The notes under the pieces were generated by a model. The model saw only the letters and a list, made by a program, of their open reading frames with translations. It ran no database searches and was not told the origin of the DNA. DNA of 64,000 nt from Antrihabitans stalagmiti. GTDB lineage: Bacteria; Actinomycetota; Actinomycetes; Mycobacteriales; Mycobacteriaceae. The first letter of the stretch is position 1, and each line of letters opens with the position of its first letter. The DNA is taken from contig NZ_JAEMNV010000002.1 of assembly GCF_016482825.1 (NCBI RefSeq), positions 682,001-746,000 of the forward strand, given 5' to 3'. Shown here piece by piece: positions 1 through 64,000 of the stretch. Position numbers and translations under genes: made by a program.

Positions 1-1431
1 GCCGAATGGCCGATCCACGACAGCGAAGGCGTCGCCGCTGCGGTGTCGCGCGCCCGTGTCGCCGCAAGCGTCTGGCGGGAACTCGACTTCGAAGGCCGGA
101 AGCGGGCGTTGCTGCGTTGGGCGTCGTATCTGAGCAACCATGCCGACGAGCTGTGCGAACTGGTGCTCCGCGAAAACGGTAAGCCAGCCGAGGACGCCTA
201 TCTCGAGTTGGTGCTCGTCCTCGAACACATCGACTGGGCCGCGAAGAACGCCAAGAAAACGTTGTCGCCGAAGAAGGTCTCGCCGGGATTGTTCATGGCG
301 AACTGCGAAGCGGTCATCGAGCAACGTCCGCTCGGCGTCGTCGGCGTCATCGGACCATGGAACTATCCCGTCTACACGCCGAACGGGTCGATCGCCTATG
401 CGCTCGCGGCGGGTAACGCGATCGTGTTCAAGCCGAGCGAGTACACGGTCTCTATCGGCCACTTCTACGCGGACGCCTTTGCCGAAGCCAATCCCGAACT
501 GCCACTTGGCATTCTGTCGGTAGTCAACGGCTACGGCGAGACCGGTGCGGCGCTGGTGACCTCCGGGGTCGACAAGATTGCCTTCACCGGATCGACCGCG
601 ACCGGCAAACGCATCATGGCCGCCGCCGCAGCGAACCTGACCCCTGTCCTACTCGAATGCGGCGGTAAGGACGCAGCGATCGTCGCCGACGACGCCGACC
701 TGACGGCAGCAGCGGACGCCATCGCCTGGTCGGTTGCGTCGAACAGCGGCCAGACGTGTGCGGGCACCGAGCGGATCTATGTCGTCGAGAGTGTGTACGA
801 CGCCTTCGTCGAGAAGCTCGCGAAGAATCTTCGCAACATCAAGCCGGGATCCGACGCCAAGGCCGCGTACGGACCCATGACGATGCCGAGCCAGATCGAG
901 GTCGTTCGACGCCACATCGCCGACGCACTCGACAAGGGTGGTCGCGCGATCGTCGGTGGACTCGATTCGATCAAGGGCTCCTACATCGAACCGGTCGTCC
1001 TCGTCGACGTGCCCGAGGACTCGCTCGCCGTTGCCGAGGAGACGTTCGGGCCGACCGTCACGGTCCGGTCGTGCAAGAGCATCGACGAAGCGATCGAACT
1101 CGCCAACGATTCTGCCTACGCGCTCGCCTCGACTGTCTACTCACGTAAGAACGGAATGGAGATCGCGCGCAAACTTCGGGTCGGCGCGACCTCGGTCAAC
1201 TCGGTGTTGGCATTCGGAGCCATCTCGACGTTGCCGTTCGGTGGCGTCGGCGAATCGGGTATCGGCCGGATCCACGGCGAAGAGGGAATGCGCGAGTTCA
1301 CTCGTTCACATTCGATCGCTCGTCAGCGATTCGCGATACCAGGAATGGAACTGCTGTCGTTCTCGCGGAAGGCATCGACGGTGTCGATGATCCGCAAGAT
1401 CATCGGCTTCCGGCACGGCCGGCACACCTGA
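1..1431 (+). CDS. Aldehyde dehydrogenase, 5'-truncated by window edge
   Basis: NAD(P)-dependent aldehyde dehydrogenase, oxidising an aldehyde to its acid. The frame is open to the first base and codes sensibly before the first usable GTG at 43, so the gene starts outside the window; by comparison with the paralogue at 2293-3885 about 50 residues are missing. The general-base Glu (codon 655-657, in LLECGGK) and the nucleophile Cys (codon 757-759, in GQTCAG) are 34 residues apart, as in the family. The GPWNYP and FTGSTATG motifs of the Rossmann part are present. The DWAAKNA motif, shared with the second dehydrogenase, marks the subgroup. The substrate cannot be read from sequence. The next gene converges on it, 12 bases past the stop. 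Confidence 0.93.
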   Translation, partial: AEWPIHDSEGVAAAVSRARVAASVWRELDFEGRKRALLRWASYLSNHADELCELVLRENGKPAEDAYLELVLVLEHIDWAAKNAKKTLSPKKVSPGLFMANCEAVIEQRPLGVVGVIGPWNYPVYTPNGSIAYALAAGNAIVFKPSEYTVSIGHFYADAFAEANPELPLGILSVVNGYGETGAALVTSGVDKIAFTGSTATGKRIMAAAAANLTPVLLECGGKDAAIVADDADLTAAADAIAWSVASNSGQTCAGTERIYVVESVYDAFVEKLAKNLRNIKPGSDAKAAYGPMTMPSQIEVVRRHIADALDKGGRAIVGGLDSIKGSYIEPVVLVDVPEDSLAVAEETFGPTVTVRSCKSIDEAIELANDSAYALASTVYSRKNGMEIARKLRVGATSVNSVLAFGAISTLPFGGVGESGIGRIHGEEGMREFTRSHSIARQRFAIPGMELLSFSRKASTVSMIRKIIGFRHGRHT

Positions 1432-1443
1432 GCTCGTCGAGTG

Positions 1444-2220
1444 TCAGCCGAGGATCGCGTCGACACATCCCGCCGGATCGTCCGCGAACGGAACATGCCC
1501 TGATCCGCGCAGTACGACGTGGGAGGCCTTCGGCAACGCCGCCCTGGCACGCGCGGCTTGCGTTCGGTAGAAGAGCAGCGCGTCGCGAGTCCCCCACGCA
1601 ACGGTCACCGCAACGTCGTCGAGTTCGTTGCCACGCTCGAAGTCGTAACCCGCAAACGACGCCGCTGCATCGTCGAATCCCGTTGCCAGCAGCAGACCTT
1701 CGAGGTCGCCCTGCTTCTGTTGTTCGGCGACGAGGTGCGGCTTGCCGTAGGTGAGCCGCAGCATGTTGCCGCCTGCGCGGGTGTGAACCACGCGAGAAAG
1801 CTGCAGCGGTGCGAGCTTGCCGAGCGCGCGCGTCTTCGAAAGGGCCTGTTGGCACCAGATCCGTTCGGCCTTGGTCCAGAACCCGATCGGCGACACGGCA
1901 GTCACCTTGCTGACAACCCCACGGCGACCCAGTTCCAGCGCGATGGCACCACCCATGGAGTTGCCTGCGACTTCCGGCTTCTCCAGACCGAGGTCGTCGA
2001 TGAAGTTCGCGACTCGATCGACGTATCGATACACCCCGCCCGGACCGTCCACCGCGGACGACCCGAATCCGGGTAGATCGACGGCGATCACGTCGCGGCG
2101 TTCGGCGAGTGCGGGCGCGATGGGGTTCCACACCTCTTTGCGGCTGCCGAGGCCGTGCACGAGAACAAGCGGTGCACCGGTACCCCGGCGGTTGTATACG
2201 AGTCCGTTCGACTCCGGCAC
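1444..2220 (-). CDS. Alpha/beta hydrolase
   Basis: Probable cytoplasmic serine hydrolase of the alpha/beta fold, 258 aa. The HGLG oxyanion-type motif is near residue 22, the nucleophile elbow GNSMGG places Ser at about residue 88, an Asp follows in WGTRD, and the catalytic His is in GSGHVPF near the C-terminus. No signal peptide is seen. I chose GTG at 2220 because GAGGAG lies just upstream at good spacing; a TTG at 2250 would add ten residues without a ribosome-binding site. It sits between two aldehyde dehydrogenases, so ester, lactone or C-C hydrolysis feeding an aldehyde pathway is a reasonable guess, but the substrate is unknown. Confidence 0.88.
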   Translation of the reverse strand: MPESNGLVYNRRGTGAPLVLVHGLGSRKEVWNPIAPALAERRDVIAVDLPGFGSSAVDGPGGVYRYVDRVANFIDDLGLEKPEVAGNSMGGAIALELGRRGVVSKVTAVSPIGFWTKAERIWCQQALSKTRALGKLAPLQLSRVVHTRAGGNMLRLTYGKPHLVAEQQKQGDLEGLLLATGFDDAAASFAGYDFERGNELDDVAVTVAWGTRDALLFYRTQAARARAALPKASHVVLRGSGHVPFADDPAGCVDAILG

Positions 2221-2292
2221 GTGAGCTCCTCTGCTGGATCGGCCGCCCAAGGCTATGCCGCCGAAGAGATTATTGGCAATCAGTCAACAGCG

Positions 2293-3885
2293 TTACCGAG
2301 CATGCCGTGTCTTGAACACCCACTTCGACAATCGCAGATGCCGTGCTTTGCGGTCCATCGTCAACAGGTGCAGCGGCGCGCGACGCTTCTGCCTGGCAAT
2401 CGATTTGACCCGCGAGAACTCCCGCAACCCGTCGGCGCCGTGAATACGCCCGAAACCGGAATCGCCGACACCACCGAACGGAAGCGCTGCAACACCGGCG
2501 AAGCCGAGTACGGAGTTGATCGTGACCACACCGGCTCGCAGCCGTTCGGCGACCCACTGACCGGTCCGGGTATCACGGGTGAACACCGAGGCACCCAGCG
2601 CGTAGGACGTTGCGTTCGCCCGTGCGATCGCCTCCGACAGATCACGCACCCTGTTGATGACGAGCACCGGACCGAACGTTTCCTCGGTGACGGCAATGCT
2701 GTCTTCGGGAACGTCGACGAGCACTATCGGCTGGATGTAGGGCTCACGTATCGAGTCCAAGCCCCCGACCACCGCCGTTCCGCCTTTGTCGAGAGCGTCG
2801 CGGACGTGATTGCGAACCACCTCGACCTGCGCTTCGCGAGTCATCGGGCCGTACGCCGCGCCACGGTCCGCACCTGGCTTCAGTTTGCGGGCCTTCTTCT
2901 CGACCAATGCGACGAAATCGTCGAAAACCGTCTCGACGGCGTACACGCGCTCGACTCCCACGCAGGTCTGACCCGCGTTGCCCATGCCGCCGAATACGGC
3001 AGCCTCGGCGGCGTCGTCCAATTTGGCGTCGGCGCCGACGATCATGGCGTCCTTGCCACCGCCCTCGATGACGGCAGGGGTCAGCGACTCCGCACAGATT
3101 GCAAGGACCTTGCGCGCCGTGGCGGCCGATCCGGTGAAGGCGACCTTGTCGACGCGTGATCGGCACAGCGCTGCGCCGGTGTCGGCGTCGCCCGTAACCA
3201 CTTGAAAGACAGGCTGGTTCGGCGCGAGCGTGCGCCACGTTTCGGCAAGCCAGGTTCCGGTTCCCGGAGTGAGCTCGCTCGGCTTGAACACCACCGCGTT
3301 TCCGGCCGCGAGCGCGTAGGCGATCGATCCCATCGGCGTGTAGACCGGGTAGTTCCACGGCCCGATCACACCGACAACGCCGAGAGGCTCGTAGCCGACC
3401 GAGCTGGCCTGATTGATCGCAACGAGACCGGAGCGAACCTTGTGGCGGTCGAGCACCTTGCCCGCGTTCTTTGCGGCCCAATCGAGGTGCTCGACGGCGA
3501 GCATCACCTCGAGCCAGGCGTCGTCGTGCGGCTTGCCGGTTTCCTGAACGACAACTTCGACGAGATCGGCTGCGCGCTTGGCGATCGCCTTCTTCCAGTC
3601 GAGCAACCAGCGCTTGCGTCCGGCCGAGCCGAGGCCCGCCCACCACCTCTGCGCCGACTTGGCTTCCCGAATCGTCCGGGTGACCTCGTCGGCGCCCATC
3701 ATCGCGTAGTCGCCGAGCAGTTCGCTCGTGCGCGGGTCGTAGGACGTCAGAACGAGCGACCGATGCTCGACGCCGTTCGGCGTGGCTTTCGTCTGCTCGG
3801 TCTTCGTCTGCTCGGTCTCCGTAGGCGACGTCGCTGTCGCTGTCGGTGCTGTCTGGGGCGGGGAATTCTGCGCCGAATCCGTCAT
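2293..3885 (-). CDS. Aldehyde dehydrogenase, full length
   Basis: NAD(P)-dependent aldehyde dehydrogenase, 530 aa. Catalytic Glu274 (AVIEGGGK) and Cys308 (GQTCVG) keep the family spacing of 34, and GPWNYP is at 176-180. ATG at 3885 follows a strong GGAGGGAG site. It has a Thr/Glu/Lys-rich, probably disordered N-terminal stretch of about 35 residues (19-35 are the most repetitive) absent from typical family members. It shares DWAAKNA, KGG-type linker sequences and overall layout with the dehydrogenase at 1-1431, so the two are paralogues. It is transcribed away from the GntR gene with a palindrome between them, suggesting control by that regulator. The closest functional guess is semialdehyde or aromatic/aliphatic aldehyde oxidation; not resolvable further. 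Confidence 0.93.
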   Translation of the reverse strand: MTDSAQNSPPQTAPTATATSPTETEQTKTEQTKATPNGVEHRSLVLTSYDPRTSELLGDYAMMGADEVTRTIREAKSAQRWWAGLGSAGRKRWLLDWKKAIAKRAADLVEVVVQETGKPHDDAWLEVMLAVEHLDWAAKNAGKVLDRHKVRSGLVAINQASSVGYEPLGVVGVIGPWNYPVYTPMGSIAYALAAGNAVVFKPSELTPGTGTWLAETWRTLAPNQPVFQVVTGDADTGAALCRSRVDKVAFTGSAATARKVLAICAESLTPAVIEGGGKDAMIVGADAKLDDAAEAAVFGGMGNAGQTCVGVERVYAVETVFDDFVALVEKKARKLKPGADRGAAYGPMTREAQVEVVRNHVRDALDKGGTAVVGGLDSIREPYIQPIVLVDVPEDSIAVTEETFGPVLVINRVRDLSEAIARANATSYALGASVFTRDTRTGQWVAERLRAGVVTINSVLGFAGVAALPFGGVGDSGFGRIHGADGLREFSRVKSIARQKRRAPLHLLTMDRKARHLRLSKWVFKTRHAR

Positions 3886-3902
3886 GGGCTCCCTCCCTGG
3901 CG

Positions 3903-3923
3903 ATCACATCAAATATATGTGAT
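3903..3923. promoter_or_regulatory. Inverted repeat, candidate GntR operator
   Basis: ATCACAT and ATGTGAT form a perfect 7-bp inverted repeat around a 7-bp AT-rich spacer, followed by further GATGTGATGT sequence. It stands out as AT-rich in a GC-rich region and lies in the divergent promoter region between the aldehyde dehydrogenase start (3885) and the GntR gene. Assignment to that regulator is inferred from position. Confidence 0.5.
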
Positions 3924-4053
3924 GTGATGTAATGATTGCTCTGTTCAACACTAGTGGCGCTCTCGACTCTCGCCAAGGTTTCGCGCTACCTCCATCATGC
4001 CCGACCGACGCAAAACGTTTGTTCGCCAATCGAATTCAGCGAAGGAGAAACCG

Positions 4054-4749
4054 ATGTCAGCCTCGGTACCGTCTTCGTCGCGAGGACTCGGAGCGTTACG
4101 ACGGCGTCCGCAACTCTCCGACGACGTCGCGTCGCACGTTCGCGGCCTCATCATGTCCGGGACGATCCGACCCGGCGACTTCGTCAGACTCGACGAGACG
4201 GCGGCCGAACTCGGCGTCAGCGTCACTCCCGTACGCGAAGCACTGCTGACGCTGCGCGGCGAAGGACTCGTCGAACTGGTCCCGCACAGGGGATATGTCG
4301 TTGCACCGCTCGATCGCACCGACATCACCGATCTCTTCTGGCTGCAAAGCGAGATCGCGCAGAAACTGGCCGTGCGAGCGACCGGACGAACCGACCCCGA
4401 AACCATTGCCGAGTTGACGAAGATCAACAACCAACTGGCACGAGCAGTCTCCGACGGCGACGTCGAACGAATCGAGACGCTCGAGTTCACCTTCCACCGC
4501 AAGTTGAATCTGGTCGCGAATGCGTCCAAGTTGTCCTGGTTCCTGCTCAGCGCGACGAGATACACCCCGGCACGCTTCTACTCGGCAACGCCCGAATGGG
4601 GTGTCGAAGCGGTCGCGAGTCACACACGACTACTCGCGGCGATCACCGCGGGCGACGCGGTCGCGGTGGGCGCTGAAACCCGTTCGCATTTCGACGACGG
4701 CGCGCAACGATTGGTCGCACACCTGGAGACCACCGGAATGTGGGATTGA
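4054..4749 (+). CDS. GntR-family regulator, FCD (FadR/VanR) subgroup
   Basis: DNA-binding transcriptional regulator, 231 aa. The N-terminal winged helix-turn-helix covers roughly residues 20-85 (LSDDVASHVRGLI, then VSVTPVREALLTLRGEGLV). The C-terminal all-helical FCD ligand domain shows the expected His-bearing segments FHRKL, SHTRLL and RSHFDD, which in this family often bind a metal and a carboxylate effector. ATG at 4054 is preferred because AAGGAG precedes it; an upstream ATG at 3997 has no ribosome-binding site. It is divergent from the aldehyde dehydrogenase, so regulation by the dehydrogenase's substrate or product acid is likely but not shown. Confidence 0.9.
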   Translation: MSASVPSSSRGLGALRRRPQLSDDVASHVRGLIMSGTIRPGDFVRLDETAAELGVSVTPVREALLTLRGEGLVELVPHRGYVVAPLDRTDITDLFWLQSEIAQKLAVRATGRTDPETIAELTKINNQLARAVSDGDVERIETLEFTFHRKLNLVANASKLSWFLLSATRYTPARFYSATPEWGVEAVASHTRLLAAITAGDAVAVGAETRSHFDDGAQRLVAHLETTGMWD

Positions 4750-4849
4750 CGCCGGGTAGCATCGAGCGACGAAGCCTCGCGACGTGAGCACACCGCGCAC
4801 ACGGGAGGCTCTCGCCATTCACCCGAGATCGGCCGACAGTGGAGAGTTG

Positions 4850-5808
<959 letters not shown>

Positions 5809-5812
<4 letters not shown>

Positions 5813-6621
5813 CGGCGTCCACACTCGCGTCGGCGTCCATCTGGAGCGACGACCTCACTCACCGTCCGAAACCTACCGGCCTGTCGCAATGGTGGACGCT
5901 CACCGCCCGCGTGCTGAAGATGATGCTCTTCAAGGGCGAGTTGTTGATCGCGGTCATCATTCCGCTGATCTTCACCCTCAGCTTCTATCTGCCGTTGAAG
6001 TTCGTCATGTCGCTCGGGGGTATCGACTACGCGCAGTACGTCATGCCGATCATCGTGCTGCAGTCGATGGGCTTCACCGCGATGTCGACCGCACAGCGGT
6101 CCGCTGCCGAGGCGATGACCGGTCTGACTGCTCGGATCCAAACGATGCCTGTCGCACCGCTCGCAATGATCGGCGCGCGCATCGTCAGTGGGTTCGTCAG
6201 ATCGTCCGTCGCACTCGGTGCCTCGATCGGTTACGGCTATTGGATCGGCTTCCGGTTCAACGACGTGGCGCAGGGCGCGCTGTTCTGCGCGTTCGCGCTC
6301 GGAGTCAGCATCGTGCTTTCGCTCGGCGCGGATGCGCTCGGCACGTTGACGAAGAGCCCCGCCGCGGTGAGCCAGGCAATCACGTTGCCGTATCTCATCC
6401 TCGGCATGCTGTCGTCCGGCTTCACGCCGGTCGACAGGTTTCCGGACTGGATCGAGCCGTTCGTCCGCAACCAGCCGATCACACATTTCGCCTACGTTCT
6501 ACGTGACCTTGCCGCAGGCGGAGTGACGGCCGAGGTGGCGTTGCCCGCACTACTGTGGCTCGGGGCCTTGGCGGCGATACTCGTACCGCTCGGCCTCTGG
6601 GCAGGGACGAGACGCGAATGA
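5809..6621 (+). CDS. ABC-2 type permease, DrrB-like
   Basis: Membrane subunit of the exporter, 270 aa, with about six transmembrane segments (for example LLIAVIIPLIFTLSFYLPL near residue 45 and ITLPYLILGMLSSGF near 190). The cytoplasmic N-terminus and the short loop TARIQTMPVAPLAM before the third segment fit the ABC-2 family. GTG start overlaps the ATPase stop by 4 bases; its own stop overlaps the next start as ATGA. It pairs with the permease at 6618-7502 to make a heterodimeric channel. Confidence 0.92.
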
Positions 6622-7502
6622 CCGAGACCCGAACGACCGGAACGTCCACACCGATGTCAACAGCTACCTCCGCAACGCGGAAGGTGCGCTTCCCCGCTGT
6701 TCACCAGCGGCTTGCCGAGAACTCGTTCGCCGCATTGCTGCGGCACAGCCTCATCCACTGCAAGCGGTTGCTGTTCATGTGGCTGCGTGACAGCACGACG
6801 ACGGTCCAGGCGATCCTGTACCCCGCCCTCACCTTGCTGATGTTCTGGGTGGTGCTCGGCGAGCAGATCACCAACGCAACACGCAACGGTGCGCCGAGCG
6901 TGTTCGGTACGACGGCGATGATCACGCTCATCGCGGCCATGACGGGGTCGCTGGTCAGCGCGATCGGGTTGCATGCCGAGGCGTCGTCGGGCCTGCTGGC
7001 GCGATTCGCGACCCTGCCGATTCACCGCGCGTCCGGGTTGATCGGCCGAATGCTCGCCGAAGCCATCCGCATGACCATCACGACGGTTGTCATTATCACC
7101 GTCGGCGTCGTGCTCGGCTTTCGTTTCCATCAGGGTCCGGTCGCTGCCCTTGCGCTGCTCACCATCCCCGTCATCTTCGGCATGGCCTTTGCGATGTTCG
7201 TCACCACTCTCGGCACCGTCAAGACCAAGGCACCGTTGGTGGACATCGTCTCGATCGTCGTGACGTTGCTGATGTTCTTCAACACCGGTTTCGTACCGGT
7301 TTTCGCCTATCCGGTGTGGTTGCAGGACACTGTGGCGAACCAGCCGATGTCCTGCGCGATCGACGCGATGAAGGGTTTGTCCTTCGGCGGACCCGTCGCG
7401 GAACCACTTCTGAAGACCATTATCTGGTCGGTCGGGATTATGGCGATTTTTGCCCTCCCCGCTATTCGCGGCTACAGTCGGGCCGCGAACGAAGGTCCAT
7501 AA
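6618..7502 (+). CDS. ABC-2 type permease, DrrC-like
   Basis: Second membrane subunit, 294 aa. After a Thr/Ser-rich cytoplasmic N-terminus of about 30 residues there are about six transmembrane segments, with the same ABC-2 pattern as its neighbour (LLARFATLPIHRASGLIGRML loop). I place the start at ATG 6618, the ATGA overlap with the previous stop; an in-frame start at 6555 would need a 66-base overlap. Substrate unknown. DrrABC systems in mycolate-containing bacteria move drugs or surface lipids, so export of a peptide or lipid made nearby is possible but unproven. Confidence 0.9.
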   Translation: MTETRTTGTSTPMSTATSATRKVRFPAVHQRLAENSFAALLRHSLIHCKRLLFMWLRDSTTTVQAILYPALTLLMFWVVLGEQITNATRNGAPSVFGTTAMITLIAAMTGSLVSAIGLHAEASSGLLARFATLPIHRASGLIGRMLAEAIRMTITTVVIITVGVVLGFRFHQGPVAALALLTIPVIFGMAFAMFVTTLGTVKTKAPLVDIVSIVVTLLMFFNTGFVPVFAYPVWLQDTVANQPMSCAIDAMKGLSFGGPVAEPLLKTIIWSVGIMAIFALPAIRGYSRAANEGP

Positions 7503-7563
7503 CGTTTTGTAATAAAAGAACCGTTATCATAACGAATTCTTTACATTTCGTACCTTTGATACC

Positions 7564-7659
7564 ATGAGCACCACTAGTAACAGCACCGCTAGTGGTAGAA
7601 ATCCAGAGCTCGGGGGCGATGGCTCGCTGCCCCACGGCTCCAGGAGGCCCAAACAATGA
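7564..7659 (+). other. Possible 31-aa upstream ORF coupled to lipase
   Basis: A short open frame, Ser/Thr/Gly-rich, runs from ATG 7564 and its TGA overlaps the lipase ATG as ATGA. No ribosome-binding site is visible before it, and short open frames are common in GC-rich DNA, so it may be chance or a leader affecting lipase translation. Confidence 0.25.
7570..7596. promoter_or_regulatory. Inverted repeat upstream of lipase gene
   Basis: ACCACTAG and CTAGTGGT form a perfect 8-bp inverted repeat with an 11-base loop, 60 bases before the lipase start, just after an AT-rich stretch (about 7501-7563) that probably holds the promoter. It could be an operator or an mRNA hairpin. Confidence 0.4.
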
Positions 7660-8612
7660 CCACGCTGTCCCGACTATTCTGCGTGGCCGCAGCGGCGGCA
7701 GTGTCGCTCTCGGCAACTGCAGTTATAACCCCGACAGCCGCGGCGGAACCCACCACTCCCGGATCCAGCACCAGCGAACCGGTACCCGGGTACGACCTGA
7801 TGGGCACGCCGCCCGAAGGTAGCAACGACTGGGATTGCAAACCGACTGCTGCACACCCCCGGCCGATCGTGCTTGTGCACGGCACCGGTTCGAGCATGCA
7901 ACAGGTGTTCCCGGTCCTCTCCCCTGCTTTGAAGGAGGAGGGGTACTGCGTCTTCGCCCTCAACTACGGCGGCATACCGACCTGGTACAACTCGAAGCAG
8001 ATCATCTGGGGTGTCGCAGACATCAAGCGCTCGGCCTACGAACTGTCCACCTTCGTCGACGCGGTGCTCGCGCGCACGGGCGCAGGCCAGGTCGACCTGG
8101 TCGGACACTCGCAGGGTGGCGTAGTGGCGCGCCAGTATCTCAAGTTCGGCGGTGGTGCCGATACCAGCGATCCCGCCCGCAACAAGGTTGGCTCACTGGT
8201 AGCGCTCGGCCCGACCAACCACGGCACCACGTTCAACGGTCAGCAGCAGCTCTACAACGTGCTCGCGCAGACCGGCCTCAGCGCCGATGTCATCAATTGG
8301 GTCATCTTCGGTCTCGCGGGCAGGCAGCAGCTCGTCGGATCGCGTCTCATCAACGACCTCAACGCGACGAGCGAAACGATGCCCGGCATCAACTACACGA
8401 TCATTGCCGCGAAGGACGACGACGTCGTCACCCCGCCGGAAAGCTCGTTCCTCGCTTCCGACGGAGGCAATGTCCGCAACATCTGGGCACAGGACGGTTG
8501 CCCAGGCCCGGTCGGCCACAGCGGTCTGATGTTGCTGCCCCGCCCGATCTACCTGATTCAGACAGCGCTCGACCCGGGATACGCGGACAAACACGCCGCA
8601 CCCTGCCCGTAG
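7656..8612 (+). CDS. Secreted triacylglycerol lipase/esterase
   Basis: Extracellular alpha/beta-hydrolase lipase, 318 aa, Lipase_2-like. The signal peptide covers residues 1-30 with an Ala-Ala-Ala cleavage site before Glu31. The oxyanion motif VLVHGTG is at 72-78, the nucleophile elbow GHSQGG gives Ser152, the acid is one of Asp254-256 in KDDDVVTP, and His288 (GPVGHSG) completes the triad. Four Cys in the mature part could form disulfides. ATG 7656 follows AGGAGG. The hairpin at 8625-8662 closes the transcript. Likely role is hydrolysis of esters or acylglycerols outside the cell or in the envelope; a link to the neighbouring peptide locus is only positional. Confidence 0.92.
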   Translation: MTTLSRLFCVAAAAAVSLSATAVITPTAAAEPTTPGSSTSEPVPGYDLMGTPPEGSNDWDCKPTAAHPRPIVLVHGTGSSMQQVFPVLSPALKEEGYCVFALNYGGIPTWYNSKQIIWGVADIKRSAYELSTFVDAVLARTGAGQVDLVGHSQGGVVARQYLKFGGGADTSDPARNKVGSLVALGPTNHGTTFNGQQQLYNVLAQTGLSADVINWVIFGLAGRQQLVGSRLINDLNATSETMPGINYTIIAAKDDDVVTPPESSFLASDGGNVRNIWAQDGCPGPVGHSGLMLLPRPIYLIQTALDPGYADKHAAPCP

Positions 8613-8624
8613 CAAGACAGCAAC

Positions 8625-8662
8625 AAACCGGCCCTCCGCTCACGTGAGCGGAGGGCCGGTTT
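8625..8662. terminator. Bidirectional perfect hairpin terminator
   Basis: A perfect inverted repeat of 19 bp per arm with no loop bases left unpaired in the DNA palindrome, very GC-rich at its core, with A-runs and T-runs at its outer ends on both strands. It lies between the convergent lipase and mycolyltransferase genes and can serve both. Confidence 0.88.
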
Positions 8663-8678
8663 TGCTTTCGGTGCCGGT

Positions 8679-9740
8679 TCAGATACCTAACGGGCCTGCG
8701 ATCACAGGCCAGGAGGACTTGAAGTCGTCCTCCCAGTAACCCCAGGAATGCGTTCCCGAGTTACGGAAGTTGAACGTCGCGGGGATGCCGAGCTGGTTCA
8801 GCTTGTTCTGCATGTTGTGCGAGCAGTAGTTCGTCGCCGCTTCGATGATCCCACCAATGACGATCTGGTTCGCAAGGCCCTCGACGCCAGGCAGCGAGTG
8901 CGAATCGCCGAGTTGGTCGTGGATGCCAGGCAGCCCGTTGCCGTTCGAGATGTACAGCGCGGTCCCACGCAGCTTCTCCGCATGGATGTACGGATCGTTC
9001 TCCGCCCACATCGGATCGTCGTCGGCGCCGTACATGTTCTTCACCTTGCCGCCGCCCCAGGTTTCGACCGTCAACTTCACGAACTCCTGACCGATCGGGT
9101 CGGCGGTCTGCGCGCAGCCGCTATAGGACGCGACACTCTTGTACAGGCCCGGTGAGGATTGCGCGACGTTGAGGACCGACGTGCCAGACGAGGACAGTCC
9201 CGCGATCGCGTTGTTGCCGTCGGTACCCAAGCCCGCGTCGACAATGGGCGGCAACTCCTGGGTGAGGAACGTCTTCCACTTGTTGGTGCCGAGGACGGGG
9301 TCGGGGCTCTTCCAGTCGGTGTAGTAACTCCACGCGCCGCCACGAGGCGACACCGTGTTGACGTTTTTGTCGTCGAGAAACTCACCGACCGTCGTGCGCA
9401 GCTTCCAGGATGCCGCGTCGACGCCGCCGCCTGCACCGTTCAGCAGGTACAGCGTCGGGCGCGGAACGCTTGTGTCCGCGGGGCGCTGCACCTCGACCTC
9501 GAACGTCTCGTCCATCGAAGCGGAGTGCACATAGATCGACAGGTTGCGGTTGTCGTGCAAGACGACCTTCTCCACGTACGAGCCGTTCGCGGACGTGACG
9601 TTCGCAAGGAGTGCACCGTTCGCGATGATGGGATCGGCTGCGGCACTGGGGACCCCGACGAACGGAAGCACCACGAACGCTGCGCCGACCAGGGCGAGCT
9701 TCGCAGCCATCGACGATCGACGGGACGCTGAACGTCGCAT
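8679..9740 (-). CDS. Antigen 85-type mycolyltransferase (secreted)
   Basis: Trehalose-mycolate-dependent acyltransferase of the cell envelope, about 353 aa. The signal peptide starts with an Arg-rich n-region (MRRSASRR) and ends at AAA before Asp. The nucleophile sits in GLSSSGTS (about Ser183; family motif GLSMAAS), the acid region is around ALYISNGNG, and the catalytic His is in HSWGYWEDDF, matching the family HSWEYW. The residue after the nucleophile region and the length fit the corynebacterial/rhodococcal branch rather than M. tuberculosis FbpA-C. ATG 9740 follows GAGGTGG; GTG 9752 is possible. It begins 70 bases after the NRPS3 stop on the same strand, so it may be the last gene of that transcript. 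Confidence 0.9.
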   Translation of the reverse strand: MRRSASRRSSMAAKLALVGAAFVVLPFVGVPSAAADPIIANGALLANVTSANGSYVEKVVLHDNRNLSIYVHSASMDETFEVEVQRPADTSVPRPTLYLLNGAGGGVDAASWKLRTTVGEFLDDKNVNTVSPRGGAWSYYTDWKSPDPVLGTNKWKTFLTQELPPIVDAGLGTDGNNAIAGLSSSGTSVLNVAQSSPGLYKSVASYSGCAQTADPIGQEFVKLTVETWGGGKVKNMYGADDDPMWAENDPYIHAEKLRGTALYISNGNGLPGIHDQLGDSHSLPGVEGLANQIVIGGIIEAATNYCSHNMQNKLNQLGIPATFNFRNSGTHSWGYWEDDFKSSWPVIAGPLGI

Positions 9741-9810
9741 CAGGAAATCCACCTCACGTTGGTACTTGTTCGAACCCAGGCATCGTAGCTGGACGGAATC
9801 CTCCTTCGGC

Positions 9811-11830
9811 TCATGCCGTCCGAAGACGATCGCGCACCGTGCTCAGCCTGTCGTCCCTGCCGCTCGCCGAAAAGGATCGCAGCAGATCACCGACGGTCCC
9901 GTGGAAGCCCGCGGCAATCCGCTCCAGCAGAACAGTGAATCGAGATACGACGCGCGCGACGGTCTCCGCATCGAACACGGCAGTCGGATAGATGAGCGCA
10001 CCCTCCACGCCGGCGGGACGGCGATCCGCGGTGTAGTGGTCGCGGATGGCGAACTCCAGATCGTGTTTGGCCCGTACCGCTGCGATGGGATAGGACGCCA
10101 AGCCGACCACACCGTCGACCACGTGCACGTCGGCAACGATGGTGTGCAGAATCAGCGTGGCGCGGAACAGCGGTTCGGACGCTGATGCGCCGTGCTCCCG
10201 CAACGCGCGAAGCAAACGTGGGTTGGACGTGTCCGGATGGGCGAAAGCGCCGAACACTACCTCGCGGACCTCGCGCAGGTACTCCGCAAGGGAGTCCGCG
10301 TCCTCGAACCGGATTCGCATCAGGACGTCGTCGGAGAAATTGCCGACGAGACCGTCGAGCCGCTCGTCGCTGCGGCCGGCGAGCGAGGTGGCGACAGTGA
10401 CATCGGCGCTTTCCCCGAAGGCACCGACGACCAGCGCGAACGCGGCCTGCAGAATCATGAACAGGCTCATTCCGCGCTGTTCGGCAAGGTCGAGAAGCTG
10501 CGCGTGCAGCAGGCCGTCCAGTGCGAACGGGATCGTCGCGCCTGCCGTGCACCGCACCGTCCCGACCGGTCGATCCGTGGGAAGATCCAGCCGAGCTGGG
10601 CGGTCCGCGAGTGTCGCGAGCCAGTACCGCAGTGCAGCGCCGGCAGGACTGTTCGCGTCCCGCTCGTCCCCGAGTTCGGCGCGTTTGTCCATGACGTAAT
10701 CGCGGTAGCGAAGCGGCAGCGCTGGCCATGTCGGCGCAACACCGTTGCGGCGAGAGTCGTAGGCCACGAGCATGTCTCGAAGCAGCGGTCCGAACGAAAG
10801 TGCGTCTCCCGAGATGTGATGCAGCACGATGACGAGGACGGTGCGATGCGGCCCGATCTCGAACAGCCGAAGCCGCAGTGGAAGCTCGATCGACACATCG
10901 AACCCCCGATGGACGAACGACTCGATCGCACTGTCGAGCGCGACCGCCGACGTCCGCACTGTCTCCAGATCCACAACGACGTCGGACATCGGGTCGACAA
11001 CCTGCGCAGGTCCGTAGTCCGTCGACGGGTACCGCGTACGCAACGGCTCGTGGCGCTCCAGCACGTCGAGTACGGCAGCTTCGAGGTGCTCGATGTCGAT
11101 CTCTTCGACGATCTCGAATGCCGCCTTCATGTTCCAGTCGCCGTTCCGACTGCCGAGGACGTCGTGCCACATCCTTTCCTGCGCGGGCGCCAACGGAATG
11201 TGCTGTGCCAGATCGTCGTTGCCGATCAGGTTTGCTGCGGGATCCTGGTTCCACTGCGCATATGCGGTGTCGCTGAGGTCCAGTGGTCGCCAGGTCGGCT
11301 GCGGTCCTGCGGCACGCTCGGCATAGGCAACCGCCAGCTCTGCTGTGAGGCCGCGCATCGAAAGTTCGTCGGCGACGATGTGGTGTGCGACGAAACCGAG
11401 CACGTACTCCGACGGTTCGGCTGCCACACCGGCACCCGCATCGGAGGCCGGTTCGATTCGAAACAGCCTCGCACGCAACGGAACTTGAGACGCGATGTCG
11501 AAACCCGTGAGGGCGAGATCGAGAAAGCGCCGGAGGAGGTCCGGTGCAGCAACGCTTTCGACCTCGAGTTCGGGAAACGCTCGGGCCGCGGCAAGCACCA
11601 CCGGATAGGGCCCGTCATAGCCGGTCGGGTAGTACGTCCGCAGCGATTCGTGTCGTTCGACGACAGCCTGCGCTGCCTCTGCCAACGCGGACACATCGAG
11701 TCGACCGCTCAGGCTTACGGCAAGCGGAATGTCGTCGATCGCCGACGCGGTGTCGAACTGGTTGGAGAACCAAGACCGCTGCTGCGCGATCGACAATGCC
11801 GAAGGACTCCGTGTTTCGTTGTCCGACAAC
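9811..11830 (-). other. NRPS3 terminal half-C plus full C domains
   Basis: The first unit (about 11815-11225) has the C-domain N-lobe, from SIAQQRSWF to a YAQW segment, but no C-lobe. The second (about 11210-9811) is complete from PLAPAQERMW to the end. Both have the two His of HHxxxDG, but the final Gly is Glu in the first and Ala in the second. A terminal C domain is known in some NRPSs to release product by cyclisation or transfer; that role is inferred here. Confidence 0.8.
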
Positions 11831-13644
11831 AGATCTGCACCAGCGGATTGCGCCAGTGCCGCGGCTGCAAATCCGGCGACCGTCGGCGCATCGAACAACG
11901 TCGGGACCAGAATTCGAATGCCCATCCTCGCTCCGAGACGGGCAACCACCTTCACCGCGGTAAGTGAATCGCCACCGAGTGCGAAGAAGTTGTCGTCGGC
12001 TCCTACCCGCGCGACACCAAGCACGTCGGCGAACACCTCCGCGACGACCTGCTCGGTCGGCGTACTCGGCAATCGGTATTCGCAGACCGGCCTGACGGGG
12101 TCGGGCAGAGCGGCTCGATCGATCTTGCCGGCTGCGGTGAGCGGAAATTCGGCGAGCAGAACAAACGTGGTTGGAATCAGCTGACTCGGTAGCCGCTCGG
12201 TTAGGTAGCGACGCAACTCGTCGAGGTTCGGCGTCGCGTTCGACGCAGCGATCAGGTACGACGCCAAGTGCGCCGCAGTCGAATCATCTTGTCGCACAAT
12301 AGTTGCCGACATTGCCACAGCCGGGAAAGTCGAGATCGCGGCATCGATCTCGCCTGTTTCGATTCGGAAGCCACGCAACTTCACCTGCGCGTCGTTGCGC
12401 GCGACGAAAGACAGAACGCCGTCGTCGTCGCGCCGCACGAGATCACCGGTTCGATACAGGCGGGCGCCAGGATCACCGTACGGATCGGCTACGAACCGGG
12501 AAGCCGTCAACGCCGACCTCATGTGGTACCCACGTGCCACACCACTACCGGCGAGGTACAACTCGCCGACCGCGCCGAACGGCACAGGCCGCAGCTTGGC
12601 GTCCAACACGTACTGCCGCACACCATGAATCGGCCCACCGACGGAGACCTCGGCACCCGCGACGAGCGGCGCGCTGATGTTGCACGCCACAGTTCCCTCC
12701 GTCGGTCCGTAGGCATTGAAGAACTGCCGAACTACGCCGGAGCCGACCGGGCGTGCCCAGGATCGAACCAACGCAGGCGGACATACGTCACCGCCGACAA
12801 CGACCACTGCCAAATCATCCAACCCGGCCGGGTTCAGCGAAGCCAGCGCCGCGGGAGTGAGGAACGCGTGGGTCACGCGCTCCTCGCGCAGCAGTTCCGC
12901 CAGGTCCGGACCCCCGAGCACGTTTGGCCCCGCAACGACCATCGTGGCTCCCGCACCGAGCACAAGCAGCCATTCCAGAATCGAAGCATCGAAACTCGGC
13001 GACGCGAAATGCAGTACGCGCGAAGCAGCGGTCACGCCCGTCCTCGTCCGCAACTCGTCGGTCAGGTTCTGCAGACCCGAGTGCGTAACGACCACACCTT
13101 TCGGCGTGCCCGTCGAACCCGACGTGTAGATGACGTAGGCAGGATGCGCCACCTGCAAGGTTCTGATTCGATCCGAGTAGCTGACAGGATGTGACGGCTG
13201 CTCGGCGAGTTCACGTCGCGAGTGTTCGTCGTCCAGCACGAACCACTCCACGGTGTCGGGCAGCGACGGTCGAACGGCAGCGATCGTGATGCCGACGCTC
13301 GCGGCGGAATCGGCGACAAGGAAACCGATCCGCTGGGTTGGATAGGACGGATCGACCGGAACGTAGGCCGCTCCCGACTTGGCAACCGCCCACAGTGCGC
13401 TGATCGAGGCGACGGATCGTGGCAACGCGACAGCGACGGAGTCGCCAGGACCTGCTCCGCGTGCGATGAGGACGCGGGCAAGCCGTGACGACGTCACGTC
13501 GAGATCGGCGTAGGTCAACGACTCCGTGTCGCACACCACAGCAGTTGCCGCCGGATCGACTTCGACTGCGGCGGAGATCAATTGCGGCGCCATCGCGACT
13601 TTCTCGCGACGCCGACCCTGGCGGGCAACCCTCTCTTTGCGCAC
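9811..13644 (-). CDS. NRPS3: A-T-(half C)-C terminal synthetase
   Basis: Last subunit of the peptide assembly line, 1,277 aa. A domain at about 20-525: ATP-binding YTSGSTG at 173-179, FDAS at 219-222, A10 Lys507. T domain with phosphopantetheine Ser560 (LGGDS). Then an N-terminal half of a C domain, about 615-805, with HHIVADE (His754, His755), and a complete C domain, about 812-1277, with HHISGDA (His942, His943). There is no thioesterase or reductase. The GTG start follows GGTGAG, and the basic N-terminal tail (about 15 residues) may contact the upstream protein. The A domain has no C domain of its own: the C for this residue is the last C of NRPS2. The A code reads DALFVGAVAK; I cannot assign a substrate. 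NRPS2 ends 77 bases upstream. Confidence 0.93.
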   Translation of the reverse strand: MRKERVARQGRRREKVAMAPQLISAAVEVDPAATAVVCDTESLTYADLDVTSSRLARVLIARGAGPGDSVAVALPRSVASISALWAVAKSGAAYVPVDPSYPTQRIGFLVADSAASVGITIAAVRPSLPDTVEWFVLDDEHSRRELAEQPSHPVSYSDRIRTLQVAHPAYVIYTSGSTGTPKGVVVTHSGLQNLTDELRTRTGVTAASRVLHFASPSFDASILEWLLVLGAGATMVVAGPNVLGGPDLAELLREERVTHAFLTPAALASLNPAGLDDLAVVVVGGDVCPPALVRSWARPVGSGVVRQFFNAYGPTEGTVACNISAPLVAGAEVSVGGPIHGVRQYVLDAKLRPVPFGAVGELYLAGSGVARGYHMRSALTASRFVADPYGDPGARLYRTGDLVRRDDDGVLSFVARNDAQVKLRGFRIETGEIDAAISTFPAVAMSATIVRQDDSTAAHLASYLIAASNATPNLDELRRYLTERLPSQLIPTTFVLLAEFPLTAAGKIDRAALPDPVRPVCEYRLPSTPTEQVVAEVFADVLGVARVGADDNFFALGGDSLTAVKVVARLGARMGIRILVPTLFDAPTVAGFAAAALAQSAGADLLSDNETRSPSALSIAQQRSWFSNQFDTASAIDDIPLAVSLSGRLDVSALAEAAQAVVERHESLRTYYPTGYDGPYPVVLAAARAFPELEVESVAAPDLLRRFLDLALTGFDIASQVPLRARLFRIEPASDAGAGVAAEPSEYVLGFVAHHIVADELSMRGLTAELAVAYAERAAGPQPTWRPLDLSDTAYAQWNQDPAANLIGNDDLAQHIPLAPAQERMWHDVLGSRNGDWNMKAAFEIVEEIDIEHLEAAVLDVLERHEPLRTRYPSTDYGPAQVVDPMSDVVVDLETVRTSAVALDSAIESFVHRGFDVSIELPLRLRLFEIGPHRTVLVIVLHHISGDALSFGPLLRDMLVAYDSRRNGVAPTWPALPLRYRDYVMDKRAELGDERDANSPAGAALRYWLATLADRPARLDLPTDRPVGTVRCTAGATIPFALDGLLHAQLLDLAEQRGMSLFMILQAAFALVVGAFGESADVTVATSLAGRSDERLDGLVGNFSDDVLMRIRFEDADSLAEYLREVREVVFGAFAHPDTSNPRLLRALREHGASASEPLFRATLILHTIVADVHVVDGVVGLASYPIAAVRAKHDLEFAIRDHYTADRRPAGVEGALIYPTAVFDAETVARVVSRFTVLLERIAAGFHGTVGDLLRSFSASGRDDRLSTVRDRLRTA

Positions 13645-13721
13645 GATCGCTCACCCACGTTCCTCGCTGGACCTCCGCGGCCTGCGAGGATCGGACGGAG
13701 CGTAGCGGCCGAGTGTTAAAT

Positions 13722-14610
13722 CTAGGTGGCCAGCCAATCGGGAAGACTTCCCGCAAACTCCACGACGTCGTAATTTCCACCCAAACTCACGTCGGCAGCG
13801 TGTGCATTGTCACCAATTGCCACTACGGCAACCAAATCCGGTAGCTCAGGTGCGGTGACCCCGCTCAACAGCTCGACGCTCGCGAAAAGGTGTGTCACCC
13901 AATCCTGTTCGAGTACATCGCCGAGATCGGAGCCGTCGGATTCGACCTCCGCGACGACCAAGGCAGCGCCGGTGGTCCCCGCGAGCACGAACTCGACGAC
14001 AGCCGCTGGCGAATTCACCCCGCCGACATAAAGCAGACGTGAGTCGTAGTCGACGGCCAAGGTGGCACGGGCACGATCGACCACCGTAGCCAGCGAGTCG
14101 AACGACACGACCAGACCTGTGTCGGTTCCCGCCCCGACGACAATTGCCGGATCGTCTCCGCGCAGTGGCCTGAGGCGGTTCGCGTAGGTGATCGGTCGTG
14201 CGGACTGCTCGGCAATCTGCGTTGCCGTCTCGTCGTCGTCGAGAACCACCCACGTTGTCACACCGGCCGGGCCGGCTACACCGTCGAGCGACGCCCGGTA
14301 CGCGGCCCTTGTTACTCCGATGGGCGTGCCGACTCCACTCGACGCGACCTCCGCGTGCGCAGGATCCACAGCGACGATTGCCGCGCCGGCTTTCAACACC
14401 GCCCAGCCTGCGATCACCGAGTCGACGCTCCGATCCAGTGCGACCAGCACACCCGACCCCGGACCGCTGCCGTGTTCGATCAGCACGCGCGCCAACTGCG
14501 ACGACCGCTGATCCAGTTCCTGATACGACACCTCGTCTTCGCCGATGGCCAATGCCGGTGCGTCGGGACCGTCTTCGACAGCCGACACCAACTGCTGAGT
14601 CAGCGTGGTT
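13722..14610 (-). other. Pseudo-A domain at C-terminus of NRPS2
   Basis: About 295 residues after the last C domain. The start resembles a real A domain (VSYQELDQRSSQLARVLIEHG; AVLKAGAAIVAVDP). The ATP-loop position reads VVGAGTDTGLVVS instead of YTSGSTGxPKG, the FDxS pocket motif is gone, and the protein stops where NxYGPTE should be, so motifs A6-A10 and the catalytic Lys are absent. It cannot adenylate. It is homologous over its full length to the end of NRPS1. Confidence 0.85.
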
Positions 14611-17600
14611 CCCGACGACGATTCGGTCGGCGCCGCAGTTGCCGTGACGGCGCGATCGGCTGCCGCCAGCTGTTCCCGTTCGGCAGCGTCGAAGATGTCG
14701 ATGTCACCGACGGTTGCATCCGGGTTGTTTCCGACGGTTTCGAAAATGCGGACCAGTCTGCGGCCGAAGCCGGCCGCTGTCGACTCGTCGAAGAGATCCT
14801 TCGCGTAGGTGAAGATCGCGTCGAGTTCGCCGGGGCTGCCGTCCTCGTTGTGCCTGCCCTCGATCGTCAGCTGCAGGTCGAACTTGGCTGCGAGGTCGCC
14901 GGTGTCCAGCGCGCTGACGCTCAGGCCCGGCAATTCGAGATGGACCGGTTCGAGGTTCTGGAAAGCCATCGCGACCTGGAACAGCGGGTGATACGACTGC
15001 GCGCGGGCCGCACCGAGTTCGTCGACGAGCTCCTCGAAGGGCAAGTCGGCGTTGGCAAACGCGGACAGGTCGGCGTCGCGAGCCTGATCGACGACCGCGC
15101 TGAAGCCCGCGGCAAGGTCGATCCGGGTCCGCAGCGTCAACGTATTGACGAACATGCCGACCAGATCGTCGAGCGCTTGCTCGCCTCGACCCGCGATCGG
15201 GGTGCCGATCGAGATGTCCGTCGTACCCGACATCCGCGCCAACATCACGGCAAGACCGGCGTGCACGACCATGAACAGCGATGCGTTGTGCGCGTGGGCA
15301 ATTGCGACCAACTGTGCATGCACCTCGGCAGGCACGGTGAACGCGACCGACCCACCAGCCATCGTCGGCTGTACCGGACGCGGCCGATCGCTCGGCAACG
15401 CCAACTGATCGGGCGCTCCCGCGAGGGCCTGCTTCCAGTACGCCAGCTGCGCGGCCGCAATCGAGCCCTCCTGGTCGACCGTGCCGACCAGCTCTCGTTG
15501 CCAGAGTGTGTAATCCGCGTACTGCACTTCGAGCGGACTGCCTTCCGGCGCTCCTCCAGCCACACGCGCGGCGTAGGCAACCATCATGTCCCGTGCAAGC
15601 GGTGCCATCGAAGCACCGTCCGCCGAGATGTGATGGACAACCATCGCGAAGACATACTCGCCTGGCGCTACCCGGTAGAGCTTCGCCCGCAGCGGTGCAC
15701 GTTCGGCAACGTCGAAGCCGCGCGAGACCAACTCGACGATGCTCGGATACACATCGGAGTCGTCGATGACGGACAGTTCCAGTCCGGCAATCACCTCCGC
15801 TGCCCCGAGGATGTCCTGATACGGCACAACATCTTCGACGGGATACCTCGTGCGCAACGACTCGTGTCGTTCGATCACGTCACCGATCGCGAGTATCAGC
15901 GCCTCGACGTTCAGGTCACCGGACAGCTTGATCGCCAGCGGGATGTTGTACGCCGCCGAATCCGGATCGATTCGGTTCAACACCCACATCCGTTGCTGCG
16001 CAAGCGACAACGGCACGTGGTCGGGCCGATCGACCCGCGCCGGGCCGCGCCGGACGCCACCACCCGATCCTCGGACGACCCGCGCCGCGAGCGCCCCCAC
16101 CGACGGCGATTCGAACAACTCACGTACGCCGAGTTGCGCGTCGAGTGCTTCGTTCAGTCTGGCGACCGCCCGCGTCGCGACGAGCGAGTTACCGCCGAGG
16201 GAGAAGAAGTCGTCGTCGACCCCGACCCTCTCCGCGCCGAGCAGTGTCGCGAACACCTCGGCGACAGTCTGCTCGATCGGCGTTCCCGGCTCGCGGAACA
16301 CCGTGTCGCTCACGAACTCCGGTGCAGGCAGCGCGTTGCGGTCGAGCTTGCCGTTCGGTGTCAGCGGCAAAGCCTCCAGTGCGACCAACACATCGGGAAC
16401 CATGTATCCGGTCAGGAAGCCGCCGACGAAAGTACGAAGTTCGGCGGTATCGATCGCCGCGTGACGTCCCGCCTCGGGCACGACGTACCCGATGAGACGT
16501 TGGCCTGCATGCTCGTCCGTTCTGATCAACGCGACAGCTTGCGCGATCCCGTCGTAGCGCAGCAAGGCGGATTCGATTTCGCCGAGCTCGATCCGGAATC
16601 CGCGCAGCTGCACCTGCTGGTCACTGCGGCCCGCATACTCCAACTGCCCGTTGGCATTCCAGCGGGCGACGTCGCCGGTGCGGTACATCCTGGTTCCGGC
16701 AGGTCCGAACGGGTTCGCGACGAAGCGGCCGGCGGTCAGTCCTGTTCGTCCGAGATAACCACGGGACAACTGCTGCCCCGTCACGTACATCTCGCCGGGC
16801 ACGCCGACGGGGACCTGCCGCAATCGTGAATCGAGAACGTAGACACCGAGTCCGGGCAGGCCGGTTCCGATGACACTCGACGACGTCTCCTGCGCCAGTT
16901 TGCGATCCAACTCGAGATAGGACACGTGGACCGTTGTCTCGGTGATGCCGTACATGTTCACCAGACGCGGAGCATCGTCCGCGTGCCGTTCGTACCAGCG
17001 CCGCAGCTGGCGTAGGTCGAGCGCTTCGCCTCCGAACACGATGTAACGCAGCGCAAGATCGTCGGACGGATTCGCACGATCCGCTTCGGCAAGCTGATAG
17101 AACGCCGACGGCGTCTGGTTGAGCACCGTCACCTGTTCCCGACGTAGCAGGTTCAGGAACTGATCGGGCGAGCGTGAGGTGAGGTAGTCGACGACAACGA
17201 CCGATCCGCCGGTCGCGAGCGCCGCCCAGATCTCCCACACCGAGAAGTCGAACGCGAAGGAGTGGAACAGCGTCCATACATCGTTTTCGTCGAAACCGAA
17301 GGCGGGCTGTGCATTCGAGAACAACTCGACAACGTTGCGGTGCGCTACCGCAACACCCTTCGGCACACCCGTCGATCCCGACGTGTAAATGACATATGCC
17401 GTGTTGTCCGGTCGGAGCGGACGCAACCGCTCGTCGTCACTGATCACGGCCGACGAGAATTCCGACAACTCGAGCGAATCGATGGCAAGAGTTGGGACAT
17501 CCGTCGACGGCACCTTCTCCTGCTCCGACGACGTCGTCAGGATGCATGCCGGTGCGGCATCGGACAGGACGAATTCCAACCGCTGCTTCGGGTACGTCAC

Positions 17601-20600
17601 GTCGATCGGCAGATAGCCTGCGCCCGTTTCGATGACGGCAAGCAGCGCGACGATCAGCTCGGCAGACCGTTCGATTGCGACGGCGACCAGCGTCTCAGGA
17701 CCGACGCCCTCGGCAATCAGCCTCCGCGCCAACCGGTTGGCTTGCGCGGACAGCTCTCCGTAGGTCGTCGACGTTCCGTCGAATCGAACTGCAACAGCGT
17801 CGGGACGAAGTCGAACCTGCTCGTCGATCAGTTCGACCAGAGTCGCTCCCATCGCGCCGTGTGCCGCGCTAGGTCCAGGTAGCAAAGCCAGTTCGGCCGC
17901 ACTCAGCAGCTCGATATCGCCGACGGCCCGACGCGATTCGGCTGCGACAGCACCCAGAATGGTGGCGAATCGCTGCGCGAAGGTACTGACCGTCTGCTCT
18001 TCGAACAGGTCTGTCGCATAACTGATCACACCGGACAGTCCGGAGCCTGCGATGTCGTCACCGACTTCGGCGAGTGTGAACTGCAGATCGAATTTGGCTA
18101 CAGGCACGTCGAATTCGACGCCCGACACGGCCAGACCCGGCAGGTCCAACGAAGGTGACGACATGTTCTGGAACGCCAGCGCGACCTGGAACAGCGGATG
18201 CCGCGCGGCGGAACGATCCGGATCGAGTTGTTCGACCAGCCGCTCGAACGGCACATCGGCGTGCCCGAAGGCCCGAACGTCGGTCTCACGAACGTCGGCA
18301 AGCAACGCCTCGAACGGAGCGGCGGGATCGATGTCGGTGCGCAACACCAGGGTGTTCACGAACATGCCGACAAGTCGGTCGAGTTCCGCCTCGCCACGGC
18401 CCGCGATCGGGGTACCGATCGTGATGTCTCGTGTTCCGGACAGCCGCGCAAGGAGTACAGCCAGCGCCGCGTGCACGACCATGAACAGCGTCGAGTTCTG
18501 TTTGCGCGCAATCTCGTTGAGCCGCTGATGCACCTCCGCAGAGATCTCGAAGGCAACGTTCGCACCGCGGTAGCTCGAGGTTGCAGGGCGCACGTGATCG
18601 GTCGGCAGATCGAGTTGCTCGGGCAGCTCGGCCAACTCGGAGGTCCAGTAGGACAGTTGCTCGGCTAGTAGCGATCCTTCGTCGGTTTCGTTGCCGAGCA
18701 GAGCGCGCTGCCACAGCGAGTAGTCCGCGTACTGCACTGCGAGCGGCGGCCATTCGACGTCACGACCATGCGACCGCTCGACATACGCGACCATCACGTC
18801 GCGCGTCAACGGCGCCATGGAGAAGCCGTCGGCCGAGATGTGATGCACAACGAACACGAGCACGAACTCGCGCTCCGAGCACTGCAGCAGCTCTACTCGG
18901 AACGGCGGCGCCACAGTCACATCGAAGCCCGCAGAGATGAGCGAGGCGATACGAGCAGGTACGTCCGCTTCGGCAACGGCCACCACATCGAGCTGCGGAT
19001 GCACATCGGAGCGCGGTGAAATCCGTTGCCAGCCTTCACCGTCGAACTCCGGATAGCTGGTCCGCAGCACTTCGTGTCGATCGACGAGATCACCGATCGC
19101 GAGCCGCAGTGCGTCGACGTCCAAATCACCGGACAGCCGGACCGCCACCGGAATGTTGTACGCAGCGGACTCCGGCTCGAAGCGATTGAGGAACCACATC
19201 CGTTGCTGCGCAAGAGACAACGGCACCCGGTCGGGGCGCGGCTGCGCCGTCAGCGGAGTTCTGCCACCGGATCCGGAATGCTTCTCGACCAGCGCGGCAA
19301 GCCTGCCGACAGTCGGACCTTCGAACAGCACTCGCACCGGCACCTGCGTGTCGAGCGCAGCGCCGACCCGAGCTGCCACGTGCGTCGCGAGCAGGGAGTT
19401 GCCGCCAAGCGCGAAGAACGAATCGTCGACTCCGACCCGCTGCAGCCCGAGCACCTCGGCGAACACGTCCGCGATCGCTTGCTCCACAGGCGAACTCGGC
19501 GCCCTGAAGGCGGCCTCGCTGACGAAAACCGGCGCAGGCAGCGCTTTTCGATCCAACTTGCCGCTCGGATTCAGCGGCATCGCATCGAGCACAAGCAGGG
19601 TCGACGGCACCATGTAGACCGGCAGATCGCCTGCGATGGCGTCGGTCAGCGCTGCCGGATCGAGATCGGCACCGGCATCAGCGACGACATAGCCGACCAG
19701 CTGATCACCCAGCGCCGAATCCGCATGCACGATGACGGCGGATTGCCGCACACCCGATTGCCTGAGCAGAGCCGTTTCGATCTCACCCAGCTCGATTCGC
19801 AGACCACGAACCTTCACCTGGAAGTCGGTGCGCCCGAGGTACTGCAGGTCACCGGCTGCACTCCAGCGCACCAGGTCACCGGTCCGGTACAGGCGAGAAC
19901 CACTCTCTCCGTACGGGTTCGCCACGAACCGATCGGACGTCAGGTCAGCCCGACCGAAGTAGCCGCGCGCAACCTGGCGACCAGCGAGATACAACTCTCC
20001 CGCGACACCGACCGGAACCGGATGCAGGCGCTCGTCGAGAACCAACGCCTGTGCGTTCCAGACCGGTCCGCCCATCGGCACCGACGACACGGTGTCGTCG
20101 TCGACAGCTCGATGGGTCGCATGGACGGTGAACTCCGTGGGGCCGTAGAGGTTGAATGCCGCGGCAGAACTGACTCGGCGTAGCGCCGCAACCGTCGCAC
20201 CGGGAAGTGCCTCACCGGCAATCAACACCGTTCGAAGCGAATCGATCTGTCCGGCAGCGACACTCGCTACGAACACCGACAGCATCGACGGCACGAACGA
20301 TGTCATCGTGACACCTTCGGCGGCGATGACGTCGGCGAGATAGACGGGATCACGGTGGCCGTCGGGGGTCGCAACAACAAGTCGACCACCTGTGACGAGC
20401 GTTCCGAACAGTTCCCAGACCGAGACGTCGAACGTCGACGGAGTCTTCTGCAAGACCACGTCGGACGATCCGAGTCCGTATTCGGTTGTGATCCAGAGCA
20501 ACTGGTTGACCACCGAGCCGTGGCTGACAGCCACGCCCTTCGGCCGGCCAGTGGAACCCGACGTGAAGATCACGTATGCGGCGTTCGACGGCCGCAGGGG

Positions 20601-23600
20601 CGCGAGCCGATCACCGTCGGTGAGCACAGCATCGGAGAACGCAGCGAGATCGACGGTGTCGACGCTGATGACAGGAACGTCGACCGCGACTGCCACACCG
20701 TCTGCGGCGGTCGTCAACACACAGATCGGTGCCGCCGTATCGAGGACGTAACCCGTGCGCTCGGCGGGATGGTCGGGGTCGAGCGGAACATAGGCGCCAC
20801 CGGCTTGCAACACCGCATACATCGCGACAACCATGTCGACCGAGCGCCGCATACCAAGTGCCACAAGAGATTCCGGTCCGACACCCTGCGATATCAGGTA
20901 CCGCGCCAGCCGGTTCACACGAGCGGCGAACTCGGCGTAGGTGAGCGACTCCGTACCGAACGTCACCGCAACCGCATCGGGTGTGGCCGCGACCTGCTTG
21001 TCGAACAACGACACCACAGTCGCAGCCTCGTCGACAGCGTGCTCGGTCGCGTTGAAGCCCTCGAGCACCAGCGCCCGCTCGTCGGCGTCGAGCAACTCGA
21101 TGTCACCGACCGCGACGGCAGGATTCTCGACAACGGTCTCGACGATCCGCAGCAGCTTCGCACCGAGCGCAGCAACGGCGGACTCGTCGAACAAATCGTT
21201 CAAGTACTGGAACGTGAATTCGAGCTCTGCACCGAGCACTGCGAGCAGGGTCAGCGGGTAGTGCGTCACCGTCGTCATGTCGACGCCCGTGACGCGCATA
21301 CCCTCGATGGAGTTGGCGGCCGCAATGCCTGCGGTGTCGACGGGGTAGGACTCGTACACGAGCAGAGTGTCGAACTCCGCTGCTGCGCCGACCGCGTCAT
21401 GGATCTGGGCAAGGCCGACATACTGGTGCGCCAGCAGGTCGGACTGATCACGTTGCAGACCGTCGAGTGTGTCAGCCGCCGAGCGGCCCGAATTCAGTTG
21501 CACCCGAACCGGAACCGTATTGATGAACAGACCGACCATCGACTCGACACCGGCGAGTTCGGGCGAACGTCCCGAGACGGTGGTGCCGAAGACGACGTCG
21601 TCGCGACCGGTGTAGCGGCCGAGCAGTAGCCCCCAGACGAACTGCACGACCGTGTTGACCGTGACCCCACGATCCGCTGCGAACGCGGTGAGCCGCGACG
21701 TTGTCGCCGAATCGAGCGCGAAGGTGTACTCGCCTGAGAGCGTTGCGATTTCACGTCCCGGCTCTACCGGCGCCAACGATGTCGGCTCGACGACCCCCGC
21801 GAGGGCGGTACGCCAGGCCTCGAGGGATTCGGCCTCGTCCTGCGCGGCGAGCCAGGCCAGGTAGTTGCGGTAGGACCGCACGGCAGGCAACACAGTCGCG
21901 TCGCCCGACGTTGCGTAGAGGACCAAGAGATCCTTCATCAGCAACGGCATCGACCAGCCGTCGAGGAGGATGTGATGGTTCGTCACTATCAGGCGGAAGT
22001 TGCCCTCGCCCAACGACACCATCGTGAACCGGATGAGCGGCGGACTCGCCAGATCGAAGCGATCCTTTCGATCCTGCTCCAGGATGTCTTCGAACTCCGC
22101 GTCCTGGTCTGCTGCACTGCTCAGATCCACTTCAGCCCACGGGATGGCTATGGCTACGGTTTCGAGCACGATCTGAACGGGCGACCCACCGGAACCCGTG
22201 ACGAACGCTGTCCGAAGATTCGCGTGCAGATCGAGCAGAGCCTGGCCTGCCGTCCTGAGGCGCTTTCGATCGACGGCGCCTTCGAGCTTCAGCACTACCT
22301 GCGACGTGTAGACGTCCACAGAGGCCGCGGCGAGAGAGGCGTGGAAGAGGAAGCCCGCCTGCAACGGTGAGAGCGGCCAGATGTCGCTTACTGCGGGGAA
22401 CTGCTTCTCCCACAGTTCGATATCGGTCTGAACGGTCCGCGCGAGCGGAACGTCCGACGGTGTCAGTCCTGCCGCACCCGGCAGTTGCGCGGCCGTGACG
22501 ATCGACTCGAGTGCAGTCCGCCAGAGTGTGGCGAGTTCGTCGACCGCCGCTTCGTCGAGCAGTGTCGAGGGATAGGCGAACGTCGCCGAAAGCGAGCCGC
22601 CGACCACGATCGCGTTGATGTCCACAGCGGCCATCGCGGGCATGTCCGAATCCGGCAGCGCCGGTACATCTCCGAGGTCCGATGCCGGAATCCAGCCCAA
22701 CTCTCCGACGCCCTCCGGCAGATCCGCTGCGGAGATTCGGCCGAGATAGTTGAACCCGATCTGGCCGGGAACCCTGTCGGGAAGCGACGGTGCGGAGTCC
22801 GCATCGAGGTACCGCAGCAAGCCGTAGCCGATGCCGTTGTCCGGAACCACACGCAGTTGCTCCTTGACCGCCTTCAGCGCAGTCGCAGCCGAGAGTCCAC
22901 CCGCGAGTGCATCGTCGAGGTCGATCCCGTCGACGTCGACGCTGACCGGATACACGGACGTGAACCAGCCGACCGTGCGGGAGATGTCGGCGCCGGGCGC
23001 GACGCCCTCCTCACGACCGTGCCCTTCGAGCCTGATCAGTGCTGCCGTCGAATCGACCCCTCGATTTGCCCGCCACTTCGCCAACGCGAGACCCAATGCG
23101 GCAAGCAGTGCATCGTTGACTCCCCCGCGGAACGCTTCCGGCACCACGGTGAGCAAGGCCTCGGTGACGTCGGCCGCCAGCTGCACCCGAACGGATTGCA
23201 CCGTCGCCGCAGTATCGATCAGCGGATCGAAGGCTCTGTCACCGAGAGCCGGGTCGGCAGTCGCGGAAATCTGCTGCCACACCGGCAGTTCTGCCCTGCG
23301 AGCAGGTTCTTGCGCGGCGTCGGCGAGTGCATGGGCCCAGCGGCGCACCGACGTGCCTACCGCTGGCAACGTCGGTGTCGCTCCGGCACTGATCTGCGCC
23401 CATGCCGCCACAAAATCCGGGATCAGGATGCGCCACGACACACCATCGACGATGAGGTGATGAGCAACGACGATGAGTCGGCCCTTGCCACCGAGCGCGT
23501 CGGAAGGATCGAGCCACACGAACTGCAGGACAACCCCTGCCGCCGGATCGAGCCGCGTGAGAGCAGCCTCCGTCGCTTCGGCCGCGAGCGACTCGAGGTT

Positions 23601-26600
23601 GTCGGCACCGAATTCGACGCGCTGCACCAAACTCGCAGCCTCGACCGACCCGACCGGCAACACCTCGAGGTGCCACTGCCCGTCCGCGTCCGCGAACAAG
23701 CGCGAGCGCAACATGTCGTGATGGTCGACGACTGCGCCGATCGTCGACACAACGCCGTCGCTGTCGATACCGGCCGGAAGTTCCAGTGTCAAAGTCTGAT
23801 TGAACCGATCGAATCTGCCACGGTCGACCATGTACCGCACCACTGGGAGCAGCGGCAGCTCTCCAACGCCCCCGCCGTCGAGTTCGGCGAGCACAGTCGC
23901 AGGACCAGCGTCGGCCGCGGACGCCACGGCAGCAAGGCCCGCAACAGTGCGGTGCTCGAACACATCCCGCGGACTGAAGACAATGCCACGAGCCTTGGCG
24001 CGTGAGACAACCTGGATCGACACGATACTGTCGCCGCCCAACGCGAAGAACGAATCGTCGACACCGACCCGTGGCAAACCGAGTACCTCGGCGAACACCT
24101 CGGCGATCGTCTGTTCGGTCGGATTGCGCGGGGCCCGGAAGTCGGTCGCACCTTCGAATACAGGTGCCGGCAACGCTTTACGGTCGAGCTTGCCGCTGGG
24201 GTTCAGGGGCATCGTGTCGAGCACAAGCACCTTCGCAGGCACCATGTAGCCGGGTAGCTCGCGCGCAACGTCGTTGATCAGTGCGGTCGGGTCGAGGTCG
24301 ACGCCCGCCGCCGCGACGACGTAGCCGACCAGTTGGTCGCCGATGTGCTCGTCGGAGTACACGATCACCGCGGCCTGACGGACGGAATCGTGCCGCGAGA
24401 GTGTCGTCTCGATCTCACCGAGCTCGATCCGCAGTCCACGGACCTTCACCTGGAAGTCGGTGCGGCCCAAGTACTGCAGCGCACCGGCCTTGTTCCAGCG
24501 CACCAGGTCGCCGGTTCGGTAAAGCCGCGAGCCTGCGGGTCCGAAGGGGTTGGCGATGAAACGGTCCGACGTCAGGTCGGGTCGGCCGTAGTAACCGCGC
24601 GCCAATTGCGTTCCAGCCATGTACAGCTCACCGGCAACACCGACCGGAGCCGGCCGAAGTCGTTCGTCGAGCACAAGGGCTTGCGCGTTCCACACGGCAC
24701 GGCCGATCGGAACCGCGCCGTGTTCGGAACCGTCGATCGCGTAATGCGTTGCATGCACGGTGAATTCGGTCGGGCCGTACAGGTTGTAGGCGCCAGCAGA
24801 GGACACGGCCCGCAACTCGGCAACGGTCGATTCTACCAAGGCTTCGCCCGCGATCAGCACTGCTCGAAGCGATATCACCGATTCGGCCGACACATTCTCG
24901 GCGAATACCGACAACATCGACGGCACGAACGACGTCATCGTGACGCCCTCTGCCGCAATCACTGCTGCAAGATAGTCGGGATCGCGGTGGCCGTCGGGGG
25001 CAGCAATAACCAGCCGACCGCCGGTGATCAACGTGCCGAACAACTCCCACACGGACACATCGAAGGTGACCGGTGTCTTCTGCAGCACGACATCCGCAGG
25101 CCCGATGCCGTACTCCGCCGTAATCCAGAGCAGTTGATTGACAACCGAAGCATGGCTGACCGCAACACCTTTGGGCCGACCGGTCGAACCCGAGGTGAAC
25201 AGCACATACGCCGAGTTGGCAGGCCGCAGCGGCGCGATACGGTCCGCGTCGGTTACCGGCCCAGGCGAGAAGGTCGATACGTCCAGTTCGTCGATGTGCA
25301 GAACCGGCACATCGGTCTCAGCGGCGAAACCGTCCGCGCTGACAGTCAGCACGCAGACCGGTGCCGCTGTCTCCACCACGTATCCGGTTCGTTCGGCAGG
25401 GTGATCAGGATCGAGCGGCACGTACCCACCGCCGGCCTTCGCAACGGCATACATTGCGACGAGCAGTTCGGTCGAGCGTCGCATACCGAGTGCGACGAGA
25501 GATTCGGGTCCGACACCGATCGAAATCAGATGACGCGCAAGCTGATTCACGCGCTTGTCGAACTCGGCATAGGTCAGTGATTCCTGACCGAACGTCACTG
25601 CAACGACGTCAGGGGTAGAGCTCACCTGCGCATCGAACAACGAGACGATGGTCGCGGCCGGATCGACAGGGTTCGCGGTCGCGTTGAACTCGTCCACTAC
25701 GAGAGCGCGCTCCGCTGCATCCAGGAGATCGATATCGGCAACTGCCACAGCGGGATCCGCGACGATTGCTTCCAGAATCCGAGTTACCTTCAACGCGAGT
25801 GCGACGACGTCGGACTCGTCGTACAGGTCGCTCAGATACTGGAAAGTGAATTCGAGTTCGCCGCTCAGCACGGCCAGCAAGGTCAGCGGGTAGTGGGTGA
25901 TCGTCGTCATGTCGACACCGGTGATCGCCATACCGTCGATGGTGTTCGCCGCCGCAATTCCTGCGGTGTCCACCGGATAGGACTCGAACACGAGCAACGA
26001 ATCGAACTCCGCGCCGACGCCTGCTGCCGCATGTATCTGCGCGAGCCCGAGATAGTGGTGGCCGAGCAGATCGGCCTGTTCGGCCTGCACCCGCGACAGC
26101 AGGTCCGCCGCGGACTCGGTCGGCTGATATTGCACGCGAACCGGAATCGTGTTGATGAACAGTCCGACCATCGACTCGACACCCGACAGCTCCGGCGGTC
26201 GACCGGAAACCGTTGCACCGAAAACGACGTCGTCGCGGCCGGTCAGGCGGCTCAGCAGAATTCCCCACACCACCTGCACGACGGTATTGACCGTGACACC
26301 GAGCTCGGCAGCGAGCGTCACCAGCCGCGCGGTCGTCTGCTCGTTCAGCTCGAAGCGGTATTCACCTGAGAGACTGGTGATTTCGCGGCCACGCTCGATC
26401 GGAGCGACCATGGTCGGGTCGGTGACACCCGCCAATGCGGAGCGCCACGTGTTCACCGACGCGTCGAGATCTTGATCGGCGAGCCATGCGAGATAGTTGC
26501 GGTACGGGCGAACCGGCGGCAGAACCGACGAGTCACCTGACGCCGCATACAGGAACAGCAGGTCCTTCATCAGCAGAGGCATCGACCAGCCGTCGAGCAG

Positions 26601-29600
26601 AATGTGATGGTTCGTCACAACCAGGCGGAAGTCGCCGCCACCGAGCGTCACCAGCATAAATCGGATCGCGGGCGGGTCGGCAAGGTCGAATCGCGTCGTG
26701 CGGTCGACGATCAGCAGGCGTTCGAACTCGGCGTCACGATCCGGATGGTCGGTCAGATCGACTTCGGTCCAAGGGATCTCGATCTCACTGAGGACGATCT
26801 GCACAGCCGAACCGGATTCGTCCGCGATGAAGGCCGTCCGCAGGTTCGGGTATCGATCAAGGACCGCCTGCCCTGCGTTCCGCAGCCTGTTCGAGTCGAC
26901 GATTCCCTTGAGCGCCAGTACAACCTGCGCGGTGTAGACGTCGACGGAGGTGGCGGCAAGCAGCGCGTGGAACAGCAGTCCGGACTGCAGTGGCGCGAGT
27001 GGCCAAGCGTCGACAAGAGCGGGGAACTGCTCTTCCCATTGATCGATCTCGCGTTGCTGAGCGCCTTTCAGCAGCAGATCCGACGGCGTGCGACCACCCG
27101 CGACCGGGTCGGCGACATGCGTGGCGAGCGCCGAGAGCGCTTCGACCCACAGCTCCGCGAGACTCTGAACCTCCGATTCGGCGATTGCGCCAACGGGGTA
27201 CGCGAAGGTGGCACGCAACGCCGCACCGGCTTCGGTTTCGGTGACGATCGCGTTGATGTCGATGGTCTTGTTCGCCGGCATGTCGGCGTCGCCCGGAGCA
27301 TTCAAACTGCCGAGGTCGCCCGCTGGCAGCCAGCCGAGATCGCCCATACCCGAAGGGATATCGCCCGCCGAGATTCGACCAAGGTAGTTGAAGCTGATCT
27401 GCCCCGAACCCTTGCCCGACAACTCGGCCCCGGTTGCCTCGTTGAGGAACCGCAGCATGCCGAATCCCATGCCCGAGTCCGGCACCGAGAGCAGCTGCTC
27501 CTTGACCGCCTTGACCGCAGTACCGACCGCATCAGCGCCCGCGAACGCGGCGTCGAGGTCGATGCCGCCGACGTCGAGCCGGACCGGGTACACACTGGTG
27601 AACCAACCGACCGTGCGCGAAAGGTCCGCGCCGGGAACGACGTCTTCTTCGCGGCCATGACCTTCCAGTTGCAGCAACGTCGACGTTTCCGTTACGCCGC
27701 GCTTGCGCCGCCACTGTGCAACCGCCAGCGCAAGCGCTGTGACGAGGCCGTCGTTGACGCCGCCGTAGAAGCGGTCGGGTACCACCGTCAGAACTGCTTT
27801 GGTCACCTCGACCGGCACGGCGACCTCGAGCCGCTCGACAGTCGACACCGTATCGATCGCGTTGTCGAACGGTCGACTACCCAGTGTGGGGTCGGGGCCG
27901 TCGAGGATCGACTGCCACAGCGCAAGTTCGGCTGTCCGTGTCTGACTCGCTGCTTCTTCGGCCAGGCCGTGTGCCCAACGGCGTAGTGACGTTCCAACCG
28001 GCGCCAATTCCGGTCGTGCGCCTGCGGACACCTGTGCCCATGCTGATACGAAGTCCGGCACCAGGATTCGCCAGGAAACTCCGTCTACGACGAGGTGGTG
28101 CGCGACGACCAGCAACCGCCCCGACCTGGTCGCGCCGAAGTCCAGCCACACGAACTGCACCATCACGCCGGCTTCGGGATCCAGCCTGCCGAGCGCCGAG
28201 TCGAACTCCGCGGAGGCTCTTTCGGCGAACTCGTCGTCGGAGGTGCTCTCCGACAATTCGACCCGGTGCACCCACGGACCGACGTCGACGGCGTTGGGTT
28301 CCGCGACGTCCATTCCCCAGCCACGTTCGTCGGAGATCAGGCGCGAACGCAGCACATCGTGCTTGTCGACAACCGCTGCGATGGTCGACACGACGCCGAT
28401 CCGGTCGATTCCGGCGGGCAGTTCCAACGGAATCGTCTGGTTGTAGCGCGAGTAGCTGCCGCCGCGTTCGACCAGCAATCGCCCGAACGGGAGCAACGGC
28501 ATCCAGCCGACGCCGCCACCGCTCAGCTCGACCAATTCCTTTGCAGCAGTTGCCGAGTCGGCGGATTCGGCGACTGCCGCGAGACCAGCGACGGTGCGAT
28601 GCTCGAAGACGTCGCGCGGTGTGAAGACAACTCCACGTGCCTTCGCACGTGACACGACCTGGATCGACACGATGCTGTCGCCGCCGAGTGAGAAGAACGA
28701 GTCGTCCACGCCGACCTGGCTCACCCCGAGCACTTCGGCGAACACGTCCGCAATGGTCTGTTCGACGGGCGTGCGCGGCGCCCTGAACTCGGCTTCACTG
28801 GCAAAAACCGGCGCAGGCAAAGCCTTTCGGTCGAGTTTGCCAACCGGCGTGAGCGGCACTTCGTCGAGCACCATGATCGCCGATGGCACCATGTGCCGCG
28901 GCAGGATCTCGGATACGAAGGTGATCAACTCGTCGGTATCGAGTGTATTCCCATGTGGTGCAAGTACATACGAGACCAGCGATACCGCGCCGGCGTCGCT
29001 GGTATGCCCGACCGTGACAGCGAACTCGACCTGGTCGTGCGTAGACAAAGCTGCGTCGACTTCGCCGAGTTCGATTCGGAAACCACGGATCTTCACCTGG
29101 AAGTCGTTGCGTCCCATGTACTCGATGACCCGGGAGGTCGTCCCGTCCGTCGACGTTTCGGTCACCCGAACCAAGTCGCCGGTCCGGTACATCCGGGCCC
29201 CTGGCTCCCCGAAAGGGTTGGCAACAAATCGTTCTGCGGTGAGACCCCAGCGCCCGTGGTACCCCTGAGCCAGCTGAGCACCGGCAAGATACAGCTCGCC
29301 CGCCACGCCGAGCGGTACGGGACGCAGTCGGTGATCGAGCACGAGCGTCGCCACGCCTGGAATGGCCGACCCGATCGTGATCGGCTCGCCCGGTCGCAAC
29401 GGTGCGCTGCTTGTGGCGAGGATCGTTGCTTCGGTCGGTCCGTAGCCGTTGTGGAAATCGCGTCCCGAGGACCATCTGGCCACAAGTTCGGGACCGAACG
29501 AATCGCCTGCGACGACGACAACGCGCAGATCCTCCAATCCGGCCGGATCTACGGTCGCAAGGGCGCCCGGGGTGATCAACACATGACTGACCCGCTCGCT

Positions 29601-30407
29601 CCTCAACAGCGCGGCCAGCTCGTCGCCACCGAACGCAGTCGAAGGTGCAACGACCAGACATGCTCCCGACGTGAATGCCAGCAACAACTCGAGCACCGAC
29701 ACGTCGAAGCTCGGTGAACAGACATGCAGCATCCGCGAATCCGCGGTGACGCCGTAGTGCTCCCGTTCTGCCGCAGCCACCGGACCGAGTCCCGTGTGCG
29801 TCACGACGACGCCCTTCGGCAGACCTGTCGAGCCCGACGTGTAGATGATGTAAGCCGCGTCCTCGGGATGCAGCGTCCGCAGTCTGTCTCGGTACGTCAC
29901 CGGAGCGTCGAGCGCCGCGTCGATGCGCGCTGACGACTCAGCGTCGTCGAGTACGAACCACGGGATCGAGTCGGGGAGGCCGTCCCGGTGCGAACCGACG
30001 GTGATACCGAGCGCGGCACCGGAATCGCCGACCATGTGCGCAATGCGGTCCGCTGGATAGGTCGGGTCGACGGGCACAAATGCACCGCCCGCTTTCGCAA
30101 TTGCCCATACGGACAACACAGACTCGATCGACCGAGTAACTCCGATCGCGACAACAGTGCCTGGACCCACTCCGTCGGCGATGAGCACGCGCGCCAATCT
30201 CGACGACAAGGCGTCGAGTTCCCGGTAGGTCAGGGTCCGGCCTTCGTACGTGATCGCAGGTGCATCACCGGAGGATTCGACAGCCGCCGTCAGAAGCTGC
30301 GGCAGGAGAAGCGCACTGGACTTACGCCGCCTGGTTCCGCGCGCAGCGGGCCTTTCCCTCCGCGCTTCGCCTCGTGCCTTCCGTTCGCCTGACTCAGACG
30401 TGCTCAT
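13722..30407 (-). CDS. NRPS2: A-T-E-C-A-T-E-C-A-T-C-A-T-C-pseudoA
   Basis: Middle subunit of the assembly line, about 5,561 aa. Order: A1-T1-E1, C2-A2-T2-E2, C3-A3-T3, C4-A4-T4, C5, then a truncated A-like domain. T domains before E carry LGGDS and the others LGGNS. C2 and C3, which follow E domains, have the SPLQ/APLQ...LLFHA sequence of D-accepting C domains; C4 and C5 have LSLAQQRMW, as L-accepting domains do. Its first A domain has no C partner, which must come from NRPS1. I start at ATG 30407: the frame is open back to 30704, but that part runs through repeats and does not look coding. The tail right after the start is strongly basic (RKARGEARRERPAARGTRRRK). One residue is confidently Thr. 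Cytosolic; needs phosphopantetheinylation, for which no gene is in view. Confidence 0.93.
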   Translation of the reverse strand: MSTSESGERKARGEARRERPAARGTRRRKSSALLLPQLLTAAVESSGDAPAITYEGRTLTYRELDALSSRLARVLIADGVGPGTVVAIGVTRSIESVLSVWAIAKAGGAFVPVDPTYPADRIAHMVGDSGAALGITVGSHRDGLPDSIPWFVLDDAESSARIDAALDAPVTYRDRLRTLHPEDAAYIIYTSGSTGLPKGVVVTHTGLGPVAAAEREHYGVTADSRMLHVCSPSFDVSVLELLLAFTSGACLVVAPSTAFGGDELAALLRSERVSHVLITPGALATVDPAGLEDLRVVVVAGDSFGPELVARWSSGRDFHNGYGPTEATILATSSAPLRPGEPITIGSAIPGVATLVLDHRLRPVPLGVAGELYLAGAQLAQGYHGRWGLTAERFVANPFGEPGARMYRTGDLVRVTETSTDGTTSRVIEYMGRNDFQVKIRGFRIELGEVDAALSTHDQVEFAVTVGHTSDAGAVSLVSYVLAPHGNTLDTDELITFVSEILPRHMVPSAIMVLDEVPLTPVGKLDRKALPAPVFASEAEFRAPRTPVEQTIADVFAEVLGVSQVGVDDSFFSLGGDSIVSIQVVSRAKARGVVFTPRDVFEHRTVAGLAAVAESADSATAAKELVELSGGGVGWMPLLPFGRLLVERGGSYSRYNQTIPLELPAGIDRIGVVSTIAAVVDKHDVLRSRLISDERGWGMDVAEPNAVDVGPWVHRVELSESTSDDEFAERASAEFDSALGRLDPEAGVMVQFVWLDFGATRSGRLLVVAHHLVVDGVSWRILVPDFVSAWAQVSAGARPELAPVGTSLRRWAHGLAEEAASQTRTAELALWQSILDGPDPTLGSRPFDNAIDTVSTVERLEVAVPVEVTKAVLTVVPDRFYGGVNDGLVTALALAVAQWRRKRGVTETSTLLQLEGHGREEDVVPGADLSRTVGWFTSVYPVRLDVGGIDLDAAFAGADAVGTAVKAVKEQLLSVPDSGMGFGMLRFLNEATGAELSGKGSGQISFNYLGRISAGDIPSGMGDLGWLPAGDLGSLNAPGDADMPANKTIDINAIVTETEAGAALRATFAYPVGAIAESEVQSLAELWVEALSALATHVADPVAGGRTPSDLLLKGAQQREIDQWEEQFPALVDAWPLAPLQSGLLFHALLAATSVDVYTAQVVLALKGIVDSNRLRNAGQAVLDRYPNLRTAFIADESGSAVQIVLSEIEIPWTEVDLTDHPDRDAEFERLLIVDRTTRFDLADPPAIRFMLVTLGGGDFRLVVTNHHILLDGWSMPLLMKDLLFLYAASGDSSVLPPVRPYRNYLAWLADQDLDASVNTWRSALAGVTDPTMVAPIERGREITSLSGEYRFELNEQTTARLVTLAAELGVTVNTVVQVVWGILLSRLTGRDDVVFGATVSGRPPELSGVESMVGLFINTIPVRVQYQPTESAADLLSRVQAEQADLLGHHYLGLAQIHAAAGVGAEFDSLLVFESYPVDTAGIAAANTIDGMAITGVDMTTITHYPLTLLAVLSGELEFTFQYLSDLYDESDVVALALKVTRILEAIVADPAVAVADIDLLDAAERALVVDEFNATANPVDPAATIVSLFDAQVSSTPDVVAVTFGQESLTYAEFDKRVNQLARHLISIGVGPESLVALGMRRSTELLVAMYAVAKAGGGYVPLDPDHPAERTGYVVETAAPVCVLTVSADGFAAETDVPVLHIDELDVSTFSPGPVTDADRIAPLRPANSAYVLFTSGSTGRPKGVAVSHASVVNQLLWITAEYGIGPADVVLQKTPVTFDVSVWELFGTLITGGRLVIAAPDGHRDPDYLAAVIAAEGVTMTSFVPSMLSVFAENVSAESVISLRAVLIAGEALVESTVAELRAVSSAGAYNLYGPTEFTVHATHYAIDGSEHGAVPIGRAVWNAQALVLDERLRPAPVGVAGELYMAGTQLARGYYGRPDLTSDRFIANPFGPAGSRLYRTGDLVRWNKAGALQYLGRTDFQVKVRGLRIELGEIETTLSRHDSVRQAAVIVYSDEHIGDQLVGYVVAAAGVDLDPTALINDVARELPGYMVPAKVLVLDTMPLNPSGKLDRKALPAPVFEGATDFRAPRNPTEQTIAEVFAEVLGLPRVGVDDSFFALGGDSIVSIQVVSRAKARGIVFSPRDVFEHRTVAGLAAVASAADAGPATVLAELDGGGVGELPLLPVVRYMVDRGRFDRFNQTLTLELPAGIDSDGVVSTIGAVVDHHDMLRSRLFADADGQWHLEVLPVGSVEAASLVQRVEFGADNLESLAAEATEAALTRLDPAAGVVLQFVWLDPSDALGGKGRLIVVAHHLIVDGVSWRILIPDFVAAWAQISAGATPTLPAVGTSVRRWAHALADAAQEPARRAELPVWQQISATADPALGDRAFDPLIDTAATVQSVRVQLAADVTEALLTVVPEAFRGGVNDALLAALGLALAKWRANRGVDSTAALIRLEGHGREEGVAPGADISRTVGWFTSVYPVSVDVDGIDLDDALAGGLSAATALKAVKEQLRVVPDNGIGYGLLRYLDADSAPSLPDRVPGQIGFNYLGRISAADLPEGVGELGWIPASDLGDVPALPDSDMPAMAAVDINAIVVGGSLSATFAYPSTLLDEAAVDELATLWRTALESIVTAAQLPGAAGLTPSDVPLARTVQTDIELWEKQFPAVSDIWPLSPLQAGFLFHASLAAASVDVYTSQVVLKLEGAVDRKRLRTAGQALLDLHANLRTAFVTGSGGSPVQIVLETVAIAIPWAEVDLSSAADQDAEFEDILEQDRKDRFDLASPPLIRFTMVSLGEGNFRLIVTNHHILLDGWSMPLLMKDLLVLYATSGDATVLPAVRSYRNYLAWLAAQDEAESLEAWRTALAGVVEPTSLAPVEPGREIATLSGEYTFALDSATTSRLTAFAADRGVTVNTVVQFVWGLLLGRYTGRDDVVFGTTVSGRSPELAGVESMVGLFINTVPVRVQLNSGRSAADTLDGLQRDQSDLLAHQYVGLAQIHDAVGAAAEFDTLLVYESYPVDTAGIAAANSIEGMRVTGVDMTTVTHYPLTLLAVLGAELEFTFQYLNDLFDESAVAALGAKLLRIVETVVENPAVAVGDIELLDADERALVLEGFNATEHAVDEAATVVSLFDKQVAATPDAVAVTFGTESLTYAEFAARVNRLARYLISQGVGPESLVALGMRRSVDMVVAMYAVLQAGGAYVPLDPDHPAERTGYVLDTAAPICVLTTAADGVAVAVDVPVISVDTVDLAAFSDAVLTDGDRLAPLRPSNAAYVIFTSGSTGRPKGVAVSHGSVVNQLLWITTEYGLGSSDVVLQKTPSTFDVSVWELFGTLVTGGRLVVATPDGHRDPVYLADVIAAEGVTMTSFVPSMLSVFVASVAAGQIDSLRTVLIAGEALPGATVAALRRVSSAAAFNLYGPTEFTVHATHRAVDDDTVSSVPMGGPVWNAQALVLDERLHPVPVGVAGELYLAGRQVARGYFGRADLTSDRFVANPYGESGSRLYRTGDLVRWSAAGDLQYLGRTDFQVKVRGLRIELGEIETALLRQSGVRQSAVIVHADSALGDQLVGYVVADAGADLDPAALTDAIAGDLPVYMVPSTLLVLDAMPLNPSGKLDRKALPAPVFVSEAAFRAPSSPVEQAIADVFAEVLGLQRVGVDDSFFALGGNSLLATHVAARVGAALDTQVPVRVLFEGPTVGRLAALVEKHSGSGGRTPLTAQPRPDRVPLSLAQQRMWFLNRFEPESAAYNIPVAVRLSGDLDVDALRLAIGDLVDRHEVLRTSYPEFDGEGWQRISPRSDVHPQLDVVAVAEADVPARIASLISAGFDVTVAPPFRVELLQCSEREFVLVFVVHHISADGFSMAPLTRDVMVAYVERSHGRDVEWPPLAVQYADYSLWQRALLGNETDEGSLLAEQLSYWTSELAELPEQLDLPTDHVRPATSSYRGANVAFEISAEVHQRLNEIARKQNSTLFMVVHAALAVLLARLSGTRDITIGTPIAGRGEAELDRLVGMFVNTLVLRTDIDPAAPFEALLADVRETDVRAFGHADVPFERLVEQLDPDRSAARHPLFQVALAFQNMSSPSLDLPGLAVSGVEFDVPVAKFDLQFTLAEVGDDIAGSGLSGVISYATDLFEEQTVSTFAQRFATILGAVAAESRRAVGDIELLSAAELALLPGPSAAHGAMGATLVELIDEQVRLRPDAVAVRFDGTSTTYGELSAQANRLARRLIAEGVGPETLVAVAIERSAELIVALLAVIETGAGYLPIDVTYPKQRLEFVLSDAAPACILTTSSEQEKVPSTDVPTLAIDSLELSEFSSAVISDDERLRPLRPDNTAYVIYTSGSTGVPKGVAVAHRNVVELFSNAQPAFGFDENDVWTLFHSFAFDFSVWEIWAALATGGSVVVVDYLTSRSPDQFLNLLRREQVTVLNQTPSAFYQLAEADRANPSDDLALRYIVFGGEALDLRQLRRWYERHADDAPRLVNMYGITETTVHVSYLELDRKLAQETSSSVIGTGLPGLGVYVLDSRLRQVPVGVPGEMYVTGQQLSRGYLGRTGLTAGRFVANPFGPAGTRMYRTGDVARWNANGQLEYAGRSDQQVQLRGFRIELGEIESALLRYDGIAQAVALIRTDEHAGQRLIGYVVPEAGRHAAIDTAELRTFVGGFLTGYMVPDVLVALEALPLTPNGKLDRNALPAPEFVSDTVFREPGTPIEQTVAEVFATLLGAERVGVDDDFFSLGGNSLVATRAVARLNEALDAQLGVRELFESPSVGALAARVVRGSGGGVRRGPARVDRPDHVPLSLAQQRMWVLNRIDPDSAAYNIPLAIKLSGDLNVEALILAIGDVIERHESLRTRYPVEDVVPYQDILGAAEVIAGLELSVIDDSDVYPSIVELVSRGFDVAERAPLRAKLYRVAPGEYVFAMVVHHISADGASMAPLARDMMVAYAARVAGGAPEGSPLEVQYADYTLWQRELVGTVDQEGSIAAAQLAYWKQALAGAPDQLALPSDRPRPVQPTMAGGSVAFTVPAEVHAQLVAIAHAHNASLFMVVHAGLAVMLARMSGTTDISIGTPIAGRGEQALDDLVGMFVNTLTLRTRIDLAAGFSAVVDQARDADLSAFANADLPFEELVDELGAARAQSYHPLFQVAMAFQNLEPVHLELPGLSVSALDTGDLAAKFDLQLTIEGRHNEDGSPGELDAIFTYAKDLFDESTAAGFGRRLVRIFETVGNNPDATVGDIDIFDAAEREQLAAADRAVTATAAPTESSSGTTLTQQLVSAVEDGPDAPALAIGEDEVSYQELDQRSSQLARVLIEHGSGPGSGVLVALDRSVDSVIAGWAVLKAGAAIVAVDPAHAEVASSGVGTPIGVTRAAYRASLDGVAGPAGVTTWVVLDDDETATQIAEQSARPITYANRLRPLRGDDPAIVVGAGTDTGLVVSFDSLATVVDRARATLAVDYDSRLLYVGGVNSPAAVVEFVLAGTTGAALVVAEVESDGSDLGDVLEQDWVTHLFASVELLSGVTAPELPDLVAVVAIGDNAHAADVSLGGNYDVVEFAGSLPDWLAT
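16030..19235 (-). other. NRPS2 module 4: C-A-T, predicted L-Thr
   Basis: The C domain has HHISADG, L-accepting. The A code reads DFWNVGMVHK, one step from the classic Thr code DFWNIGMVHK, with the [11 protein letters not shown] signature. T is [10 protein letters not shown]. Confidence 0.85.
19240..22425 (-). other. NRPS2 module 3: C-A-T (same code as module 2)
   Basis: The C domain has NHHILLDG, D-accepting after the E of module 2. The A code is again DVWSLALVHK, T is [10 protein letters not shown], and there is no E, so the same amino acid should be incorporated as L. Confidence 0.82.
22430..27050 (-). other. NRPS2 module 2: C-A-T-E (D-residue, unassigned)
   Basis: The C domain has NHHILLDG and is of the D-accepting kind. 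The A code is DVWSLALVHK, identical to module 3. [11 protein letters not shown] is followed by E with HHLIVDG and EGHGRE. Confidence 0.82.
27055..30407 (-). other. NRPS2 module 1: A-T-E (D-residue, unassigned)
   Basis: Begins with A rather than C. The A code read against GrsA positions is DVLLVAGILK, with FDVSVLE at the start of the pocket; not assignable by me. The T domain has [10 protein letters not shown] and the E domain has HHLVVDG and EGHGRE, so the residue should be D. Confidence 0.82.
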
Positions 30408-30617
30408 CGACCACACCGGAAGATGTTGCGGGAGTGGAAAGACTGCATCGAGTTGAGTCACCTTTCTGGAACGCACAGGTATGGACGCCAACCGGGCCCC
30501 CATAAGCCTCTTAAAGGCTACAGACCGGCTCCAACGCGGGGGCTCGCTTGGTCCTCGAGTTGTATCGCTGCCGGTCACCGCGGTGTTGCAAGACAAGGGT
30601 GTGAGATAGGTCCACAG

Positions 30618-30781
30618 TGACATTGCCGTCGCTTCGCTCGGTGACATTGCCTCCGCTTCGCTCCGGGTGTTCGCAGCCCTAAAGACACGGCCTTCCCTCC
30701 TCAACTCGCTGTGACATTGCCGTCGCTTCGCTCCGGGTGTTCGCTGCCCTTAAGACACGGCCTTCCCTCCTCGACTCGCTG
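30618..30781. repeat. 70-bp direct repeat, two copies plus 24-bp partial
   Basis: Two copies at 30642-30711 and 30712-30781 differ at only a few bases and share the exact period of 70. Each starts TGACATTGCC and ends CTCGCTG. A partial third copy of 24 bases lies at 30618-30641. Confidence 0.9.
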
Positions 30782-30928
30782 CGCTCGCTCGTCAGTCCAC
30801 GCCGTGCCGGGCCGCTCACGCGCTCGCTCGTCAGTCCACGCCGTGCCGGGCCGCTCACGCGCTCGCTCGTCAGTCCACGCCGTGCCGGGCCGCTCACGCG
30901 TCAGTCCACGCCGCGCCGGGCCGCTCAC
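30781..30928. repeat. 39-bp tandem repeat, about 3.8 copies
   Basis: Copies at 30781-30819, 30820-30858 and 30859-30897 are identical; the fourth, 30898-30928, lacks 8 bases and has one substitution. The unit contains GTCAGTCCACGCCGTGCCGG. Copies are directly adjacent with no spacers. Confidence 0.93.
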
Positions 30929-30943
30929 GCGCTGGTGCTGTGG

Positions 30944-32293
30944 TCATGCTGCCGCCCTGCCTGGTCCTGCTCGGTTGTGGGCGGGGACGGGTTGTCGGAA
31001 CGGGTCGACAGTGGCGGGTGGAATGAACCACGGATGACCATCACCACCGATATAGACAACCCACTCCCCGTGATGGATGACCCGGTGATGATGCCCGCAC
31101 AGCATGACCAGATTCACGAGATCGGTTGCGCCGCCATCGATCCAATGCTCGATGTGGTGGACCACACACCACGCCGCGGGACGGCCGCACCCCGGCATCG
31201 CGCACCCCTCGTCCCGCGCCACGACCGCTCGGCGTTGTTTGCCCGGAACCACCCGTTCGGTACGACCGAGATTCACCGGCACATCGGAATCGTCGAGAGT
31301 GATGGCGGTGATGTCGCAGTCGCAGGCGAGCAACCGGGCGGAGACGGTGGAAAACGGACCCAGCCACGCCAAACTCACCCGACCCGCCCGGTCCAGCGTT
31401 GCCCCGGCCGCGACCTGCTCCGCGGTGGCGGGGGCGCAGCGGCAGCCGTCACAATGCCCGCCGTCGGCGAGTTCGCGGACGGAGGCTGTGAGGGCCAGGT
31501 GGGGTTTGACGCCGCCTTCGGCCGGGCCGGCTCCGGAGCCGAGGTAGGCGTCGAGCAGCTCGCCGAACCCGTCCGCACGCCGCCGCGCCGGACTGCGGTC
31601 GTCGGGGGTGCCGTCCACGGCAGGCCGCGGGGCCGACAGACCGGAAAGGGCGGTGTGCAGTTTTTCGGCGGTTTCGATGTCGAAGTCGCCGCGCACGATG
31701 TGCCGTCCAGAACGGTTGCGGGTCACGGTCAGCTGGTTGCGGGTGACATCTTCGGCCATGCAGCCGTCGATGTCGGGGGTACTCAACGCAAGCAACAATT
31801 CCTGCCCGCGGGCCGCCACTTTCGACGGTGGCCCAGCGAGGGCGACGTCGAGCAGGATCTGTTCGGCCGCGGTGCGTGCGGAGGGGTCGAGGTCGGGGCA
31901 GGCGTCGTCGATTGCGGTGATCGCAGTGACGGCGGCGTGGGCGTGTTCGGCGGTGATGTCGCCGACCTGTAGGGCTGCTGCGAGTAGCGGGAGGCTGGTC
32001 AAAGCGTGGGCCAAGGCGACGGTGCGGTTAGCGTGGCCGCGGTCGAGGTGGCCGGAGTTGCTGAGCCAGGCAGCGGTGGAGGAGGCGCCTAATTGCCGGT
32101 TCAGTTCGCGACGATCGATCTCCCCGGCAGCGCGTGTGATGAACCCGTCGATGACGGCGCGGGCAGTGACCATCTCTGCGACGGAGTCGACCAGTTCTTG
32201 ATCGGTGAAGTCGGCGACGTTCAGCGGTGTCAGGCGCATGACCTGCGCTGATACCTCTGCCACAACTACTGTGGTGGTCGCCCCCGATTCCAT
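30944..32293 (-). CDS. DUF222/HNH endonuclease, 13E12 repeat family
   Basis: About 449 aa. The N-terminal two-thirds is the DUF222 region (LVDSVAEMVTARAVIDGFITRAAGEIDRREL onward). The C-terminus is a zinc-type HNH nuclease: CAMPGCGRP, then HHIEHWIDGGATDLVNLVMLCGHHHRVIHHGEW, with Cys pairs to bind zinc and the His-Asn-His metal site. These genes occur in many copies in mycobacteria and rhodococci, where some are SOS-controlled, and are treated as mobile-like. A LexA-like box overlaps the start region. ATG 32293 is preferred as it lies after the box; ATG 32308 would fall inside it. No ribosome-binding site is seen, so the message may be leaderless. It interrupts the NRPS locus, and has no expected role in peptide synthesis. 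Confidence 0.92.
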   Translation of the reverse strand: MESGATTTVVVAEVSAQVMRLTPLNVADFTDQELVDSVAEMVTARAVIDGFITRAAGEIDRRELNRQLGASSTAAWLSNSGHLDRGHANRTVALAHALTSLPLLAAALQVGDITAEHAHAAVTAITAIDDACPDLDPSARTAAEQILLDVALAGPPSKVAARGQELLLALSTPDIDGCMAEDVTRNQLTVTRNRSGRHIVRGDFDIETAEKLHTALSGLSAPRPAVDGTPDDRSPARRRADGFGELLDAYLGSGAGPAEGGVKPHLALTASVRELADGGHCDGCRCAPATAEQVAAGATLDRAGRVSLAWLGPFSTVSARLLACDCDITAITLDDSDVPVNLGRTERVVPGKQRRAVVARDEGCAMPGCGRPAAWCVVHHIEHWIDGGATDLVNLVMLCGHHHRVIHHGEWVVYIGGDGHPWFIPPATVDPFRQPVPAHNRAGPGRAAA

Positions 32294-32296
32294 GAT

Positions 32297-32312
32297 TAGA
32301 ACATACATTCGA
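32297..32312 (-). promoter_or_regulatory. LexA-like SOS box
   Basis: On the minus strand the sequence TCGAATGTATGTTCTA matches 14 of 16 positions of the mycobacterial SOS consensus (TCGAAC-N4-GTTYGA). It ends 3 bases before the endonuclease ATG at 32293. Confidence 0.65.
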
Positions 32313-32339
32313 CCACCGACAGGTTTCGAAAGGCGTTAT

Positions 32340-33602
32340 TCAGCCCGCGGCTGCCACCTTCGCGAACGAAAGCCGCCACATCGCGACCGCAGCAACGCAG
32401 GCGACCGCGGTGGCGACCAGCACCCCGACCGCAAGGGGTCCGTAAACCTCGATCACTATCTTCGGAGGTTCGACCACGTACGCGAAGTTGGTCCTCCACT
32501 CGTACTCCGCAGGCGGAACCGGCGGCGAGATCGTGAAGTACGTCATCGCAAAGGGCACCATCGCCCCGATCAGCGCGTCGGCACGACGAGGCACGCAGGC
32601 ACCAACGGCGTAGCCGACCGCAAGGGGTAGCACAGCGACATAGGCAACCTCGGGAACGCCATCGACCCAGTCGACCAACAGCCCCGAGGCCGTCACCACT
32701 GCGATGACCACCACTCCGGGAGTCGGTTTGCGCACCCGCAACCCGACAGCCAACCCGACGACGACCAACCCGAGTCGCACGCCGAGAGCAACGCCCTCCA
32801 ACTGCCCGATCCACGCGACCTGACTGACGCAAGAAGCCGCCACCGCCAACCCGACCAGCACCACTCGCCCCTCGGGCAGCACACGCGCAGCCAGGATCAC
32901 GCTGCCGCTAGCGACCGCAACCGCAACGGTCCAGGAGCCCACCGATGCCGCAGTCGAGCCGAGCCAAACGTAGGTAAGCAGCAAGACCGCGGCGAGCAGC
33001 GATACAACGCCCACCGATCCCCGAGCAATCAAGGCGAAACCTTCGAAACCATTGCGCCACATAGCAATAAGCAGCACAACACCGACAACCACCAATACCG
33101 ATACCGGCACAGCCGGCTCCGGATAGAAAGGGCCGATACTCACCGACCAGCGTTCGACTCTGCCCCACAACGCCAATTGCACGTGAGCCGAAAACACCGC
33201 TGAGCACAACAGCCCGCCTAGCAAGCCGAGCAGCACAACACTCCGACCGTCCGCCAAACGACCTGCAGCGGCCACAATCAACCCTGCGCCCAGGCCGTTC
33301 ACAGACCCCGATTGCGCCGTCGCAATGTCGACGACCGCCGGCGCAGCAAGAAGACCTGGACCAAGCAGAGCCGCACACCACGTCCATGCAACGGGCAGAC
33401 GTTGCAACAACGCCAGTGCACCCACCGCCGAAACCAGCGCCAGGATCCCGACCCACTGCGGCGTCAACCACCACGGAAACGGCGAAAAGCCGCTCTCCGC
33501 CATCGTGATGTCGTACGGCTCCGAATCCACGACCGCATAACCAGCAACAAACCCACCGAGAACAGCCGCAACGATCGCGACCGCACGATCGAACCGCGTC
33601 AC
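32340..33602 (-). CDS. Polytopic membrane protein, unknown function
   Basis: 420 aa with about 11-13 predicted transmembrane segments, for example near residues 8-25, 48-66, 120-140, 168-184, 195-215 and 390-408. A longer Pro- and aromatic-rich loop (around SPPVPPAEYEWRTNFAYVVEPPK) precedes the last segment and is probably outside. I do not recognise a transporter or enzyme motif. GTG start lies 18 bases after the lipoprotein stop, and the pair follows NRPS1 closely, so the three are likely co-transcribed. It could serve export, acylation or surface anchoring of the peptide; this is inference from position only. Confidence 0.82.
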   Translation of the reverse strand: MTRFDRAVAIVAAVLGGFVAGYAVVDSEPYDITMAESGFSPFPWWLTPQWVGILALVSAVGALALLQRLPVAWTWCAALLGPGLLAAPAVVDIATAQSGSVNGLGAGLIVAAAGRLADGRSVVLLGLLGGLLCSAVFSAHVQLALWGRVERWSVSIGPFYPEPAVPVSVLVVVGVVLLIAMWRNGFEGFALIARGSVGVVSLLAAVLLLTYVWLGSTAASVGSWTVAVAVASGSVILAARVLPEGRVVLVGLAVAASCVSQVAWIGQLEGVALGVRLGLVVVGLAVGLRVRKPTPGVVVIAVVTASGLLVDWVDGVPEVAYVAVLPLAVGYAVGACVPRRADALIGAMVPFAMTYFTISPPVPPAEYEWRTNFAYVVEPPKIVIEVYGPLAVGVLVATAVACVAAVAMWRLSFAKVAAAG

Positions 33603-33620
33603 CCCCGACTACCCGACAAA

Positions 33621-33929
33621 CTACTTCGGCAAAATCCCCGTGAGGTTCACGTTTTTGATCTGCGTTTCCTTGTCGGACTGCACCTGACAGAGCAGAGTGA
33701 CGGCAACCATCGAGGCGTCGACCTGCGTACCGGCCGGCTCGTTGTCGCTGCCGGTGTATTCCTTCAGGAACTTGGTGATCGTCTGGCGCTGTTTGTTCTG
33801 GTCCTGCGTCGCCCATTCGTTGCAGGTGGTGTCACCGCCGTCGTTGAGCGCTACTTCGACGTCGGAACATCCGGAAAGGCAGACGGCAGCAACAGCCGCC
33901 ACCGCAAAGCTCTGAGCCGAACGCTTCAT
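33621..33929 (-). CDS. Small lipoprotein
   Basis: 102 aa. A type II signal peptide ends in the lipobox LSGC, so Cys21 should be lipidated and the protein anchored outside the membrane. Mature sequence is about 80 residues with two further Cys (TTCNEW and LLCQVQ), likely one disulfide. The TCNEW start and Cys spacing faintly recall HdeA/HdeB-like acid chaperones, a weak resemblance. ATG 33929 follows AGGTGG; GTG 33938 would add three residues. It begins 33 bases after the NRPS1 stop and ends 18 before the membrane-protein start, so it is part of the NRPS1 transcript. Confidence 0.82.
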   Translation of the reverse strand: MKRSAQSFAVAAVAAVCLSGCSDVEVALNDGGDTTCNEWATQDQNKQRQTITKFLKEYTGSDNEPAGTQVDASMVAVTLLCQVQSDKETQIKNVNLTGILPK

Positions 33930-33962
33930 CCCAGCCACCTATCTGTGCGTAGAAATCCAAAC

Positions 33963-34843
33963 CTACTGCAGAGACTCGCCGAAACCTTCCGTTACGTCGG
34001 TCCACACGGTCCGACCTTCCGACCAGCGGTCGACGTGTTCCTGATCGGCATCGCCCTCGGTCAGGACGACGACGGTCAAGTCCTCCAATCCATCCGGATC
34101 GGCGGACGCGAGCGCGACCGGCGGCAGGAATGCGTGGGTCACCCATTCGTCGGCAAGCAGGTCGGCGAGACCGTCGGCATCGTTCGGGTCGCCGATCACG
34201 GCAACTGCTCCGGATGTGGACGCGAGCAGGAACTCGACCAATGCGCCGGGTCCGGCAGGCGGACCGACCAGCAACGTTCGCGACTCGTAGGTCACCGCGT
34301 ACTTTTCGCGTGCCCGTGACGCGAGCGATGCCAATTCACCGTGGCTGACAACCGTTCCGGCAGCGTCGGTTCCGTCGACCACCGCCGCGGGGTGAACCGC
34401 GAGCAATGGCCGCAAGCGGTCCGCGTAGGAGACCGGATGCCCAGCGGCAGCGGCAACCTGCTCAGCCACCGTCGCATCGTCGATGACGAACCACTCGACC
34501 GAATCCGGCAGACCCGACCGAAGCGAACTGTCCGTCAGTCCGACGAGAGCGCCGGACGCTCCGAGAACGGTTGCGAGTGCGTCCGCCGGACGTTGGGGAT
34601 CGATCTGCAGGAAGGCCGCACCCGTCTTCGCGATAGCCCACAGTGCAGTCACCGAATCAACCGACCGTGGCAATGCAACCGCTGCAACCGTTTCCGGTCC
34701 GAAGCCCCGCTCGATCAAGACACGAGCCAACTTCGACGAATCCTCGTCCAGTTCCTGGTACGAGATTTCGCGACCGTCGACCGCGAGTGCAGGTGCTTCC
34801 GGATCTTCTTCCACGATCTCGGCAAGCAGATGCGGCAGCGTCT
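33963..34843 (-). other. Pseudo-A domain at C-terminus of NRPS1
   Basis: About 290 residues after C9. It begins like an A domain ([35 protein letters not shown]). The ATP-loop position reads [13 protein letters not shown], the FDxS pocket motif is missing, and the protein ends at the place of NxYGPTE, so A6-A10 and the lysine are absent. The last 60 residues are acidic. It aligns end to end with the tail of NRPS2. Confidence 0.85.
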
Positions 34844-37800
34844 GCGACGACAACTGCGCGCTGACATCGGGTGCAGGCGCGGTGGCCGAACCGGTGTCGC
34901 CGAGAATCGCGTTGCGTTCTGCTTCGCCGATGATCTCGACGTCGCCGACCAACCCGCTCGGATCCGCAACGAGTTCGTCCAGAACCAGCACGAGGCGAGC
35001 GGAAAGCGCATCGACATCAGCCCGCGTGAACCTACTCCCCTGGTACTTCAGCGTCAGCTCGATCGTGGTGTCCGCGGTGACCAGCAACGTCAACGGATAG
35101 TGCGTCGCATCGCTGACGCCGACTCCGGTCACCGTCATGCCGTCGATCGAACTTGCCTGTGTCAGAGCATCTTTGTCGATCGGGTACGACTCGAACACCA
35201 TCAACGTGTCGAACAGGACGCCGACTCCGGCTGCCCGCTGAATATCCGGGAGGCCGATGTAGTGGTGATCGAGTAGATCCGCCTGCTCACCCTGAACCCG
35301 CTGCAGCAGATCGCTGATCGAGACGTTCTCGTCGAGTTGGACGCGGATCGGGATCGTGTTGATGAACAACCCGACCATCGATTCGACGCCCGTCAGTTCA
35401 GCCGGTCGACCCGACACCGTCGCACCGAAAACGATGTCTTCACGACCGGTCATCCGGCTGAGCAGAATCGCCCATGCCGTCTGCACCAAGGTGTTGACGG
35501 TGACGCCGACCGATGCGCCGAGCGCAGCAAGTTCGGCTGTCTTCTCTTCCGGCAGTTCGGTGATGACCTTGCCGATCTCGGCATAGGTTTCCGCGCCACG
35601 AGCCGGTGCGGCGAGCAGCGTCGGCTCCGATACACCGGCGAGCGCCTGTGCCCACGCCTGCAGCGAATCGTCCTTGTTGCGCGCCTCGAGCCAGGCGAGG
35701 AAGTTGCGGTACGGCGCGACTCGCGGCAACGCCGACGCGTCACCGTGGAGCGCGTACAACATCAGCAGATCCCGCATCAGTAGCGGCATCGACCAACCGT
35801 CGAGCACGATGTGGTGGCTTGTGATCGCGAGGTGGTACGTCTGCGCCTCGGTCTGCACCAACGTGAACCGCATCAGCGGTGCAGCGGCCATGTCGAAGTG
35901 CGTCGCCTGATCCTGCGCAAGCAAACGGCGCAGTTCCGGCATCCGATCCTCGTCCGACAGCTTCGTCAGATCGAGCTCGCGCCAGGGCAATTCGACCTTG
36001 TCGAGGACAACCTGCATCGATTCGCCACTTGCGTCGGTGACGAACGCGCTGCGCAGGTTCGGGTAGCGATCGACGATTGCCTGTGCGGCAGTGCGCAATC
36101 GAACGCTGTCGACCGTCCCGTTGAGGTCCAGCACCGCCTGCATCGTGTAGACGTCGACGGTCGACGCCGTCATCATCGCGTGGAACAGCAGACCGGACTG
36201 CAACGGCGAGAGCGGCCACACGTCGCCGAGGGACGGGTACTGCTGCTCCCAGAGCTCGATATCGGTCTGCTCGACGTCGACCAAGGGCAGATCCGACGGC
36301 GTGAGTCCACCGACTTCAGTCTGGCCGGCGTGCGTCGAAAGTGCTTCCAGCGCAGCGGTCCACAGTTCTGCGAACTCTTGCACGTCCGCACGCGAAATCA
36401 GTCCAGCCGGGAAGGCGAAGCCTGCACCCAACCGCGGACCGTCCGGCCCGTCGCTGACGATGGCGTTGATATCGATGACGCCGTTGGCAGGCATGTCGGC
36501 ATCCATGTCGACCGACAGCTCACCGAGATCACCCGAGGGCGCCCAACCGATATCGCGCAGCTCGGCAGGCACTTCGCCTGCGGACACGCGACCGAGGTAG
36601 TTGAAGCTGATCTGTCCGCCCGCAAGCTCTTTCAGCTGATGCGAGGTCGACTCGTTCAGGTACCGCAGCAGGCCGTAGCCGATGCCCTTGTCCGGCACCG
36701 AAAGCAGCTGCTCCTTGACGGCCTTGACGGCGGTTCCAGCGGCAACTCCGCCCGCGAAGGCATCGGTGATGTCGATGCCCGCGAGATCGAGACGAACCGG
36801 GTAGGCGCTGGTGAACCAGCCGACTGTCCGCGACAGATCGGCACCGGGCACGACACCTTCTTCACGACCGTGCGCTTCGAGCTTGATCAACGCCGAACCC
36901 GTTGCGACGCCGCGAGTTGCACGCCACTTCTCGACGGCCATCGCCAGTGCGGTGAGGAGTCCATCGTTGACGCCACCCCGGTACAGCGTCGGCAGTTCGG
37001 TGAGCAGCGACTGGGTCGCCGCCGTCGACAGCTGCACCTGCACCCGATCGACGGTCGAGAACGTGTCGACCGTCGGATCGAAGGCACGATCGCCGAACAA
37101 CGGATCGTCGACGCCACCGACCGAGCGCCAGAAGGCGAGCTCGGCAACACGTTTCGGCGTTTGTGCCTCGTCGTGCAGTGCGTGCGCCCAGCGACGCATC
37201 GACGTGCCGTTGACTGGCAGCACAACATTCTGGCCGGCATTCAGCTGCGACCATGCGACGGCGAAATCCGGGATCAGGATGCGCCACGAAACACCGTCGA
37301 CGACGAAGTGATGCGCGGCGATGACCAGAATGCCGCTGCGTTCGGACCCGAAGTCCAACCACACGAACCGCATCATCGAGCCGGCGACCGGATCGAGACG
37401 ACGCATCGCGCCGTCCAGTTCCGTCGTTGCAAGTTCGGTCAGCACGGCCTCGTCGATATCTGCCGGGAAGCTGACCCGATGGATCAGTCCGTCGACGTCG
37501 ACCGACCCACGTTCGAGAGCTTCGAACGTCCAGCCGTCGTTTTCGAGCGTCAGCTGGGACCGGAGCACGTCGTGGTGATCGAACACGGCCGCAATGGTTT
37601 TCACCAGGGTTGCGCGGTCGATGTCACGCGGTAATCCGAGCGCCATCGACTGCGAGAACCTGTCGAACGAGCCGGAGCCACCAAGGATCGACGCCATGAT
37701 CGGCGTCAGCGGAATGTCGCCGACACCGCCGCCTTCGAGTTCGACCAACTGCGCGGGTGCGTCGTTCGCGTCGTGGCGCTTGGCAACCTCCGCAAGCCCG

Positions 37801-40800
37801 GCAACCGTGCGCTGCTCGAAAACGTCGCGCGGCGAGAACACCACGCCACGGGCCTTCGCACGCGATACAAGCTGGATCGACAGAATCGAGTCGCCACCGA
37901 GTGCGAAGAACGAGTCGTCGACACCGATCTGATCGACGCCGAGCACATTGGCGAACACCTCGGCGATGATCGCCTCGACGTCCGATACGGGCGCCCGGAA
38001 ATCACGCGGTGCCAGTACAGGTTCCGGCAGCGCCTTGCGATCCAGCTTGCCGACCGGGGTCAGCGGAATCTCGTCGAGGACGACGATCGCCGATGGGACC
38101 ATATGCGACGGCAGCGCCTGTGCGGCGAACTCGGTGAGTGCGTCGGTGTCGATCGAATGTCCTGGCACCGGCAGTACGTAGGCAACGAGAATCGTTGCAC
38201 CGGCTGCGGTTTCGCGACCGATGGTGATCGCGAAGTCCACGTTCGGGTCCGCGGCGAGCACGGCGTCGATCTCACCGAGTTCGATGCGGTAACCGCGGAC
38301 CTTCACCTGGAAGTCGCTGCGGCCGACGTATTCGAGCTCGAACGGACGCTCCGCAGTGGCATCGACAGCCACGTTCGGCGCCCACCGCACGACATCGCCG
38401 GTGCGGTACATACGAGCACCTGGCTCGCCGTACGGGTTCGGGATGAACCGGTCGGCGGTCAGGTCGGGACGGTTGTGGTAGCCACGAGCCAACGCCCCAC
38501 CCGCGAGGTACAGCTCACCCGCGACACCCGGCGGCACCGGATTGAGTCTGCCATCGAGAACGAGTGCGGACATGCCGTGCACCGGCGTCCCGATGGTGAC
38601 CGGACGGCCGACTTCGAGCTGCGCGAACGAGGAGATGATCGTCGTCTCGGTGGGTCCGTAGCCGTTGAAGTACTTACGCCCCGGCTGCCACTTCGCGAGC
38701 AGTTCCGGTGTGGTGACGTCGCCACCGACGGAGACGACCTCGAAGTCGGACAACCCAGCCGGGTCGACCGTGCCGAGGACAGCTGGGGTGATGATCGCGT
38801 TGGTGACACGTTCGGTCCGCAGCAGTTCGGCGAGATCCGGCCCACCGATGATGGACGCGGGCACGATCACCAGTGTCGCGCCGATGTAGAACGTCGCAAG
38901 CCATTCGAGCACCGACGGGTCGAAGCTCGGCGAGCAGATGTGCAGGAACCTCGACTCGGAGGTGAGGCCGTACAACTCGGTCGCGAACTCCACCACTCCA
39001 CCGAGACCGGCGTGGGTGACGGTGACGCCCTTGGGCAGACCCGTCGATCCCGAGGTGTAGATGACATAGGCGGGATGGTTGCTCCGCAAGGGGCGCAACC
39101 GATCCAGATCCGAGACTGGTTCGGCGGACTGCGCGTCGCACAGTGCCGTCGTCGCAGGATCGTCGAGAACCAGCCAGTCGAGAGCACTCGGCAGTCTGTC
39201 GACGAAACCGCTTCCGGTCAGGCCGGTCACCGCGCCCGAGTCGGTGATCATGTGCAGCACACGATCCTGCGGATAACTCGGGTCGACAGGTACGTGTGCG
39301 CCGCCGGCCTTGGTGACCGCCCACACCGCAGCGACCATCTCGTAGGACCGTGGGAAGGCAAGAGCAACAAGCTCTTCCGGACCGACGCCACGATCGATCA
39401 GCACTCGAGCCAACCTCGACGAGTACTCGTCGAGTTCGCGATAGGTGATCGAGCGACCCTCGTACCGGATGGCGACACCGTTCGGATTCACCTGTGCGCC
39501 TCGCGCAAGCGCGTCCGGCACGAGGTCGCGCACCATCACGTCGTCGGCGTGCACATCGGTGAGTCGGTCGAACTCGTCCGGGTCGAGAATTGTGATGTCA
39601 CCGACCGGCAAAGCGGGTGCGGTGGCGAACGATTCGAGAATCCGAACCAGTCGCTGCATCAGTGTGTCAGCAGCGTCGGAGGTGAACAGATCCTCGAAAT
39701 ACTCGAGCCACATGTGGACCGTCGCGCCGGAGGTGATGCCGAGCGTGAGCGGGTAGTGGGTGTTGTCGTTGGAACTGACGCCGGTCACCGACATGTCGTC
39801 GATCGACTGTGCCTGTTGCGCCAGGCCTGCCTCGTCGACCGGGTAGGACTCGAAGACGGTCAACGTGTCGAACAGTGCTCCGACACCGGCGATGCGCTGT
39901 ATGTCGTTGAGGCCGAGGTAATGATGCGCGAGCAGATCTGCCTGCTCACCCTGCAGCCTCGACAGGAACTGCTCGGTCGTCTCTTCCTCGATCAACTGCA
40001 CGCGGATCGGCAGTGTGTTGATGAACAGCCCGACCATCGACTCCACGCCAGCAAGGTCGGCCGGCCTGCCGGACACGGTCGCACCGAACACGACGTCGTC
40101 GCGAGCGGTCATGCGGCCGAGCAGAATTCCCCACGCCGCCTGAATCAGCGTGTTCATCGTGACGCCCAACCGAGCGCCGAGTGCGGTCAATGTCGCGGTC
40201 GTCTCTTCGCTGAGATCGGCGACGACCTCGGCGGAGCGCGTGGAGATCTCCTGGCCTGGGTCGGCAGCGGCAAGCAGTGTCGGCTCCTCGAAGCCTGCCA
40301 ACGCCTTTCGCCACTGTTCGCGCGACGCATCGGCATCCTGATCGCCGAGCCAGGCGAGGAAGCTGCGGTACGGCCGGACCCGCGGCAACACCGAGGCGTC
40401 GCCCCGAGTCGCGTAGAGCACCAGCAGGTCCTTCATCAGCAGCGGCAGGGACCAACCGTCGAGCAGTACGTGGTGGTTGGTCAGCACCAACTTGTACGAC
40501 GTGCCGCCGGTACGAACCAGCGTGAACCGCACCAGCGGTGCGGTCGAGAGGTCGAAGTGCTTGGCCTGGTCGTCGGCCAGCATCCGCGCGAGGCGTTCCT
40601 GCACCTCGGCATGGCGACCACCGCGGACGTCGGTTTCACGCCACGCCACGTCGACGTGATCGAGAACGATCTGGACCGAATTGCCATCGTCACCCTGCAC
40701 GAAGACGGTGCGCAGGTTGTCGTAGCGATCCAGCACGCCCTGCGCAGCAGCGCGCAGTCGTGCGGAGTCGACGTCGCCTTCGAGGCTCAACACAACCTGC

Positions 40801-43800
40801 ATCGTGTAGATGTCGAGCGATGCGTCGGCAAGCATGGCGTGGAACAGCAGACCGTTCTGCAGCGGCGATAGCGACCAGATGTCCGAGACCGCGTGGTAAC
40901 GCGATTCCCAGGCATCGATGTCGTGCTGACCGACGTGCACGAGCGGCACGTCGGACGGAGTGAGTCCGCCCGCGGCCGGATCGTCGACATGGGTCGCGAG
41001 CGCGGTCAGCGCCGTGATCCACAGGTCCGCCAGTTCCTGCACGGCTTCACGAGACACCGCACCTGCCGGGAAGGCGAAGGACGCGTTGAGCGTGGCACCC
41101 GAAGCACCATCGGCGACGATCGCGTTGATGTCGACCGTCTTGTTCGCGGGCTGGTCGGCATCGCCGGGTGCTTCGATGTCGGCAAGGTCTGCGGCAGGCA
41201 GCCAGCCGAGGGCGCCGAGACCTTCCGGCACCTCGCCGGTGGACATCCGGCCGAGGTAGTTGAAGCTGAACTGCCCGGTTTCGGCCGAAAGCTGCTGTGC
41301 TGTATCGGCATTCAGGTACCGCAGCAGGCCGTAGCCCATGCCCTTGTCAGGCACTGCGAGCAACTGCTCCTTTACTGCCTTGATGGCAGCACCGGCCGCC
41401 GACCCGCCTGCGAGCGCGCTGTCGAGATCGATCCCGGCGACGTCGAGGCGGACGGGGAAGACACTGGTGAACCAGCCGACCGTGCGCGACAGATCAGCCC
41501 CGGGCACAAGTTCTTCTTCGCGGCCGTGGCCTTCCAACTGCAGCAGCGTCGACGATTCGAACACACCGCGCTCGCGGCGCCACTTCGCGACTGCGAGTGC
41601 GAGAGCTGTGAGCAGGCCGTCGTTCACGCCGCCGTGGAACCGCTCGGGGACCGAGGTCAGCAGCTTGGCGGTCACGTCTGCGGGCACCGAGATCTCGAGC
41701 CGCTCGACGGTCGCGAGCACGTCGACCGCGGGGTCGAACGGGCGCTCTCCCAGCGTGGGATCGGGTCCGTCGAGGATCGAATGCCATACGGGCAGTTCGT
41801 CGATCCGTGCAGCCGAACGCGCTTCGTCGGCAAGGGCATGTGCCCAGCGCCGCACCGAGGTCACCGGTGCGGTCAGTTCCGCGGTCGTACCCGCGGCGAG
41901 CTGACTCCACGCGGTGACGAAGTCCGGTACCAGGATCCGCCACGACACACCGTCGACGACGACGTGGTGCGCGACGATCAGCAAACGCGAACCTGCGTCG
42001 GGCGTGACGAGCCAAACGAACTGCAACATCACGCCGTTGTCGGGATCGAGTCGTCCGAGTGCGGCATCCAGGGCAGCAGACGCTTCGGCGACGACCGCAG
42101 GATCGTCTGTTGCGCCGGACAATTCGACGCGGGTAAGCAAGCTCCCGACGTCGACGCTGCCCGCCGGGAAGATCTCGAGACCTCTCCCCTGCTCGTCGTC
42201 GATCAAACGCGAACGCAGCACGTCGTGACGATCCACAACCGCCCTGATCGTCGCTTCGATGCCCGCGCGATCGATGTCCTCGGGCAGGTCGAGCAGCATC
42301 GTCTGCGCGAAACGTGAGTAGCCACCGCCACGTTCGACCATCAGGTGACCGAACGGCAGCAACGGCGAACGACCGATACCGCCACCTGGCAGTTCCGCGA
42401 GAACGGCAGCCGTCTCGGCACCGCCCGCGACAGCAACCTCGGCAAGCCCTGCAACGGTCTTGTGCTCGAACACGTCTCGCGGAGAGAACACAACCCCACG
42501 AGCACGGGCACGAGACACCAGCTGAATCGACAGAATCGAGTCGCCACCGAGTGCGAAGAACGAGTCGTCGACGCCGACCTGTGCGACACCGAGTACCTCG
42601 GCGAACACGGCAGCAATGACCTCTTCGGTCGCGTTCTCGGCGGCACGGAACTGCTGATCGCTTTCGAACACCGGCGCAGGCAACGCCTTCCGGTCGAGCT
42701 TGCCGCTGATGTTCAACGGGAATTCGTCGAGCACCAGGATCGCCGACGGCACCATGTACTCCGGCAACCGCGCACCGAGCGACGTTGTCAGCGCGTCGAT
42801 GTCGACAGCCGCTCCCGGAGCAGGGACGACGTAGCCGACGAGCACTTCACCCGCGGCAGAATCGTTGCGCACCAACACGACCGACTGCGCGATGCGGTCG
42901 TCGGCAAGCAACGCTGCCTCGATTTCGCCGAGTTCGATACGGAGACCGCGCAACTTCACCTGGAAGTCGGTGCGCCCGACGTACTCGAGCTCGCCACTTC
43001 GGTTCCACCACACGAGGTCTCCGGTGCGGTACATCCGCTCACCGGCAGCGCTCAGTGGGTTCGCGACGAAGCGGTCCGCGGTCAGGTCAGGACGAGCGAC
43101 GTAGCCGCGCGCCAACTGCGTTCCGGCGAGGTACAACTCGCCTGCAACGCCGACCGGCACCGGACGTAGCCGCGAATCCAGCACGAGCACCTTGGTGTTC
43201 CACACCGGCACACCGATCGGGACGGTGCTCGAATCGGCGTCCGTCACTTCGTGATAGGTGACGTCGACGGCGGCTTCGGTCGGGCCGTACAGGTTGTGCA
43301 GTCGAGTCGACGGAAGTGCCGCGCGCATTCGCGCGGCGGTCTGCACGGGCAGGGCTTCACCCGAAGCGAACACCTGCCGCAGCGTGATCGAGTGCGACGC
43401 ACCCGGGTACGCGACGAACACGGCAAGCATCGACGGCACGAAGTGCGCGGTGGTGACAGCGTTGGCCGCGATTACCTCGACCAGGTATTCGGGATCACGA
43501 TGTCCGTCCGGTCGGGCCACAACCAGGGTGGCGCCGATCTGCAACGGCCAGAACAGCTCCCACACGGACACGTCGAACGTGACCGGTGTCTTCTGCAGGA
43601 CGACGTCGGCCTTGCTCAGCTCGTAGGTGTCCTGCATCCACAGCAGTCGGTTCACGATCGAACCGTGCGAAACGGCGACACCCTTCGGCCTACCGGTCGA
43701 GCCGGAGGTGAAGATGACGTAGGCCGTGTTGTTCGGCTGCACCGGTGCGCGACGATCGGCGTCGGTGACCGCATCGGTCGAGTGCGAGCTCAGATCGACG

Positions 43801-46800
43801 GTGTCGAGTTCCAGCACAGCATCCGCAAAAGCGACATCGGGAATCGCAATATCGTCGCGTGCGGTTGTGAGCACCCTTACAGCCGATGCGGTCTCGAGGA
43901 TGTGCGCGATTCGATCCGCAGGATGATCCGGGTCGACGGGCACGTACGCACCGCCTGCGGTCAGCACCGCGTAGATGCCGACCATCATGTCGATCGATCG
44001 GCGCATCGCAACGGCAACAAGTGCTTCCGGTCCGACACCCTCGGCGATCAGCAGTCGGGCAACCTGATTCACGCGTGCAGCGAACTCTGCGTAGGTGAGT
44101 TTCTCGTCCTCGAACACGAGCGCAGTCGCCTTCGGGGTCGCGGCGACCTGCGCTTCGAACAGCGAGACCAGGTTCGCTGTCGGGTCGACGAAGTGATCGG
44201 TTGCATTCCACCGCTCGACGACGCGTGCCCGCTCGACCTCGTCGATGATCGGCGCATCGCCGACCGCGAGGCCGGGTTCGCGAGCCATCGTCTCGAGGAT
44301 TCGGACGAACCGCCGACCGAACACTGCGATGGTGTTCGCGTCGAACAAGTCCGTCGCGTAGGCCAATTCGACTGCCATGCCTGCAGGTGCGCCGTCGGCG
44401 TCGAGTTTCTCGGCGAGGGTCACCTGAATGTCGAACTTCGCTGTCTGAACATCGAAGTCGACCGCGGCGACCTCGAGGTCGGGCAGTTCGAAGGTCGTCG
44501 GCCCCAGGTTCTGGAAGGTGAGCATGACCTGGAACAGCGGATGCCGTGCCTGCGACCGCTCGGGGTTGAGTACCTCGACCAACCGCTCGAACGGAACGTC
44601 CGCGTGGCCGAAGGCCGACAGGTCGATCTCCCGAACGCGCTGCAGCAGCGTGTCGAACGATTCGCCCGCCTCGATCTCGGTCCGCAGCACAAGCGAATTG
44701 ACGAACATGCCGATCAGATCGTCGAGTGCCGCTTCACCGCGACCGGCCACAGGCGTGCCGATAGCGATGTCGGAGGTGCCGGACAGTCGCGCAAGCAGCA
44801 CGGCGAGACCGGTATGGACGACCATGAACAGGGTCGAATTCTGTGTGCGCGCAAGCTCGTTGAGCGAGGCGGTGAGCGTGGCGTCGACCTCGAACGTGTG
44901 CGCAGCACCGTCGTACGACGCGATCGCCGGACGTGGCCGGTCGCTCGGCAGGTCGAGCTGAGCCGGCAGCGCATCCAATGCCGTACGCCAGTAGGCGAAC
45001 TGCTGGGCAATCACCGATTCCGGATCGTCCTCGGAGCCGAGCACGTCTCGCTGCCACAGTGCGAAGTCCGCGTACTGCACCTCTAGCGGTGCCCAGCCCG
45101 GCGCATCTCCCGCTGTGCGCGCCGAGTAGGCAATCATGACGTCCCGTGTCAGCGGACCCATCGAGAATCCGTCGGACGCAATGTGATGGACGACGACGAC
45201 GAGCACGTGGTCGCGCTCCGAGATCTGCAGCAGCGCCGCGCGCAGTGGAACCTCGACCGTGGTGTCGAAACCGGTCGCGATGATTGCCGCGACTCGTTCG
45301 GCGATGGCCGTCTCGGTCACGGGTTCCGGAATGAGCTGCGGAACAGCCCCGGCCACAGGCACACTCACCTGATAGCCGGTGCCGTCGACCTCGGGGTAGA
45401 TCGTGTGCAGCACCTCGTGACGACCCACAACGTCGCCGACAGCTGCCTGCAACGCTTCGAGATTCAGCGCACCGGTCAAACGAATCACGGCAGGGATGTT
45501 GTTGACACCCGACTCCGTATCGAAGCGGTTGAGGAACCACATCCGTTGCTGCGCAAGGGACAGCGGGACCCGCTCGGGCCGCGGCTGTGCGGTGAGCGCC
45601 TTGCGGCCGCCGACACCTGCATGTTGCTCGACCCGTGCAGCCAGCGCTTCGACGGTCGGCGCCTCGAAAAGCGACCGAACCGAAACCCGGGTGTCAAGTG
45701 CGTTGCCCAGCCGCGCGGCGACCTGAGTCGCCAGCAGCGAGTTGCCACCGAGTTCGAAGAAGTTGTCGTCCAAACCGACCCGAGCCGCACCCAGCAGTTC
45801 GGCGAAGATGCCGGCGACGATTTCCTCGATCGGCGTTGCCGGTGCGCGGAACGCCTTCGCCTCGAAGACCGGAGCAGGCAACGCCTTTCGATCCAACTTG
45901 CCGTTCGCGTTGAGCGGCAGTGAGTCGAGCACCATGATCGCAGCGGGCACCATGTACGAGGGCAACTCGGAGGCGACGGTCGTGCGCAGTGCTGCCGCGT
46001 CGACGTCCGTGTTTCCAGCCGGTACGACGTAGCCGACGAGCTGGGTTCCCGTGCGTGCATCCTCGTGTGCGACGACGACAGCCTGCGCAACCGAGACCTG
46101 CGCGGCGAGAACGGATTCGATCTCACCGAGCTCGATGCGGAAGCCGCGGACCTTCACCTGGAAGTCGGTACGGCCGACGTATTCGAGGGTGCCGTCGGCT
46201 CGCCACGACACGAGGTCGCCGGTGCGGTACATCCGCGATCCGCTGTGGCCGAACGGATTCGACACGAAACGGTCGGCGGTCAGATCGGCCCGGCCGTGGT
46301 AGCCGGTCGCCAACTGATCGCCCGCGAGATAGAGCTCACCCGCAACGCCCGCCGGAACCGGATGCAACCTGGCGTCGAGCACGTACACCTGGACGTTCCA
46401 TTCGGGAACACCGATCGGCACGGCAGCGCCGACTACCTCGGTCACCAAGTGCGATGTGACGGACACAGCGGCTTCGGTCGGGCCGTACAGGTTGTACAGA
46501 TCGCCGGCATTTGTTGCCTTGTAGCGCTTGGCAGTTGCGGCTGGCAACGCTTCACCGATGGCGAGCACACGTCGCAACGACGTCGTCAGGTGTCCGTCGG
46601 ACTCCACCAGCAACGCTTCGAGCATCGACGGCACCGAATGCAGTGTCGTCACAGCTTCGTCGCGCATCAGCTGGTTGAGGTACGCCGGATCGCGATGACC
46701 GTCCGCGCTCGCGATAACGAGTCGCGAACCGGAAACCAACGCGGACCAGAACTCCCACACCGATAGGTCGAACGTCGCGGCCGTCTTGAGCAGCACCGCG

Positions 46801-49800
46801 TCGTCGGCGCCGAGCTCGAATTCCGCACGTTTCCAGACCAACTGGTTGACGATCGCGCCATGGCTCACCGCGACGCCCTTGGGGCGACCGGTGGAGCCCG
46901 ACGTGAAGATCACGTAGGCGGTATTGGCGGGCAGCAGAGCACCGAGGCGTTCACTGTCGCGAATAGGAGCGTCATCGAGATCGGACAGGTCGACGACGTC
47001 GACCCGGACGATAGCTGCGACTCGGTCGGTGGTGAATTCGTCACGCGCTGTGGTGAGTACACAGATCGGTGCGGCAGTCTCGAGGATGTAGTCGGTGCGG
47101 TCGGCAGGCTGGTCGGGATCGACCGGTACGTAGGCGCCGCCCGCCTTCGCGACGGCATACATGCCGACGACCAGATCGACCGATCGGCGCATCGCAAGTG
47201 CTACACGGTCCTCGGGCGTGACACCGGAGTCGATCAGGTATCGCGCGAGCCGGTTGACTCGAGAGTCGAACTGCGCGTAGGTAAGACGCTCGCCCTCGAA
47301 GACGACCGCTGTCGCGTCGGGCGTCGCCGCGACCTGGGCGTCGAACAACGACACCAACGTCGCCGGATCGACGTCGTGCTCGGTTGCGTTGCGAGCATCG
47401 AGCAGTGCAGCGCGCTCGGTGCTGTCGAGCAGATCGATGTCACCGATCACCGCGGTCGGGTCGGTCGTGATCGCGGTCAGGATGCGCACGAACCGATCGG
47501 CAAAACTTTGGACCGTCGACTCGTCGAAAAGATCTACAGCGTAGGTGATTTCGGCTGCGATCTCGCCGGGCGTGCCGTCTGCCGCTCGCTGGTCGGCGAG
47601 GGTGAACTGCACGTCGGTCTTGGCGAGTTGGGTGTCGAAGTCGACGACGCTGACATCGAGGCCGGGCAGGCGCAGCGCCGAGTCTGCGAGGTTCTGGAAC
47701 GACAGTCCGACCTGGAAGAGCGGATTGCGGGCCGTCGATCGGACCGGGTTGAGCACCTCCACGAGCCGCTCGAACGGCACGTCGGCGTTGGCGAATGCTT
47801 CGAGGTCGTGTTCGCGAACGCGGGCCAGCAGGTCCGCGAACGTGTCGGAGCCCTCCACACGTGTGCGGAACACCAAGGTGTTGACGAACATGCCGATCAG
47901 GTCGTCGAGCGCCTGTTCGCCGCGTCCCGCGATCGGCGTACCGACCGCGATGTCGTCGGTGCCCGACAGACGAGCCAGCAGCACGGACAGTGCCGAGTGC
48001 ATCACCATAAACAGCGATGCGTTGTTCCCGCGAGCAAGCGCGAGCAACTGCTGGTGGACGTCGGCGTCGATGGTGAACCGAAGAGCTCCACCGCGGAACG
48101 ACTGCACAGCAGGCCGCGGCCGGTCTGTCGGCAGCTCCAGCTGATCCGGCATACCGGACAACGCGTCGACCCAGTACGCAACCTGCTCGGCAGCAAGCGA
48201 ATCCGGGTCACCTTCGACACCGAGCACGTCGCGCTGCCACAGCGCGTAGTCCGCGTACTGCACCGGCAGCGGCGCCCAGTTCGGTGCGTCACCGTTGGTA
48301 CGAGCGGCGTAGGCAACCATGATGTCGCGGGTCAGCGGTCCCATCGACGCGCCGTCGGCGCAGACGTGGTGAACAACCATCGTCAGCACGTAGTCGCGCG
48401 TCGGCGAGCCTTCGATCTCCAGCAGCGCAACGTGCAGCGGAACCTCGGCGGTCACGTCGAACGTCGTGGACGCGATCTCGAATACCCGCGTGGGTAGCTG
48501 TGCTTCGGTGACAGCTTCCGGTACAAGCGGACGAACTACCTCGGCCGCGGGGAGGACGCGCTGGTACGGACCCTCGAGAGAGTCGGGATAGACCGTCCGC
48601 AGCGATTCGTGGCGTTCGATCAGGTCGCGCACGGCAGCTTCGAGTGCAGCGATGTCGAGGTCGCCGGTCATTCGAACGGCAACAGGAATGTTGTCGACGG
48701 CAGACTCGGTGTCGAACTGGTTCAGGAACCAATACCGTTGCTGCGCAGGCGACAACGGCAGGCGCTCGGGACGTGCGCCTGCAATCAGCGCAGGGCGGCG
48801 ACGACCGTTGCCGGTGTGCTGCGCTATGCGAGCAACGAGACCTGCGACGGTGGAGGCTTCGAACATTTCACGAACACCGACAGGTGTATCGAGCGCTGCG
48901 CTGAGGCGGGACACAACCTGCGTCGCGATGAGCGAGTTGCCACCGAGTTCGAAGAAGTCGTCGTCCAGACCGACTCGGTCAGCTCCGAGTACCTCCGCGA
49001 ACGTGTTCGCGACGATTTCCTCGATCGGGGTTGTCGGAGCACGGAACACCTTCGCCGCGAAGGTCGGCGCGGGCAACAGCTTTCGATCGAGCTTGCCACT
49101 GGCGTTGAGCGGAAGGTCGTCGAGTACGACGAACGCCGACGGCACCATGTACGCGGGCAGGACCGTGGTCAGTTCGGTCCGCAGGACTTCCGTATTCACA
49201 GCAGAGGTGTTCAAGGCAGATCCGACGACGTAGGCCACCAACTGGTCGCCAAGGTGCGCGTCGCCGCGCACCACGACGACGGCCTGCGCGACGGATTCCT
49301 GTGCCGTCAAAGCAGCTTCGATTTCGCCGAGTTCGATGCGCAGACCACGCAACTTCACCTGGAAATCGGTACGACCGATGTAGGACAACTCACCATCGGC
49401 CCGCCACGTGACAAGGTCACCCGTCCGATACATCCGCTCACCCACACCACCGAACGGATTGGCAACAAACCGATCCGCCGACAAATCCGGACGACCCACA
49501 TACCCACGAGCCAACTGCACACCCGCCAGATACAACTCACCCGCAACACCCACCGGCACCGGCCGCAACCGCGAATCCAACACCAACACAGCCGTGTTGA
49601 ACACCGGCGCACCAATAGGCACCGCCACCGTGTCCGCATCCACAACCTCGTGGAACGTCACATCCACCGCAGCCTCGGTCGGACCGTACAGATTGTGCAA
49701 CCGAGCACCGGTCAACGCACGCAACCGATGAGCAGTCTTCGCAGGCAACGCCTCACCCGACGCGAACACCTGCTGCAGCGAGGTGCAATTGTCGACACCT

Positions 49801-52800
49801 GGCGCTGCGACGAACACCGCAAGCATCGAGGGCACGAAGTGCGCCGTCGTCACCGAATGTTCGACGATCACATCGCGCAGGTAGGCGGGATCGCGGTGAC
49901 CGTCGGGACGAGCAACCACCAACCGCGCACCAACCTGCAACGGCCAGAAGAACTCCCACACCGACACATCGAACGTCACAGGCGTCTTCTGCAACACCAC
50001 ATCCGAGGAACCCAACCCGTACGCCGACTGCATCCACACCAAACGGTTCACGATCGCGCCATGCGAAACCGCAACACCCTTCGGCCGACCCGTCGAACCC
50101 GACGTAAAGATCACATACGCCGTATTCGACGGCGACAACGCCGCCGACCGCTCCTCCGCAGCAACCGGACCAGCATCGAAACCGGACAAATCAAGCTCAT
50201 CGATCCGCACCGCGCCCGCAACATCGACCTCGTCACCCGAAGTCGTCAACACACAGACCGGTCGCGCAGTCTCGAGAATGTATTGCGTCCGCTCCGCGGG
50301 ATGGTCCGGATCCAACGGCACATATGCACCACCGGCAACCGTCACCGCATACATACCGACAACCAGATCCACCGACCGTCGCATCCCCAACGCAACGAAC
50401 GACTCCGGACCCACACCTACCGACATCAGATACCGGGCAAGCCTATTGACCCGCGCAGCGAACTCCGCATACGTCAGGTCGACACCCTCGAACGACAACG
50501 CAATCGCCGACGAGTGTTCGACAACAGCAGCGGTGAACATCGACACCAACGTTGCCGACGAATCAACCTCGTACGCAGTCGAATTCCACTCCTCGACAAC
50601 CTTCTTGCGCTCGGCGGCGGAGAGGATGTCCAGTTCGCCGACCGGAGTGTTCTGGTCGGCGAGCGCTCCGTCGAGGAGTCGCACGAATCGGTCGGCGAAT
50701 CCTGCGACCGTCGAAGCATCGAACAGGTCCGTTGCGTACACGAAGTTCGTTGTGGCTCCGACCGGTTCGCCGTTGGCGTCGAACTTCTCGACGACCTCGA
50801 CCGCTAGGTCGAACTTTGCGACCTGTGCGTCGAATTCGACGCCACTGACCCGCAGGCCAGGCAACTCGAGTTCTGTCTGGCCGGTGTTCTGGAAGGTGAG
50901 CATGACCTGGAACAGCGGATGCCGCGCCTGGGAGCGGGCGGGATTGAGTATCTCGACGAGACGCTCGAACGGCAGGTCGGCGTGACCGAACGCGCCGATG
51001 TCCGTTTCGCGAACGGCGGCAAGCAGTTCCGCGAAGGTGCGACCACCGTCGACGGCGGTCCGCAGCACGAGTGTGTTGACGAACATGCCGATCACATCGT
51101 CGAGCGCTTGCTCGCCACGGCCCGCGACGGGTGTACCGATCGCGATGTCGTCCTGTCCCGACAGTCGGGCGAGAACAACTGCGAGCGCACCGTGGACGAC
51201 CATAAACGGCGTCACACCGCGTTCGCGCGCAACTCGACGTAGCCGGGTGTGCAACTCTTCGCCGATCTCGAACGTATGCGTCGCACCGACGTAGCTCGCG
51301 GCGACAGGTCGCGGTCGATCGGACGGCAGTTCGAGTTGATCGGGCAGGCCTGCCAGACCGTCGGTCCAGTACTGCGCCTGCTGCGAGATCAGGGAACTCG
51401 GGTCCGACTCGGAACCTAGCACGTCGCGCTGCCACAGCGCGAAGTCCGCGTACTGCACCGGAAGCGGTGTCCACGTGGGCATTTCACCGGACACACGCGA
51501 GGCGTACGCAACCATGACGTCGCGAGCCAGTGGTCCCATCGACCAGGCGTCGCCCGAGATGTGGTGCACGACAACGACAAGGACATGCTCGGCGGTGGGC
51601 ACCGTCGAACCGTTGGACCCCGTTGGCTCGACGCGGAATACCCGCGCGCGAACCGGCACCTCTGCGGCAACGTCGAATCCGGTGCCGATGATCGACGTGA
51701 CTGCGCCGAGCAGGTCGGCCTGCGCCACTGTGATCGGAGTCAGGTCGGGTACTACCTGGACGGCCGGCAGCACAACCTGGGCAGGCATGCCGTCGTAGTC
51801 GGGGTAGACGGTGCGCAGCGACTCGTGCCGATCGATGACGTCGGCGACAGCTGCCTGTAGCGCGACCACATCCAGAGCACCGGTCAGGCGGATCGCCACC
51901 GGGATGTTGTTGACTGCGGACTCGGGCTCGAACCGGTTGAGGAACCACATCCGTTGCTGTGCAAGCGACAGCGGGATTCGGTCGGGCCGGACCCGCGGCG
52001 CGAGTTCGGCTCTGGCACCGACACCCGCGTGTGATTCGACCCGCGCGGCGAGCCCTGCGACGGTCGTTGCCTCGAACAGCGTGCGCACTGCGACACGGGT
52101 GTCGAGTGCGGCGCCGAGTCGTGCGACAACCTGCGTCGCAATCAGCGAGTTGCCGCCGAGAGCGAAGAAGTCGTCGTCGCGACCGACCTGTGCGATGCCG
52201 AGCACGTCGGCGAACACCGCTGCCACGATTTCTTCGACGGGCGTGGTCGGAGCGCGGAACGAGCGTGCTTCGAAGACCGGTTCCGGCAACGCCTTTCGAT
52301 CGAGCTTGCCGGAGGTGTTCAGCGGGAACTCGTCGAGGACGACGATCGCCGACGGCACCATGTACGACGGCAGGAGTTGGGTCAGCTCGGCCGTCAACTG
52401 GCCAGGCTCTGGCGCGGAGCCTGGTGTCGGCACGATGTAGCCGACGAGCTGATCACCCGTCGCGGTCGACATGACAACAGCTGCAGACTGATTCACCTGC
52501 GACGACGTCAGCAGAGCCGTCTCGATCTCGCCGAGTTCGATGCGCTGGCCACGGAACTTCACCTGGAAGTCGGTGCGACCGATGTATTCGAGCACGCCGT
52601 CCGCACGCCACGTGACGAGGTCACCGGTGCGGTACATACGAGCGGTTCCACTCACGCCCGCGAACGGGTTGGCAACGAACCGGTCGGCAGTCAGATCCGG
52701 CCGCGACACGTAGCCGCGGGCGAGCTGCGCACCACTGAGGTAGAGCTCGCCGGGAACTCCGTCCGGCACCGGATGCAGTCGGGAGTCGAGTACGAAGACC

Positions 52801-55800
52801 TGCGAGTTCCACTCGGGAACACCGATGGGCACCGATTGCCCGGTCTCCCCCGCGGCGGGCCAGTAGGTGATCGACACGGCGGCCTCGGTCGGGCCGTACA
52901 GGTTGTGCAGCCCGGCAGAGCTCACGCGGGCAAACGACGCAACCGTCTCCGGCGGCAGTGCCTCGCCGATGACGAACACGTGCCGAAGGGTGGTCAGCGA
53001 CTCCGCGGACACATGTGCGGCGAAGACGGACAGCATCGACGGAACGAAGTCGGTGATCGTAATACGCTGCGCAGCAATCGTATCTGCGACATAGGCGGGA
53101 TCGCGGTGACCGTCGTTCGTCGCGACAACCAGCGTCGCGCCGACACGCAGCGGCATGAAGTAGCCCCACAGCGAGACGTCGAACGTCGTCGCGGTCTTTT
53201 GCAGGTACGCGTCCGTTGCATCGAGTTGGTACTCGGACTGCATCCATTCGAGCTGGTTCACGATTGCGGCATGGCTGACCGCGACGCCCTTCGGCCGACC
53301 GGTCGAACCCGACGTGAAGATGGCGTATGCGGGATGGTCCGCCCGCACGGTGCCGACACGCTCGTCGTCGGTGACGGGCTCGGTCGAAACACCCTCGGTG
53401 GCAACGGTATCGATTGCGATGAGCGGCACCGATCCGGCGCCGTCGAACGCGTCACGTGAGGTCGTCAGGACACACACCGGCTGTGCGGTATCGAGGATGT
53501 GAGCGATGCGCTCCGCCGGATGATCCGGATCCAACGGCACCCACGCTCCGCCTGCACGCACGATGGCATACATACCTGCGACCAGGTCGATCGAGCGCCG
53601 AATCGCCAGTCCTACCAACGACTCCGGGCCGACACCCTGCGCGATCAAGATACGGGCGAGCTGGGAAACACGGGCGTCGAATTCGGCGTAGGTCACCGAT
53701 TCGCCCTCGAAGACAACCGCAGGAGCATCCGGTGTCGCGCGTACCTGCGCGTCGAAACCGTCGAGCAGAAGCACGTTCTCGACTGCGTGCGCTGTCGCGT
53801 TGCGCTCGCGCAACAGGACTCCGTGCTCCACCTGGTCGAGCACGGCGATGTCGCCGACTCGAACAGCAGGATCCGAAACCACACCGTCGAGCACCCGCAC
53901 GAACCGCTCGGCGATGCCCGCAACCGACGACTCGTCGAACAGGTCCAGGGCATAGATGATTTCGGTGATCATCCCGGCAGGCTCGCCGTTGGCGTCGACC
54001 GTCTCGGTGAGAATCACCTGCAGATCGAAGTTCGACACCTTGCTGGTCAGTTCGATACCGCTGACACTGAGTCCCGGCAGCTCGAGCGCACGCTGACCCG
54101 CGTTCTGGAACGACAGCAGCACCTGGAACAACGGATGCCGCGCCTGCGATCGAGCAGGATTGAGTACCTCGACAAGTCGTTCGAACGGCACGTCCGCGTG
54201 GCCGAACGCCGCGAGATCGGTTTCGCGTACGGACGTCAGCACGTCGGTGAACGGTGCCGCGGAGTCGATCTGCGACCGCAAGACCAGTGTGTTGACGAAC
54301 ATGCCGATCAGATCGTCGAGTGCACGTTCGCCACGACCCGCGACAGGCGTTCCGATGGCGATGTCACCGGTACCCGACAGCCGCGCCAACAGCACCGCGA
54401 GCGCGGCGTGCGTGACCATGAACAACGTCGCGTTGCGTTCCCGCGCAAGTTCGGCCAGGTGCCTGTGTGTCTCGGCGGGAATGTCGAAGGTGTAGGTCTC
54501 ACCGCGACCGGTTGCCACCGCAGGCCGGGCACGATCGGCAGGTAGATCGAGTTGATCCGGGACGCCGCGCAATGCCTGCGTCCAGTACTCGACCTGACGC
54601 GCGATCAACGACTCCGGATCGTCTTCGAAGCCGAGGACGTCGCGCTGCCACAGTGTGTAGTCCGCGTATTGCACTGCCAGCGGTGTCCAGGCAGGCTCGC
54701 CACCGTCGACACGAGCGGAGTAGGCAGTCATGACATCGCGGGTGAGCGGTCCCATGGAGAAGCCGTCTGCCGAGATGTGATGCACGACAAGGGCGAGCAC
54801 ATGTTCGGTCGGACTGATCTCGAACAGCCTGGCGCGGAACGGCACCTCTGCCGATACGTCGAATCCGGTGAGGACCAACTCTGCGATACGGCTTGGCAGC
54901 TCGGCTTCCGACGCCTCGATCGGGGACAGATCCGGGATGACCCGTGCCGTCGGAACGGTGACCTGATAGGGCGTTCCGTCGACCTCCGGATACAGCGTCC
55001 GCAACGACTCGTGGCGGGCAAGCACATCGGCGACCGCGATCTGTAGCGCTTGCCGATCGAGCAGTCCCGACAATCGAACCGCGACCGGGATGTTGTTGAC
55101 TGCCGACGCGCTGTCGAAGCGGTTGAGGAACCACATCCGTTGCTGCGCAAGCGATAGCGGGATGCGCTCGGGTCGTTCCTGCGGTACCAGGGCGGCACGT
55201 GCACCCGCACCTGCATGCGACTCGGCGCGGGCGGCGAGCGCCACGACGGTCGGTGCTTCGAACAGTTCACGAACGCCGATCTGCGCGTCGAGCGCGGCAG
55301 ACAGGCGAGCGACCACTCGGGTTGCCACAAGCGAGTTGCCGCCGAGGGCGAAGAAGTCGTCGTCGAGTCCGACGCGCGGGGTGCCGAGCACCTCGGCGAA
55401 CGTGTTGGCGACGATCTCTTCGACCGGTGTCGTCGGCGCGCGGAATACCTTCGCTTCGAATACCGGTGCAGGCAACGCTTTTCGATCGAGCTTGCCGCTG
55501 GCATTGAGCGGCAGTTCGTCGAGCACGACGAACGCCGACGGCACCATGTACGCGGGCAGACCGTTGCCGAGTTCGTCGCGAACAGCATCGACGTCGGGTG
55601 CGGTGCCAGATTCGGCAACGATGTAGCCGACGAGTTGATCGCCGGTCCGAGGATCGGAACGGACGACGACGACTGCGTCCCGCACGGCGTCCTGTGCAGT
55701 GAGTGCGGCCTCGATTTCGCCGAGCTCGATGCGCAGACCACGCAACTTCACCTGGAAATCGGTACGACCGATGTACTCCAACTCACCATCGGCACGCCAC

Positions 55801-58800
55801 GTGACAAGGTCACCCGTCCGATACATCCGCTCACCCGGACCACCGAACGGATTGGCAACAAACCGATCCGCCGACAGATCCGGACGACCCACATACCCAC
55901 GAGCCAACTGCACACCCGCCAGATACAACTCACCCGCAACGCCCACCGGCACCGGACGCAACCGCGAATCCAACACCAACACAGCCGTGTTGAACACCGG
56001 CGCACCAATAGGCACCGCCACCGTGTCCGCGTCCACAACCTCGTGGAACGTCACATCCACCGCAGCCTCGGTCGGACCGTACAGATTGTGCAACCGCGCA
56101 CCGGTCAACGCACGCAACCGATGAGCAGTCTTCGCAGGCAACGCCTCACCCGAGGCGAACACCTGCCGCAACGGACTGCCCTGCTCGATCTCGTTGTCGA
56201 CGAGGTAGGACACGAACACCGACATCATCGAGGGCACGAAGTGCGCCGTCGTGACGCCCTCCGCCCGAACGATGTCGTCCAGGTAGGCGGGATCGCGGTG
56301 ACCGTCGGGACGAGCAACCACCAACCGCGCACCAACCTGCAACGGCCAGAAGAACTCCCACACCGACACATCGAACGTCGCAGGCGTCTTCTGCAACACC
56401 ACATCCGAGGAACCCAAACCGTACGCAGACTGCATCCACACCAAACGGTTCACGATCGCGTCATGCGAAACCGCAACACCCTTCGGCCGACCCGTCGAAC
56501 CCGACGTGAAGATCACATACGCCGTATTCGACGGCGACAACGAAGCCGACCGCTCCTCCGCAGCAACCGGCGCAGCATCGAAACCGGACAAATCAAGCTC
56601 GTCGATCCGCACCGCGCCGGCAACGTCGACCGCGTCACCCGAGGTCGTCAACACACAGACCGGTCGCGCAGTCTCGAGAATGTATTGCGTCCGCTCCGCA
56701 GGATGATCCGGATCCAACGGCACATACGCACCACCGGCAACCGTCACCGCATACATACCGACAACCAGATCCACCGACCGCCGCATCCCCAACGCAACGA
56801 ACGACTCCGGACCAACACCCACCGACATCAAATACCGGGCAAGCCTATTGACCCGCGCAGCGAACTCCGCATAGGACAGGTCCACACCCTCGAACGACAA
56901 CGCCACCGCCGACGGATGCTCGACAACAGCAGCGGCGAACATCGACACCAACGTCGCCGACGAATCAACCTCGTACGCAGTCGAATTCCACTCCTCGACA
57001 ACCTGCTTGCGCTCGGCGGCGTCGAGTAGCTCGATGTCGCCGACTGCGGCAGCCGGGTTCGCGGTGATCGAATCGATGACGCGGACCAGACGATCCGCGA
57101 TTGCACGGACGGCATTGTCGTCGAACAGATCTCGCAGGTAGCCTGCCCGAATACGCAGCTTTGTATCGAGTTGCGCAATCAGGGTAAGCGGGTAGTGCGT
57201 CGCGTCGTTCGCGTCGATGCCGTCGACCGACATGCCGTCGATCGCTGCAGCCTGCGCACTGATGCCTGCCGCGTCGACGGGGTAGGACTCGAAGACGACG
57301 AGGGTGTCGAACAACCCACCGACGCCGGCGGCAGCCTGGATGTCGGCGAGGCCGACGTAGTGGTGATCCAGCAGATCCGCCTGCTCACCCTGAATTCTGG
57401 TGAGCACGGCGCTTGCCGTCTCGGCTGCGTCGAACCGGACTCGAACCGGGACCGTGTTGATGAAGAGTCCGACCATCGACTCGACGCCGGAGAGGTCGGC
57501 GGGTCGACCCGACACCGTCGTACCGAACACGACGTCGTCGCGACCGGTGATGCGCGCCAACAGAATTCCCCATGCCGTCTGCAGGACGGTATTGGCGGTG
57601 ACGCCGAGCTCAGCGGCGAGTGCGGACAGCTTGGCAGTCTGCTGCTCGTCGAGTTCGAACAGGTACTCACCGGCAAGCGCGGTGATCTGCCTGCTGGAAT
57701 CCATGGGCGCCAACAGGGTTGGTTCGGACACGCCGACGAGCGCGTGCCGCCACGCCTGCTCCGATGCTGCCTTGTCCTGGACCGACACCCATTCGAGGAA
57801 CGTGCGGTAGGCCCGGACGGGCGGCAGCATCGAACTGTCGCCGCGGACGGCGTACAGCACGAGCAGGTCCTTCATCAGCAGCGGCATCGACCAGCCGTCG
57901 AGCAGGATGTGGTGGTTGGTGACGATCAGCTGCCACTTGTCGGTCTCGACGCGAACAAGGGTGAACCTGATCAGTGGCGGTTGTGTGAGATCGAAACGTG
58001 CAGCCCGATCGTCGGCAAGTATCCGTTCGAATTCGACGGCCCTGTCGGCGTCGTCGAGACGAACGAGATCGAAGTCCGTCCACGGTGTCTCGACCGCTTC
58101 GAGGACGACCTGCACCGCGTTGCCTGCGACGTCGGTGACAAATGCGGTCCGCAGGTTGGCGTAGCGATCGAGCATCGCTTCGGCAGCCGAGCGCAGGCGA
58201 CGACCGTCGACCGAACCACTCAGCGACAGGACGATTTGCGACGTGTAGACGTCGACCGAGGTCACCGCGAGGAGCGCGTGGAACATCAGGCCCGCCTGCA
58301 GCGGCGACAACGGCCACGCGTCGGTCAGTGCGGGATAACGATGCTCCCATTTCTCGATGTCGCCCTGGGTTACGTCGACAAGGGTGAGGTCGGACGGCGT
58401 CCGGCCACCCGCCTCGGCGCTACCGGCATGGCGCGCAACGGCTTCCAGCGCCTCGACCCACAGGTGTGCGAGTTCGTCGACATCGGCACGATCGAGCAAG
58501 GTCTCCGGGTAGCCGAAGTTGGCCGACAACGTGCCGCCGACGACGATCGCGTTGATGTCGAGCGGTGCCATCGCAGGCATGTCCGCATCGGGCTGCGCGA
58601 CGAGGTCACCGAGGTCTGCTGCCGGGATCCAGCCGAATCCGGCCAACTGCTCCGGAATGTCGGACGCCGAGATCTGTCCGAGGTAGTTGAAGCTCACCTG
58701 GCCGGGCAGGCGCACCGGTAGCTCGGCGGCCGCATCGTCGTTGAGGTAGCGCAGCAGGCCGTAGCCGATGCCCTTGTCCGGCACCGAGAGCAACGCTTCC

Positions 58801-61800
58801 TTGGCCGCCTTGATGGCCGACCCCATGGCAGGACCACCCGCGAACGCGTCGTCGACGTCCACGCCGGCGATATCGAATCTGACGGGGAAGATCGCGGTGA
58901 ACCAGCCGACCGTGCGCGACAGATCTGCGCCGGGAACGACCTCTTCCTCGCGACCGTGTCCTTCGAGACGAATCAGTGCGGAGTTTTCGTGCACCCCACG
59001 ACGGGCGCGCCACTTCGTGACCGCCAGCGCCAATGCTGCGAGTAGCGCGTCGTTGACACCACCGTGATAGAGCGCGGGAACCGTTGTGAGCAAGGACTTG
59101 GTGACATGCGCGGACACCTCGACCCGAACCTTGCGAACGACCGAGGCAAGGTCGACGTCGGGATCGAGCGCACGCGGACCGACCAGCGGATCGGGTCCGT
59201 CGACGATGTGTCGCCACATCGGCAATTCGGCGACCCGTGCGTCGTCGACGGCACGCTCGCCGAGCGCGTGTGCCCACCGGCGCATGGACGTTCCCGGTTC
59301 GGCAAGGACGGGAGTCTGGCCGGAGGACAGTTGTGCCCACGCGGTCACGAAGTCCGGCACCAGGATTCGCCAGGAGACGCCGTCGACGGCGAGGTGGTGC
59401 GCGGCGACGATCAGTCGGCCCGATCGCGGTGCGCCACCGTCGGTGGTCGCCGGATCCAGCCAGCCGAACTGCACGACAACGCCATTGGCAGGGTCGAGGC
59501 CGCCGAGTGCGGAATCCAAAGCGTCCGTTGCAAGTTCGGTGAACGCACCAGCATCGATGGACGGATCGAATTCGGTCCGGGTCACCAAAGAATCGGCGTC
59601 GACGGCACCGGCAGGCAATACCTCGAGCTGCCATTCGCCCGCATCGTCACGGTGCAGCTTCGACCGCAACATGTCATGACGGTCGATCACGGCCGCGACA
59701 GTTGCCACGACGTTGGCGCGGTCGATGCCGATCGGCAGTTCCAGCACCAGCGTCTGGTTGAAGCGGTCGAAGCTGCCACCGCGCTCGGCCATAAACCGGA
59801 CGACAGGTGGGAGCGGCATCGTGCCGACGCCGCCACCCGGAAGTTCGGCCAGCGTGACGGGTGCGGCACTCGACGGATCGGCGACCTCGGCGACCGACGC
59901 GAGGCCTGCGACGGTGCGCTGCTCGAAGACGTGCCGCGGGCTGAAGATGACACCCCGGGCCTTTGCTCGCGAGACCAGTTGGATCGACACGATGCTGTCG
60001 CCGCCGAGCGCGAAGAACGAATCGTCGACGCCGACGCGATCGAGGCCGAGCACCTCCGCGAAGATGTCGGCGATCGTCTGCTCGACCGGTGTGCGTGGTG
60101 CACGGAATGCGACGTCGGCCGCGAACACCGGTTCGGGCAGTGCGGCACGGTCGAGTTTGCCGACGGGGGTCAGCGGAATTCGGTCCAGCACCATGATCGA
60201 GGCGGGGACCATGTAGGAAGGCAGCCGCTCCCCCACCGCGGCGGACAACGCTGCGACGTCGATCGAATTGCCAGGCGTTGCAACGACATAGGACACCAGC
60301 GACACTGCGCCGGTCGAACTCTTGTGACCGACCGTCGTCGCGAAGTCGACTGTCTCGTCGGCGGCGAGGGCCGCGTCGATCTCGCCGAGTTCGATGCGGA
60401 AACCACGGACCTTGACCTGGAAGTCGCTGCGGCCGACGTATTCGACGGTCCGGTCCGAGGTCCAGCGCACGACGTCGCCGGTGCGGTACATCCTGGCACC
60501 GGCTTCGTCGGTCGCATCGCCGTACGGATTCGCGACGAACCGCTCGGCACTCAGGCCCGGGCGCGCGTGATAGCCGCGAGCGAGTTGGACGCCCGACAGA
60601 TAGAGCTCACCTGCGACGCCCACCGGAACGGGACGCAACCGCGAGTCGAGAACGAGTGACCGCATGCCACGGATCGGTCCGCCGATGGTGACCGTCTCGC
60701 CGACCAGCAACGGTGCGCTGATGTTGGTCATGATGGTGGTCTCGGTAGGACCGTAGCCGTTGAAGAACTCGCGTTTTCCTGCGGCATCCGTTGCTGCCCA
60801 GCGTGATACGAGTTCGGGAGGGCAGGCCTCGCCGCCGGCGACCACAACACGGAGGTCGTCGATACCGGTCGGATCGACCGATGCGAGGGCGGCGGGTGTG
60901 ATGAACGCGTGGGTTACGTGCGTGCGCCGCAACAGGTCCGCGAGTTCGTCGCCACCGTAGATGGTCGGCGGTGCGACAACCAGGGTCGCGCCTGCGCCGA
61001 CTGCCAGCAGCAACTCGAGCATCGACGCGTCGAAACTCGGCGATGCGAAGTGCAAGGCTCGTGATTCGGGCGTGATCGAGTAACGCTCGACCTGCTCGGC
61101 GCTGAAGTTCGCCAGGCCGGAATGCGTGACGACGACGCCCTTCGGCTTCCCGGTCGAGCCCGAGGTGTAGATGACGAAGGCCGGATGATCGGTACGCAAC
61201 GTACGAACCCGGTCTGCTGCGGTGACGGGCTCTGCCGATGTGGCACTTGCCTGTTCGAGCAAGGCTGGATCGTCGAGCAGCAACCACTCGACCGAGTCCG
61301 AGAGGTCACCGCGTGCGGACGCGACAGTCAGACCGACCGTTGCCCCCGAATCGGTAACCATGTGCTCGATGCGATCGGCAGGGTAATTCGGGTCGATCGG
61401 GACGAACGCCGCCCCGGTCTTGGCAACGGCCCAGCTCGCGAGCACCGACTCGGTGGACCGCTTGATGCCGAGCGCAACAAGATCCTCGGGACCGACACCT
61501 CGATCGATCAGCAAGCGCGCCAATCGATTCGAGCGCTCATCGAGCTCGCGATATGTCGTCTCTTCGCCTTCGAAGACCACTGCGGTCCGAGCAGGATCCA
61601 AGGCCGCGGCAGCGGCCAGCAGATCGGCAAGCGTGCGCGGTTCGACCGTGGCGCCACCGGCGCGGGTGACCAGATCGGCACGTTCGGCTTCGTCGAGCAC
61701 ATCGATCTGCGCGACCGATACGGCCGGATCGGCCGCGACCGCACCGAGCACCCGAAGCCACCGCTGCGCGAACAGGGCGATGGTCGACTCGTCGAACAGG

Positions 61801-64000
61801 TCGGTCGCATAGGTGATCGCGCCGGCCATACCGTCTGCGCCGCCGCCGATTTCGGACAGCGTGAGCTGCAGGTCGAAGCGTGCAACCTGATCTTCGATAT
61901 CGAGTGCGTCGACCCGCAAGCCCGGCAATTCGAGCGCCGCGCGATCGAGGTTCTGGAACGCGAGCGCGACCTGGAACAGCGGATGGCGTGCCTGGGAGCG
62001 CTCCGGGTCGAGCACGTCGACGAGCCGCTCGAACGGCACGTCGGCATGACCGAAGGCGTCGAGGTCGACCTGCCGGACCCTGGCGATCAAGTCGGCGAAC
62101 GACTCCGTTGCGTCGATCGGTGTCCGCAGCACGAGAGTGTTGACGAACATGCCGACGAGATCGTCGAGCGCGGCATCGCCTCGGCCTGCGACCGGTGTGC
62201 CGATGACGATGTCGTCGGTACCGCTCAACCTGGCCAGCAACACGGCGAGCGCGCCGTGCACAACCATAAACAGCGACGAGTTCTGTTCGCGGGCAACCCT
62301 GTTGAGACCGGCGAGCAGGTCTGCGTCGATCGTGAACGTCGACGTCCTACCTGCATTCGTCGCGATCGACGGGCGTGGGCGGTCGGCGGGCAGATCGAGC
62401 TGATCGGGGATGCCGGCGAGCGCCGAGTCCCAGTACGCGATCTGCTTGGAGATCAGGGACTGCGCGTCGTCCTCGGAGCCGAGCACCTCGCGCTGCCAGA
62501 TGGCGTAGTCCGCGTACTGCACCTCGAGCGGCGCCCAGGACGGAGCTTCGCCTTCGGTGCGTGCCACATACGCAGTCATCACGTCGCGCGTCAGCGGGCC
62601 CATCGAGAAGCCGTCCGCGCTGATGTGGTGCACGACGACGGCGAGTACGTGTTCGACCGGGCTCGTGCGGAAGATACGTGCGCGGATCGGGGCATGCTCG
62701 CTGACATCGAAGCCGTCGGACATGAAGTCCATGACTGCGCCGAGCAATCCGTCTGCGGTGACGTCGATCGGCGCCAGCTCCGGAATAGCTTGCTCCGCAG
62801 CAACAATCACCTGGTACGGCGTACCACCGTGCTCCGGGTAGCGAGTGCGAAGCGACTCGTGGCGACGGATGACATCGGCGATGGCGATGCGCAATGCATC
62901 GACATCGAGTTCGCCTTCCAGCCGTATTGCGATCGGGACGTTGTAGGCCGCCGACGTCGTGTCGTACTTGTTCAGGAACCACATCCGCTGCTGAGCGAAC
63001 GACAGCGGGATCAGGTCCGGACGAGGTCCGGCAGTCAAGGCACGGCGTGCTTCGCCCGAGTGCGACTCGACGCGGGCGGCCATCGCCGCGACCGTCGACG
63101 CTTCGAACAGCGTCCGTACCGGTACGACGGTGCCCAGTGCGGCACCGATCCTGGAGACGACCCGAGTTGCGATCAGCGAGTTGCCGCCGAGATCGAAGAA
63201 GTCGTCGTCGCGACCGACCCTGTCGATTCCGATGACGTCGGCGAACACACCGGCGACGACTTCTTCGACTGGCGTAGTCGGGGCCCGGAACGCCCGGCCT
63301 TCCGCTGCCGGAGCCGGCAGCGACTTGCGATCCAGCTTTCCGTTGGCGGTCAGCGGAATCGAGTCGAGTACGACGATCGCCGACGGCACCATGTAGGCGG
63401 GTAGCAGATCGGCGACGTCGTCGCGCACGGTCTCGACGTCGATCGCAACGCTCGGCGCTGCGACGGCGTAGGCAACCAGACGCTGATCACCCGGCGCATC
63501 CTCACGCACGATCACCGCGACCTGCGCGACCGAATCCTGGGCAAGGAGAGCTGCTTCGATCTCGCCGAGCTCGATGCGGAAGCCGCGGACCTTAACCTGA
63601 TCGTCGGCGCGACCTAGGTATTCGAGTTCACCCGACCGGTTCCAGCGAGCAAGGTCACCGGTTCGGTAGAGCGCGGTGCCTGCCTCCCCGAACGGGCTGG
63701 CGACGAAACGTCCCGCAGTCAGCGCCGGCTGGCCGAGGTAACCGCGAGCGAGTTGAACGCCCGCCACGTACATTTCGCCGGGAACACCGACGGGAACCGG
63801 ACGCAGCCGCGTGTCGAGAACGAACACTTCGAGACCGGCGATCGCCCGACCGACGATGCTGCTCGTTGCCGCCGACGCTGTCGCGGCATCCAGTTCGCGA
63901 TGGCTGACGTGGACCGTCGTCTCGGTGATGCCGTACATGTTCACCAAGCGCGGAGCATTGTCGGCGTGCCTGCCGTACCAGTCGGTCAGGCGTCGCAGTT
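33963..64000 (-). CDS. NRPS1: giant NRPS, N-terminus outside window
   Basis: At least 10,011 aa are visible and the frame is still open at the window end, inside an A domain. Order seen: (A1)-T1, C2-A2-T2-E2, C3-A3-T3, C4-A4-T4, C5-A5-T5, C6-A6-T6, C7-A7-T7-E7, C8-A8-T8-E8, C9, then a truncated A-like domain. All complete A domains keep YTSGSTG or FTSGSTG, YGPTE and the A10 Lys (GKLDR). T domains before E carry LGGDS, others LGGNS. C domains after E (C3, C8, C9) have SPLQxGL, D-accepting; the rest have LSLAQQRMW or close variants. Predictions: residue 1 probably Thr, residues 3, 5 and 7 Ser, residues 2, 7 and 8 D. C9 has no A on this protein; its partner is A1 of NRPS2. The initiation module and any acylating starter C domain are outside the window. 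Confidence 0.94.
36270..40925 (-). other. NRPS1 module 8: C-A-T-E (D-residue, unassigned)
   Basis: C with NHHVLLDG, D-accepting. A code DPLISGGIIK, from FDPSVLE; unassigned. [12 protein letters not shown] with HHFVVDG and EAHGRE. Confidence 0.8.
40930..45575 (-). other. NRPS1 module 7: C-A-T-E, predicted D-Ser
   Basis: C with HHIASDG, L-accepting. A code DVWHFSLVDK (Ser), but this A domain lacks the codon bias of modules 3 and 5. [12 protein letters not shown] with HHVVVDG and EGHGRE. Confidence 0.85.
45580..48770 (-). other. NRPS1 module 6: C-A-T, unassigned
   Basis: C with HHVCADG. A code DLWHLILVSK, resembling module 4 at its last positions. [11 protein letters not shown]. Confidence 0.8.
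48775..51985 (-). other. NRPS1 module 5: C-A-T, predicted L-Ser
   Basis: C with HHISGDA in place of HHxxxDG. A code DVWHFSLVDK (Ser). [11 protein letters not shown]. Confidence 0.85.
49320..50620 (-). repeat. 1.3-kb near-identical segment, copy in module 5
   Basis: Covers most of the Ser A domain of module 5. Nearly identical to 55713-57022 except for an internal stretch at 49773-49882. Codon use shifts inside it to GGT, GTG, TTG, TAT and CGG, unlike the GGC/GTC/CTC/TAC preference around it. Confidence 0.88.
51990..55175 (-). other. NRPS1 module 4: C-A-T, unassigned
   Basis: C with HHISADG, L-accepting. A code DVWDFILVSK, from [10 protein letters not shown] cannot assign it. [11 protein letters not shown]. 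Confidence 0.8.
55180..58370 (-). other. NRPS1 module 3: C-A-T, predicted L-Ser
   Basis: C with NHHILLDG, D-accepting. A code DVWHFSLVDK, a well-known actinobacterial Ser code. [11 protein letters not shown]. Much of the A domain lies in a near-identical DNA repeat shared with module 5. Confidence 0.86.
55713..57022 (-). repeat. 1.3-kb near-identical segment, copy in module 3
   Basis: Partner of 49320-50620, offset 6,393 bases at the low end and 6,402 at the high end, both in frame. The internal divergent stretch is 56163-56281. Same odd codon use as the partner. Confidence 0.88.
58375..63030 (-). other. NRPS1 module 2: C-A-T-E (D-residue, unassigned)
   Basis: C with HHISADG, L-accepting. 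A code DALFVGGIMK, with [18 protein letters not shown], then E with HHLAVDG and EGHGRE. Confidence 0.82.
63030..64000 (-). other. NRPS1 module 1: partial A, T; probably Thr
   Basis: Only the A-domain C-terminal half is present. [11 protein letters not shown] gives M, V and H at pocket positions 322, 330 and 331, matching the Thr code ending MVHK and the confidently called Thr module of NRPS2. T is [10 protein letters not shown]. No E domain. Confidence 0.65.

Follow-up and report, generated by a model that had tools for sequence, protein, structure and literature searches.

Truncated A domains as candidate docking elements at split C|A boundaries of NRPS assembly lines in Antrihabitans and its relatives

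The NRPS assembly line encoded in the stretch of DNA that we analyzed, a window of 64,000 nucleotides from Antrihabitans stalagmiti (contig NZ_JAEMNV010000002.1, positions 682,001 to 746,000 of the forward strand), is divided among separate proteins at points that lie between a C domain and the A domain of the same module, and at these points the upstream protein carries a truncated, A-like C-terminal tail. We consider it probable that such tails are A-derived C-terminal docking domains of C|A split sites. The feature is old and family-wide, and therefore wider than was first noted, and we did not find a connector of this A-derived kind described.

Anatomy of the two tails

Three NRPS genes, NRPS1, NRPS2, and NRPS3, lie consecutively on the minus strand of the window, with the following features.

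33963 to past the window edge, minus strand: NRPS1, whose frame spans 14,997 aa when followed through the genome
34902..36221, minus strand: final C domain of NRPS1, with an HHIVLDG motif
33963..34856, minus strand: tail 1, the pseudo-A end of NRPS1 (297 aa and a stop codon), a homolog of tail 2
13722-30704, minus strand: ORF of NRPS2 (13722..30407 from the probable ATG at 30407)
30309..30407, minus strand: Arg-rich leader of NRPS2, 33 aa
28836..30275, minus strand: the A domain that opens NRPS2, candidate partner for tail 1
14667..16022, minus strand: last C domain of NRPS2, HHISADG motif intact
13722..14610, minus strand: tail 2, the pseudo-A end of NRPS2 (295 aa and a stop codon), which is net acidic and lacks A3, A4, and A5
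9811..13644, minus strand: NRPS3, the subunit facing tail 2 (Arg-rich leader, A, T, half C, C)
13591..13644, minus strand: 18-aa Arg-rich leader that immediately precedes the A domain of NRPS3
12124..13560, minus strand: complete A domain in NRPS3, candidate partner for tail 2

The start codon of NRPS2 was picked through comparison with Antrihabitans cavernicola, and the domain order of the protein is A-T-E-C-A-T-E-C-A-T-C-A-T-C-pseudoA. Since NRPS1 and NRPS2 both end in C-pseudoA and NRPS2 and NRPS3 both start with a leader and a complete A domain, a module is split between C and A at each of the two boundaries.

An earlier note on this DNA had described NRPS2 as ending, like NRPS1, in a C domain and a truncated A-like domain, and both endings are confirmed by Pfam, by TIGR01733, and by a model built from the genome's own A domains. 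Pfam AMP-binding matched the NRPS2 end at profile positions 4 to 84 of 384 alone (protein E 4.5e-15) and the NRPS1 end at positions 3 to 269 (E 1.5e-21), and TIGR01733 (409 positions) matched tail 2 at 1 to 252 and tail 1 at 1 to 259. On the genome's own A model, which has 479 positions and A5 at about 281 to 288, the end point is 264 for tail 2 and 285 for tail 1, so that the description of the two tails as stopping at the same point is correct to within ~20 positions of that model. The tails are 45% identical to each other over query positions 2 to 269. A pseudo-A tail amounts to the N-terminal ~55 to 60% of an A domain, without its catalytic motifs, and examination with PF00501 and TIGR01733 showed that neither window tail is a functional A domain, as A3, A4, A5, and the C-terminal subdomain (A8/A10) are all missing; the tails are A-derived pseudo-domains. 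Seven Antrihabitans tails have the A1-A2 region and scattered later residues in common, with consensus motifs such as TYADR, ESRT, and WVTH (29 tails were also aligned).

A 3.2-kb insertion (30705-33962) separates NRPS1 from NRPS2 in this window, at a place occupied by ~130 bp in A. cavernicola, and tail 1 is retained although the two genes are no longer adjacent. The insertion holds a DUF222/HNH ORF (30944-32308, minus strand), a second ORF (32340-33602, minus strand) that matches nothing in Pfam and, judged by eye, resembles a membrane protein, and short direct repeats, likewise seen by eye, near 30750-30960. At the other end of the line, NRPS3 closes with half a C domain (model positions 1 to 173 of 445) and then a full C domain (9850-11787), after which comes a putative esterase gene (8679-9752, minus strand). 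By eye, the NRPS3 proteins of A. cavernicola and Antrihabitans stalactiti have more modules and a thioesterase-like end.

Tails and their neighbors across relatives

At this locus, the tail 2 ortholog is an open frame in all four genomes of Antrihabitans, a genus that NCBI assigns to Nocardiaceae (this one, A. cavernicola, A. stalactiti, and Antrihabitans sp. YC2-6), and tail 1 is long in three of the four, with a short form instead in A. stalactiti. An A-derived tail is thus present at 8 of 8 C|A boundaries of the locus in the four genomes (7 long, 1 short).

For a wider census, we collected 79 unique tails from loci L001-L218, judging uniqueness by the last 80 residues; loci L069-L218 had been found through a profile search of 401 family genomes together with a scan of named genomes. 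To count as a tail, a piece had to reach the end of its frame within 70 aa and to lack A3, and the loci were fetched mostly as best tail matches, so that the absence of A3 and the common end are partly selected. An A-first subunit lies directly downstream on the same strand, at a distance of -28 to 529 bp, in 76 of the 79 cases (including L204, which was added by inspection). The three exceptions are tail 1 of the window, with its 3.2-kb insertion, tail 2 of A. cavernicola, which is next to an inverted NRPS3, and a tail that lies 97 bp from a contig end. In A. cavernicola (L058/L060), NRPS3 is on the strand opposite NRPS1 and NRPS2, a local inversion beside tail 2.

No tail of the 79 has an A4 or A5 motif; A3 is also absent from all 79, as the tail rule itself prescribes. 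The match to the A model ends at a median position of 260 (range, 234 to 288) of 479, and the mean net charge in this census is -24.9 for the tails versus -6.3 over the N-terminal 290 aa of the A domains that they face. The 76 paired tails come from Nocardia, Rhodococcus, and up to six further genera, among which there may be overlap, and Aldersonia and Antrihabitans are among the named tail-bearing loci. A class-wide sample of 394 genomes gave five matches at E 1e-65, a threshold that more distant tails could escape, and all five belong to the same family group. We rejected a genus count of tail bearers from the 401-genome profile search because its threshold also admits ordinary A-first domains. 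Outside the tail counts, being excluded by the tail rule, stands a less trimmed tail in Hoyosella sp. YIM 151337 (L114), which matches the A model at 2 to 210 plus 303 to 389. The subunit opposite this tail is A-first and lacks an Arg-rich leader, and the tail is possibly an intermediate.

C domains ordinarily sit against the N-terminal portion of an A core. A C domain is found just upstream in 68 of the 68 tails that have at least 400 aa in view, with the HHxxxD(G/A) motif in 66 of them, and what the tails keep is the N-terminal portion of A, the part that comes after a C domain. These facts would suit a dead A stub that was kept after the module split to stabilize or orient its own C domain and that makes no contact with the next subunit, and a parallel exists in module 13 of the glidonin synthetase, which has an A remnant (A*) and whose non-C domains are said, in the available text of the report, to stabilize the protein (PMC10587159). 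We nevertheless regard such a stub as rather unlikely, one reason being that the terminal C domain of NRPS3, a subunit with no next subunit, has no tail.

Origin and two classes of long tails

An A-domain tree was built from 130 rows, comprising 37 tails, 45 A-first domains, and 48 internal A domains, thinned from 179 rows at 80% identity. All 37 long tails fall into one clade, apart from all working A domains (branch 0.46, SH-aLRT 99); the exact root of this clade is weak. A second tree, of 56 rows, recovered the clade again (18 of 18 tails), and in it the 18 group with 8 A-first domains (95%) and not with the A domains that follow a C, which is not the affinity expected of a stub left behind its own C domain. 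AU tests reject a sister relationship of tail 2 with NRPS3-A1 (delta lnL 103, p 1e-5) and of tail 1 with NRPS2-A1 (delta lnL 278, p 2e-77). The earlier note had proposed an alignment and a tree with the A domains as a means of recognizing recent independent truncations, and that outcome is absent: because there is one tail clade and because the AU tests reject the sister relationships, tails 1 and 2 are not recent independent truncations. Judged by these trees, the long tails are of single origin and old.

Tails 1 and 2 lie in different parts of the tail clade of the 130-row tree, which splits into an alpha class on the tail 1 side (9 rows) and a beta class on the tail 2 side (28 rows). The A domains facing these tails belong to clade N1 in 5 of 5 alpha pairs and to clade N2 in 20 of 21 beta pairs, 11 tails having no partner row in the tree. 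The single beta misfit is the pair of tail 2 and NRPS3 in this window, the A domain of NRPS3 having an ambiguous place in the tree. Matching clades of this kind would be expected from class-specific pairing and equally from co-inheritance of whole boundaries. The suggestion that the divergence of the tails would allow each to recognize its own partner is therefore sustained in part, in that there are two old classes with matching partner clades, but a mirror tree, strong over 53 pairs, gave no tail-specific excess in the 45 pairs of one C type. We dropped the mirror-tree correlation as support for pairing, since its tail-specific effect is gone when the C-domain type is held constant.

A short form of the boundary

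The first boundary of A. stalactiti, which is without a long tail, has a different anatomy. NRPS1 ends there in a C domain plus an A fragment of ~100 aa, and NRPS2 starts with a comparable fragment, followed by an ordinary A domain, and has no basic leader. In the loci of this short type (L242-L271 and L282-L285), homologous A fragments of ~95 aa stand on both sides of the C|A split. Among the 30 best of them, the short tail is at the frame end in 30 and a homologous fragment is at the next N terminus in 29, the one miss being a disrupted frame in a 79%-complete genome; both sides are present in four of five further split loci, and the fifth (L286) has no NRPS start within the ~2.4 kb in view. 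The arrangement that characterizes a docking domain, a C-terminal element opposite a defined N-terminal partner subunit, was thus found for 76 of 79 long tails, for 29 of 30 short ones, and in 4 of 5 additional short-type loci. A stub serving its own C domain leaves the homologous partner on the downstream protein of the short type unexplained.

Profiles of the short tail and of the N-terminal fragment (12 rows each) match each other with a probability of 99.7 (E 5.6e-27), each aligns to the long-tail profile at ~1e-7, and conserved motifs occur in both short elements. When short elements were tried against Pfam, three of four gave no family and the fourth gave an irrelevant match at E 0.067. 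A short-element match, counted in any place and not as a boundary, was found in 104 of 301 family genomes, and in an order-wide sample of 249 genomes there were three, all in the same family group.

In seven loci (L275-L281), one short element lies between C and A inside a single chain of more than 11,000 aa, apparently a fused form of the short boundary. The short element can exist without a partner, since these seven loci carry a single copy in one chain. Of five fused loci tested, the first 66 residues of the element are nearer to the short tail (sTail) in all five and the end is nearer to the N-terminal fragment (sFrag) in four, with small margins. Such fused C-s-A forms, and the leanings of their two ends, could be produced if the matched A pieces were handles by which subunits fuse, split, or swap through homologous recombination, with docking secondary or absent. 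We think this highly improbable as the reason for the elements, because selection on future recombination would be weak and conserved protein motifs would need a reason at the level of the protein.

Constraint on the tails

Comparison of tail 1 with its counterpart in A. cavernicola gave a dN of 0.16 and a dS of 1.44, a ratio of ~0.11, the corresponding values being ~0.11 for its C domain and 0.125 for its last A domain. In eight other tail comparisons, in which silent sites are near saturation, pN/pS was 0.53 to 0.61 for the tails versus 0.32 to 0.50 for C and 0.29 to 0.44 for A. The tails are faster than C and A by a pN/pS difference of 0.08 to 0.26 in eight of nine comparisons and slightly so in the ninth. 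In view of the dN/dS of ~0.11 and the higher pN/pS, the tail is constrained but is evolving faster than its neighbors. The view that two such ends in one pathway argue against random decay is borne out, as the tails are open, constrained, and not recent independent truncations.

The faster evolution of the tails is also what might be seen if they were leftovers of gene fission, in which a duplicated A start split one gene into two and the remnant has no present function. Such a duplication and fission would be expected to leave a homologous piece of A at either side of each break, and fused forms with a single piece exist. We judge a relic of this kind to be quite improbable, because the frames are open and dN/dS is near 0.11 in the one unsaturated comparison, because the tails of several genera form one clade, and because both short elements have conserved motifs.

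Predicted contact of tail and partner

If the tails are docking domains, they could act as follows. The upstream chain ends in C-pseudoA, and the downstream chain opens with a basic leader followed by a full-length A domain to which the tail is homologous. The acidic pseudo-A and this A domain would associate as a pseudo-dimer, and the A-T unit of the downstream protein would thereby be kept close to the C domain, for which it provides the aminoacyl-T acceptor. A shorter variant of the same idea, with A fragments of ~95 aa on both sides, would operate at other C|A splits.

At about 30 boundaries (29 to 30), both genes are in one reading frame, and reading through the natural stops yields a tail-linker-leader-A chain; 27 such rows were aligned. 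For the boundary of Aldersonia, which is orthologous to that between tail 1 and NRPS2, AF2 gave a pTM of 0.79 and a mean pLDDT of 77 for the cognate pair alone, as an artificial covalent read-through. The tail in this model consists of alternating helices and strands, and the linker and the leader are disordered. The pTM estimated for this construct is 0.49 to 0.58 without a fixed contact and 0.77 with one; the value obtained is above the expectation for two unconnected domains, and a contact between tail and A domain is thus predicted. A tail that stays free of the next subunit, as a stub for its own C domain would, should not reach so high a pTM in this model. A beta-class C-tail-leader-A chain from N. 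elegans (1199 aa, 22 rows, covalent read-through, cognate pair alone) gave a pTM of 0.57, which fits either one fixed interface of three (0.55 to 0.65, pseudoA:A) or none with moderate error (0.45 to 0.58), and this prediction does not replicate the Aldersonia result. Of the contact with the downstream subunit that the earlier note had proposed to look for by structure prediction, we can therefore say that it is predicted at one orthologous boundary but is ambiguous in N. elegans. A Foldseek search with the Aldersonia model returned, among the best 50 of 1864 matches, single A domains or long alignments at an rmsd of ~20 or more.

The mean charge of the basic leader over 25 aa is +6.3 on subunits without an adjacent tail (28 leaders) versus +7.0 (64 leaders), figures in which the regular expression misplaced several leaders and in which the "unpaired" set includes NRPS2 of the window, NRPS3 of A. 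cavernicola, and the short-type start of A. stalactiti. The idea that the Arg-rich leader is a docking peptide is weakened, since A-first subunits with no tail next to them carry it too and since the model shows it as disordered. In loci L135, L137, and L144 and similar Nocardia loci, a conserved A-first NRPS start carries a MDTARRSARGGRRRRSGSP-like leader, and the gene directly upstream is not a tail-bearing one.

Relation to known docking systems

COM pairs are short helices between a T or E end and a C start, TubC_N-like domains are N-terminal beta-hairpin docking domains before the first catalytic domain, PAX/RXP systems consist of a specific short peptide at the C terminus and a fold at the N terminus, and both the PAX/RXP and the TubC_N-like docking domains differ in fold and size from the A-derived tails. 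PAX/RXP-type and beta-hairpin (TubC_N-like) domains are, like the tails, paired terminal elements at subunit boundaries. A Pfam scan (E 0.1) found no TubC_N-like docking domain at the starts of NRPS2 and NRPS3, which have an Arg-rich leader instead. What we found also differs from a COM pair, in that the boundary is C|A and the long element is ~290 aa of alternating helices and strands.

The docking review PMC9113145, in its available text, names COM and PAX types as the NRPS-only docking classes and names no NRPS docking type for the C|A boundary. The COM domains named there are, like these tails, C- and N-terminal elements that order separate NRPS subunits, but here an A-derived element of 290 aa (or 95 aa) follows C and the next protein starts with A. 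The same text describes split-module docking in trans-AT PKSs, where a boundary inside a module is likewise rejoined by a docking pair; the elements there are helix bundles or dehydratase-docking elements and are not A-derived as here. Nonfunctional A* remnants are reported for glidonin module 13 and for kutzneride in the accessible part of PMC10587159 and, like the tails, are dead A-derived pieces of an NRPS with a noncatalytic role. The glidonin A*, as described there, is internal and keeps the C-terminal part of A, whereas the tails are protein-terminal, keep the N-terminal part, and face the next subunit. The mycobacterial glycopeptidolipid synthetases Mps1/Mps2 had been considered as members of the tail family on the basis of subunit sizes (PMC3537567); this was dropped, locus G292 being a different multisubunit line, the last subunit of which ends in a TE-like stretch (by eye). 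Across titles and abstract starts of open papers in PMC, we found no report of A-derived docking elements.

Implications for large assembly lines

A more general reading, to which we give about an even chance, is that the long and short boundaries belong to a family-wide docking code, in which homologous A-derived elements at the end of one subunit and the start of the next would pair like the halves of a dimer. The code would have a long form (pseudo-A plus intact A, with at least two old classes) and a short form (95 aa on both sides), and boundaries would open or close by gain or loss of one copy. Under such a code, the classes of the long form could prevent confusion between the two boundaries of a pathway. 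With two classes and a short form, small constructs allow a direct test of partner specificity, and docking of this kind would supply new building blocks with which NRPS proteins could be linked between C and A. If the tails do dock, they would represent a new class of NRPS docking module, placed at a boundary within a module (C|A), they would show that a catalytic domain can become a connector, and they would explain the order of subunits in the very large assembly lines of Nocardia, Rhodococcus, and their relatives.
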